Positions 1-40,966 of a stretch of DNA of 40,966 nucleotides are shown piece after piece. The notes beneath the pieces are model-generated. The model made no database searches. It was not told where the DNA came from and was given only the letters and a program-made list of their open reading frames with translations. Position 1 is the stretch's first letter. Each line of letters opens with the position of its first letter. Source of the DNA: Gemmatimonadota bacterium (GTDB lineage: Bacteria; Gemmatimonadota; Gemmatimonadetes; Gemmatimonadales; GWC2-71-9). The stretch covers positions 1-40,966 of the forward strand of contig QHUT01000069.1 in assembly GCA_003222055.1 (NCBI GenBank), given 5' to 3'. The position numbers were made by a program, and so were the translations under genes.

Positions 1-1
1 C

Positions 2-235
2 ACGCCGTACGACCCCGCGCAGTCGTGCGGGCTGGCGAGCGTCTCAGTCGAGGGGCTGGACGTGAACAAGCTCGGCGCCTTCCTTTGGGACAAGCACCGG
101 ATCCTCGTCACGCCGATCGTGCACAAGGAGTTCAGCTGCTTGCGCGTGACACCGAACGTGTACACGACACTCGCGGAGATCGATCGCTTCGCGGACGTGA
201 TGGAAGACGTGCTGCGAAAGGGGCTGCCCGCATGA
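2..235 (+). CDS. class-V aminotransferase, C-terminal fragment
   Basis: This is the last 77 codons of a gene that begins before the window. The reading frame starts at base 2 and ends in TGA at 233-235. The tail contains GLDVNKLGAFLWDKHRILV, then VTPIVHKEF and LRVTPNVYTTLAEIDRF. This is the usual ending of PLP-dependent class-V aminotransferases of the isopenicillin-N-epimerase/cysteine-desulfurase-like group: a small-domain strand, an Arg in LRVTPN that contacts the substrate carboxylate, and a final helix. The catalytic lysine would lie upstream and cannot be seen, so the exact reaction is unknown. The stop overlaps the ATG of the next gene (ATGA), so the two are probably co-transcribed. 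Confidence 0.75.
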   Translation, partial: TPYDPAQSCGLASVSVEGLDVNKLGAFLWDKHRILVTPIVHKEFSCLRVTPNVYTTLAEIDRFADVMEDVLRKGLPA

Positions 236-465
236 ACCGGACGATCGTGTGGATCGTACTCGGTGTGGCGTTGACCGTGGGCGCCTGCGGTGGCGGCCGG
301 TCCGGCAAGGCCGGCACTGCGGCGGGCGATACGCTCACGGAGCGGCAGCGGGACTCGATCCTGGCCGGGTCGCGCATCCCGGGCGCGCGCGGGGTGGGCG
401 CCGCCTTGCGTGCCGCCGATTCCACGAGCGCGAGAGTGCGGGCGTCGGACAGCGTCGCGCAGTGA
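232..465 (+). CDS. small hypothetical lipoprotein
   Basis: A 77-residue protein starting at an ATG that overlaps the preceding stop codon. It opens with a lipoprotein signal: a positively charged start (MNR), a hydrophobic stretch, and the lipobox VGAC with the lipidated Cys at residue 19. The remaining ~58 residues are Gly/Ala/Ser/Arg-rich and polar, with no recognisable domain. It probably sits as a lipid-anchored peptide in the envelope. It overlaps the next gene by GTGA. No function can be assigned. Confidence 0.6.
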   Translation: MNRTIVWIVLGVALTVGACGGGRSGKAGTAAGDTLTERQRDSILAGSRIPGARGVGAALRAADSTSARVRASDSVAQ

Positions 466-929
466 AGCCCGTCGCCTGGGCCGCCGGCCTGTGCGTGCTG
501 GGCGCGTGCGCCCCCTCGAACCCGTGCAGCGCCGGGGCGATGCACCTGCAGACCCGCTACGCGCAACGCTACCTCGGTCACTGGGTGGTGGCCCGGGGCG
601 ACACCCTCACACTGCCCGAGCTGGGCGACCGCTTCAAGTTGACCGACGTGGTTCTGGACAGCACGCGGGTCGTCGCGGACCACGCCTGCCACTTCAGGGG
701 CACGCTCGTCTTCCGAGTGCCGCCCGAAACGCTCCCGGTCACATGGATCGGCTACCCGGAGCAGGCGCTGGTGTACGGGTGGCCCGCCGCGCTCGGGCCG
801 TTCGCCGGCATCGGGGCGACGCGCGTGGGTGACTCGCTCGTGGGAGCGATCCTGTTCGACTCGCGGCTGGGCGTGCAGGTCCGGCCCGGCGCCACGGCGC
901 GATTCGTCGCCGGCCGCGCGCGCCACTGA
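462..929 (+). CDS. hypothetical lipoprotein
   Basis: A 155-residue protein with a GTG start that overlaps the previous stop (GTGA); the longer upstream reading frame is only a shadow of the preceding gene. It has a short signal peptide ending in the lipobox LGAC (Cys16), then a mature part rich in beta-type segments (YLGHWVVARGDTLTLPELG, FKLTDVVLDSTRVV). Cys22 and the Cys in DHACHF could form a disulfide. No family was recognised. The pairing with another tiny lipoprotein suggests a small envelope-associated unit. Confidence 0.6.
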   Translation: MKPVAWAAGLCVLGACAPSNPCSAGAMHLQTRYAQRYLGHWVVARGDTLTLPELGDRFKLTDVVLDSTRVVADHACHFRGTLVFRVPPETLPVTWIGYPEQALVYGWPAALGPFAGIGATRVGDSLVGAILFDSRLGVQVRPGATARFVAGRARH

Positions 930-962
930 GCCAATCGAGTATCTTCTTGCGGAGACCCCGAC

Positions 963-1454
963 ATGCCACTCACCGCCGCCGAGCGCGCCACCCTGATCGA
1001 GCGCTACGCCCGCGGGCCGGCGCTCCTCACCGCCGCGCTCGCCAAGGTCCCGCGCGACGCCCTCAAATGGAAGCCCGGGCCCGATCGCTGGTCCGCGCAC
1101 GAAATCGTGGTCCACTGCGCCGACAGCGAGACGAATGCCCACATGCGGCTGCGCTATCTGCTCGCGGAGCCCGAGCCGCTGATCGTCGGATACGACCAAG
1201 ACGTGTGGGCGAAGCGCTTCGATTACCACGCGCATCCCATCGACGCGGCGCTGGCCACCGTGAAGGCCGTGCGGGCCAACACCGTGCCGCTGCTCGAGCG
1301 CGCGACCGAGCAAGACTGGCGCCGGGTGGGACGGCACACGGAGTCGGGCCCGTACAGCGCGGAGGACTGGCTCGCGGTCTACGCCGAGCATCTGGAGAAG
1401 CACTCGCGCCAGATCGCGCGCAACGTCGAGGCCTGGGGAGCGAAGGGGCGATGA
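963..1454 (+). CDS. DinB-like metal-binding four-helix protein
   Basis: A 163-residue cytoplasmic protein of the DinB/DinB_2 superfamily (the DinB/YfiT-type four-helix bundle). Visible family marks are an early WSAHEIVVHCADSE segment followed by the long helices, and a C-terminal EHLEKH. The likely metal triad is His51, His143 and His147. Family members include thiol-dependent transferases and damage-induced proteins, so the reaction cannot be read from sequence. The length is normal. The stop overlaps the start of the following membrane protein gene (ATGA). Confidence 0.8.
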   Translation: MPLTAAERATLIERYARGPALLTAALAKVPRDALKWKPGPDRWSAHEIVVHCADSETNAHMRLRYLLAEPEPLIVGYDQDVWAKRFDYHAHPIDAALATVKAVRANTVPLLERATEQDWRRVGRHTESGPYSAEDWLAVYAEHLEKHSRQIARNVEAWGAKGR

Positions 1455-1846
1455 AGGGCTTCTTGTTCCGCCTCGTCATCACGGCCCTGGGCCTGTGGGT
1501 CGCGGAGACCATCATCCCCGGGATCCACATCGACCGCTGGGACCACCTGGTCGTGGCCGCGCTGCTGCTCGGCATCGTGAACGCGGTGATCCGCCCGGTC
1601 ATCCTCATCCTCACGCTGCCGCTGACGGTGCTCACGCTGGGACTGTTCATTTTCATCGTGAACGGGATCTCGTTCTACCTCGTCGCCTGGCTCGTGCCGG
1701 GATTTTCGGTGAGCGGGCTCGGCGCTGCCGTGCTCGGCTCGATCGTGGTGGGGGTCACCGGGTGGTTCGCCTCGGCGTTCGTCGGCGGATCGGGCAAGAT
1801 CGAGCGCTATCGTCGCATCGAGGTCACCGGGCGCCGCCTCGACTGA
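1451..1846 (+). CDS. phage holin family 4-type integral membrane protein
   Basis: A 131-residue protein of the widespread Phage_holin_4_2 (YvlD-like) membrane family. It has four hydrophobic segments with characteristic motifs: a first helix ending in AETIIPGIHID, then GIVNAVIRPVILILTLPLTVLTLGLF, FIVNGISFYLVAWLVPGF, and a final Gly-rich helix. The name is historical; most chromosomal copies are not lysis genes, and nothing phage-like surrounds it. The ATG overlaps the DinB-like gene's stop by 4 bp, and its own stop overlaps a tiny ORF. Confidence 0.85.
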   Translation: MKGFLFRLVITALGLWVAETIIPGIHIDRWDHLVVAALLLGIVNAVIRPVILILTLPLTVLTLGLFIFIVNGISFYLVAWLVPGFSVSGLGAAVLGSIVVGVTGWFASAFVGGSGKIERYRRIEVTGRRLD

Positions 1847-1932
1847 TGGACCGCGTGTTCGCCACCCTCGGCGCGGTGTCGGCGTTCGTCGCCGGCTGGG
1901 CGAGCCTAGCCCTGGGGATATGGCGGAGGTAA
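1846..1932 (+). pseudogene. internally deleted DUF423-like membrane protein remnant (28 codons)
   Basis: A 28-codon ORF whose ATG overlaps the preceding stop (TGATG). The first half, MDRVFATLGAVSAFVA, looks like the N-terminus of DUF423 (YgdD-type) membrane proteins. The second half, FVAGWASLALGIWRR, looks like the very C-terminus of the same family, where an F-L-A-G-W-A-like motif precedes the stop. The ~90 residues normally between them are absent. This suggests an in-frame internal deletion, possibly through the similar short motifs at both ends. The family link rests on memory of typical sequences. The next gene starts inside this ORF. It could be a non-functional leftover or a single-helix peptide. 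Confidence 0.4.
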
Positions 1933-3068
1933 CGCCTCGGGCGTGGCGCGTGCTGCTCGCGCTCGGCGGCGTGTACGCTGCGGTCGATGCGTTCATCGGG
2001 GTCCATTCGGGCGGCGATTTAGCGTTCCACCTGCGCCTGTCCGAACGCCTGCTGCACGGGCAACCATTATACGCCGACTTCGACGGCTCAATCGGTCTTC
2101 CATGGCCACCGTTTGCGATCGTTGCGCTGACGCCCTTCGCTTTGCTCGCCCGCATCAGTTTGCCGCTCGCCAAGTGCGTATGGGCGATCGGGAACGTGGC
2201 CCTGTTCGGCTGGTGCCTGGTTCGCGGTTACCGTCACGTCGGCCGCTGGACCCCCATCGTGCTGGCCGTCGCGGCGATCGCCCAACCGCTCCAGAGCAAC
2301 TTCCAACACCTGAACATCAATCTCGTGCTGCTGGCATTGGTCGTCCTGGCCATCACCGATCTCGAGCAGCGGCGGGACACGCGCGCGGCGTGGTGGATTG
2401 GTGTCGCGACCGCGCTCAAGGGCTACCCCGGAGCCATCTTCTTGTATTTCCTCGTCCGCGCCCGGTGGCGACCGTTGGCCGCAGGTGTTGCCGCCGCGAT
2501 CGGCCTCACGCTCCTCGTCGTGCTGCCCACGGGTCTCGCCGGGGCGACGACCGTCTCCGACTACGCGCACCTCGCACTGACGGCCAAGAGCACGCAGGCG
2601 CTCACGGGGCAGTCGATCGGTGGGCTGGTGGCGCGCTTGGGTGGTAGCCTCACGACAGCCGTGGTGCTGGATGCGCTCGCGGTGGTCGCGGTCACCACCG
2701 TGTTGTGGCGCGGCCCGGCGTCTGCCGAGCCGATGTACCAGGTCGGCATCACCGCCGTGCTCGCAGTGCTGCTCGCTCCGCTCGACCGACTCCACTACTA
2801 CGTCCTCGCCTTACCAGCGTGGATCGTCACCTTCAGAGCGCCGTCGCCGGCGCGCGGGCGCGGAGTCTGGTTCGCTGCACTCACCGTGGCGGCATTGCTC
2901 ACCTCCGGAATGCTGAGCCACATCCATAGCCCGTTGCCCACGATTCTCGCAGTCGTCCGCCAAAACACGTACAACTTCGGCGCGGTGATGCTCCTGATCG
3001 TCCTGTTAGCCCGTCACACGACGCTCTCCCAGTCACCCGACCCTCCTCCGGTGCCTCGACCCATATGA
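1920..3068 (+). CDS. GT87/DUF2029-like polytopic membrane glycosyltransferase
   Basis: A 382-residue integral membrane protein with about nine or ten hydrophobic helices. The N-terminal segment after helix 1 has GGDLAFHLRLSERLLHGQPLY followed by a PWPPF motif. This matches the DUF2029/GT87 arrangement, in which an Asp in the first periplasmic loop (here Asp33) is the presumed catalytic base for transfer from a polyprenyl-phosphate sugar. The tail is Pro-rich. The ATG lies inside the preceding DUF423-like remnant, with GGGG a few bases upstream. The stop overlaps the next start (ATGA region at 3065). The sugar and acceptor are unknown. Confidence 0.75.
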   Translation: MAEVTPRAWRVLLALGGVYAAVDAFIGVHSGGDLAFHLRLSERLLHGQPLYADFDGSIGLPWPPFAIVALTPFALLARISLPLAKCVWAIGNVALFGWCLVRGYRHVGRWTPIVLAVAAIAQPLQSNFQHLNINLVLLALVVLAITDLEQRRDTRAAWWIGVATALKGYPGAIFLYFLVRARWRPLAAGVAAAIGLTLLVVLPTGLAGATTVSDYAHLALTAKSTQALTGQSIGGLVARLGGSLTTAVVLDALAVVAVTTVLWRGPASAEPMYQVGITAVLAVLLAPLDRLHYYVLALPAWIVTFRAPSPARGRGVWFAALTVAALLTSGMLSHIHSPLPTILAVVRQNTYNFGAVMLLIVLLARHTTLSQSPDPPPVPRPI

Positions 3069-4426
3069 TCTTCGCCGCATTCGCGCTCTCGACGCTGCTC
3101 GTACAGGCGCCCGGCCCCGTGCCTGTCCTCACGCTGTCGCCCAACCGCCCACTGGGCACGCTGCGCGAACAGGCCGCCGTCGAGCAGGAGTGGCTGCGCT
3201 ATCGGCTCGACTCGGTGCTCCCGCGGCTGATGCGGCAGTATCACGTGGCCATGTGGGTGGTGCCCATGCGGGAATACAACGAAGACCCCGTTTTCTGGTC
3301 GCTCGTGTCGGCTACGACGTTCTTCGCGCGGCGCCGCACGATCTACGTGTTCTACGATCGCGGACCCGAGCGCGGGGTCGAGCGGCTCGCCCTCGGGGGC
3401 ACCTCCCAAGGCGGCGTGTACGACGCATACCACGCCAAGGAGGCCATCGACCCCTCGATCGGCCGCCGGCCCGAACTGGTGGGCCAGGCACAATGGGACC
3501 TGCTGCGTAGCGTGATCGAGGAGCGCAACCCGCCGACCATCGCCGTCGATATCTCCCACGCGCATGCCTTCTCGGACGGGCTGTCCGCCGGCGAATGGGA
3601 GCAGCTCGAGGCCGTGCTGCCGGCGCCGTACCGCGGCCGCATCGTGCGCGCCGAGCGCCTGCCGCTCGAGTATCAGGAGATTCGCGCGCCCGGAATGCTG
3701 CCCGCCTACCGGCGCCTCATGGAGGTCGTCTGGGGAGTCATCGACACGGCGTTCTCGAATCGGGTGATTACTCCCGGACGGTCTACGACGGACGACGTTG
3801 CCTGGTGGATGCGCCAGCGCGTCAACGACCTCGGCTTCGGCACCTGGTTTCACACCGACGTGGACGTGCAGCGGCGCGGCCGCGATCTGTCCGACTCGGG
3901 TGCGGTGGTGATACAGCGAGGGGACGTGCTGCACTGCGACTTCGGCATCACGGCGCTGGGCCTGAACACCGACACGCAGCACATGGGCTACGTGCTGCGA
4001 CGGGGGGAGAACGACGTGCCCGAGGGTCTCAAACGGGCGCTCGCAAACTCGAACCAGCTGCAGGACATCCTCCTCGCCGAGATGCGGCCCGGGCGTACCG
4101 GCAACGACGTGCTCGCGGCCGCGCTGGCGCAGATGCGCGCCGCGGGGATCAATGGGACGATCTACACGCACCCCATCGGGGACCGCGGTCACGGCGCGGG
4201 GCCGCTGATCGGGCTGTGGGACCACCAGGAGGGCGTTCCGGAGCGCGGTGACGTCCCGCTGGTGCCGAACAGCTGGTTCTCGATCGAGCTGCAGGCCACC
4301 ACCCCGGTCCCCGAGTGGGACAGCCAGGGGGTCCGCTCGGCCCAGGAAGAGGACGCGGAGCTCGGCGCCGACGGCCGCATGCACTGGATCCTGCGGCGCC
4401 AGACCGAGTTCCACATCGTGCGATAA
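3065..4426 (+). CDS. secreted M24 family metallopeptidase (Xaa-Pro aminopeptidase-like)
   Basis: A 453-residue protein with a short N-terminal hydrophobic signal (MIFAAFALSTLLVQAPG). Residues ~40-200 form a creatinase-N-type domain. Residues ~205-453 form the pita-bread metallopeptidase fold. The five expected metal ligands can be placed at Asp292 (in HCDFGI), Asp303 (NTDTQH), His376 (GHGAGP), Glu408 (FSIELQ) and a Glu in EEDAEL near residue 429, so the site looks intact. The family hydrolyses N-terminal X-Pro bonds or related amides. The protein probably acts in the periplasm. It overlaps the upstream glycosyltransferase gene by 4 bp. Confidence 0.88.
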   Translation: MIFAAFALSTLLVQAPGPVPVLTLSPNRPLGTLREQAAVEQEWLRYRLDSVLPRLMRQYHVAMWVVPMREYNEDPVFWSLVSATTFFARRRTIYVFYDRGPERGVERLALGGTSQGGVYDAYHAKEAIDPSIGRRPELVGQAQWDLLRSVIEERNPPTIAVDISHAHAFSDGLSAGEWEQLEAVLPAPYRGRIVRAERLPLEYQEIRAPGMLPAYRRLMEVVWGVIDTAFSNRVITPGRSTTDDVAWWMRQRVNDLGFGTWFHTDVDVQRRGRDLSDSGAVVIQRGDVLHCDFGITALGLNTDTQHMGYVLRRGENDVPEGLKRALANSNQLQDILLAEMRPGRTGNDVLAAALAQMRAAGINGTIYTHPIGDRGHGAGPLIGLWDHQEGVPERGDVPLVPNSWFSIELQATTPVPEWDSQGVRSAQEEDAELGADGRMHWILRRQTEFHIVR

Positions 4427-4454
4427 GGGAAGGGGGATGGGGGAAGAGGGACGT
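4427..4454 (+). repeat. G-rich word element, copy 1
   Basis: The whole intergenic gap after the M24 peptidase is a purine-rich string made of iterated GGGGGA/GGGAAG words, ending in GAGGGACG. A closely similar string (GGGGGACGGGGG then AGAGGGACGGG) lies at 5501-5534, at the other end of the next gene. The element supplies the Shine-Dalgarno sequence for the GTG at 4455. It also creates a competing ATG at 4437. Confidence 0.6.
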
Positions 4455-5567
4455 GTGAAGGCATACGACTTGGAGACGCCGGCGCTGCTGCTGCACCTCG
4501 ATGTCGTGGAGCGTAATCTCGCGCACATGGCGGCGCGTGCCCGGCAGCTCGGCGTCGCCCTGCGGCCGCACGCGAAGACCCACAAGTGCGTCGAGCTGGG
4601 GAAGCTGCAGCTCCAACACGGTGCGCGGGGGCTCACCGTGGCCACGCTCGTGGAGGCAGAAGTGTTCGCCCGTGCCGGCGTCACGGACCTCACCTGGGCA
4701 TTTCCGATCGATCCGGGCCACGTCGCCCACGCGCGTCGCATCGTGCAGCAGACCGGAGCGACGCTGCGCGTCGTGGTCGACGACCTCGGTGCGGCCCAGG
4801 CGCTCGCCGGCTCGGGGCTGCACGTGTGGCTCAAGGTGGATTGCGGCTATCACCGCGCCGGCGTGGAGCCGGCGTCGAACTACGCCGTCGCCGTGGCCCG
4901 CGAGCTCGCCCGGGAGCAGGGGCTCGCGTTCGACGGGATCCTGAGCCACTCCGGTCATGCCTACCGCACGCAGAGCAAAGCGGAAGCGGCCGCCGTCGCC
5001 GAGAGCGAGCGCGGCGTCATGGTGGGGTTCGCCGGGCGGCTCCGCAAGGAGGGCATCGCGATCCGCGAAGTGAGTGTCGGCTCGACGCCGGCGATGGCGG
5101 CGGCCACCGATCTTCAGGGCATCACCGAGGCGCGACCGGGCAACTACGTGTTCTACGACCGGACGATGGTGCTGATCGGGTGCTGCGAGCCAGCCGACGT
5201 GGGCGTCAGTGTGCTCGCGACAGTCGTGTCGCACCAGCCGGGAGCGTCACACTTCGTGGTCGACGCTGGAGCGCTCGAGCTGTCCAAGGACGCGGGGCCC
5301 GCGCACGTGGGGCCTCAGGCGATGGGCGCGGTGAAGGACGCTCCGGACCTGACCGTGGCGACCCTGTCGCAGGAGCACGGCCTGATCCGCGCCGCCTCGG
5401 GCGCGACGCTCGACGGTCGCTTCAAGGTCGGCGACAAGATCCAGATCATTCCCAACCATTCCTGTCTCACGGTCGCGCACTTCGACGCTTATCACGTCAT
5501 ACGGGGGACGGGGGACGGGGGAGAGGGACGGGTGGTGGACTCGTGGAAGATCGAGCGCGGCCGATGA
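4455..5567 (+). CDS. PLP-dependent D-amino-acid enzyme (D-threonine aldolase / D-serine dehydratase-like)
   Basis: A 370-residue fold-type III PLP enzyme: an N-terminal alanine-racemase-type TIM barrel plus a C-terminal beta domain. Lys41 in RPHAKTHK is the Schiff-base lysine. The zinc-site motif near the C-terminus is PNHSC (His335, Cys337). His-x-Cys is the arrangement of eukaryotic-type D-serine dehydratase, whereas classical D-threonine aldolases have His-x-Asp, so D-serine dehydratase-like chemistry is at least as likely. I prefer GTG 4455, where the conserved sequence begins after GAGGGA; an ATG at 4437 lies within a repeat element. A G-rich word element encodes residues ~351-359 (GTGDGGEGR) in the C-terminal tail. 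The stop overlaps the next ATG. Confidence 0.85.
   Translation: MKAYDLETPALLLHLDVVERNLAHMAARARQLGVALRPHAKTHKCVELGKLQLQHGARGLTVATLVEAEVFARAGVTDLTWAFPIDPGHVAHARRIVQQTGATLRVVVDDLGAAQALAGSGLHVWLKVDCGYHRAGVEPASNYAVAVARELAREQGLAFDGILSHSGHAYRTQSKAEAAAVAESERGVMVGFAGRLRKEGIAIREVSVGSTPAMAAATDLQGITEARPGNYVFYDRTMVLIGCCEPADVGVSVLATVVSHQPGASHFVVDAGALELSKDAGPAHVGPQAMGAVKDAPDLTVATLSQEHGLIRAASGATLDGRFKVGDKIQIIPNHSCLTVAHFDAYHVIRGTGDGGEGRVVDSWKIERGR
5501..5534 (+). repeat. G-rich word element, copy 2 (inside a coding region)
   Basis: Three ACGGGGG words in tandem followed by AGAGGGACGGG. It is read in frame as Gly/Asp/Arg residues near the C-terminus of the D-amino-acid enzyme, after the conserved AHFDAYHVI segment. 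It resembles the string at 4427-4454, so the two copies bracket this gene. Confidence 0.65.
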
Positions 5568-5968
5568 GCGCCCCGCCCCAGGCCGTCACGGCGCTCGCCT
5601 GGGCGGTGGCGGGGCCGCCCCTCCTGATCTACGGTGCCACGCGCATCCGCCGCGGCCAGATCGGCCTGCATGTGACCCTCATGAGTGTGAGCGCGGTCAT
5701 CGAGATCGCCGTCGTGGTGGGATTCTCTTTCCTCATGGTTCCCAGTCCCCGTCGCCCGGCCCTCGTCGCGCTGCCGTTTTTCAAGATCCATCTCGCATTC
5801 GCCGTCACGGCGCTCGCCGGGCTGGCGTGGCAGCTCACGAGCCGCGCCGTGGCGCGCCTGCGGCCGCTGCATCGACACACCGGTCCGTACGTCGTGCTCG
5901 CCTGGTGCCTGGCGCTCCTCACGGGGATCTACAATTACATCTTTCTCTACGTGATGGGCTCTCCATGA
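5564..5968 (+). CDS. DUF420-like four-helix membrane protein
   Basis: A 134-residue protein with four predicted transmembrane helices (roughly residues 10-25, 35-58, 68-88 and 105-128). Conserved His residues lie at helix ends: GLHVTLM, FKIHLAF and PLHRHTGPYV. This helix and His pattern resembles the small DUF420/CtaM-like membrane family, which is linked to respiratory oxidase maturation. The match is by pattern only. The ATG overlaps the upstream stop, and the 3' end overlaps the following gene. Confidence 0.6.
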   Translation: MSAPPQAVTALAWAVAGPPLLIYGATRIRRGQIGLHVTLMSVSAVIEIAVVVGFSFLMVPSPRRPALVALPFFKIHLAFAVTALAGLAWQLTSRAVARLRPLHRHTGPYVVLAWCLALLTGIYNYIFLYVMGSP

Positions 5969-6261
5969 AGACCCTTCTCCGACACCTGGTGCTGTGCTCC
6001 CTCCCCCTCCTGTTCGCGGCAGGCTCGGGCTACTACTTCACGACGATCCAGGGGTCCTGTGGCGCGATGGTCGGCGCGCTGTTCTCGGGCAAGTGCGCAG
6101 GGCGGCAGCGCCAATACCTCGCGCGGTTTCAGCTCGGCGGTGGGGCGGCCGGGACCGTGATCGCGGCGACCGTGGGCGCGTGGCTGGAACATCGTCGCCG
6201 CCGCGCCGTACAACGAGCAACCGCCGAACAACCAACAACTCCAGTGGGAGAGCCGTCATGA
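5965..6261 (+). CDS. hypothetical small membrane protein
   Basis: A 98-residue protein starting at the ATG that overlaps the preceding gene. Two hydrophobic helices (residues ~5-24 and ~57-73) flank a loop with two Cys (SCGAMVGALFSGKCAGR), which could be disulfide-bonded or bind a ligand. The tail is basic (EHRRRR). The final ~20 residues are encoded by a CAAC/GAACAACC-rich string that looks like an appended word element. The stop overlaps the next ATG. No family was recognised. Confidence 0.55.
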   Translation: MKTLLRHLVLCSLPLLFAAGSGYYFTTIQGSCGAMVGALFSGKCAGRQRQYLARFQLGGGAAGTVIAATVGAWLEHRRRRAVQRATAEQPTTPVGEPS

Positions 6262-6695
6262 CGCGCATCGCTTCGATCATCACGCTGGCGCTGCTCGCCG
6301 CCCGTGGCCTCGCGGCACAAGACACGACCAAAGCCGCGGCGCCCGCCCCAGCGGCCGCGCCTGCCACCGCTGCTGCCGTGGACGTCGCCGAGGCCGTGGT
6401 CGCCAAATCGGTCGTGGATCGGCAGCCGCAGGACACGGGCACCACGTTCCCCGTCGATGTCGGTCAAGTCGTCTGCTGGACCAAGGTGTCGGGAGCGGAG
6501 GGCGCGAGCATTCACCACGTGTGGTTCCATGGGGACACCCAGGTGGGTGACGTGGAGCTGCAGGTAGGCGGGTCGCCGTGGCGCACGTGGAGCAAGAAGA
6601 CCGTGCCGCCCGACTGGACGGGGGCGTGGCACGTCGAAGTGCGTGATGCCGCGGGCACGGTGCTGAAGCGACTCGATTTTACGGTAGGACAGTGA
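6258..6695 (+). CDS. secreted DUF2914 domain protein
   Basis: A 145-residue protein with a clear signal peptide (MTRIASIITLALLAARGLA, cleavage near AAQ-D). An Ala/Pro-rich linker (~residues 25-45) leads to a compact beta domain with VGQVVCWTKVSGAEG, HHVWFHGDTQV, WRTWSKKTVPPDWTGAWHVEVRD and a final LDFTV. These are hallmarks of DUF2914, a small beta-sandwich often found at the end of exported proteins and thought to bind ligand or polysaccharide. It is the last gene of this plus-strand run and is followed by a hairpin shared with the convergent gene. Confidence 0.8.
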   Translation: MTRIASIITLALLAARGLAAQDTTKAAAPAPAAAPATAAAVDVAEAVVAKSVVDRQPQDTGTTFPVDVGQVVCWTKVSGAEGASIHHVWFHGDTQVGDVELQVGGSPWRTWSKKTVPPDWTGAWHVEVRDAAGTVLKRLDFTVGQ

Positions 6696-6704
6696 CAGTT
6701 GCAT

Positions 6705-6750
6705 GACGCTACGACGCCACGTTACAGGTACAACCTAGCGTCGTAGCGTC
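6705..6750. terminator. hairpin between convergent genes made of iterated ACGCTACG words
   Basis: A perfect 13-bp inverted repeat, GACGCTACGACGC at 6705-6717 and its complement at 6738-6750, with a 20-base loop. It lies just after the DUF2914 stop. The right arm encodes the last codons of the DUF4384 gene, so it could act as a terminator in both directions. There is no strong T-run on either side, so intrinsic termination is uncertain. The arms are built from a repeating CTACGACG word. Confidence 0.6.
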
Positions 6751-7907
6751 GCTCGCCGACCGCCCCAGGCCTCTCGGGGAATGGCGACGCCCCGCGATAC
6801 ACCCTGCGTCGCTCCCTCACCCGTACGGGCCACCGCCACCGCGCGCGACCGCACGGCCTGGCCCGCTGCCGCCGGCATCTCGCGCTCCCGTCCCCGCACG
6901 GCGACATCCGAGCGCACCCAGACTTGCCCGGGCGCATCGGGGTAGGCGCGCGCGAGCCCCGCTCGAGCCGCCAGCGCGGGCGCGGCTCCGCCGGGCAGCG
7001 CGACGGCGAGCGACCGCTCCGGCGCGGGATCCGAGAGACGGGTGAATCGCACGTGCGTCCGTGGGCCCACGACCTGAGCCGGCGGTGAATTGGCGCGCTC
7101 ACGCGCGCGTGGCTCGATCGCAGCGGGGCCGGGATCGTCTCGTGGCGCTGCGAACCGAGACCCCCGCGGAGGGCCTTGCGGTATCACGGCCGGCCGCGGA
7201 CCAACCGCGAGGGCGAGGGCGCTCGTCGGCTGCGGCCGCGGCTCACGCGCACGATCGCGCTGACGATGTGATCCGCGACGCGCGAACACCGGCTCGTAAA
7301 TGATCAACTGCTCCCCGATGAATGTGCAGTTCAAACAGGTAGGATACGCATCGTACGCCGGCGTGGTCTGCTGTGGCGTCAGATCCTGCTGCGCGTAGAC
7401 CGGGGGAGCGACGCTGTAGCTCACGAGATCGTAGTTGAAGTATCCGTCCCCCAACATCCGCTGCACGATGTCGCTCATCGACCCTGCCGCGTCCACGCCC
7501 GACCAGGCGGGGACCAGCGCGTCCGGGTCCCACGCGGCCGCCCGCACGAACTCGTCGAACTTGAGCGGGTCGGGCGACAGCGCGGCCAGGACCATTCCTG
7601 TGCCGTCGGGCTCGGCCACGACCCAGGCGGCCCGATCGTCGGTGCCGCGAATCTCGTAGGTACCCGCGCGGACGAAGGGGTCGGTGTCGGGATGCTTGGG
7701 GAACAGCACTTCGATTCGGCCGTCGGTGCGGCGGTGCAATACGACGAGGTTGCCGTCCTCGCCCGCCTCGACGTACACACGCACCGCCGCCCCGCGCACC
7801 AGCGGGCTGGCGGAGCCGAGCCAGACCCGTATCACCCGAGGCGGCGCAGCCGCGGGGGCCGGCGCTGCCGGGTTTTGCAGCAACAGTGCTATGAGCGATG
7901 CGATCAC
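6735..7907 (-). CDS. secreted DUF4384 domain protein
   Basis: A 390-residue protein starting with a GTG that overlaps the stop of the plug-domain lipoprotein gene (GTGA on the minus strand). A short hydrophobic signal (MIASLIALLLQNPAAPAPAA) precedes a DUF4384-type beta domain at ~24-140, with VYVEAGEDGNLVVLHRRTDG, VLFPKHPDTDPFVRAGTYEI and DRAAWVVAEPDG. The middle part has CLNC (~194-197) and ends in IIYEPVFARR. The last ~180 residues are Arg/Pro/Ala-rich and probably disordered. DUF4384 domains are found in exported proteins and next to caspase-like or kinase domains; here it stands alone. Translational coupling to the plug protein suggests they work together in the envelope. Confidence 0.8.
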   Translation of the reverse strand: MIASLIALLLQNPAAPAPAAAPPRVIRVWLGSASPLVRGAAVRVYVEAGEDGNLVVLHRRTDGRIEVLFPKHPDTDPFVRAGTYEIRGTDDRAAWVVAEPDGTGMVLAALSPDPLKFDEFVRAAAWDPDALVPAWSGVDAAGSMSDIVQRMLGDGYFNYDLVSYSVAPPVYAQQDLTPQQTTPAYDAYPTCLNCTFIGEQLIIYEPVFARRGSHRQRDRAREPRPQPTSALALAVGPRPAVIPQGPPRGSRFAAPRDDPGPAAIEPRARERANSPPAQVVGPRTHVRFTRLSDPAPERSLAVALPGGAAPALAARAGLARAYPDAPGQVWVRSDVAVRGREREMPAAAGQAVRSRAVAVARTGEGATQGVSRGVAIPREAWGGRRATLRR

Positions 7908-8407
7908 GGATTGGGCAACGAGGCTCGCTTGGTCGTAATGATGATAACGCCGTTGGCCCCACGCGATCCATAGATACTCGACGCGGCCGCATCCTTGAGC
8001 ACGTCGACCCGCCCCACGTCGCGCGGGGCCATACCGGCGAGCGCACTGCCGAGCGAGCCTTGCGGTACCGGCACGTCGTCGATCACGAGCAACGGCTCGT
8101 CGTCCCCGCTCCGGCCCATGATGCTGTGCCGGCCCCGAATGCGGAGGGTGTACATGCCGTTCGACAGCGGCAGCACCTCGAGCCCCGGCACCCGCGCCTG
8201 AAGCAGGTCTTCAATACGGTTGACGCGGGCATCCGCTTCGGTGGGGGAGACGGACGTGACGGCAGCGGTCGCATCACGCTTGCTTTGGGTCTGGTAGCCA
8301 ACGGAGATCTGGTCGTCGGGGGTCGGGACCTCGGCCCGCCGCGATCCCGTCGGCCCACAGCCGGTGACGAGCGCGACGGCAAATCCGCAGCAGATGGCAT
8401 GCTTCAT
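7904..8407 (-). CDS. lipoprotein consisting only of a SusC-type TonB plug domain
   Basis: A 167-residue protein. Start ATG 8407 is preceded by AGGGGGAGAC, and the signal peptide ends in the lipobox VTGC (Cys17). The mature part matches the plug of SusC/RagA receptors: GYQTQSKRDATAAVTSV (~38-53), RIEDLLQARVPGLEVLP (~64-80), LRIRGRHSI, PLLVIDDVPVP (~105-115), and the terminal SusC box RVDVLKDAAASSIYGSRG then NGVIIITTKR (~133-161). It stops six residues later, exactly where a beta barrel would begin. In SusC1 next door the same motifs are followed by ~800 barrel residues. It may be a soluble, lipid-anchored plug that docks to a receptor or TonB. It lies after the susD terminator and is coupled to the DUF4384 gene. 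Confidence 0.88.
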   Translation of the reverse strand: MKHAICCGFAVALVTGCGPTGSRRAEVPTPDDQISVGYQTQSKRDATAAVTSVSPTEADARVNRIEDLLQARVPGLEVLPLSNGMYTLRIRGRHSIMGRSGDDEPLLVIDDVPVPQGSLGSALAGMAPRDVGRVDVLKDAAASSIYGSRGANGVIIITTKRASLPNP

Positions 8408-8534
8408 GTCTCCCCCTGGGTCAGGGTAAGGCCGGTTGAACACTGTTCGGGATGTGGGGTTCCTTCGGATTCCTTTCGGCAACAGGGCGGCTGGTGTTGC
8501 AACGACGCGACAATCGAAGATACAACAGTCGTAG

Positions 8535-8572
8535 AAAACCCGCACCCTGCCGGGCTAACGGCGGGGTGCGGG
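8535..8572 (-). terminator. rho-independent terminator after susD1
   Basis: On the minus strand a 9-bp GC stem (CCCGCACCC ... GGGTGCGGG, 8539-8572), extended inward by CGCCG/CGGCA-type pairs, is followed directly by TTTT (8538-8535). It lies 25 bases after the SusD stop and ends the susCD transcript. The downstream plug lipoprotein gene therefore probably has its own promoter in 8408-8534. Confidence 0.8.
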
Positions 8573-8597
8573 TGTAGGGGTGGGAATCTGCCGGCAG

Positions 8598-10121
8598 TTA
8601 GTAGCCGGCGTTCTGCGTCAAGGCCGGGTCGAGGTCCACCTCGGACTGAGGGATGGGCCACCGCATCTTGTAGGTCTGGATGGGCTGCATGACCCAGGAA
8701 TTGGGGTCGTGGTCGTGCAGGCTGTTCGCCCAGTACGATTGATCTTCCGAATCGCGACGCACCAAGTCGAACCAGCGCTTGGCCTCGTGCGCGAGCTCCA
8801 AGTCACGCTCGATGAATATCGTGTCGCGGAGCGTCAGCTTGTCGAGCGGACCGGCGTAGTCGGCGGGACTGGAGCGGTTCTCGGCCCCGGTGCCGTTGCG
8901 GGCGCGGGCGCGGATCATGTTGAGGTACGTCACGGCCGTAGCCGCGTTCCCCAGCTCGTTTTGCGCCTCCGCGTAGATCAACAGGGCCTCGGCGTAACGA
9001 TAGAGCGGGATGTCGACGTCACACTTGCCGCCGTCCGACCCGTTGTTCGTGGGACGGTATTTCCACGGCAGCGGGCCGTCTTTAAAGGACGCGACGCAGT
9101 AGCCGTCCCAGCGGCAGCCGCCGGAGCGATAGCCGGCGTCCCGGCGGTAGTCACCGGAGGCATACAGGTTGTAGTGCCATGTGGTGGGGTGCCCTGCCCC
9201 CCAGCCTCCGCCGGTTGAGAGACCGAAGTCCCGCGGAAAATAGAAGTTGACCAGCCAGCCGTTGCTGCTGCGGGAATCGAGCCCGGAAGCGGCCACGTAG
9301 AAGATCATCTCCGGATTCCCTTTGTTACTCGGCAGGAACGTGCTGATGTAGTCCGCGTTCAGTCCCCAGATCCCCGAATCGATGACCTTTTTCGCCCAGT
9401 CGGAAGCATTTTGCCACTCGGCGGTCTTCTTGAGATAGCTGGCCCGCCACAGGTACAGGTCCGCGAGCGCCATGTCCGCCGCGGCTTGCGTGGCGCGGCC
9501 GCGATCGCTCGCGCCCCACTTGGAGGGCAGTGCCGCCTCGGCTTCCGTGAGGTCCTTGACGACCTGCTGGTGCACCTGCTCGACGGGCGTCCGCGCCACG
9601 TGCAGGTTCGCGTGATCTTCGAGGGTCAAGAGCAGGGGAACGTCGTCGTACAGCTTGGTCAACCACAGGTAGGCATACGCCCGCAAGAACTTGGCTTCCG
9701 CCGTGTACCTGCTCTTGAAGGCGGGATTGTTCCACTGCTGCACGCGGTCCACGTTCGCCAGCACCAGATTGGACCGGTAGACGATGTTGTACAGCTCTCG
9801 CCACGCGACCGTCACGCCACGGCTCCCCGTCGAGTAGAAGAGGAAGTCGGGCCCGCTCGTCTCGAGGTTCGGCTCGTCATGGTCGATGCGCACCTGGTCC
9901 GACGCCAGCTCCAGCGACAGCCAGGGCCATCCGTTGAACAGATTGTTGCTGCGCATGGGCGAGTAGGCGGCCATTACGGCGCTCTTCAAGTCCGCCTCGG
10001 TCTGGAAGAACGTGTCGGTCGTGAGGAACGAGCGTGGCTCCTCCGTGAGGCTGCACGCGGCGACCACCGACAGCGCGAGCGACAGCGCGAGAGGGACGAG
10101 GGCAGGACACTTGCCGGTCAT
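8598..10121 (-). CDS. SusD/RagB family outer-membrane lipoprotein
   Basis: A 507-residue surface lipoprotein. The start is ATG 10121, preceded by AAAGGA, 17 bases after the SusC stop; a longer upstream reading frame is only a shadow of SusC. The signal ends in VVAAC (Cys23) followed by SLTEEPRSFLTTDTFFQTEAD, the usual SusD N-terminus. TPR-like helices carry KFLRAYAYLWLTKLYDDVPL (~165-185) and a YRYAEALLIYAEAQNELGN segment, and the C-terminal RagB region has EHDLELAHEAKRWFDLVRR-like residues and PIPQSEVDLDPALTQNAGY. SusD caps its SusC partner and captures oligosaccharides. Ligand specificity is unknown. Confidence 0.94.
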   Translation of the reverse strand: MTGKCPALVPLALSLALSVVAACSLTEEPRSFLTTDTFFQTEADLKSAVMAAYSPMRSNNLFNGWPWLSLELASDQVRIDHDEPNLETSGPDFLFYSTGSRGVTVAWRELYNIVYRSNLVLANVDRVQQWNNPAFKSRYTAEAKFLRAYAYLWLTKLYDDVPLLLTLEDHANLHVARTPVEQVHQQVVKDLTEAEAALPSKWGASDRGRATQAAADMALADLYLWRASYLKKTAEWQNASDWAKKVIDSGIWGLNADYISTFLPSNKGNPEMIFYVAASGLDSRSSNGWLVNFYFPRDFGLSTGGGWGAGHPTTWHYNLYASGDYRRDAGYRSGGCRWDGYCVASFKDGPLPWKYRPTNNGSDGGKCDVDIPLYRYAEALLIYAEAQNELGNAATAVTYLNMIRARARNGTGAENRSSPADYAGPLDKLTLRDTIFIERDLELAHEAKRWFDLVRRDSEDQSYWANSLHDHDPNSWVMQPIQTYKMRWPIPQSEVDLDPALTQNAGY

Positions 10122-10138
10122 CGCGGACGAATCCTTTC

Positions 10139-13100
10139 TCAGAATGTCACGTTCACGCCGACATTCCAGACCCGCGCGCGCGGATACGCGCCGTCGTCGA
10201 CGCCGCGCACCCGCGGGTCTCCACCCATGCTGTTGACCTCGGGATCGAACCCGGTGTAGCTCGTGGCGGTCCAGGCGTTCTGACCGGTGACGTAGACACG
10301 GGCCGCCTTGGCCCCCCACACCCCGTGGATCGGGAGATCGTATCCGACGGTCACCGTCTGGAGACGCAGGAACGAGCCGTCCTCCACCTGCGCGCTGTAG
10401 ATGCGACGGGGGCGCGCGAAGTTCGCGCGCGGGACCGTCGTATTGGTATGCTGGGGCGTCCACCGGTCGAGGACGTCCGCCCGCTCGTTGAGAAAGCCGG
10501 TGGCGAGGTCGTTGAAGACGCGCGACATGTTCACGACCTGGTTGCCGTAGGAGAAATTCATGAACAGGTCCAGTGTGAACGGGCCGTACGCCAGGTTGTT
10601 CGAGAGCCCCCCGTAGAGCTTGGGGTCGGCATACCCGATGATGGTGCGGTCGTTCAGGTCGATTTTCCCGTCGCCGTTGACGTCGGCGATCTTGTACTCG
10701 CCCGGCGTGCAGTCGGCGGCGTTAGTCAGGTAGCACCGGTCGCCCACCTGCCAGAGGCCATTGGTCTTGAAGCCGTAGATCGCGCCGAGTGGCTCCCCGA
10801 CCCGCACGATGTCGGTTTGCCCGCCTTCGACAAAACCGCCGCCCCGCACGCCCGGGAAGATCTGCGTGACGCCTCCCAGGTCGAGGACCTTGTTCCGGTT
10901 ACGCGCCAGGTTGAGCGCGCTGCGCCAGCTGAAGCGCGCGCCGACGACGTTCACGCTGGTGACCGACAGCTCGACGCCGTTGTTCTGCACGGAGCCGATG
11001 TTCTGAAACTGATTGGTGAACCCCGAGGTCGCCGGCATCGGCACGCTGAGCAGCAGGTCGTGCGTCACCCCGTGATACGCGTCGAGCGTGAAGGCGACGC
11101 GGTTGCGCAGCACGCTGGCATCGACCCCCACGTCGAATTGCTGCTGCGTCTCCCACTTGAGATCCGGGTTCCCCTTCGTGCCCGAGGGACACAGGGAGTT
11201 GATCTCGGAGCCTCCGATGGAGTACCAGCAAACACCCAGTTGATAGAGCGTCCGGTACGGGTCGATCGCCTGATTGCCGGTCTTGCCGTAGCTCACCCGC
11301 AGCTTCAAGTCGCCGAACACGGACTGATGGGCCATGAACGGTTCGCTCGACACGCGCCACGCGAAGGCGGCCGATGGAAAGAACGCCCACTTGTTGTTCT
11401 TCCCAAAGCGGCTCGACCCGTCGGTGCGTCCGGTGAGCGTGAAGAGATACGCGTCGTTCAGGTCGTAGTTCGCCCTGCCCAGATACGACACGAGTGTCCA
11501 ATCCGAGGCGTTGCTGTCCGGCGGCCGCAAGGTGCGGCACGAGCCGTACGCAAAGAACATCGTAGCGTCGCTGGCGCACCCCTGGGCCCGCGCGGTCTCG
11601 CCCTCGTTGTGTGAGGTCTGCACCGAGAACCCGCCCAGCAGGTCGACGCGGCCCGGGCCCAGGGCGCGCCGGTACGTGAGGGTGTTCTCGTTGATGAGCT
11701 GCCGCGAGGGAACGGGAGACGCGGAGATGTAGCTGTCGCCGCCCGGCCCCAAGCCGGGGGCGATGGTGCGGGGCGCGTAGTACTCGGTGCCGCTGTAGCT
11801 GAAGGACCCGCCGAACGTGCTGCGCAGCTTGATGGCGTCGGTGATGGCGAGCTCGCCGACCACGTTGCCGACCATGCGCGAGATGGTGTTCAGTTGTGTC
11901 AGCTCGCTCGAATTGGCCACTGGGTTCTCCACCTGCTCACCGAGGATGGCCGACTTGGTCCAGTTACCGTTCGCGTCCTTGGGCGGGATGGAGGGGTCGA
12001 ACTGCATGGCCGCGAGGATGCCGTTGGCGCCGGCGCCGACGCTGCCGTTCTCCTCCTGCGCCACGTTCTGGCTGACCATGGCGAGGCTGAGGCTCGTGCC
12101 GACGTGAAACCGCTCGCTCACGTCGGCATCGAGGTTCAAGCGGACGCCGTAGCGCTGGAAGTCCGACCCGATGAGGATGCCGCTCTGCTTCATGTAGTTC
12201 CCGCTGAACAGATACCGCACGCGGTCGTTTCCGCCGGACAGCGTCAGTCCCTCGCTCGCCTGCGGCGCGGCGACGCACGCCGACGACGCACACGTGCGGA
12301 GCATCATGCCGGGGTAGTCATAGGACGACGCGGAAGCGATCTGCGCCGCCGTGTATGGCAGCCTGGTGGAGTCCCGCGTGGCGTTCCAGATGGCCTCGTT
12401 GCGCAACTGCCGGTACTGCGGACCATTCAGTACCGGGATCAGGTTCGAGATGCGCTGGAACCCGTAGCTCGACTCGATGGTGAAGTGGCTCTCGCCCGTG
12501 CGCCCGCGCTTGGTGGTGATCAACACGACGCCGTTGGCGCCGCGCGCCCCGTAGATCGCCTTCGCGGACGCATCCTTGAGGACGTCGATCGATTCGATCT
12601 CGTTCGGGTCGATGGACATCAGCGGATTGTTCCGAGGATCCTGCGCCGAGCTCGACGTGCCTCCCACGCCCTGTTCCGCGGGCACGCCGTCCACGACGTA
12701 GAGCGGCTCGCTGTTCGCGGTCAGCGAGTTGGTGCCGCGGATACGCACGCTGGCGCCGACCCCGGGCATCCCGGAGTTCGTGATGACCTGAACGCCCGCC
12801 GCCCGGCCCTGCAGTGCCGTGTTGACGGTCGGCGTCGGGGCCGCCTTGGTCGCCACGGCGTCGCCGCTCACCGAGGCGACCGCGCCCGTCAAGTCACGCT
12901 GCTGCACGGTGGCGTAGCCGATCGCCACGACGGCATCGAGCTGGACCGCTTGGGCCGTGAGTCGGATGTCCGCCGCGACGGACTGCCCGGCCGCGACGAC
13001 GATCGTGTCTTCCGCGCTTCCGTAGCCGATGAGTCTGGCGCGCACGTGGTAGGTGCCGGGGGGAACAGAACTGATCGCGTAGCGACCGTCCGCAGCGGTC

Positions 13101-13261
13101 AAGGCGGTGAGGCGGGTGCCGAGGACGCTCACGGCGGCACCAGCGAGGGGAGCGCCGGTTTCACGCGCCGTGACGGTGCCCACGATCGACCCCACCTCCT
13201 GGGCCGCGCCCACTTGAGCAGCGAGGACTGCGCATACGAGCAGGACACCACAGCATTTCAT
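10139..13261 (-). CDS. SusC/RagA family TonB-dependent outer-membrane transporter
   Basis: A 1040-residue receptor. Start ATG 13261 has a strong GGAGG seven bases upstream; the open frame to 13489 lacks signal-like sequence. A signal peptide (to ~20) is followed by a carboxypeptidase-regulatory-like domain (~23-100; GSIVGTVTARETGAPLAGA, PPGTYHVRARLIGYG). The plug (~110-230) contains LQGRAAGVQVITNSG, the VRIRGTNSL box, PLYVVDGVPAE and SIDVLKDASAKAIYGARG. A long beta barrel ends in aromatic Phe. No STN signalling domain is visible, although an ECF sigma gene lies just upstream. It pairs with the SusD immediately downstream for energised oligosaccharide import. Confidence 0.95.
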   Translation of the reverse strand: MKCCGVLLVCAVLAAQVGAAQEVGSIVGTVTARETGAPLAGAAVSVLGTRLTALTAADGRYAISSVPPGTYHVRARLIGYGSAEDTIVVAAGQSVAADIRLTAQAVQLDAVVAIGYATVQQRDLTGAVASVSGDAVATKAAPTPTVNTALQGRAAGVQVITNSGMPGVGASVRIRGTNSLTANSEPLYVVDGVPAEQGVGGTSSSAQDPRNNPLMSIDPNEIESIDVLKDASAKAIYGARGANGVVLITTKRGRTGESHFTIESSYGFQRISNLIPVLNGPQYRQLRNEAIWNATRDSTRLPYTAAQIASASSYDYPGMMLRTCASSACVAAPQASEGLTLSGGNDRVRYLFSGNYMKQSGILIGSDFQRYGVRLNLDADVSERFHVGTSLSLAMVSQNVAQEENGSVGAGANGILAAMQFDPSIPPKDANGNWTKSAILGEQVENPVANSSELTQLNTISRMVGNVVGELAITDAIKLRSTFGGSFSYSGTEYYAPRTIAPGLGPGGDSYISASPVPSRQLINENTLTYRRALGPGRVDLLGGFSVQTSHNEGETARAQGCASDATMFFAYGSCRTLRPPDSNASDWTLVSYLGRANYDLNDAYLFTLTGRTDGSSRFGKNNKWAFFPSAAFAWRVSSEPFMAHQSVFGDLKLRVSYGKTGNQAIDPYRTLYQLGVCWYSIGGSEINSLCPSGTKGNPDLKWETQQQFDVGVDASVLRNRVAFTLDAYHGVTHDLLLSVPMPATSGFTNQFQNIGSVQNNGVELSVTSVNVVGARFSWRSALNLARNRNKVLDLGGVTQIFPGVRGGGFVEGGQTDIVRVGEPLGAIYGFKTNGLWQVGDRCYLTNAADCTPGEYKIADVNGDGKIDLNDRTIIGYADPKLYGGLSNNLAYGPFTLDLFMNFSYGNQVVNMSRVFNDLATGFLNERADVLDRWTPQHTNTTVPRANFARPRRIYSAQVEDGSFLRLQTVTVGYDLPIHGVWGAKAARVYVTGQNAWTATSYTGFDPEVNSMGGDPRVRGVDDGAYPRARVWNVGVNVTF

Positions 13262-13594
13262 GGACAACCTCCGGCAGGAGAGCGGCGAATCACGCCAAGG
13301 CAGCGTGGGAGAGACGAGAGTGCGGGGAGCGCGACCGAGCCGGCGGCGCCGAGATCGACGCCACTGTCGGCGTGCGGACACAACAAGGCGAGCATTGCGT
13401 GATCCCCCTGGGCGGCACAAAGGGCGCAACGAGTTTATTCGAGCGAGACTGCTTTCAAGTTTGAGGCCGGAGTGATCGAGGGTGAGCACGCGTCGCGCGC
13501 GCGATTCAATGTCACCGAACTCACAACGAGTTAGCGCGGCCGGCGCGAATGCGGCATGGCCCGCGCGCGTTGCATGACGTCCACAAACCGACTG
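13262..13594 (-). promoter_or_regulatory. susC1 5' leader, no gene seen
   Basis: About 330 bases between the FecR-like ORF and SusC. A weak sigma-70-like pair can be read on the minus strand: TTGAAA (13458-13453) and TAAACT (13437-13432) with 15-base spacing, ~170 bases before the SusC ATG. The spacing is short, so this may be chance. Purine-rich GGAGG at 13265-13270 is the SusC ribosome site. Nothing else, including no clear ECF-type promoter, was recognised. Confidence 0.3.
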
Positions 13595-13918
13595 TCAGCG
13601 GTGCCGAATCATCGCAACGTGGAGAGCGTGCGACAGGCCGGGGGGAGCCACGAGGCGACGATGCCTCTCTGCCCCGGACCGCGCGGGAAACCCGGCCGAC
13701 CCCTGCGCCGCGTGACGGCCGCGGCTCGGCAGCAGTCGGATCCGGGCCCCCGCGACGACCCACGACCGCGTGTGGCGTCCTGTGAGGCGCCACACTTCGC
13801 GAAGGTCTTCCAACAAGGCGCCGCGCCGCGGATCGGCGGCGATCCACGCTTGCATCGCCGCCGCTTCGTCCGGGGAGCAGTCGCCCTCCACAAAACCGAG
13901 CAGGTCGGACTGTTCCAT
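13595..13918 (-). pseudogene. truncated FecR-like anti-sigma factor, N-terminal domain only
   Basis: A 107-codon ORF, 74 bases after the ECF sigma gene, with GAGG upstream of its ATG. Residues 1-47 (MEQSDLLGFVEGDCSPDEAA then WIAADPRRGALLEDLREVWRLTG) match the cytoplasmic sigma-binding domain of FecR-type anti-sigma factors, including the W-I-A-x-D-P motif. After ~residue 65 the sequence becomes Arg/Pro/Ser-rich, with no transmembrane helix and no FecR sensor domain. Neither of the other two frames on this strand continues the family. Normal FecR proteins are ~300-350 residues. It is either a decayed gene or a free, soluble anti-sigma domain. Confidence 0.55.
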
Positions 13919-13992
13919 ACCTGGACCTCAGTGCGGAGGTCCTGTCTCGAAAACCCGCAACCGCGGCCGGAGTATGACGCCGGCCTGGCGGG

Positions 13993-14583
13993 TCAGCCGA
14001 CGCGGTCCGCCGAGATCACGGGATGGGAAACGTACGGGGCGAGCTCTTCGCGCAACCGGAGCGTGGCGCGCCACATCTGCGACTTGACGGTGCCGAGCGA
14101 CACGCCCAGCCGCGTGGCGATCTCGCGGTAGCTCAACTGCTCACGGCGACGCAGCACGAAAACCGCGCGGCAGCGCGCCGGCAGGTCGGCGATGGCACGC
14201 TGCACGACGTCGTCGAGCTCGCCACACAGACACAGGTCCTCGGGCGTATCGGACCCAGGCGGCTCTTCGCGCGCCGCGCGAGCCACCCAAGCGGCGACCA
14301 CGCGACGATGCCGCAAGTACTTCAGGGCCCGATTGCGGGCCGCCACGTAGAGATAGGGCCGCGTCAGGCGCGTCGCATCCCGCGGACCGCGGCTGTCCCA
14401 GAGACGCAAGAACAAATCCTGCACCAGGTCCTGGGCGGCTTCCGCCGACCCCACGAAGCGGAGCACATACTCGCACAACTCGATGTAGTACGACCGGAAT
14501 GCCGACTCCCAGGTGGGGGGTGTCGGGGACGTCGCGCGACGCTCCGACGTTGCGAGTCGCGAATGCATCCGTGAGTCGAGCAT
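13993..14583 (-). CDS. ECF RNA polymerase sigma factor (FecI/RpoE-like)
   Basis: A 196-residue sigma-70 family protein of the extracytoplasmic-function group. Region 2 spans ~27-93, with AAQDLVQDLFLRLWDSRG and RPYLYVAARNRALKYLRHRR. Region 4 spans ~127-180, with AIADLPARCRAVFVLRRREQ and the helix-turn-helix SYREIATRLGVSLGTVKSQM. The start may be ATG 14583 or ATG 14568. It is divergent from the uronate operon and heads the FecR-like/SusC/SusD block, the usual setting for sigma factors controlling SusCD expression. Control of susC1 is inferred. A palindrome 20 bases upstream could regulate it. Confidence 0.93.
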   Translation of the reverse strand: MLDSRMHSRLATSERRATSPTPPTWESAFRSYYIELCEYVLRFVGSAEAAQDLVQDLFLRLWDSRGPRDATRLTRPYLYVAARNRALKYLRHRRVVAAWVARAAREEPPGSDTPEDLCLCGELDDVVQRAIADLPARCRAVFVLRRREQLSYREIATRLGVSLGTVKSQMWRATLRLREELAPYVSHPVISADRVG

Positions 14584-14603
14584 GTGACCCGGGTTGACAG
14601 CCT

Positions 14604-14619
14604 GTTGCGGCGGCGCAAC
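14604..14619. promoter_or_regulatory. palindrome GTTGCG-N4-CGCAAC, candidate operator, copy 1
   Basis: A perfect 6+6 palindrome with a GCGG spacer in the 127-base gap between the divergent sigma-factor and uxaB-type genes. It lies 91 bases before the uxaB-type GTG and 20 bases before the sigma ATG. A consensus-like -35 hexamer TTGACA (14594-14599, plus strand) ends five bases before it, so a bound protein could block that promoter; the matching -10 is poor. A wider inverted repeat, GTGACCCGG (14584-14592) and CCGGGTCAC (14645-14653), surrounds it. The same palindrome recurs at 30820-30835. Confidence 0.5.
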
Positions 14620-14710
14620 GGCCTCATGTTTACGCCCCTGTGCGCCGGGTCACGGGTTGCAAGTTCGAGACCGCCGTTGATCTTCACTATCACGAGGTGA
14701 CGAAACCAGA

Positions 14711-16204
14711 GTGCACGCCGCGAGCGCGCGCCTTCCTTCTATAGGTCGGGCCCACTGGCCGGAAAGCGCTTACCGCCGGGACGGGCTGCCCGAGCGCGTG
14801 CTCCAGTTCGGCACGGGCATGCTGTTGCGCGCGCTGTGCGCCGCCTCCGTGGACGCCGCCAACCGCGCCGGTGCGTTCAACGGCCGCATCGTGGTCGTCC
14901 AGAGCACGCCGCACGGCCAGGCGCGCGCGATCAACGCGCAGGACGGGTTGTTCACGCTGGTGGAACGCGGCTTGCGCGACGGAGCGCCGATCGAGCGGAC
15001 CCGTCTCATCGGCGCCGTCTCGCGCGCGCTCGTCGCCGACACGGAGTGGCCGGCGGTGCGCACGGCCGTGGCGCAACCCGAGCTGCAGGTGATCGTCAGC
15101 AACGTGACCGAAGCAGGCTTCCGACTGGAAGCGGGTTTCCCCGCCAAGCTGGCGGACGTTCTCTATACCCGCTTCGAGCGACTGCCCGACGGCCCGCCGC
15201 TCTTCGTCATCCCCACCGAGCTCGTGCCCGACAACGGACCACGTCTCGCCGCGATGGTCGATCAGCTGGCGTCGCAATGCGAAGCGCGATTTCGTGACTG
15301 GCTCGTCACCCACGTGCGGTTCTGCTCGTCGCTCGTGGACCGCATCACGACCGGCAGCCCGCCCCCCGAGGCGCGCGCCGCGCTCGAGGCGGACCTCGGC
15401 TACTCGGACGAGCTGCTCACGGTCACCGAGCCGTACGCGCTGTGGGCCATCGAAGGGGAGCCGGCTGCGTTGCGGGCGGCTTTCCCGATCGACGTCGCCC
15501 CCGGGGCGGTCGTGTTCGCATCCGACATCGGGATGTACCGGGAGCGCAAGCTGCGTCTGTTGAACGGGTCGCACACCGCGCTCGCCCCACTCGCACTGCT
15601 CGCCGGCGTCGCAACGGTGCGCGAGGTGTCGGAGCATCCCCGCCTCGGGCCCTTTCTCGAGCGCACGTTGTTCCAGGAGCTCGTGCCCGGGACCGACATG
15701 CCGGCGGCCCCGGCGCGAGCGTTCGCGGCGGGCGTGCTCGAGCGGTTTCGCAACCCCTGGCTGCGGCACGAGTGGCGCGTGATCGCCACCAACCAGACCA
15801 TGAAAATGCGGCTGCGCGTCGCGCCGCCGATCGAGCGATTCGTGCAACACGAACGGCGCGTCCCGCGGGGCCTCGCGCTCGCGTGCGCAGCGCACTTGCG
15901 ATACCTTCGCCCGGTCTCGGAGGGCGCACCGTCCGGGTCGGCCCCGCACGGCCGGTGGCGCGGAGCCACGTACCCGATCGTCGATGCCGATCTCCCGCTC
16001 GTCGCCCGGCACTGGCTGGCGGTGGACCCGGATCGCGCGTCCGGACCCGTACCCCGCGACACCCTGGAACGGCTGGCCACGCGCGCGCTCGCCGACGAGG
16101 CCGTGTGGGGCTCTTCCCTGGCCCGCCTTCCCGGGTTCCTCGAGGCAACCACCCAGGCGCTCGCGCGACTCGAGCACGAAGGCGTGGAGGCGAGTCTCGG
16201 ATGA
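14711..16204 (+). CDS. uxaB: tagaturonate/fructuronate reductase (UxaB-type)
   Basis: A 497-residue NAD-dependent polyol dehydrogenase of the mannitol dehydrogenase superfamily, GTG start. It follows UxaB more closely than UxuB: ERVLQFGTGMLLRAL (~28-42, dinucleotide site), SNVTEAGFRLEAG, PTELVPDNGPRL (UxaB has the equivalent E-L-I-x-N-G), FCSSLVDRITTG, and YRERKLRLLNGSHTALAPLA near residue 285 with the catalytic Lys region. UxaB reduces D-tagaturonate to D-altronate. However, the operon has mannonate dehydratase and no altronate dehydratase, so the enzyme may reduce D-fructuronate to D-mannonate here. It overlaps the aldolase gene by 4 bp. Confidence 0.85.
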   Translation: MHAASARLPSIGRAHWPESAYRRDGLPERVLQFGTGMLLRALCAASVDAANRAGAFNGRIVVVQSTPHGQARAINAQDGLFTLVERGLRDGAPIERTRLIGAVSRALVADTEWPAVRTAVAQPELQVIVSNVTEAGFRLEAGFPAKLADVLYTRFERLPDGPPLFVIPTELVPDNGPRLAAMVDQLASQCEARFRDWLVTHVRFCSSLVDRITTGSPPPEARAALEADLGYSDELLTVTEPYALWAIEGEPAALRAAFPIDVAPGAVVFASDIGMYRERKLRLLNGSHTALAPLALLAGVATVREVSEHPRLGPFLERTLFQELVPGTDMPAAPARAFAAGVLERFRNPWLRHEWRVIATNQTMKMRLRVAPPIERFVQHERRVPRGLALACAAHLRYLRPVSEGAPSGSAPHGRWRGATYPIVDADLPLVARHWLAVDPDRASGPVPRDTLERLATRALADEAVWGSSLARLPGFLEATTQALARLEHEGVEASLG

Positions 16205-16845
16205 TCGACGCGGCGTTCGCGAGCGGCGTGATTGCGGTGGTGCGACTCCCGGCCGGCGCGGACTTTCGCGCTCTCGCCGGCGCGCTCGCGGCTGGGGGCG
16301 TGAGCGTCGTCGAGATCACGCTGACGACGCCGGGCGCGCTCGCCGCCATCCGCGAGCTAGGTGACGCCCCGGGCTCCGTCGTCGGCGCGGGCACCGTGCT
16401 GGACGAGCGGTCCGCGCGCGAGGTCATCGCCGCGGGCGCGCGCTTCGTGGTCAGCCCGACGCTCGATCCGGCCGTCATGCGCTGCTGTCGCGAGCAGAAC
16501 GTCCCCTGCGTGCCGGGCGCGCTCACGCCGCGGGAGTTGTTGGAGGCGTCGCGCGCGGGCGCGTCTTCCATCAAGCTCTTCCCCGCCTCGCTGGTCGGGC
16601 CCCGCTACATCCGCGAAGTGCTCGCCCCGCTGCCATTTCTGCGCCTGGTGCCGTCCGGCGGTGTATCGCTCGACAACGCGCCCGACTGGATCCGCGCCGG
16701 TGCGGTCGCGGTGAGCGTGGGCGGCGCGCTGGTGAGCCCGGCGCTCGTGGCGGAGCAAGCCTGGGACCGACTCACGGCGCGCGCCCGCGCGCTGATCGAC
16801 CGCGTGGCGGAGGCCCGCCGCCAGCCCGCCGAGGCACCGGCGTGA
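16201..16845 (+). CDS. eda: KDPG/KHG aldolase
   Basis: A 214-residue class-I aldolase, start ATG overlapping the upstream stop. Key residues are visible: Glu38 in VEITLTTPGA (proton relay), Arg15 in VVRLP, and the Schiff-base Lys125 in SSIKLFPAS. GAGTVL (63-68) and PSGGV (151-155) form the phosphate loop. It cleaves 2-keto-3-deoxy-6-phosphogluconate to pyruvate and glyceraldehyde-3-phosphate. It is followed by the KDG kinase that makes its substrate, again with a GTGA overlap. Length is typical. Confidence 0.93.
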   Translation: MIDAAFASGVIAVVRLPAGADFRALAGALAAGGVSVVEITLTTPGALAAIRELGDAPGSVVGAGTVLDERSAREVIAAGARFVVSPTLDPAVMRCCREQNVPCVPGALTPRELLEASRAGASSIKLFPASLVGPRYIREVLAPLPFLRLVPSGGVSLDNAPDWIRAGAVAVSVGGALVSPALVAEQAWDRLTARARALIDRVAEARRQPAEAPA

Positions 16846-17831
16846 GCGCCGCGCCCCCCCGCGCGGTCACCTTCGGCGAGCTGATGCTGCGGCTCAGCCC
16901 GCCCGGGCAGGAGCGCCTGTTTCAGTCGCCGCAGCTCCGCACGGGCTTCGGCGGCTGCGAGGCGAATGTCGCGGTGGGGCTGGCGCACCTCGGCGTGCGT
17001 GCCGATTACATCACCCGCCTGCCCGACAGCGCCATCGGCCAGGCTGCGCTGCATGCGCTGCAAGCCGAGGGTGTGGGGACCGGATGGATCGCGCTCGCAG
17101 CGGGGAGTGAGCGCCTGGGGATCTATTTCGTCGAGCCGGGCGCCGACATCCGCTCCAGTCGCGTGATATACGACCGGGCGGGCTCGGCGTTCGCCGCCAT
17201 CACGCCGGCAATGGTGGATTGGGCCAAGGCGCTGCACGGCGCCGGGTGGTTTCACGGCTCCGGCATCACGCCCGCGCTGGGGGAAGGCCCGCGCGCGGCG
17301 CTCACCGCCGCGATCGTGGCCGCCCGCTCGAGCCGGGTGCGCATCAGCATGGATCTCAATTTCCGGCCGGCCCTATGGCAGGGCCGGGACCCCCGAGGCG
17401 TGATCGAGCCGCTCGTGCAGGGAACGGATCTCCTGATCGGTAACCGCGACGCGGTGCGGGTCATGCTCGGCGTCGAAGCGCCCGACGACTCGCTGGCGCA
17501 GCGTCTCGCCGAGCGTTACGGCTGCCGGCGCGTGGCGCTCACTCGGCGCGAGGTGCTGTCGGCGAGCGAGCACGGCTGGAGCGCCGCGCTGTACGACGCG
17601 TCGTCCGGCGGCGTCTGGCAGAGCCGGCGGTATCAGGTGCACGTGGTCGACCGGGTGGGCGGCGGCGACAGCTTTGCCGCGGCCCTGATCGCCGCGCTCG
17701 CCGCCGATCGGGATCCGGCGGACGCGGTGCAGTTCGCCGCCGCCGCCGGGGCCTTGAAGTTGACGATCCCGGGAGATTGGAACCGGGCCACGCCAGAGGA
17801 AATCGAGCAGCTGGTGCGCGCGTGCACATGA
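16842..17831 (+). CDS. kdgK: 2-keto-3-deoxygluconate kinase (PfkB family)
   Basis: A 329-residue ribokinase-family sugar kinase with a GTG start. It shows the N-terminal FGGCEANVAVGLAHLG signature, a substrate segment around YFVEPGADIRSSRVIYDRAG, the DLNFRPALW motif (171-179) typical of KDG kinases, and the C-terminal anion-hole signature DRVGGGDSFAAAL with catalytic Asp276 (the common T-x-G-A-G-D appears as R-V-G-G-G-D). It converts 2-keto-3-deoxy-D-gluconate to KDPG for the aldolase encoded just upstream. It overlaps both neighbours by 4 bp. Confidence 0.92.
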   Translation: MSAAPPRAVTFGELMLRLSPPGQERLFQSPQLRTGFGGCEANVAVGLAHLGVRADYITRLPDSAIGQAALHALQAEGVGTGWIALAAGSERLGIYFVEPGADIRSSRVIYDRAGSAFAAITPAMVDWAKALHGAGWFHGSGITPALGEGPRAALTAAIVAARSSRVRISMDLNFRPALWQGRDPRGVIEPLVQGTDLLIGNRDAVRVMLGVEAPDDSLAQRLAERYGCRRVALTRREVLSASEHGWSAALYDASSGGVWQSRRYQVHVVDRVGGGDSFAAALIAALAADRDPADAVQFAAAAGALKLTIPGDWNRATPEEIEQLVRACT

Positions 17832-18871
17832 CGTTCCGCTGGTTCGGGCGCGACGACCCGATCCCGCTGGCGCACATCCGGCACATCCCGGGCGTCTCGG
17901 GCGTCGTGAGCGCGCTGTACGATGTGCCGGTCGGCGCGGCCTGGACCCGCGAGCGGCTCGCGCGCCTCAAGGACGAGATCGAGGCGGCCGGACTGACCTT
18001 CGCCGTGGTCGAAAGCATTCCCGTCCACGAGGACATCAAGCTCGGCCGGCCGGGCCGCGACCGCCTGATCGCGAACTATTGTGAGAGCGTGCGGGTCATG
18101 GGCGCGCTCCGTATTCCGGTGCTGTGCTACAACTTCATGCCGGTGTTCGACTGGCTGCGCACCGACCTGGCCCAGCCGCTCGCCGACGGCTCGACCGCGC
18201 TGGCGTACGACGACCGCGCGCTCGCCGCCGTGGACCTGTCGCGCGGGACGGGCGATCTCCCCGGATGGGCCACGGCGTACGGCCCCGAGGAGCTGCAGCG
18301 GCTGCTCGCGGCGTACCGGGACGTGGATGCGGGGCGGTTGTGGGAGCACCTCGCCCACTTCCTCGAGCGCGTGGTCCCCGCCGCCGAGGACGCCGGCGTA
18401 CGAATGGCGATTCATCCGGACGATCCGCCCTGGGGGATCTTCGGGCTGCCCCGGATCATCTGCACGGGGGCCGATCTCGAGCGGCTGGTGGCGCTGGTGG
18501 ACAGCCCGGCGAACGGCGTGACGTTCTGCACCGGATCGCTCGGCGCCAATCCCGAGAACGATCTGCCGGCCATGGTGCGGCGGATCGGGGAACGGATTCA
18601 TTTCGCCCACTGCCGCAACGTGCGCGTCACCGGCGAGCGGCGCTTTCACGAGACGGCCCATCCGTCGGCCTGCGGTGGCGTGGATCTGTACGAAGTGCTG
18701 CGGGCGCTCTCCGACGTGGGCTTCACGGGGCCGATGCGCCCCGATCATGGGCGCATGATCTGGGGCGAGCGCGGACGCCCCGGGTACGGCCTGTACGACC
18801 GGGCGCTGGGCGCCATGTACCTCCAGGGACTGTGGGAGGGATTGACGCGAGGGAACGAGGCCGGCGCATGA
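17828..18871 (+). CDS. uxuA: D-mannonate dehydratase
   Basis: A 347-residue TIM-barrel dehydratase. UxuA hallmarks are all present: FRWFGRDDPIPL at the start, GVVSALYDVPVG, VESIPVHEDIK (62-71), CYNFMPVFDWLRTDLA (100-115), IHPDDPPWGIFG (His196), FCTGSLG (Cys234), HFAHCRNV (His261) and RPDHGRM (Asp306). The last four carry the Mn/Fe ligands, so the site looks complete. It is somewhat shorter than the E. coli enzyme (~394). It dehydrates D-mannonate to 2-keto-3-deoxygluconate, feeding the kinase and aldolase upstream. The ATG overlaps the kdgK stop. Confidence 0.95.
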   Translation: MTFRWFGRDDPIPLAHIRHIPGVSGVVSALYDVPVGAAWTRERLARLKDEIEAAGLTFAVVESIPVHEDIKLGRPGRDRLIANYCESVRVMGALRIPVLCYNFMPVFDWLRTDLAQPLADGSTALAYDDRALAAVDLSRGTGDLPGWATAYGPEELQRLLAAYRDVDAGRLWEHLAHFLERVVPAAEDAGVRMAIHPDDPPWGIFGLPRIICTGADLERLVALVDSPANGVTFCTGSLGANPENDLPAMVRRIGERIHFAHCRNVRVTGERRFHETAHPSACGGVDLYEVLRALSDVGFTGPMRPDHGRMIWGERGRPGYGLYDRALGAMYLQGLWEGLTRGNEAGA

Positions 18872-19929
18872 CCATACGCATCGGCCTGCTGGGGTGCGGC
18901 AACATCAGCGACACCCATGCGCGCGCGGCCGCCCTGGTCCCGGACGTCGAGGTCGTGGCGTATTGGGGGCGCGACCCGGCCAAGGTTTCCGCGCTGGCGC
19001 AGCGGTACGGGGGAAAGGGCTACCGGACACTCGACGAGTTTCTCGGGCATCGACCCATGGACCTCGTGGTGGTCGGGACGCCCTCGGGTGTGCATGCCGA
19101 GCACGCGCAGGCGGCGGCGCAACTGGGGTTGCACGTGTTGGTGGAGAAGCCGCTCGACGTGACGACGGCGCGCATCGATGGGCTCACGGCCGAGTGCGAC
19201 CGCGCCGGCGTGAAGCTGGGCGTGATCTATCAGGATCGCGCGGCGCCCGCTCTCGTTTGGCTCAGGCAGCTCATCGCCGGGGGCGGTCTCGGTCGCCCGA
19301 TCGTGGCTTCGGCCCGCGTGCGGTGGTACCGCCCGCAGGAGTACTATGCGGGCTCACACTGGCGCGGGACGTGGGGCCTCGACGGCGGCGGCGCCGTGAT
19401 GAATCAGGGGATTCACACGGTCGACCTGCTGTTGTGGCTCCTGGGAGACGTCGACCGCGTGTACGCCACCACTCGCACGGCGCTGCACGACATCGCGGTG
19501 GAGGACACGGCGGTCGCCTGTCTCGAGTTCGCCGGCGGCGCCGTCGCTACGCTCGAGGCGACCACGGCCGCATTCCCGGGCCTGCCGCGCCGGGTCGAGC
19601 TCACCGGCTCGGAGGGAACGATCGTGGTCGAGCAGGACCGGGTCGTGTCGGTCCAGCTTCGCACGGCGCCGGAGACGCCCCCGCCGGTCGATGACGCGCG
19701 GTCGGGAAACGCCAGCGCGTCGTCGCCCGTGATCGCGGACGCTACCGGTCACGCCCGGGTGCTCGAGGCCTTCGTGGCGGCGATCCGCACGGGCGCGGCA
19801 CCGCTGTGCGACGGGCGGGATGGCCGCAAGAGTGTCGCCTTGGTCGAAGCGATGTACCGGTCGGCCCGTACGGGAGCCGCGGTGGTACTCGACGAGCCGG
19901 AGGGTGTGCTTGACGCACTCGAACGTTAA
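18868..19929 (+). CDS. Gfo/Idh/MocA family NAD(P)-dependent oxidoreductase
   Basis: A 353-residue two-domain dehydrogenase. The N-terminal Rossmann fold carries GLLGCGNISDTHARA (6-20), the DLVVVGTPSGVHAEHA strand and the EKPLD motif (Glu96-Lys97-Pro98) with the conserved Lys. The C-terminal alpha/beta domain has GGGAVMNQGIHTVDLLLWLLG with the catalytic-type His, and EDTAVACLEFAGG. Such enzymes oxidise or reduce sugars and sugar acids. Placement between uxuA and a sugar permease suggests processing of a uronate- or fucose-containing substrate; the precise substrate is unknown. It overlaps uxuA by 4 bp and the permease gene by 20 bp. Confidence 0.9.
   Translation: MTIRIGLLGCGNISDTHARAAALVPDVEVVAYWGRDPAKVSALAQRYGGKGYRTLDEFLGHRPMDLVVVGTPSGVHAEHAQAAAQLGLHVLVEKPLDVTTARIDGLTAECDRAGVKLGVIYQDRAAPALVWLRQLIAGGGLGRPIVASARVRWYRPQEYYAGSHWRGTWGLDGGGAVMNQGIHTVDLLLWLLGDVDRVYATTRTALHDIAVEDTAVACLEFAGGAVATLEATTAAFPGLPRRVELTGSEGTIVVEQDRVVSVQLRTAPETPPPVDDARSGNASASSPVIADATGHARVLEAFVAAIRTGAAPLCDGRDGRKSVALVEAMYRSARTGAAVVLDEPEGVLDALER
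19899..19904 (+). promoter_or_regulatory. Shine-Dalgarno site that fixes a TTG start
   Basis: GGAGGG inside the end of the oxidoreductase gene lies five bases before TTG 19910. GTG 19904, the alternative in-frame start, overlaps this site and would leave no spacing. The TTG is therefore the better start for the permease, giving an N-terminus MTHSNVKAA. Confidence 0.55.
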
Positions 19930-20944
19930 GGCCGCGCCGGCGGCCCCTACGCGCCGGGCGGGGGGGCGCTGGCGGCTCGTGTCGCGGGCGGCGGTCCGCG
20001 TGTCGCTGGCGCGCCTGGGGCCCGCCCTGGCGCTGGTGTTGGTCGTACTGGTGTTCGCGCTGCTCACCGACGCCCCGGCGCGCTATCTCTCTCCGTTCAA
20101 TCTGCGCATCGTCCTGTCGCAGACCGTGATCGTCGCCCTGGGGGCCATCGGGATGACGCTGATCATGATCAGCGGCGGCATCGACCTCTCGGTAGGGGCA
20201 TCCATCGCGCTCACCGGCGTGGTGGCCGCGCTCGGGCTCGCCGCGGGCTGGCCCCCCGGGGTCGCGACCGCCGTCGCACTCGTCGCAGGCGGACTGGTGG
20301 GCCTGGGCAACGGCCTGCTCATCACGGGCCTGCGAGTGGTGCCGTTCATCGCCACGCTGGGGATGCTCGGCATCGCGCGCGGCATCGCCAAGTGGATAGC
20401 GCACGAGCAGACGGTGAACGTGCCGCCGACGTGGGTGAACGACCTGCTCGTCACGATCCCTCGGGCAGCCTGGATGGTGCTCCCGCCCGGCGTGTGGATC
20501 ATGCTCGCGCTGGCCGCGCTCACGGCGACCGTGCTGCGTCGCACCATCTTCGGCCGGCACGTGTTCGCCCTCGGCTCGAACGAGCTGGCGGCGCGTGCCT
20601 GCGGGATCGCGACCGACCGGCTCAAGCTGGCGATCTACGGGTCGGCGGGCGTGTTCTTCGGTCTGGCGGGCGTGATGCAGCTGTCGCGGCTGCGCCAGGG
20701 CGATCCCACCGTCGCGATCGGCACCGAGCTCGACGTCATCGCGGCCGTAGTGATCGGCGGCGGCAGCCTGCTGGGCGGCGAGGGGAGCGTGTTCGGCTCG
20801 GTAGTGGGGGCGCTCATCATGGCGTTTTTGCGTAACGGCTGCCAGCAGATGGGATGGCCGAACTACATCCAGGAAATCATCATCGGCGCGATCATCGTGC
20901 TGGCGGTGGCGCTGGATCGGGTGCGCGCAGGGTGGGCTTCGTGA
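19910..20944 (+). CDS. ribose-type sugar ABC transporter permease (RbsC-like)
   Basis: A 344-residue inner-membrane permease with a basic N-terminus and about eight to ten helices. Family marks are IMISGGIDLSVGASIALTG (the RbsC G-G-I-D-L-S-V-G box), TLGMLGIARGIA, the cytoplasmic coupling loop GSNELAARACGIATDRLKLA, and GTELDVIAAVVIGGGSLLGG followed by GSVFGSVVGALIM. It should form the membrane channel with the binding protein (28293) and ATPase (29279), which lie 7-9 kb downstream beyond the fucose genes. No other permease is in the window. The start is TTG, chosen on Shine-Dalgarno spacing; GTG 19979 is an alternative. Confidence 0.92.
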   Translation: MTHSNVKAAPAAPTRRAGGRWRLVSRAAVRVSLARLGPALALVLVVLVFALLTDAPARYLSPFNLRIVLSQTVIVALGAIGMTLIMISGGIDLSVGASIALTGVVAALGLAAGWPPGVATAVALVAGGLVGLGNGLLITGLRVVPFIATLGMLGIARGIAKWIAHEQTVNVPPTWVNDLLVTIPRAAWMVLPPGVWIMLALAALTATVLRRTIFGRHVFALGSNELAARACGIATDRLKLAIYGSAGVFFGLAGVMQLSRLRQGDPTVAIGTELDVIAAVVIGGGSLLGGEGSVFGSVVGALIMAFLRNGCQQMGWPNYIQEIIIGAIIVLAVALDRVRAGWAS

Positions 20945-20954
20945 ACGACTGGTC

Positions 20955-21033
20955 AATTGCGGATTGCGAATTGCGGATTGCGGATTCGACGTCCGCCCTT
21001 CCATTCCGCAATCCGCAATCCACAATCCGCAAT
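20955..21033. repeat. long imperfect hairpin of GGATTGCGGATTGC words
   Basis: The gap between permease and lactonase genes holds a left arm of iterated ATTGCGGATTGC words (20955-20986) and a right arm of the complementary TCCGCAATCCGCAAT words (21003-21033), about 30 bp each with few mismatches and a ~16-base loop. AT content is higher than in the neighbours. It could be a transcription terminator/attenuator, an mRNA stabiliser, or a mobile repeat. An in-frame ORF extends through it into the lactonase but encodes nothing family-like. Confidence 0.75.
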
Positions 21034-21050
21034 CGGGTGGGGGTGGCGCT

Positions 21051-21902
21051 GTGGGCATAGTCGACTCCCACGTGCACTTCTGGGACCCGGGGGTGCTTCA
21101 CTACCCGTGGCTCGCGGGCACGCCGTCGCTCGACCGCGCGTTTCTCCCGGCGGACTATGCAGCGGCGACGGGGCGGATCCCGATCGATTGCATCGTGTTC
21201 GTGGAAGCCAATTGCCGGCCCCGCGAGGCCCGGCGCGAGGTGGAGTTCGTGGAACGCCTGGCGCAGGCGGAGCCGCGCGTCGCGGGCATCGTGGCGTTCG
21301 TCGATCTCACGCAAGGGCTCGGGGATCAGGGGTCAGGGGTGGGCCACACGCTGGATGCGTTGGCGAGCTCACCCATGGTCAAAGGCATCCGACAGAATAT
21401 CCAGGGACAGCCCGCCGGATTCTGCCGGCAGCGCGCGTTCGTGAACGGCGTGCGTGAGGTGGGACGGCGAGGGCTGGTCTTCGATCTGTGCGCGACGCAC
21501 GACCAGCTGCGCGACGTCGTCGATCTCGTGGACGCCTGTCCCGACACCCGCTTCGTGCTCGATCATTGCGGCAAACCGGCCATCCGGCAACGGTCGTTCG
21601 AGCCGTGGAGCGAGGGTATGACACGGCTCGCGGCCCACGAGAACGTGTGGTGCAAGCTGTCGGGACTCCTCACCGAGGCGGCGGAGGCGTGGTGCCCGGA
21701 GGACCTCCTCCCCTACGTCGCGCGAGTGGTCGCGTGCTTCGGTCAGGAGCGGGTGCTGTACGGCAGCGACTGGCCGGTGCTCACGGTGGCAGGAGACTAC
21801 GGCACGTGGTACAGGTTCACGGAGAGGTTCACCCGAGGATGGAGCGCAGCAGACCAAAGCCGATTTTACGCCGACAACGCGGCGCGCGTGTACGGCCTAT
21901 GA
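21051..21902 (+). CDS. L-fucono-1,5-lactonase (amidohydrolase superfamily)
   Basis: A 283-residue TIM-barrel hydrolase of the COG3618 lactonase group. The start is GTG 21051, just before IVDSHVHFWDP; the longer frame runs through a repeat. Catalytic positions are the H-x-H pair His7/His9, His150 (CATHDQ), His172 (VLDHCGKP) and Asp240 (LYGSDWPV). Residues ~90-98 (GDQGSGVG) are encoded by a GGGGATCAGGGGTCAGGGG word insertion in the loop after VAFVDL. It opens L-fuconolactone to L-fuconate, the second step of the non-phosphorylating fucose pathway encoded by the next four genes. It could also accept rhamnonolactone. The stop overlaps the next ATG. Confidence 0.85.
   Translation: MGIVDSHVHFWDPGVLHYPWLAGTPSLDRAFLPADYAAATGRIPIDCIVFVEANCRPREARREVEFVERLAQAEPRVAGIVAFVDLTQGLGDQGSGVGHTLDALASSPMVKGIRQNIQGQPAGFCRQRAFVNGVREVGRRGLVFDLCATHDQLRDVVDLVDACPDTRFVLDHCGKPAIRQRSFEPWSEGMTRLAAHENVWCKLSGLLTEAAEAWCPEDLLPYVARVVACFGQERVLYGSDWPVLTVAGDYGTWYRFTERFTRGWSAADQSRFYADNAARVYGL
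21317..21340 (+). repeat. GGGGATCA/GGGGTCA word insertion inside the lactonase gene
   Basis: GCTCGGGGATCAGGGGTCAG followed by GGGT forms a tandem of two near-identical GGGGATCA/GGGGTCA words. It is read in frame as Leu-Gly-Asp-Gln-Gly-Ser-Gly-Val and sits in a loop rather than in a catalytic motif. Confidence 0.55.
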
Positions 21903-22672
21903 AAGAGATCGAGCGCAAGGTCGCGATCGTGACCGGGGGAGGGTCCGGCATCGGACGGGCGATCGCGGTGCGTTTCGCCCGCGCAGCCGGTCGCGTCGCC
22001 GTGCTGGACGTCGCCGAGCCCGCAGCGCGCGAGGTGGCGCGCGAGATCGAGGCCTGCGGCGGCGTGTGCCTGCCCGTTCCCTGCGACGTGAGCCGGCAGG
22101 CCGACGTCGAGCGCGCCTTTCAAGCGATCGCGCAGCGGTTCGGACCCCCGGACATTCTCGTGAACAGCGCCGGGATCGCGCACGTCGGCACCGTGGAGCA
22201 GACGTCCGAGGACGACCTCGACCGGCTCTACGCGGTCAACGTCAAGGGCGTCTACAACTGCATGCGGGCGGCCGTCCCCGCAATGAAAGGGCGCGGCGGG
22301 GTGATCCTCAACATCGCGTCGGTGGCGTCGACCGTGGGTATCCCCGACCGCTTCGCGTACTCGATGACCAAAGGGGCCGTGCTGACGATGACGTATTCGG
22401 TGGCGCGCGACTACGTGGCGCACGGGATTCGCTGCAATGCGATCGCCCCCGGACGGGTCCACACGCCGTTCGTGGACGGCTTTCTGGCCAAGCACTATCC
22501 CGGCCGGGAGCAGGAGATGTTCGAGCAGCTGTCGCGCACCCAGCCGATCGGCCGCATGGGGCGTCCGGAGGAAATGGCCGAGCTCGCCCTGTTTCTCTGC
22601 TCGGACGCCGCGGCGTTCATTACCGGAAGCAACTACGCGATCGATGGCGGCTTTGTCACCCTGAAAATGTGA
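21899..22672 (+). CDS. SDR family dehydrogenase of L-fucose catabolism
   Basis: A 257-residue classical short-chain dehydrogenase: TGGGSGIG (12-19), Asp38 at the end of beta-2 (favouring NAD), NSAG (89-92), Ser141, Tyr154 and Lys158 (YSMTK). The substrate-side segment has RVHTPFVDGFLAKHYPG. The pathway needs two dehydrogenases: L-fucose 1-dehydrogenase and 2-keto-3-deoxy-L-fuconate 4-dehydrogenase. This SDR and the one at 23517 are the two candidates, and which does which cannot be settled from sequence. The ATG overlaps the lactonase stop. Three bases separate its stop from the FAH gene. Confidence 0.88.
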   Translation: MKEIERKVAIVTGGGSGIGRAIAVRFARAAGRVAVLDVAEPAAREVAREIEACGGVCLPVPCDVSRQADVERAFQAIAQRFGPPDILVNSAGIAHVGTVEQTSEDDLDRLYAVNVKGVYNCMRAAVPAMKGRGGVILNIASVASTVGIPDRFAYSMTKGAVLTMTYSVARDYVAHGIRCNAIAPGRVHTPFVDGFLAKHYPGREQEMFEQLSRTQPIGRMGRPEEMAELALFLCSDAAAFITGSNYAIDGGFVTLKM

Positions 22673-22675
22673 ACG

Positions 22676-23530
22676 ATGAAACTCATCCGATTCGGGCGTC
22701 CCGGCGAGGAGCGGCCCGGCCTGATCCTGCCCGACGGCCGGCGCATCGACGCGTCGGGCGTCGGGTCCGACTACGACGAGGCGTTCTTCGGGTCGGACGG
22801 CCTCGAGCGGCTGGCACGCTGGCTGGCGCGCGACGGCGGCGCGGCCCCGGCCGTGCCGGATGGCGCGCGACTCGGGCCTCCGGTGTGCCGGCCCAGCAAG
22901 ATCGTGTGCATCGGGCTCAACTATCGCGACCACGCGCGCGAGACCGGCGTGGCGGTTCCGGACGAGCCCGTCGTCTTCTTCAAGGCGACCAGCGCGATCA
23001 CCGGTCCGAACGACGACGTGATCATTCCGAAGGGCGCCACCAAGGTCGATTGGGAGGTGGAGCTGGCCGTCGTCCTGGGCCGCCGGACCGCGTATGTCGA
23101 CCGGGAGGAGGCGCCGGGCTACGTCGCCGGCTACGTGCTGCACAACGATTACTCGGAGCGGGCGTTCCAGCTGGAGCGCGGCGGGCAGTGGGTGAAGGGC
23201 AAGAGCTGCGACACGTTCGCGCCGCTGGGCCCGTTCCTCGCCACGCCGGACGAGATCCGCGACGTGCACGATCTCCCGATGTGGCTCAAGGTGAACGGTG
23301 AGACCAAACAGTGCAGCTCGACTCGCGAGCTGATCTTCGACGTCCCGACGCTGGTCAGCTACGTCAGCCAGTTCATGACGCTTCTACCCGGGGACATCAT
23401 CTCCACGGGCACCCCGGCCGGCGTGGGATTGGGCCAGCGCCCGCCGCGCTACCTCGTGGCCGGAGACGAGGTCGAGCTCGGCATCGAAGGGCTCGGCTCC
23501 GCGCGGCAACGCCTGCGTGCCTACGGCTGA
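22676..23530 (+). CDS. FAH family hydrolase, probably 2,4-diketo-3-deoxy-L-fuconate hydrolase
   Basis: A 284-residue fumarylacetoacetate-hydrolase-fold enzyme. The metal site is intact: Glu127 and Glu129 in VDWEVELAVVLG and Asp158 in HNDYSERAFQ. KIVCIGLNYRDHARETG (75-91), the lid FFKATSAITGPND, KSCDTFAPLGPF and GDIISTGTPAGVGLG complete the family pattern. In this context it should cleave 2,4-diketo-3-deoxy-L-fuconate to pyruvate and L-lactate, the last step of the pathway. The rhamnonate version is an alternative. It overlaps the next SDR by 14 bp. Confidence 0.88.
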   Translation: MKLIRFGRPGEERPGLILPDGRRIDASGVGSDYDEAFFGSDGLERLARWLARDGGAAPAVPDGARLGPPVCRPSKIVCIGLNYRDHARETGVAVPDEPVVFFKATSAITGPNDDVIIPKGATKVDWEVELAVVLGRRTAYVDREEAPGYVAGYVLHNDYSERAFQLERGGQWVKGKSCDTFAPLGPFLATPDEIRDVHDLPMWLKVNGETKQCSSTRELIFDVPTLVSYVSQFMTLLPGDIISTGTPAGVGLGQRPPRYLVAGDEVELGIEGLGSARQRLRAYG

Positions 23531-24296
23531 CGGGCGGCTGGCCGGCAAGGCCGCCGTCATCACCGGCGCCGCGAGTGGCATCGGGCGCGCCAGTGCGCTG
23601 CGCTTCGCGCGAGCGGGGGCGCGCCTGCTGCTGGCAGACACGCAGGGCGCCGCCGGCGAGGCGCTCGTGCAAGAGATCGAGCGGTCGGGGGGAGCCGCCC
23701 ATTTCGTGTGCGGCGACGTCGGCCGGCGCGCCGACAGCGAGCGCATGATCGACATGTGCGTCGCGCGCTACGGCGGCCTCGATATCCTGTTCTGCAACGC
23801 CGGCGTCAATCTGCCCAAGGTCTTGACCCAGAGCTCCGATGACGAAATCGACCATGTCCTGGACGTGAACGTGAAGGGACCGTTGTACGCCGCGCGCCAC
23901 GCCATACCCATCATGGTGCGGCAGGCCGCCGGCGGAGTGATTCTCTTCACCGCGAGCAAGACGGGCCTCGTGGCGCAGACCGATTCGCCGGTGTACTGCG
24001 CGTCCAAGGGGGCGGTCGTGCTGCTCGCCAAGGCCCTCGCGCTCGACTACGCCGCGCGCGGCATCCGGGTGAACGCCCTGTGCCCCGGGATCATCGACAC
24101 GCCGATGCTGCGCCACTTCGCAGACGCCATGCCCGACCCGGCGGCGGCGTGGGCGGCGTACGGCGCCGCGCAGCCGCTGGGCCGGCTGGGCACACCCGAG
24201 GAGTGCGCCGAGGCCGCGCTGTGGCTCGTGTCCTCGGAGGCATCGTTCGTGACCGGCGTCGCGCTGCCGGTGGACGGCGGCTTCACCGCGATGTGA
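23517..24296 (+). CDS. second SDR family dehydrogenase of L-fucose catabolism
   Basis: A 259-residue short-chain dehydrogenase beginning at a GTG inside the FAH gene. Motifs: TGAASGIG (16-23), Asp41 after beta-2, CNAG (93-96), Ser147, Tyr160 and Lys164 (YCASK), and PGIIDTPML. It lies directly before L-fuconate dehydratase with a two-base gap. It is the second of the two dehydrogenases the pathway requires, either L-fucose 1-dehydrogenase or the 2-keto-3-deoxy-L-fuconate 4-dehydrogenase. Identity to the first SDR is low outside the motifs, so they are not recent duplicates. Confidence 0.88.
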   Translation: MPTADGRLAGKAAVITGAASGIGRASALRFARAGARLLLADTQGAAGEALVQEIERSGGAAHFVCGDVGRRADSERMIDMCVARYGGLDILFCNAGVNLPKVLTQSSDDEIDHVLDVNVKGPLYAARHAIPIMVRQAAGGVILFTASKTGLVAQTDSPVYCASKGAVVLLAKALALDYAARGIRVNALCPGIIDTPMLRHFADAMPDPAAAWAAYGAAQPLGRLGTPEECAEAALWLVSSEASFVTGVALPVDGGFTAM

Positions 24297-24298
24297 CC

Positions 24299-25597
24299 AT
24301 GCCCACGACGATCACCCGCGTCGACGCCCTGGACATCCGGTTCCCCACGTCGCGGGAGCGGGACGGCTCCGATGCCATGAGCCCCGACCCGGACTATTCC
24401 GCGGCGTACGCGATTCTCCACACCGATCGGCCCGACGGCCTGACAGGACACGGGCTCACGTTCACCGCCGGCCGGGGCAACGAGCTCTGCGTCGCCGCGA
24501 TTCGCTCGCTCGCACCCCTGGTGCACGGTCTCACACTCGAGCACATCAAGGACGACATGGCCGGCTTCTGGCGCCGGCTCACGAGCGACTCGCAGATGCG
24601 CTGGGTGGGACCGGAAAAAGGGGTGCTGCACCTCGCCACGGCGGCCGTGGTGAACGCCGTGTGGGACCTCTACGCCAAGATCGAGCGCAAGCCGCTCTGG
24701 AAGCTGCTTGCCGACTTAAGTCCCGAGGCGCTGGTGCGCTGCATCGACTTCCGCTATATCACCGACGCGCTCACGCCGGACGAGGCGCTCGTGCTCCTGC
24801 GCCGGCACGCTCCCACGCGGGCAGCGCGAGAAGCGGACATCCGCGCCACGGGCTACCCCGCATACACCACCTCGGCCGGCTGGCTTGGCTACCCCGACGA
24901 CAAGATCCGCCGCTTGTGCCGCGAGGGCGTCGCGCGCGGCTGGTCGCACTTCAAGATCAAGGTCGGACGGGACCTGCAGGACGACCTGCGCCGCGCCGCA
25001 TTGGTGCGCCAGGAGATCGGGCCCGATCGCAAGCTCATGGTGGACGCCAATCAGGTCTGGGACGTGAACCAGGCCATCGCCTGGACGCGTGAGCTGGCGC
25101 GGTTCGATCCCTGGTGGATCGAAGAGCCGACCAGCCCGGACGACGTGCTGGGCCACGCGACGATCGCCAAGGCGGTGGCCCCCATCGGCGTCGCGACCGG
25201 CGAGCAATGCCACAACCGCGTGATGTTCAAGCAGCTGATGCAGGCCAAGGCGATCCAGTTTTGCCAGATCGATAGTTGCCGGCTGGGCGGCGTCAACGAA
25301 GTGCTGGCCGTCCTGCTCCTCGCCGCGAAGTTCGGCGTCCCCGTCTGCCCCCATGCCGGCGGTGTGGGCCTGTGCGAGTACGTGCAGCACCTCGCGATCT
25401 TCGACTATATCGCCGTCAGCGGCTCGCTCGAAGACCGCGTGGTGGAGTACGTGGATCATCTCCACGAGCACTTTGTGGATCCCGTGGTGGTGCGCGATGG
25501 GCGCTACATGGCGCCCACGGCGCCCGGTTACAGCATCACGATGAAACCCGAGAGTCTGGAGACCTACAGTTATCCCGATGGGGTGGCGTGGAGATGA
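24299..25597 (+). CDS. fucD: L-fuconate dehydratase (enolase superfamily)
   Basis: A 432-residue enolase-superfamily enzyme with the complete active site: Lys219-x-Lys221 (FKIKVG), metal ligands Asp249 (MVDANQ), Glu275 (WIEEPTSPDD) and Glu302 (TGEQCHNR), and His352 (PHAGGVGLCEY) as the general acid/base. The stretches GYPAYTTSAGWLGY, QIDSCRLGGVNE and VEYVDHLHEHF are nearly diagnostic of L-fuconate dehydratase and its human homologue ENOSF1. It dehydrates L-fuconate to 2-keto-3-deoxy-L-fuconate. This is the best-defined enzyme of the block and anchors the fucose assignment. Confidence 0.95.
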   Translation: MPTTITRVDALDIRFPTSRERDGSDAMSPDPDYSAAYAILHTDRPDGLTGHGLTFTAGRGNELCVAAIRSLAPLVHGLTLEHIKDDMAGFWRRLTSDSQMRWVGPEKGVLHLATAAVVNAVWDLYAKIERKPLWKLLADLSPEALVRCIDFRYITDALTPDEALVLLRRHAPTRAAREADIRATGYPAYTTSAGWLGYPDDKIRRLCREGVARGWSHFKIKVGRDLQDDLRRAALVRQEIGPDRKLMVDANQVWDVNQAIAWTRELARFDPWWIEEPTSPDDVLGHATIAKAVAPIGVATGEQCHNRVMFKQLMQAKAIQFCQIDSCRLGGVNEVLAVLLLAAKFGVPVCPHAGGVGLCEYVQHLAIFDYIAVSGSLEDRVVEYVDHLHEHFVDPVVVRDGRYMAPTAPGYSITMKPESLETYSYPDGVAWR

Positions 25598-25692
25598 TCC
25601 CACGCTCCGATCGTTCCCACTCTGAAGAGTGGGCCCCGTGTATCACTGCGCCTGAGGCGCAGCGGCGTGTCGGACCCACGCTTCAGCGTGGG
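25598..25692. repeat. cluster of three short palindromes (CCCAC...GTGGG type)
   Basis: The gap before the fucosidase holds three back-to-back hairpins: CCCACTCTGAAGAGTGGG (25616-25633), CTGCGCCTGAGGCGCAG (25646-25662) and CCCACGCTTCAGCGTGGG (25675-25692). Stems are 7-8 bp with loops of 2-3 bases, and a half-copy TCCCACGCTCC precedes them at 25598. The first and third share CCCAC-n-GTGGG ends. They resemble REP/BIME-like intergenic repeats. They may end the fucD transcript or protect mRNA. Confidence 0.75.
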
Positions 25693-25750
25693 AACATCCA
25701 TCCGGCGGTACTAATAAGGTGGGTGAGTGGAACCAAAGGAGGAGAATGAC

Positions 25751-27151
25751 ATGTCGATTCGCCGTCTCGTCGCCCTGGTCCTGATTCTGTGCTGCGCCGC
25801 CCGAGCACAACCCGCGCACGCCCAGGACGTCGTGCACGAAACCCCGGCTCAGCGCGACGCCCGCATGACCTGGTGGCGCGACGCGCGCTTCGGGATGTTC
25901 ATCCACTGGGGGGCCTACGCCGTGGCGGCCGGCACGTACAAGGGTGAGCGCATCCCGGGCATCGGCGAATGGATCATGAGCCGGGCGCACGTCCCCATCC
26001 CTGACTACGAGGAGTTCGTCCACCGCTTCAACCCCGTCCGGTTCGACCCCGATGAGTGGGTGCGCATCGCCAAGGACGCCGGGATGAAGTACATGGTGAT
26101 CACGTCGAAGCACCACGACGGGTTCGCCATCTTCGACTCCAAGGTCTCGCGCTACGACATCGTCGATGCCACGCCCTACAAGCGGGACGCGCTCAAGGCC
26201 CTGGCCCAGGCCGCCCACCGCGCCGGCATGCGGTTCGGCGTCTATTACTCGATCATGGACTGGCACCACCCCGACGCCCAGGGGCCCAACGCGCCCGAAT
26301 ACAACTCCCGCACGTGGAGCAATCCCGAATTCGGCCGCTACGTCGAGACGTACATGAAGCCCCAGCTCAAGGAGCTGCTCACGCAGTATCCCGAGATCGA
26401 CGTGCTGTGGTTCGACGGCGAATGGATCGCCGACTGGAACGACGAGCGGGGGCGGGATCTATACGCCTTCGTCCGCGCCCTGCGGCCGGGCCTCATCGTC
26501 AACAACCGCGTGGGGCACACGCGCCAGGGCTTGAGCGGCCTGAACCAGGCGGGGCAGATCGGGCTGGGCGATTTCGGGACCCCCGAGCAGCAGGTGCCCC
26601 CCGAGGGCCTTCCCGGCGTCGACTGGGAAACGTGCATGACGATGAACGACACGTGGGGCTACAAATCGTACGACGACGACTGGAAGGATACGCGCACCCT
26701 GCTGCGGACGCTGATCGACGTCGCCTCGAAGGGCGGCAACTTTCTCCTCAACGTGGGCCCGACGGCGGAAGGCGTGATCCCCACTCCGATCGCGTCGCGG
26801 CTGCACGAGATGGGCGAGTGGATGAAGGCCAACGGCGAGAGTATCTACGGGACCACGGCGAGTCCCTACGGCCGGCCCGGGTGGGGCCGCTACACCGCCA
26901 AACGGGGCAAGCTGTACGCCCAGGTGTTCGACTGGCCCAAGGATGGCCGGCTCGCGCTTACGGGCCTCTCCGAACGCCCTCTTTCGGCTTCGCTGTTGGC
27001 CGATGGGACGCCGCTCACGATCGAGCGCGGGGATTCGGGCTTCGTGGTACAGCTGCCTCGGGTCCCGCCGAGTACGATCGCGTCGGTGGTCGAACTGCAG
27101 GTTAGGGGAGGTTTGGGAGGTTTGGGAGGTTCGGGAGGTCCCAACCGGTGA
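25751..27151 (+). CDS. secreted alpha-L-fucosidase (GH29)
   Basis: A 466-residue protein. Start ATG 25751 has a near-perfect AAAGGAGG site 10-17 bases upstream and begins a good signal peptide (cleavage near AHA-Q, ~25). The GH29 barrel shows WWRDARFGMFIHWGAYAVAA (41-60), KYMVITSKHHDGFAIFDS (113-130), YYSIMDWHHPD and the nucleophile Asp222 in VLWFDGEW. A small C-terminal beta domain follows, and the tail GGLGGLGGSGGPNR comes from a TTTGGGAGG repeat. It releases L-fucose from glycans in the periplasm or outside, supplying the fucose pathway encoded just upstream. It overlaps the ADH gene by GTGA. Confidence 0.93.
   Translation: MSIRRLVALVLILCCAARAQPAHAQDVVHETPAQRDARMTWWRDARFGMFIHWGAYAVAAGTYKGERIPGIGEWIMSRAHVPIPDYEEFVHRFNPVRFDPDEWVRIAKDAGMKYMVITSKHHDGFAIFDSKVSRYDIVDATPYKRDALKALAQAAHRAGMRFGVYYSIMDWHHPDAQGPNAPEYNSRTWSNPEFGRYVETYMKPQLKELLTQYPEIDVLWFDGEWIADWNDERGRDLYAFVRALRPGLIVNNRVGHTRQGLSGLNQAGQIGLGDFGTPEQQVPPEGLPGVDWETCMTMNDTWGYKSYDDDWKDTRTLLRTLIDVASKGGNFLLNVGPTAEGVIPTPIASRLHEMGEWMKANGESIYGTTASPYGRPGWGRYTAKRGKLYAQVFDWPKDGRLALTGLSERPLSASLLADGTPLTIERGDSGFVVQLPRVPPSTIASVVELQVRGGLGGLGGSGGPNR
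27100..27142 (+). repeat. TTTGGGAGG tandem words ending the fucosidase gene
   Basis: Three to four GGGAGGTTT/GGGAGGTTC words in tandem. They encode the Gly/Leu tail of the fucosidase, and the last GGGAGG (27133-27138) lies nine bases before the GTG 27148 of the next gene. The repeat thus doubles as its ribosome-binding site. Confidence 0.7.
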
Positions 27152-28296
27152 AGGCCGCGGTGCTCGTCGATGTGGGGCGGATCGAAGTGCGCGACATCGC
27201 CACCCCGCGCCCGGGGCCGTCCGAGGTGCTCGTGCGCGTCACTGCCGTCGGCCTGTGCGGCACGGACCTGCACATCTTCGCCGGTCACGCCAACTACAAC
27301 CGCGACGAGCGCGGACGGCCCATCTCCCTCGCCCGCGAGCCGCAGATCCTCGGTCACGAAATTGCGGCTGTCGTAGAGGAGACGGGCGCGACCGTCCGAG
27401 ATCTCCGCCCCGGGGATCGGGTCGTGATCGACCAGGGACGGAGCTGCGTGAGCGAGGGGCGGTCGCCCGCGTGCGAGTACTGCGCCAGCGGGGACTCGCA
27501 TCAGTGCGAGCGATATGGCGAACATGGCATCACCGGCCTGCCGGGCGGACTCGCGGAGTACGTCGCGATCCCCGGGGTGAACGCGGTGCGCATCGACGGG
27601 GCGCTCGACCCCGCGCTCGCCGCGTTGACCGAGCCGTTGGGGTGCGTGGTGCACGCGTCCGACGTGCTGCTGCGGACGCCGGCGCGCTATGTCATACAGG
27701 GCGGCAGGGGCGGCAACGGGCGGCAGGTCGGCCATGTGCTCATCTGCGGCGCAGGCCCCGCCGGTCTCTTGTGGGTACAGTATCTGCGCAACGTGCTCGG
27801 CTACGACGGAGTGCTGCTCGTCAGCGAGCCGAGCGCCGCGAAGCGGGCGCTCGCGGAGCGGTTCGGCGCGGAGACGATCGATCCGACGGTCGCGGACCTC
27901 GTGGACGTGGTGCTGGCGCGCACCTGTGGTCGTCGGGTCGAGCTACTGGTCGAGGCCACGGGGTCGGGACAGATGTTCGCATCCATCGCCCCGCTGGTGC
28001 GCAAGCAGGCGACGGTGCTGTTGTACGGGCATGGCCACGTGGGCGTGGACCTGAGCGTGCTGAGCCAGCTGCAGTTTCTGGAGCCGGCGCTGCTCTCGCC
28101 CGTGGGAGCATCCGGGGGCCACGAGGCCGACGGCCGGCCCTCTACCTACGTCCGCGCGCTGCGGTTGATCGAGCGTGGTAGCGTGGCCGTGGCCCCGATG
28201 ATCACCCATCGGTACCGGTCGCTCGATGCGGTGCCGGGCGCGTTCACCGGGGACCACGCCGCCCCGGACTACATCAAGGGAGTGGTGACGCTGTGA
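27148..28296 (+). CDS. zinc-dependent medium-chain alcohol dehydrogenase
   Basis: A 382-residue MDR enzyme with a GTG start that overlaps the fucosidase stop. The catalytic zinc ligands are Cys37 (GLCGTD) and His70-Glu71 (ILGHEI). A Cys-rich loop (SCVSEGRSPACEYCASGDSHQC) provides the structural zinc. The Rossmann motif is LICGAGPAGLL. Just before that strand, residues GGRGGNGRQ are encoded by a GGGCGGCAR word insertion (27697-27733), where family members normally have a short turn. It may oxidise L-fucose or another released sugar; this is inferred from position between the fucosidase and ABC importer genes. The stop overlaps the next GTG. Confidence 0.88.
   Translation: MKAAVLVDVGRIEVRDIATPRPGPSEVLVRVTAVGLCGTDLHIFAGHANYNRDERGRPISLAREPQILGHEIAAVVEETGATVRDLRPGDRVVIDQGRSCVSEGRSPACEYCASGDSHQCERYGEHGITGLPGGLAEYVAIPGVNAVRIDGALDPALAALTEPLGCVVHASDVLLRTPARYVIQGGRGGNGRQVGHVLICGAGPAGLLWVQYLRNVLGYDGVLLVSEPSAAKRALAERFGAETIDPTVADLVDVVLARTCGRRVELLVEATGSGQMFASIAPLVRKQATVLLYGHGHVGVDLSVLSQLQFLEPALLSPVGASGGHEADGRPSTYVRALRLIERGSVAVAPMITHRYRSLDAVPGAFTGDHAAPDYIKGVVTL
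27697..27733 (+). repeat. GGGCGGCAR word insertion inside the ADH gene
   Basis: Three copies of GGGCGGCA(A/G) in tandem followed by GGTCGGCC. It is read in frame as Gly-Gly-Arg-Gly-Gly-Asn-Gly-Arg-Gln directly before the first strand of the NAD-binding fold. Its composition is unlike the flanking conserved codons. Confidence 0.6.
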
Positions 28297-29282
28297 GACT
28301 CTCCACATGCACGGTCCTGGGCGCGGCCCTGCTGGTGGGCTGCAGCCGCTCCGGCTCCGACAAGGAACTGGCCATCGCCGTCATCCCCAAGGGAACGACG
28401 CACGAGTTCTGGAAGAGCATCCACGCCGGGGCGATCCAGGCGGCGCGCGAGCTCTCGGCCCAGGGAACACCGGTGCGCATCGTGTGGAAGGGACCGTTCC
28501 GCGAGGACGACCGGGAGCAGCAGGTGCAGGTGGTGGAGGGATTTCTCAGTCAGGGCATCCGCGGGATCGTGCTCGCCCCGCTCGATAACCGCGCGCTGGT
28601 GCGCCCGGTGGAAGAGGCGCAGCGGGCCGGCGTGTCCACAGTGATCATCGACTCCGGGCTCGAGTCGGACGTCCCGATCAGCTTCGTGGCGACGGACAAT
28701 CGCAAGGGCGGGCGCATGGCCGCGGACCGGCTGGGCGAGGTGCTGGGCGGTCGCGGCAAGGCCCTGCTGCTGCGCTACGCCGAAGGCTCCGCCTCGACCA
28801 CCGATCGAGAGGCCGGCTTTGTCGAAGAGCTGCACTCCCGCTATCCAGGCGTCGAGCTGGTGTCGAGCGATCAGTACGCCGGGCCGACGCGCGAGACCGC
28901 CAAGCAGGCTTCGGAAAACCTGCTCAACCGGTATGGCGCGGTGTTGCAGGGGATCTTCACGCCCAACGAATCGTCCACGATCGGCATGCTGCTCGCGTTG
29001 CAGGACATCGGCAAGGCGGGCAAGGTCCGATTCGTGGGTTTCGACGCGAGCGCCATCCTCATCGACGCGATCCGCAATCGCCAGCTCGACGGCGTCGTGG
29101 TACAGAATCCCATGCGCATGGGGTACCTGGGCGTGACGGCGATGGTCGACCATTTGCGCGGCAAGCCGGTCGAGCGCCGCATCGACACCGGGGTCATGCT
29201 GGTCACGCCGGCGAACCTGGACTCCGCGTCGACCCAGGAGCTCATCCATCCGCCGATCGCGCGCTATCTCGCCGAGCCATGA
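28293..29282 (+). CDS. sugar ABC transporter periplasmic-binding lipoprotein (RbsB-like)
   Basis: A 329-residue type I periplasmic-binding protein. The GTG start overlaps the ADH stop. Lipoprotein signal with LLVGC (Cys17). The mature part has IAVIPKGTTHEFWKSIHAGA (the ribose-binding-type ligand loop), GIRGIVLAPLDNRALVRPVE, ISFVATDNRKGGRMAADRLG, GIFTPNESSTIGML and VRFVGFDASAILIDAI. It captures a monosaccharide, perhaps L-fucose given the surrounding genes, and delivers it to the permease at 19910. The overlap with the ATPase start shows they are co-expressed. Confidence 0.93.
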   Translation: MRLSTCTVLGAALLVGCSRSGSDKELAIAVIPKGTTHEFWKSIHAGAIQAARELSAQGTPVRIVWKGPFREDDREQQVQVVEGFLSQGIRGIVLAPLDNRALVRPVEEAQRAGVSTVIIDSGLESDVPISFVATDNRKGGRMAADRLGEVLGGRGKALLLRYAEGSASTTDREAGFVEELHSRYPGVELVSSDQYAGPTRETAKQASENLLNRYGAVLQGIFTPNESSTIGMLLALQDIGKAGKVRFVGFDASAILIDAIRNRQLDGVVVQNPMRMGYLGVTAMVDHLRGKPVERRIDTGVMLVTPANLDSASTQELIHPPIARYLAEP

Positions 29283-30802
29283 GCTCGGTGCTCGAGATTC
29301 GCGACGTCGCCAAGCGATTCGGGGCGACCACGGCGTTGGACGGCGTGGATCTCGCGGTCCAGGCGGGCGAGGTGCACGCCTTGATCGGAGAAAACGGCGC
29401 GGGCAAGAGCACCCTGATGAACATCCTCGCCGGCGCCGTGCGGCCCGATCGCGGCACCATGCAGATCGACGGCCGGCCGTACGCTCCCGCCGCTCCCGGC
29501 GACGCCCGGCGGCGCGGCGTCGCCCTCATTCACCAGGAGCTGTGCCTCTGCCCCCACTTGAGCGCGGCGGAGAACATGCTGCTCGGCCTCGAGCCGGCGC
29601 GCGGGGGTTGGGTGGATCGGGGCGCGGCACGGCGGCGGGCCCTCGACCTGCTGGAGCGGTTCGGGCGTACCACACTCCACCCCGACGCCCGTGTGGCCGA
29701 CCTGCCGCTGGCGGCGCAGCAGGTGGTCGAGATCTGCCGCGCCCTGGCGGCCGACGCCCGCATTCTCCTGATGGACGAGCCGACCAGCAGCCTGCAGCGC
29801 GAGGACGTCGACCGCCTGTTCGCCCTGATCCGGCAGCTGGCCGCGCGCGGCATCGCGATCATCTACATCAGCCATTTCCTGGAAGAGGTCCGTGAGATCG
29901 CCGGTCGATACTCCGTTCTGCGGGACGGCCGCAGTGTGGACAGCGGCAGCATCGCGGGAACGAGCAACGATCAGCTGATCGCGCACATGGTCGGTCGCTC
30001 GACCCTCACCCCCTGGCTCCCTCTCCGTTCCGGAGAGAGGGAGCACCATGAGGGCAACGTGATCCTCGCGGTGCACGACGTCGCCGCACCACCGGTCTTG
30101 AAACAGGCCAGCTTCGAGCTCTCCCGCGGCGAGGTGCTCGGTATCGCCGGGCTGATGGGCTCGGGACGGAGCGAGCTGGTGCGGGCGCTGTTCGGGCTCG
30201 AGCCTCGGGCCTCGGGACGCATCGCCCTGCACGGCCGGCGACTCGCCGTGCCCGGCGCGAGTCCCGCCCGGCGTGTCGCGCAAGGGTTGGGTTACCTGAG
30301 TGAGGACCGCAGACGGGAGGGCCTCGCCCTCGCACTGTCGGTCGCGGACAACCTCACCGCGACCCGTTTTTCCGCGTGTTCGCCGGGTTGGGGATGGCTC
30401 GATCTCGATCGCCAGCGGGTGACGGCGCGGGGGTGGATCGACGCCCTGCACATCAGGGCGGCGGCGCCGGCTCAGCTGGTGCGGGCGCTCTCGGGCGGGA
30501 ATCAACAGAAGGTGGCAATCGGCCGGCTGCTGCATCAGAACGCGGAGGTCCTCTTGCTCGACGAGCCGACGCGAGGCATCGACGTCGGCAGCCGGGCGCA
30601 GATCTACGAGGCGATCGCGCGCTGTGCGGCACAAGGCAAGGCGGTGCTCATGGTGAGCTCCTATCTGCCGGAGCTGTTCGGGCTGTGCGACCGGCTGGCG
30701 GTGATGAGTCGCGGGCGGCTCTCCCCCGCGCGCCCGATCGAGCAGTGGACGCCGGAGACGGTGCTGACCACGGCGATCGGCGGGGCACGCGAGGAGGTCT
30801 AG
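29279..30802 (+). CDS. sugar ABC transporter ATP-binding protein, two ABC domains (RbsA-like)
   Basis: A 507-residue double ATPase. Domain 1: Walker A GENGAGKST (~38-45), Q-loop HQELCLCPHL, Walker B ILLMDEPTSS, switch ISHFLEEV. Domain 2: degenerate Walker A GLMGSGRSEL, signature LSGGNQQKVAIGRLL, Walker B VLLLDEPTRG and MVSSYLPELF in place of the switch His; this asymmetry is normal for the RbsA/XylG family. The linker between domains (WLPLRSGEREHHEG) is encoded by a CTCCCTCTCC/GGAGAGAGGGAG palindrome insertion. It powers import with the binding protein encoded upstream and the distant permease. It is the last gene of this run. Confidence 0.94.
   Translation: MSSVLEIRDVAKRFGATTALDGVDLAVQAGEVHALIGENGAGKSTLMNILAGAVRPDRGTMQIDGRPYAPAAPGDARRRGVALIHQELCLCPHLSAAENMLLGLEPARGGWVDRGAARRRALDLLERFGRTTLHPDARVADLPLAAQQVVEICRALAADARILLMDEPTSSLQREDVDRLFALIRQLAARGIAIIYISHFLEEVREIAGRYSVLRDGRSVDSGSIAGTSNDQLIAHMVGRSTLTPWLPLRSGEREHHEGNVILAVHDVAAPPVLKQASFELSRGEVLGIAGLMGSGRSELVRALFGLEPRASGRIALHGRRLAVPGASPARRVAQGLGYLSEDRRREGLALALSVADNLTATRFSACSPGWGWLDLDRQRVTARGWIDALHIRAAAPAQLVRALSGGNQQKVAIGRLLHQNAEVLLLDEPTRGIDVGSRAQIYEAIARCAAQGKAVLMVSSYLPELFGLCDRLAVMSRGRLSPARPIEQWTPETVLTTAIGGAREEV
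30017..30043. repeat. palindrome insertion between the two ABC domains
   Basis: CTCCCTCTCC (30017-30026) pairs with GGAGAGAGGGAG (30032-30043), with one bulge, across a short GTTCC loop, and is preceded by CTCACCCCCTGG. It is translated in frame within the interdomain linker, a tolerant position. The look is that of an intergenic hairpin repeat placed inside a gene. Confidence 0.6.
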
Positions 30803-30819
30803 CCCCCCACCCCCACCCC

Positions 30820-30835
30820 GTTGCGTGTTCGCAAC
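30820..30835. promoter_or_regulatory. palindrome GTTGCG-N4-CGCAAC, candidate operator, copy 2
   Basis: Same 6+6 palindrome as at 14604-14619, here with a TGTT spacer, in the 96-base gap between the ABC ATPase and the second SusC gene, 63 bases before the SusC ATG. Flanks are C-rich (CCCCCCACCCCCACCCC). Alternatively it is a weak terminator for the ATPase transcript, but no T-run follows. Confidence 0.5.
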
Positions 30836-30898
30836 ATGTCAGTCCCCCCTCTCCCTCAAGGGTTTCTGTGTGAGACTCATACCGCCCGGGAGAGCCGC

Positions 30899-33800
30899 AT
30901 GCGCGCCATCGCTCGCCGCGTTTCACTGTTTCTAACAACGCTCCTCGCTCTCGTCGCAATCGCCGGGCGGTCCGCCGCCGCGCAGGCTGACGGGTCCGGC
31001 GAGGGCTCGATCCGAGGAAGAGTCGTCTCGAGAGTCGACGAGCGTCCCATCCCCGACGCCCACGTGTTCGTGGCGGGGACCAGCCGATCGGCTACCACCA
31101 ATCAGAGCGGTGAATACGTTGTCTCCGACGTACCCGCGGGCACGTACCAAGTGCGGGCCCGGCTGATCGGCTACGGCGAGCGGAGCGACACTGTCACGGT
31201 GACTGCGGGAGCCGTCGCGACCGCGGACTTCTCGCTCGAGGCGAAGGCGCTGCTGCTCGACGTCAAGGCGGTCACCGCGCTGGGTATCGAGCAGTCAAAG
31301 CGCGTGACGCCGTACGCCATCAGTGGAGTCGCCGACACAGAGCTGACGAAGGCCAGCGCACCCACCGTGCAATCGGCGCTGTACGGCGAGGTGCCAGGCC
31401 TCAAGATCCAGCAGAACAGCTCCGGCCCCACCGGCGGCACGAACTTGACGATCCGCGGCATCAAGTCGATGACCGGCAACAACCGGCCCTTGATCGTGGT
31501 GGACGGCATCCCGATCCGGGACGATAACTCGGGCTACAGCGACGTGGGGTGGGTGTACGATCGAGACCTCGGCTCGGGCATCAACGACATCAACCCGAAC
31601 GACGTCGCGTCGGTGAGCGTCCTGAAGGGAGCGGGCTCGGCGGCGTTGTACGGCTCCCAGGCGGCGAACGGCGTCGTCCTGATCACCACCAAGCAGGGTA
31701 CGAAACGCGACGGCCTCGGCATGGACTTCAGCTCGTCGTCGCTGTTCGACAACGTCGCGTTCCTGCCCCAATTCCAGAACGAGTACGGGGCCGGGATTCT
31801 CGATCTGATCTTGCAGCACCGGCCGAACAACGGCGAGTTCATCTACGACTCGACGACCAAGACGCCGTACGTGGCGTACGGTGGCGGGATAGGCGCGGCG
31901 CACAGCTGGGGTCCGCCGATGCGCGGACAGATGGTGATGTGGTGGGACGGGCAGATGCGCCCGTTCTCACCCCAGCCGGATAATTTCCGCGACCTCTATC
32001 AGGCGGGTCGGACGCTCGAGAACACGGTGACATTCTCGAACGCCACCGATCGCAGTCGCTATCGCATCGGGTTCACACGGAACGACTGGACCGGCACCTT
32101 CCCCGGCGCGCGGCAGGTGCGGAACACCGTGAGCCTCACGAGTGACCTGCAACTGTCCGATCGGCTCAGGGCGAACCTGACACTCAACTACTATGACAAG
32201 ACGCTCACGAACCCGCCCCCCCGGGTGTACGATGCCTACTCCTTCCCCCGATCGCTCAAGGCGGATCTGCTGAGGCAGGACTACCGGACGCCCGACGGCT
32301 ATCTCGCAACGCAACAGATCTACCCGCGGCTTCACTCCAGCGAAGCCACCATGATGCAGCAGATCTTCTGGACGGGGCTCCAGGACCAGTACGAATCGGC
32401 GCAGGATCGGTTGGTGGGCTCGCTCAGGCTGAACTACGCGCTGTCCGACTGGCTGAGCCTGCGGCTGCAGGGAGGAACCGATTACACCGACAACACCATC
32501 CAGAACAAGCAGCGAACCACGCAGCCGGCGAGCGTGGGACCGTCGGGCGGCTACAACGTGAAGCGGCTGCAAGATCGTGTGCTCTACGGCGACGTGTTGC
32601 TGAGCGCGCAACGCACCCTGACGCCGTCGCTCGGCCTCAACCTCCAGGTCGGCGCCGCGACCACACGGAACCGTACCGGCGAGACGGCAGCATGGACCAA
32701 CGGCGGCCTCGTGACCGAGAACTGGTTCAGCGTCAACAACTCGGCGAGCACTCCGGGCCAGTCTGCTGGGCGCGGCGAAGACCGTACCGACGGCGTATTC
32801 GGCCAGGCGGTGTTGTCCTATCGCGACTATCTGTACTTGACCGCGACGGGACGCAACGACTGGACGTCGACGCTTCCGCCGGGAAGCAACTCGTACTTCT
32901 ACCCGTCCGTCGGTGCGAGCTTCGTATTCAGCGATGCGGTCCGACTCCCCCGGCAGATCTCATCGGGGAAGTTCCGCGTGAACTACGCGGAGGTGGGTCG
33001 GGGCGCCCCGCGCTATCTGGCCAACAATGTCTACAGCTTCGCCACCTGGGACGGCGGCGTCTTGCTGAACGCCTTTTCCGACACCGTCCCACCGCTCGCC
33101 TTGAAGCCCGAGCGCAAGTACGAAGCGGAGGTCGGACTGGAGATGGGGTTCTTCGACGAGCGCTGGCACGTCGACGGCTCCTTCTACCATCAACGGAACG
33201 TCGATCAGATCATCCCGCTGGCGATCGCCGCCAGCTCCGGTGCGACGCACATCGTCGTCAACGCGGGCCTGATGACGAACACCGGGCAGGAGCTGCAGCT
33301 CTCCGGCTGGCCCATTCGGCGCGGCGACTTCGAGTGGAGCACCACATTCAACTTCGCGCGGAATCGAAACGAGGTCCGGAGTCTCGCCGCCGGCCTGGGG
33401 TCGCTCGGGCTTGCCAGCTTCGAGGACAACCTGTTCGTCGTGGCGCGGCCCGGCCATCCGTTCGGCGAGATCTATGGCTACGACTTCCGGCGCTCACCGG
33501 ACGGCCAGAAGATCGTGGATGACAGCGGCTTTTACGCGAAGAGCACCACGCAGAGCCTGGTCGGCAACATCATGCCGAGCTGGCTCGGCGGGTTCAACAA
33601 CACGCTCCGCTACAAGGGCGTCTCGCTCTCCCTGCTGTTCGACGTCCGGATGGGCGGCCAGTTCGTGAGCATGTCGGACTACTATGCCCTCGCCACCGGG
33701 AGGGCGATGGAAACGCTGTTCGGGAGGGACCAAGCGCACGGCGGATTACCGTACTACATCGACGGCACCAACTACGTCCGGCTGCCAAGCCACGACGCCC

Positions 33801-34237
33801 TCGCGCCGAACGGGTCACGCGTATATCACGATGGGATCATCCTCCCCGGCGTCAAGGAGGTGCGTGACGCGAATGGCAACATCATCGGCTACGCGCCGAA
33901 CGACAAGGTGGTCCCATTGTGGGACTACTACGAGACCAACTTCAACTGGAAGGAACAGGGCATCTACACGCAGGTCGTGTACGACAACAATTACATCAAG
34001 TTGCGTGAGCTGACGCTCAGCTTCGACCTGCCCGCGGCGTGGACGCGACACGTCCCCGCTCGGAATCTCCGGCTGTCGCTCATCGGACGGAACCTGTTCT
34101 ACCTCTACAAGACCGTCCCCAATGTGGATCCCGAGTCGGCCACCTCTACGGTGGACGCTCGTCAGGGGCTGAACGACTACATCGGGTACCACCCGACGAC
34201 GCGGAGCCTCGGCTTCAAGATCACGGGCTCGTTCTGA
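30899..34237 (+). CDS. second SusC/RagA family TonB-dependent transporter
   Basis: A 1112-residue receptor. ATG 30899 begins a typical signal peptide (RRVSLFLTTLLALVAIAG, cleavage near AAA-Q); an upstream in-frame GTG would add 26 unlikely residues. The carboxypeptidase-like domain spans ~35-115 (GSIRGRVVSRVDERPIPDA, VPAGTYQVRARLIGYG). The plug has LYGEVPGLKIQQNSSG, NLTIRGIKSM, PLIVVDGIPI and VSVLKGAGSAALYGSQAANG; here ALG replaces the more usual VGYG before the plug. The beta barrel runs to the terminal Phe of LGFKITGSF. It belongs to the subfamily that pairs with SusD-like_2 proteins, as encoded next. It imports an oligosaccharide, possibly fucose/uronate-containing. Confidence 0.95.
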   Translation: MRAIARRVSLFLTTLLALVAIAGRSAAAQADGSGEGSIRGRVVSRVDERPIPDAHVFVAGTSRSATTNQSGEYVVSDVPAGTYQVRARLIGYGERSDTVTVTAGAVATADFSLEAKALLLDVKAVTALGIEQSKRVTPYAISGVADTELTKASAPTVQSALYGEVPGLKIQQNSSGPTGGTNLTIRGIKSMTGNNRPLIVVDGIPIRDDNSGYSDVGWVYDRDLGSGINDINPNDVASVSVLKGAGSAALYGSQAANGVVLITTKQGTKRDGLGMDFSSSSLFDNVAFLPQFQNEYGAGILDLILQHRPNNGEFIYDSTTKTPYVAYGGGIGAAHSWGPPMRGQMVMWWDGQMRPFSPQPDNFRDLYQAGRTLENTVTFSNATDRSRYRIGFTRNDWTGTFPGARQVRNTVSLTSDLQLSDRLRANLTLNYYDKTLTNPPPRVYDAYSFPRSLKADLLRQDYRTPDGYLATQQIYPRLHSSEATMMQQIFWTGLQDQYESAQDRLVGSLRLNYALSDWLSLRLQGGTDYTDNTIQNKQRTTQPASVGPSGGYNVKRLQDRVLYGDVLLSAQRTLTPSLGLNLQVGAATTRNRTGETAAWTNGGLVTENWFSVNNSASTPGQSAGRGEDRTDGVFGQAVLSYRDYLYLTATGRNDWTSTLPPGSNSYFYPSVGASFVFSDAVRLPRQISSGKFRVNYAEVGRGAPRYLANNVYSFATWDGGVLLNAFSDTVPPLALKPERKYEAEVGLEMGFFDERWHVDGSFYHQRNVDQIIPLAIAASSGATHIVVNAGLMTNTGQELQLSGWPIRRGDFEWSTTFNFARNRNEVRSLAAGLGSLGLASFEDNLFVVARPGHPFGEIYGYDFRRSPDGQKIVDDSGFYAKSTTQSLVGNIMPSWLGGFNNTLRYKGVSLSLLFDVRMGGQFVSMSDYYALATGRAMETLFGRDQAHGGLPYYIDGTNYVRLPSHDALAPNGSRVYHDGIILPGVKEVRDANGNIIGYAPNDKVVPLWDYYETNFNWKEQGIYTQVVYDNNYIKLRELTLSFDLPAAWTRHVPARNLRLSLIGRNLFYLYKTVPNVDPESATSTVDARQGLNDYIGYHPTTRSLGFKITGSF

Positions 34238-34246
34238 GAGGATGAC

Positions 34247-35806
34247 ATGACATCGATCATGAAGAGATGCGCTCGTCGCCTCGTGCTGCTGATCGTGCCC
34301 GCCATGACGGTCGCGTGCCATGACGCCTACGACGCCCTGTTCCTCGATCCCGAAAAGTCCACGACGGCGAAGATCGAGTTCCTGTTCACTCAAGGCCTCG
34401 TCAACGCAGACTTCCCCATTGCCTACGGTGAGTGGTACTGGCAGGTCTACCACAACGTCGCCGCGTGGGCGCAGGTCTCGGGCACGGTGAATGACCAGGA
34501 CATGATGCAGCCCATCGGCGAGCAATGGCAGAACACATGGACCGATTATTACACCAAGGCCGCCATGGACATGCGGGAGATCCGCGTCATCTACGACGCG
34601 CTCCCCGAGGACCAAAAAGCGAGCTACGAGGTGTACGTGCACCTGGGCAAGATCGTGAACGCCTTCACCACGGCGCGCACCACCGACCTGTGGGGAGACA
34701 TTCCCTACTCAGAGGCGTTCACCGCCCGGCAAACAGTCGGCCAGAACCTATTCCCGAAGTTCGACACGCAGGAGTCGGTGTACGACGCGATCTTGAAAGA
34801 CCTGAAGGACGCCTCGGATGCATTGCGCACGCTCTCGGTCGTGCACCCCGCGCTCGCGAAACAGGACTTGTTGCTGAAGGGCGACGTGATGGGCTGGCGG
34901 CGGTTCGCCAACTCGCTGCGGTTGCGCCTGGCGATGCGGCTGTCGGACGTCGCGCCGGCCCAGGCCCAGGCGATCGTACTGGAGATCCTGTCGGATCCGG
35001 CCACGTACCCGCTGGTGGAGGGCAACTCTCAAAACGTCGCTTGGTACATGGATCCGTCCTGGATCTACGACCACAACTCCCTGGGCAATCGCAGCCGCGC
35101 GACGAGCGAGCTGCCGAACAATGTCTTGGCCCCGAAGGTCATGCTGGACCTGATGGTCGCCTCCAAGGACCCTCGCCTCCCGGTCGTGTTCGATACCGTG
35201 TTCGATAGCGACACTGCCACCCCCCGGTACGTGGGCCTCCCCTCCTCCCCGGACGATCAACCGGCGACCGTCGACAGCGCGCACTTCTCGCGCCTCAACG
35301 CGCTGATGTTCCGGCGTAACGACAACTTCCCCGGCTACGTCATGACCGCCGCAGAAGTGAAGTTCCTAAAAGCCGAAGCCTACATGCGCGGCTGGGCGAC
35401 GGGAAACGCCAAGGCCGCGTACGACAGCGCCATCAACTTGTCGGTGGAGATGTATTACGCGACCTACAACCGCAACAGCTTTGCCGTGCCCAAGGCAACA
35501 CCCCCAACGCCGGATACCGTGACGGCGTTCATCAACGGGCCCGCCGTCGTCTATGACGGAACGCTGCAGCGCATCGCCACCGAGAAGTGGATACACTTGG
35601 GGATCGTGCAGCCGTACGAGGCGTGGGCCGAGCTGCGGCGTACGGACTACCCCGTGCTGCCCCCCGACCGGCTCGGCGGCCGGCCGCTGGAGCGCACGGT
35701 GCGGATCGTGTACCCTTCTACGGAGATCACGAACAACAGCCAGAGCTACGCGGCCGTGCGGGCGAAGGACACCCCCACGACCCGCGTCTGGTGGGACGTC
35801 AAGTGA
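34247..35806 (+). CDS. SusD-like_2 outer-membrane lipoprotein
   Basis: A 519-residue lipoprotein (or 515 if ATG 34259 is used) with signal ending TVAC (Cys24). The sequence KIEFLFTQGLVNADFPIAYG, WYWQVYHNVAAWAQVSGT, YVHLGKIVNAFTTARTTDLWG, DIPYSEAF, RRFANSLRLRLAMRLSD and VKFLKAEAYMRGWATG matches the SusD-like_2/SusD_RagB variant rather than the RagB type at 8598. GAGAGG eight bases upstream supports ATG 34247. It partners the SusC encoded nine bases upstream as the substrate-capturing lid. Confidence 0.93.
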   Translation: MTSIMKRCARRLVLLIVPAMTVACHDAYDALFLDPEKSTTAKIEFLFTQGLVNADFPIAYGEWYWQVYHNVAAWAQVSGTVNDQDMMQPIGEQWQNTWTDYYTKAAMDMREIRVIYDALPEDQKASYEVYVHLGKIVNAFTTARTTDLWGDIPYSEAFTARQTVGQNLFPKFDTQESVYDAILKDLKDASDALRTLSVVHPALAKQDLLLKGDVMGWRRFANSLRLRLAMRLSDVAPAQAQAIVLEILSDPATYPLVEGNSQNVAWYMDPSWIYDHNSLGNRSRATSELPNNVLAPKVMLDLMVASKDPRLPVVFDTVFDSDTATPRYVGLPSSPDDQPATVDSAHFSRLNALMFRRNDNFPGYVMTAAEVKFLKAEAYMRGWATGNAKAAYDSAINLSVEMYYATYNRNSFAVPKATPPTPDTVTAFINGPAVVYDGTLQRIATEKWIHLGIVQPYEAWAELRRTDYPVLPPDRLGGRPLERTVRIVYPSTEITNNSQSYAAVRAKDTPTTRVWWDVK

Positions 35807-35816
35807 GGATGACCGC

Positions 35817-36422
35817 ATGGAGCACGACGACCTGATCACCCGCCGCGAAGCCCTCAGCCGCGTCGCCATCCTGTTGGGTGGCGCCATCTCGGCGCCCACC
35901 CTGGCCGGCGCGCTCGACGCCGCGACCCGGCGCGCCTGGACGACGCCGTCGCGAGACTGGGCGCCGCGGACGCTCGACGCCGGCCAGCTCGAGCTCGTCG
36001 CCACCATGGCAGACCACATCGTTCCACAGACCGACACGCCGGGCGCCCGCGCGGCCGGCGTGCACCGCTTCGTCGACACGCTGCTGAGCGATCACTATCC
36101 GACGCCCGAGCGCGATCGCTTCGTGGCGGGCCTGGCGGACGTCGACGCGCGGGCGCGGTCGGGGCACGGCAAGACGTTCGTCGAGTGCACGGCCGATCAA
36201 CAGGTGGCCCTGCTCACCGAGCTGGACGAGGCGGCGTTTCCCGCGGTCCGGATCGATTCGCCCCGGACCTCCGACACCTGGTTCTTCCGACGCATGAAGG
36301 AGCTGACCCTGGTCGGGTATTACACCTCGCAGGTCGGCGCGACGCAGGAGCTGCACCCCAGCCCGTTCGGCGCGTACCGCGGCGACATCCCCTACGGCTC
36401 CGTCGGGAGGGCCTGGTCATGA
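35817..36422 (+). CDS. gluconate 2-dehydrogenase subunit 3-like small subunit (Tat-exported)
   Basis: A 201-residue protein with a twin-arginine signal (TRREALSRVAILLGG, Arg9-Arg10). The mature part carries TLDAGQLELVATMADHIVPQTDTPGARAAG (split here: LVATMADHIVPQTDTPGA), a HRFVDTLLSDHY helix and WFFRRMKELTLVGYYTSQVG, all typical of the gluconate_2-dh3 family. These subunits escort a GMC-type catalytic subunit through the Tat pathway and stabilise it, and the very next gene encodes such a GMC enzyme (4-bp overlap). Probably the small subunit of a periplasmic FAD sugar dehydrogenase. Confidence 0.92.
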   Translation: MEHDDLITRREALSRVAILLGGAISAPTLAGALDAATRRAWTTPSRDWAPRTLDAGQLELVATMADHIVPQTDTPGARAAGVHRFVDTLLSDHYPTPERDRFVAGLADVDARARSGHGKTFVECTADQQVALLTELDEAAFPAVRIDSPRTSDTWFFRRMKELTLVGYYTSQVGATQELHPSPFGAYRGDIPYGSVGRAWS

Positions 36423-38122
36423 TCACGTACGATGCCATCGTGGTCGGCTCCGGGATCACCGGCGGCTGGGCGGCGAAGGAGCTCACGGAGAAAGGCCTGC
36501 GCACCTTGATGATCGAGCGCGGGCGCGACGTGGTCCACCGCACGGACTACATCACGGAGCACAAGCCGAGCTGGGAGCTGCCACTGCGCGACGCACGGCT
36601 CTCGGTCGGGACCAAGGGCGCCGAGGAGTACCCGATTCAGGCGCGCACCGGTCAGTTCCGCGAGTCGAACAAGCACTTCTTCATCAAGGACAAGAAGAAC
36701 CCCTACATCGAGGACAAGCCGTTCACCTGGATCCAGGGCGACCAGGTCGGCGGCAAGTCGCTCATCTGGGGACGCCAGGTGTACCGCTGGAGCGATCTCG
36801 ACTTCGAGGCCAACCTGCGCGACGGGCACGGCGTCGACTGGCCGATCCGCTACGCCGACATCGCGCCGTGGTACAGCTACGTCGAGCGGTTCATCGGCGT
36901 GAGCGGCGAAAAGCTGGGCCTGACGCAGCTCCCGGACGGCGAGTTCCAGCCGCCGATGGAAATGAACGCCGGCGAGAAGCTCGTCAAGGCGGGGATCGAG
37001 CGGGCGTTTCCGGACCGGCACGTGACCATCGGGCGGGTGGCGATCCTCACACAGCCTCTGAACGGCCGGTTGCCGTGCCACTACTGCGGCCCGTGCGAGC
37101 GCGGCTGCTCGACCGGCTCATACTTCTCGACCCAGGCGTCCACGCTCCCGGCGGCGCGCGCCACCCAGCGGCTCACGGTCTTGCCGAACAGCATCGTGCA
37201 CTCGGTCATCTACGACGCGAGCACGAACCGCGTGACAGGCGTCCGCGTCGTGGACACGGTCACGAAGCAAACGCAAGAATACCGGGCACGCGTCGTGTTT
37301 CTCTGCGCTTCCACGCTCGCCACTACCCGTCTGCTGCTCAACTCGACGTCGCCCCGCTTCCCGAACGGGCTCGCCAACTCGAGCGGCGTGCTGGGGCACT
37401 ACCTGATGGACCATCACTTCCTGGCCGGCGCGGGCGGCAGCATCGAGGGACTGCTGGACCACTACTACCAGGGCAATCGGCCGAACGGCATTTATGTCCC
37501 CCGGTTCCGCAACCTGGGCGACGACGCCTCGCGCCGCGACTACGTGCGCGGCTTCGGCTACCAGGGCGGGGCCGGCCGCCAGGGATGGGGGCGCGGCGGC
37601 GGCGAGCGCGGGTTCGGCGTGGAGCTGAAGCGCAAGCTGCACGACCCCGGACAGTGGTCCATGGGCATGACCGGGTTCGGAGAGTGCCTGCCGCGCGAGG
37701 ACAACTACGTGGAGCTTTCCGACCAGAAGGACGAGTTCGGGATCCCGCTCTTGAAGATCCACTGCACCTGGGGCGACAACGAGCTCGCCATGCGCAAGGA
37801 CATGGCCGCGTCGGCCGGGGAGATGCTCGAGGCGGCGGGGTGCAAAAACGTCCACACGTACGATGCCTACAGGGGCAGCGGGCAGCTCGGTGCCGAGCCC
37901 GGGTTCGCGATCCATGAGATGGGCACGGCGCGGATGGGACGCGACCCCAAGACCTCGGTACTGAACGCCTACAACCAGGCGCACGACGTCCCCAACCTGT
38001 TCGTGACCGACGGGGCGTGCATGGCCAGCTCGTCGTGCGTGAATCCGTCGATCACCTACATGGCGCTGACGGCGCGCGCCTGCGACCACGCGGTGGAGGA
38101 GCTGAAGCGGGGCAATCTGTAG
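36419..38122 (+). CDS. GMC family FAD-dependent sugar oxidoreductase (glucoside-3-dehydrogenase-like)
   Basis: A 567-residue flavoenzyme without its own signal peptide. FAD motif IVVGSGITGGWAAKEL (7-22), GGKSLIWGRQVYRW (111-124), catalytic His499 in HEMGTARMG and Asn542 in CVNPSITYMAL. A Cys cluster at 220, 223, 226 and 230 (CHYCGPCERGC) lies where bacterial FAD glucose dehydrogenases and glucoside 3-dehydrogenases carry an Fe-S cluster, so it probably relays electrons to a cytochrome. It should be co-exported with the Tat small subunit encoded upstream. It likely oxidises a sugar at C3 or C1 in the periplasm; the acceptor cytochrome is not in the window. Confidence 0.9.
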   Translation: MITYDAIVVGSGITGGWAAKELTEKGLRTLMIERGRDVVHRTDYITEHKPSWELPLRDARLSVGTKGAEEYPIQARTGQFRESNKHFFIKDKKNPYIEDKPFTWIQGDQVGGKSLIWGRQVYRWSDLDFEANLRDGHGVDWPIRYADIAPWYSYVERFIGVSGEKLGLTQLPDGEFQPPMEMNAGEKLVKAGIERAFPDRHVTIGRVAILTQPLNGRLPCHYCGPCERGCSTGSYFSTQASTLPAARATQRLTVLPNSIVHSVIYDASTNRVTGVRVVDTVTKQTQEYRARVVFLCASTLATTRLLLNSTSPRFPNGLANSSGVLGHYLMDHHFLAGAGGSIEGLLDHYYQGNRPNGIYVPRFRNLGDDASRRDYVRGFGYQGGAGRQGWGRGGGERGFGVELKRKLHDPGQWSMGMTGFGECLPREDNYVELSDQKDEFGIPLLKIHCTWGDNELAMRKDMAASAGEMLEAAGCKNVHTYDAYRGSGQLGAEPGFAIHEMGTARMGRDPKTSVLNAYNQAHDVPNLFVTDGACMASSSCVNPSITYMALTARACDHAVEELKRGNL

Positions 38123-38129
38123 CGGACGG

Positions 38130-40052
38130 ATGAAGACGATCCCGACCCTCGTCGCGCTGGGGGCGGCTCTGGCGGCCGGCCAGGGTCCGAGGAACCTGCT
38201 GACCGGCGGACTGAGCGAGTCGGCCGTCGCCGCCGCTCTGCTCCCGGCGGCGCAGTGGCATCCCTATCCGACGATCCGGGAACGGGCCGACTGGGAGGCG
38301 GTTCCCCAGGAGATTCGCGCCGGGTTCGTCCGGCAAGCCCAACAGTACCTGAGCACGACCTGGGAGCGCATCCCGGCTACGGTCACGTTGCAGTACATCC
38401 GCAACGGGAACCGGTCGAATTACGACGCGACGAATACCCGGCAGCGCGAGAAGCTGGCGACGCTGGTGCTCGCGGAAGTCTTCGAGAACCAGGGGCGCTT
38501 CCTGGACGACATCGCGAACGGGATCTGGGCGATTTCCGAGCAAACCTACTGGGGATCGACCGCGCACCTCGGCATGCAGCGAGCCGGGAACGGACTGCCC
38601 GACGTCACCGAGCCGATCGTCGACCTGTTCGCCGCAGAAACCGGCGCGTTGCTCGCGTGGACCGACTACCTGCTCGGGGACCGGCTCGACAAGGTGTCAC
38701 CCCTCCTGCGAAAGCGTATCCGCACGGAGGTGAACCGTCGCGTTCTCACGCCGGCGTTCGAGCGCGACGACTTCTGGTGGATGGGGTTCGGGGAACGTAA
38801 GAACGTCAACAACTGGAACCCGTGGATCAACTCGAACTGGCTCGCCTCCGTCCTGCTACTCGAGCCCGACCCGCAGCGACGCAGCGCTTCCGTGTACAAG
38901 ATCATGCGCAGCCTCGACAACTTCATCAATGTCTACCCGGACGACGGCGCCTCGGATGAAGGCCCGGGGTACTGGGGACGGGCCGGGGCGTCGCTGTTCG
39001 ACAACCTGGAGCTGTTGCGCAGCGCGACCAACGGCACGGTCGACATCTACCGTTCGCCGCTCGTCCGGAACATGGGGCAGTACATCTACCGGGTCTACAT
39101 CAAGGACGAATACTTCGTCCCGATGGGTGACGCCTCGGCGAAAATCACGCCCGATGCAGAGCTGGTGTATCAATATGGAAAGCGGATCGGCGATCCGGTC
39201 ATGCAGGGGTTCGGCGCGCTGCTCGCGCAACGCCGCGGCCCGTATCGACCCGGCTCGTCGTCCCCGGGGCGCATCCTCCCGGCGCTGCTTGTCGCTTCGG
39301 AGATCGCGTCGGCTCATGTCTCCGAGCCCCTGCTCGGCTCCGTCTGGCTCGCGGATCTCCAGCTCATGGCCGCGCGGTCCGCTGCCAATTCGGGCGTGGG
39401 CCTGTACGTCGCCGCGTGGGGCGGTCACAACGCCCAGAGCCATAACCACAACGATGTCGGCAACTTCATCGTCTATGGGGACGGCAAGCCGGTACTGATC
39501 GACGTCGGGGTGGAGACCTACTCCGCCAAGACCTTCAGCGCGCAGCGCTACGAGATCTGGACGATGCAATCCGCCTATCACAACCTGCCGACCATCAACG
39601 GCATGATGCAGGGGGCGGGGCGGGAGTTCCAGGCGAAGGACGTGTCGTTCGGCGAGACCGCGAATCGGGTCACCTTCTCGGCCGACATTGCCTCCGCCTA
39701 TCCGACCGAGGCGGCAGTGCGGCGCTGGCAGCGGCGCGTCACCCTCGACCGGAAGGCGTCCGTCGTGCAGTTGGAGGACCGGTACGAGCTGAAGGAGTGG
39801 AAGGAGCCGGTGCGCTTGAGTCTCATGACATCGCTGCGCGTGGACACCTCCAGGCCTGGCGAGGTTCGCGTCGGCGATCACTACGTCATCGCCTACGACG
39901 CACGCACGCTGTCCGCCGCGGCAGAGGAGATTCCGCTCTCCGATGAGCATCTCCGCTCCGTCTGGGGCGACCGTGTCGCGCGGCTCGTGCTCACCACGCA
40001 GGGAACCGCGCTCCAAGGCGGCTACCAAGTGGTACTGCGTGCGGTGAAGTGA
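38130..40052 (+). CDS. heparinase II/III-like polysaccharide lyase family protein
   Basis: A 640-residue protein with a weak signal-like N-terminus (MKTIPTLVALGAALAAGQGP). Residues ~40-330 form an (alpha/alpha) toroid (FWWMGFGERKNVNNWNPWIN, DDGASDEGPGYWGRAGASLF). From ~385 a beta-sandwich follows with the family's signature SHNHNDVGNFIVYGDGKPVL around residues 436-455, providing the conserved His/Asn and metal-side residues. Known relatives cleave uronate-containing polysaccharides by beta-elimination, giving unsaturated uronates; that would fit the uronate operon at 14711-18871. Closeness to a specific PL family cannot be judged. It lies seven bases after the GMC gene, and two bases separate its stop from the convergent GH127 gene. 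Confidence 0.85.
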   Translation: MKTIPTLVALGAALAAGQGPRNLLTGGLSESAVAAALLPAAQWHPYPTIRERADWEAVPQEIRAGFVRQAQQYLSTTWERIPATVTLQYIRNGNRSNYDATNTRQREKLATLVLAEVFENQGRFLDDIANGIWAISEQTYWGSTAHLGMQRAGNGLPDVTEPIVDLFAAETGALLAWTDYLLGDRLDKVSPLLRKRIRTEVNRRVLTPAFERDDFWWMGFGERKNVNNWNPWINSNWLASVLLLEPDPQRRSASVYKIMRSLDNFINVYPDDGASDEGPGYWGRAGASLFDNLELLRSATNGTVDIYRSPLVRNMGQYIYRVYIKDEYFVPMGDASAKITPDAELVYQYGKRIGDPVMQGFGALLAQRRGPYRPGSSSPGRILPALLVASEIASAHVSEPLLGSVWLADLQLMAARSAANSGVGLYVAAWGGHNAQSHNHNDVGNFIVYGDGKPVLIDVGVETYSAKTFSAQRYEIWTMQSAYHNLPTINGMMQGAGREFQAKDVSFGETANRVTFSADIASAYPTEAAVRRWQRRVTLDRKASVVQLEDRYELKEWKEPVRLSLMTSLRVDTSRPGEVRVGDHYVIAYDARTLSAAAEEIPLSDEHLRSVWGDRVARLVLTTQGTALQGGYQVVLRAVK

Positions 40053-40054
40053 TC

Positions 40055-40966
40055 CTACCGCGGGGCGTCGCCGCGAATGGTCCGCAGCGCGAATACCGTG
40101 GCGATCTGGCTCCCGGCCTTCGCCTGGAACCGCACCGTCACTCTGGCCTTTCCTCCGATCAATTCCTGAGGAATGGCATACTCGACGTCGAAGAACCGGT
40201 GCGGCTCGGAGAGGCGGAGCGCCTGGTCGGCCACGCGCCGACCATCCACGTCAATCTCGAACTCCGCCGGCGTGCCGCGCCGGTCGCCGCTGTAGTAGGT
40301 CGCGAGCAGGACCATCGGATGCGCGGAATCGACGGGCACGTCGTACGAGAACCAGCTGGTCCCCCGCCGTCCCGGGCGACCGAGGATGCGCTGCGGCACC
40401 GCGCCCTCACCGGCCTGGTAATTGAATTGCCGCTCGAATACGACTTCGCCGGGCTCGAGATACGCCACCGTGGCCGCTTCCAACCGCCGCACCCGCTCGG
40501 CTTCGGCCGCGTACTCGGCTTTCTTGGCCTCCCACTCGCCCGGCGTGAACAGGTCCCAGTACGTCGCATACGTGCGGCGGTGCAGCCGGTAGAACGGCAC
40601 CAGCTCCACGTCGCGCGCTTGACCGGTGGCGTCGGGCTCGCGGCCAACGCCGTCGCTGCGGAAGCTCCCCGGCGCCGCAGCGATGGGCTTGAGCCATTCC
40701 GCGACCGGCCGGTCGGCGGCGACGAGCACCGGCGCCTTGGGCGGCGGCTCGATCGCCTCTCCTTCCGCCCGGTCGCGGGCTCGCTCCGGGCCCAGGTCGC
40801 CCGCCAGCACCAGCGGGCCCCACATGACGGACGCGCGCCGCGGATTGTCGGGAAGGGGCTCGAGGCCCAGCGACTTGGGTAGTGTGACCTCCACGGTGTC
40901 ACCGGTGCGCCAGGTGCGCTCGAGCTCGACGTACGAGCTGACCGGATACGAGTAGCCGTACTGGCG
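40055..40966 (-). CDS. GH127-like (beta-L-arabinofuranosidase family) glycosidase, C-terminal part
   Basis: The last 303 residues of a minus-strand gene whose start lies beyond the window. The sequence opens in frame with YGYSYPVSSYVELERTWRTG, then VTLPKSLGLEPLPDNPRRAS and VMWGPLVLAGDLG, the usual end of the GH127 barrel and its following beta domain. LVPFYRLHRRTYATYWDLFT and the C-terminal beta-sandwich (FFDVEYAIPQELI, VTVRFQAKAGS) match the DUF6805-type accessory region common on GH127 proteins. The catalytic Cys/Glu zinc site would be upstream and cannot be checked. It is convergent with the heparinase-like gene and likely part of the same glycan locus. Confidence 0.8.
   Translation of the reverse strand, partial: RQYGYSYPVSSYVELERTWRTGDTVEVTLPKSLGLEPLPDNPRRASVMWGPLVLAGDLGPERARDRAEGEAIEPPPKAPVLVAADRPVAEWLKPIAAAPGSFRSDGVGREPDATGQARDVELVPFYRLHRRTYATYWDLFTPGEWEAKKAEYAAEAERVRRLEAATVAYLEPGEVVFERQFNYQAGEGAVPQRILGRPGRRGTSWFSYDVPVDSAHPMVLLATYYSGDRRGTPAEFEIDVDGRRVADQALRLSEPHRFFDVEYAIPQELIGGKARVTVRFQAKAGSQIATVFALRTIRGDAPR

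Follow-up and report, generated by a model that had tools for sequence, protein, structure and literature searches.

Do two identical perfect palindromes, each lying before a glycan operon of a Gemmatimonadota bacterium from soil, mark the binding sites of a common regulator? We examined this question in a stretch of 40,966 nucleotides, hereafter the window, and in the genome to which it belongs (G000; 3.69 Mb, 173 contigs). A search of the full window returned exact GTTGCG-N4-CGCAAC at 14604-14619 and 30820-30835 only, and the two copies have identical arms and different spacers (GCGG and TGTT), as the initial annotation had described. Copy 1 lies 91 bp before the GTG (14711) of a uxuB-like gene and copy 2 lies 63 bp before the ATG (30899) of a SusC gene, in agreement with the 60-95 bases before an operon start reported originally. 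Moreover, a divergent ECF sigma factor gene that had gone unmentioned has its ATG (14583) only 20 bp away from copy 1 (Table 1). The annotated genes of the window include no one-component regulator, a point on which the initial reading was also right. The TTGACA sequence before copy 1, previously taken as a −35-like box, is not conserved and reads GTGACG or similar in the sister species G005 and G009.

Table 1. Coordinates of the palindromes and of the genes around them in the window.
Feature	Coordinates	Strand	Evidence or remark
Weak third candidate, TGTTGCA-ACGA-CGCGACA	8495..8512	.	2 mismatches; intergenic; 88 bp upstream of the 7904-8407 (−) TonB-plug ORF
SusD-like lipoprotein of the ECF cluster	8598..10121	−	Pfam SusD_RagB
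SusC-like TonB-dependent receptor of the ECF cluster	10139..13213	−	Pfam Plug, CarboxypepD_reg
FecR-like anti-sigma gene remnant	13679..13921	−	tblastn; 81 aa matched of 342 in G009
ECF-type sigma factor, first gene of the divergent sigma/FecR/SusC/SusD cluster	13993..14583	−	Pfam Sigma70_r2, r4
Palindrome copy 1, full 18-bp form TGTTGCG-GCGG-CGCAACG	14603..14620	.	Kept in G005 (spacer ACGT) and G009 (spacer GCAC)
UxuB-like mannonate/fructuronate oxidoreductase (mannitol dehydrogenase family), first uronate-operon gene	14711..16204	+	GTG start; start region conserved in G005 and G009
KDPG aldolase	16201..16845	+	
PfkB sugar kinase (KDG kinase-like)	16842..17831	+	
UxuA mannonate dehydratase	17828..18871	+	
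Sugar ABC transporter ATPase	29279..30802	+	Ends 17 bp before copy 2
Palindrome copy 2, full 18-bp form CGTTGCG-TGTT-CGCAACA	30819..30836	.	Kept in G009 (= AG20, QHUU01000018.1), spacer TCTG
SusC-like receptor downstream of copy 2	30899..34237	+	G009 orthologue has the same site
SusD-like lipoprotein	34283..35806	+	
Gluconate 2-dehydrogenase subunit 3-like protein	35817..36422	+	
GMC oxidoreductase	36419..38122	+	

In Bacteroidota, polysaccharide-utilisation loci have the gene order ECF sigma, FecR, SusC, SusD. The same order is found beside copy 1; here, however, FecR is truncated and a conserved palindrome stands before the sigma gene. The weak third candidate is not significant alone, because 4.5 sites with 2 of the 12 arm bases mismatched are expected by chance per window. 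The 167-aa ORF beyond it, downstream of SusD, carries a TonB plug domain only and resembles a fragment of a TonB-dependent receptor. At the other end of the window, a protein with a heparinase II/III-like C-terminal domain (38130-40052) follows the GMC gene and suggests an acidic-polysaccharide locus.

The repetition of the pattern had been presented as an event expected well under once by chance, which is true only for a pattern named beforehand. The window holds 23 perfect 6-4-6 palindromes against 23.8 expected and has three different ones in duplicate; a repeated one is present in 49 of 100 dinucleotide shuffles, so that the chance argument from the window alone fails. The significance of the motif rests instead on other genomes. 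The whole of G000 contains 4 exact sites (three of them intergenic, two of these in the window) against 2 for a reversed control pattern. We searched the pattern in 60 relatives and retrieved 40 stretches around matches, and the gene context given below comes from these genome searches and stretches. Genes were called with a home-made codon model trained on the Pfam-supported genes of the window; individual calls may therefore be wrong, but no one call decides how the sites compare with the control. Far from the random spread, mostly inside genes, that would have spoken against the original proposal, 25 of the 30 exact sites of the genus are intergenic, against none of the 8 control matches examined in the genus, all of which lie in genes (Fisher p=3e-5). 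In other genera of the family, an intergenic position is found for 43 of the 51 sites examined. Taken together, the gaps are divergent (32), tandem (32) or, in 2 cases, convergent. Outside the 12 bases searched, about 90% of half-sites have a pyrimidine on the left and a purine on the right; since these flanks were not part of the search, the motif is best written YGTTGCG-N4-CGCAACR. In 102 family genomes this 18-mer gives 74 sites, against 21 for its reversed control. The motif is thus real and linked to promoters, and it is very probably functional in the family; on sequence grounds, both palindromes of the window appear to be members of a genuine predicted operator motif used across it. A literature search for the motif string found only a paper on NnrR (PMC1274295) and, as far as the literature searched shows, this promoter palindrome of the family was previously unreported.

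Conservation at both operons supports a function for the two copies of the window. Both sister species have an exact copy 1 in front of their uxuB orthologues, and near-copies occur in G001 (1 mismatch) and G004 (2 mismatches), but G006 keeps the uxuB orthologue and has lost the palindrome. In G001, the uronate and ECF-sigma genes are on different contigs, with an exact site at the ECF-sigma/FecR/SusC locus and a near-exact one at uxuB. Because these unlinked loci each keep a copy, the element in the divergent gap of the window is to be assigned to the genes on both of its sides. The ECF sigma orthologues of G001, G005 and G009, all with the site, are 65-88% identical to that of the window. 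In G009, copy 2 persists with a diverged left flank and a conserved right one. In two more distant MAGs (AG49 and AG12), a gene aligning with the gluconate dehydrogenase subunit directly follows the ABC ATPase, and both SusC/D and the site are absent; the copy 2 site therefore travels with the SusC/D promoter. The window sites can accordingly be regarded as conserved, promoter-linked elements before both operons. Two further observations concern these regions. In G000 and G009, the SusC/SusD pair (30803-35806) forms an insertion that separates the sugar ABC ATPase from the gluconate-dehydrogenase/GMC genes. Downstream of copy 1, at 14640-14700, CGGTCACRGGTTGCAAGTTCGAGACCGCCGTTGATCTTC is nearly invariant in G000, G005 and G009, exceeds the conservation of the surrounding gap and has no Rfam match.

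Which genes does the motif accompany elsewhere? Across the genus and family, the genes adjoining sites encode polysaccharide functions (bacterial sugar transferases, Wzy_C, Wzz, Polysacc_synt and an XrtA-system polysaccharide deacetylase), surface and signalling proteins (Big_2 and PKD proteins, MASE1-GGDEF and other GGDEF proteins, histidine kinases and response regulators), and also DUF4402 proteins, TonB/SusC receptors, PQQ dehydrogenase and UxuB. Orthologous targets recur in different genera at the DUF4402, PKD/sugar transferase, Wzy_C/Big_2 and MASE1-GGDEF loci. A regulon specific to uronate, fucose and Sus genes, as first envisaged, was therefore abandoned: the targets are broader, being mainly exopolysaccharide, adhesin, c-di-GMP, two-component and TonB/SusC genes. 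Before the DUF4402 genes of two species (loci L053 and L059), a second perfect inverted repeat, GAGGCGC-AC-GCGCCTC, lies beside the palindrome.

In other genera, the palindrome is coupled to sigma-54 promoters. At the highest threshold, 19 strong −24/−12 promoters lie within 200 bp of it, against 0.9 expected, the promoter being downstream at a distance of mostly 25-120 bp. A motif-blind dyad scan in these genera returned the same −24/−12 element as its top dyads (GGC-N8-TGC and TGG-N9-TGC). The rpoN gene (PF04552) is present in G000 and in 91 of the 102 family genomes. The palindrome-promoter distances (31, 41, 51, 61...) hint to the eye at helical phasing, but once periods had been scanned this was not significant (p=0.24). 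In the genus of the window, strong sigma-54 promoters near exact sites are not enriched (3 against 0.9 expected), and the dyad scan found none, nor any other convincing second element. At the window copies themselves, no −24/−12 promoter is recognisable, the best scores being 13.4 (26 bp) and 11.8; the GG-N10-GC of the 13.4-scoring candidate is found in G000 only and is absent in G005 and G009. A sigma-54 promoter upstream of uxuB (CGGTCACRGGTTGCA) was rejected, the GG-GC gap being 9 and not 10 in both sister species. On the ECF side, copy 1 is too close to the start codon for an upstream activator site.

We then looked for the protein that could read the motif. NtrC-type response regulators are the most recurrent regulator genes beside sites, and a PrsR/AtoC-like subgroup of them occurs as several orthologue types. 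Upstream of these PrsR-like genes, palindromes resembling TGTTGC-N6-GCAACA (at most 2 mismatches) are found in 23 of 29 and 14 of 18 cases, against 1.6 and 1.1 expected. G000 has two such paralogues (C77:15035-16519 and C35:1708-3207), both with intact Walker A and GAFTGA motifs, and the NtrC-type architecture is present: receiver (PF00072), sigma-54 AAA+ domain (PF00158) and Fis-type HTH (PF02954). The C77 regulator gene belongs to an exopolysaccharide cluster, in which a Wzc-like kinase gene diverges from it and genes for a histidine kinase and a sugar transferase come after it; upstream of it lies CGCTGCGACCTCGCGACA and, 3 bp on, TGGCCCGAACCCTGC. In the genus of the window, the autoregulatory sites have imperfect halves (TGCTGCG/TGTCGCG) and are not GTTGCG-N4-CGCAAC. 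The cluster (locus L276, G000:C77:6001-26000) contains several sigma-54 promoters with imperfect palindrome copies 20-90 bp upstream. Exact sites occur in 23 of 31 genomes with a b/c-type regulator and in 17 of 71 others, a difference whose p=3e-6 is confounded by kinship (p=0.017 at genus level); of the latter 17, 10 have no detected regulator and 7 an a-type only. We do not call these regulators PrsR, because their TIGR02915 scores (380.7, 366.5 and 377.1 bits) are under the cut-off of 502.6. A histidine kinase adjoins the regulator, and TIGR02916 (PrsK) is not among the best 25 families listed for that kinase.

These observations lead us to infer that a PrsR-like regulator is the candidate binding protein. 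A dimeric DNA-binding protein would bind YGTTGCG-N4-CGCAACR, the half-sites being one helical turn apart. Across the family, this protein would be a PrsR/AtoC-like NtrC-type response regulator, encoded in exopolysaccharide clusters with its partner histidine kinase, and we consider that such an activator is probably the main binder. It would use the palindrome as an upstream activator sequence for the sigma-54 polymerase at a promoter mostly 25-120 bp downstream, and thereby activate exopolysaccharide, adhesin and signalling genes as well as its own gene. As the best explanation of the whole data set, a family operator that a PrsR-like sigma-54 activator uses as its upstream activator site seems to us evenly poised between right and wrong. 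Binding of the same activator to the window copies is possible, though slightly doubtful. There, the regulator may act otherwise, either by working at a sigma-70 or ECF promoter or by repressing from a position close to the promoter; alternatively, the palindrome may be used by a second protein. That one protein would bind both copies is plausible.

The kind of circuit proposed has a described counterpart. In the PEP-CTERM/exosortase system, an activator motif of 17 nt ending in TTTACA (motif 1) precedes a −24/−12 promoter by 32-92 nt (mean 63) and was found in Proteobacteria only (Haft et al. 2006, PMC1569441). The family motif resembles this PrsK/PrsR-sigma-54 element in the comparable spacing of activator site and promoter in other genera, in the NtrC-type response regulator and partner kinase of exopolysaccharide loci, and in the exported or surface-protein targets with sites almost never inside genes; one family site even precedes the XrtA-system deacetylase. 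However, the site here is a palindrome and not the 17-nt motif, the phylum differs, the regulators score below the TIGR02915 cut-off, and the regulon reaches SusC/D and, in the window, uronate genes that have no visible sigma-54 promoter. For these genes, VpsR-type homologues of enhancer-binding proteins, which control polysaccharide genes independently of sigma-54 (discussed in PMC3162934), offer the precedent of NtrC-family control that the window copies would need. By analogy, the regulators described here may act in this way, but unlike the VpsR type they keep an intact GAFTGA and therefore look sigma-54-competent.

Alternatively, in the genus of the window, the palindrome could be the operator of a different, sigma-54-independent factor, a one-component regulator of glycan uptake and catabolism encoded elsewhere, with a likeness to the site of other genera that is convergent or derived from a duplicated site family. 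The missing −24/−12 promoter at either copy, the lack of enrichment in the genus, the 20-63 bp distances to start codons, which resemble those of repressor or class II activator sites, and genus targets such as SusC, UxuB and PQQ dehydrogenase genes all fit this explanation. We nevertheless find it rather unlikely: exopolysaccharide and c-di-GMP loci (PKD/sugar transferase, MASE1-GGDEF, Wzy_C, DUF4402) are also among the targets in the genus and are orthologous to those of other genera, which suggests one shared regulator, and genes for transcription factors of other families do not recur beside sites. A regulator of the CRP/FNR family is another candidate. The consensus published for NnrR of Alphaproteobacteria is TTGCG-N4-CGCAA (ctTTGcgnnnncgCAAag, PMC1274295), with the same half-sites and spacing, and CRP/FNR proteins are present in the genus. 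However, the base flanking this core is G here rather than T. The recognition helices found, SRETVSR (the E. coli CRP pattern, which predicts TGTGA) and SRQTTNR, do not predict T3/C6 by the rule given in that paper, and each helix type is undetected in some site-bearing genomes. Moreover, the CRP/FNR genes have no exact site closer than 1.5 kb, no denitrification genes (nir, nor, nos) were seen beside the sites examined, and NnrR boxes differ in this respect and in the sigma-54 coupling found elsewhere in the family. The spacing is thus compatible and the helices are not, making a CRP/FNR binder improbable.

The palindrome might also act as RNA, a terminator or leader hairpin and no protein operator, given that a G+C-rich stem of 6-7 bp with a 4-base loop can form and that copy 2 begins 17 bp after the stop codon of the ABC ATPase. 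The orientation pattern is wrong for such an element, with 2 convergent gaps against 32 divergent ones, and palindromes sit beside divergent genes; no T-run follows either copy, the spacers do not form a conserved family of loops and no Rfam family matches, so that a hairpin is scarcely credible. Finally, both window copies could be functionless coincidences even if the motif works elsewhere, as the frequency of repeats in shuffled windows, the loss at the G006 uxuB and the small excess over the control in G000 might suggest. This we hold to be very improbable, since the arms are unchanged while the spacers differ in the sister species, the unlinked ECF operon and uxuB of G001 each keep a copy, and the genus sites are predominantly intergenic. 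The boldest extension of the proposal, that in the genus a PrsR-like exopolysaccharide regulator of the NtrC family extended its site from sigma-54 promoters of surface-polysaccharide genes to the sigma-54-independent promoters of the SusC/D and uronate operons, is in our view unlikely. If true, one circuit would couple matrix making with the eating of acidic glycans via two kinds of promoter.

Our best reading is that the motif is new and the kind of circuit, a PrsR-like sigma-54 enhancer-binding protein, already known. In the literature searched, we found no published regulatory motif for Gemmatimonadota, a large and mostly uncultured soil phylum. The present motif is specific enough for regulon prediction from sequence, and it points to a definite candidate regulator. 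PrsR-type control of exopolysaccharide genes through sigma-54 would extend to Gemmatimonadota, with a different site, and the wiring of glycan-uptake and uronate operons into the same circuit becomes testable.
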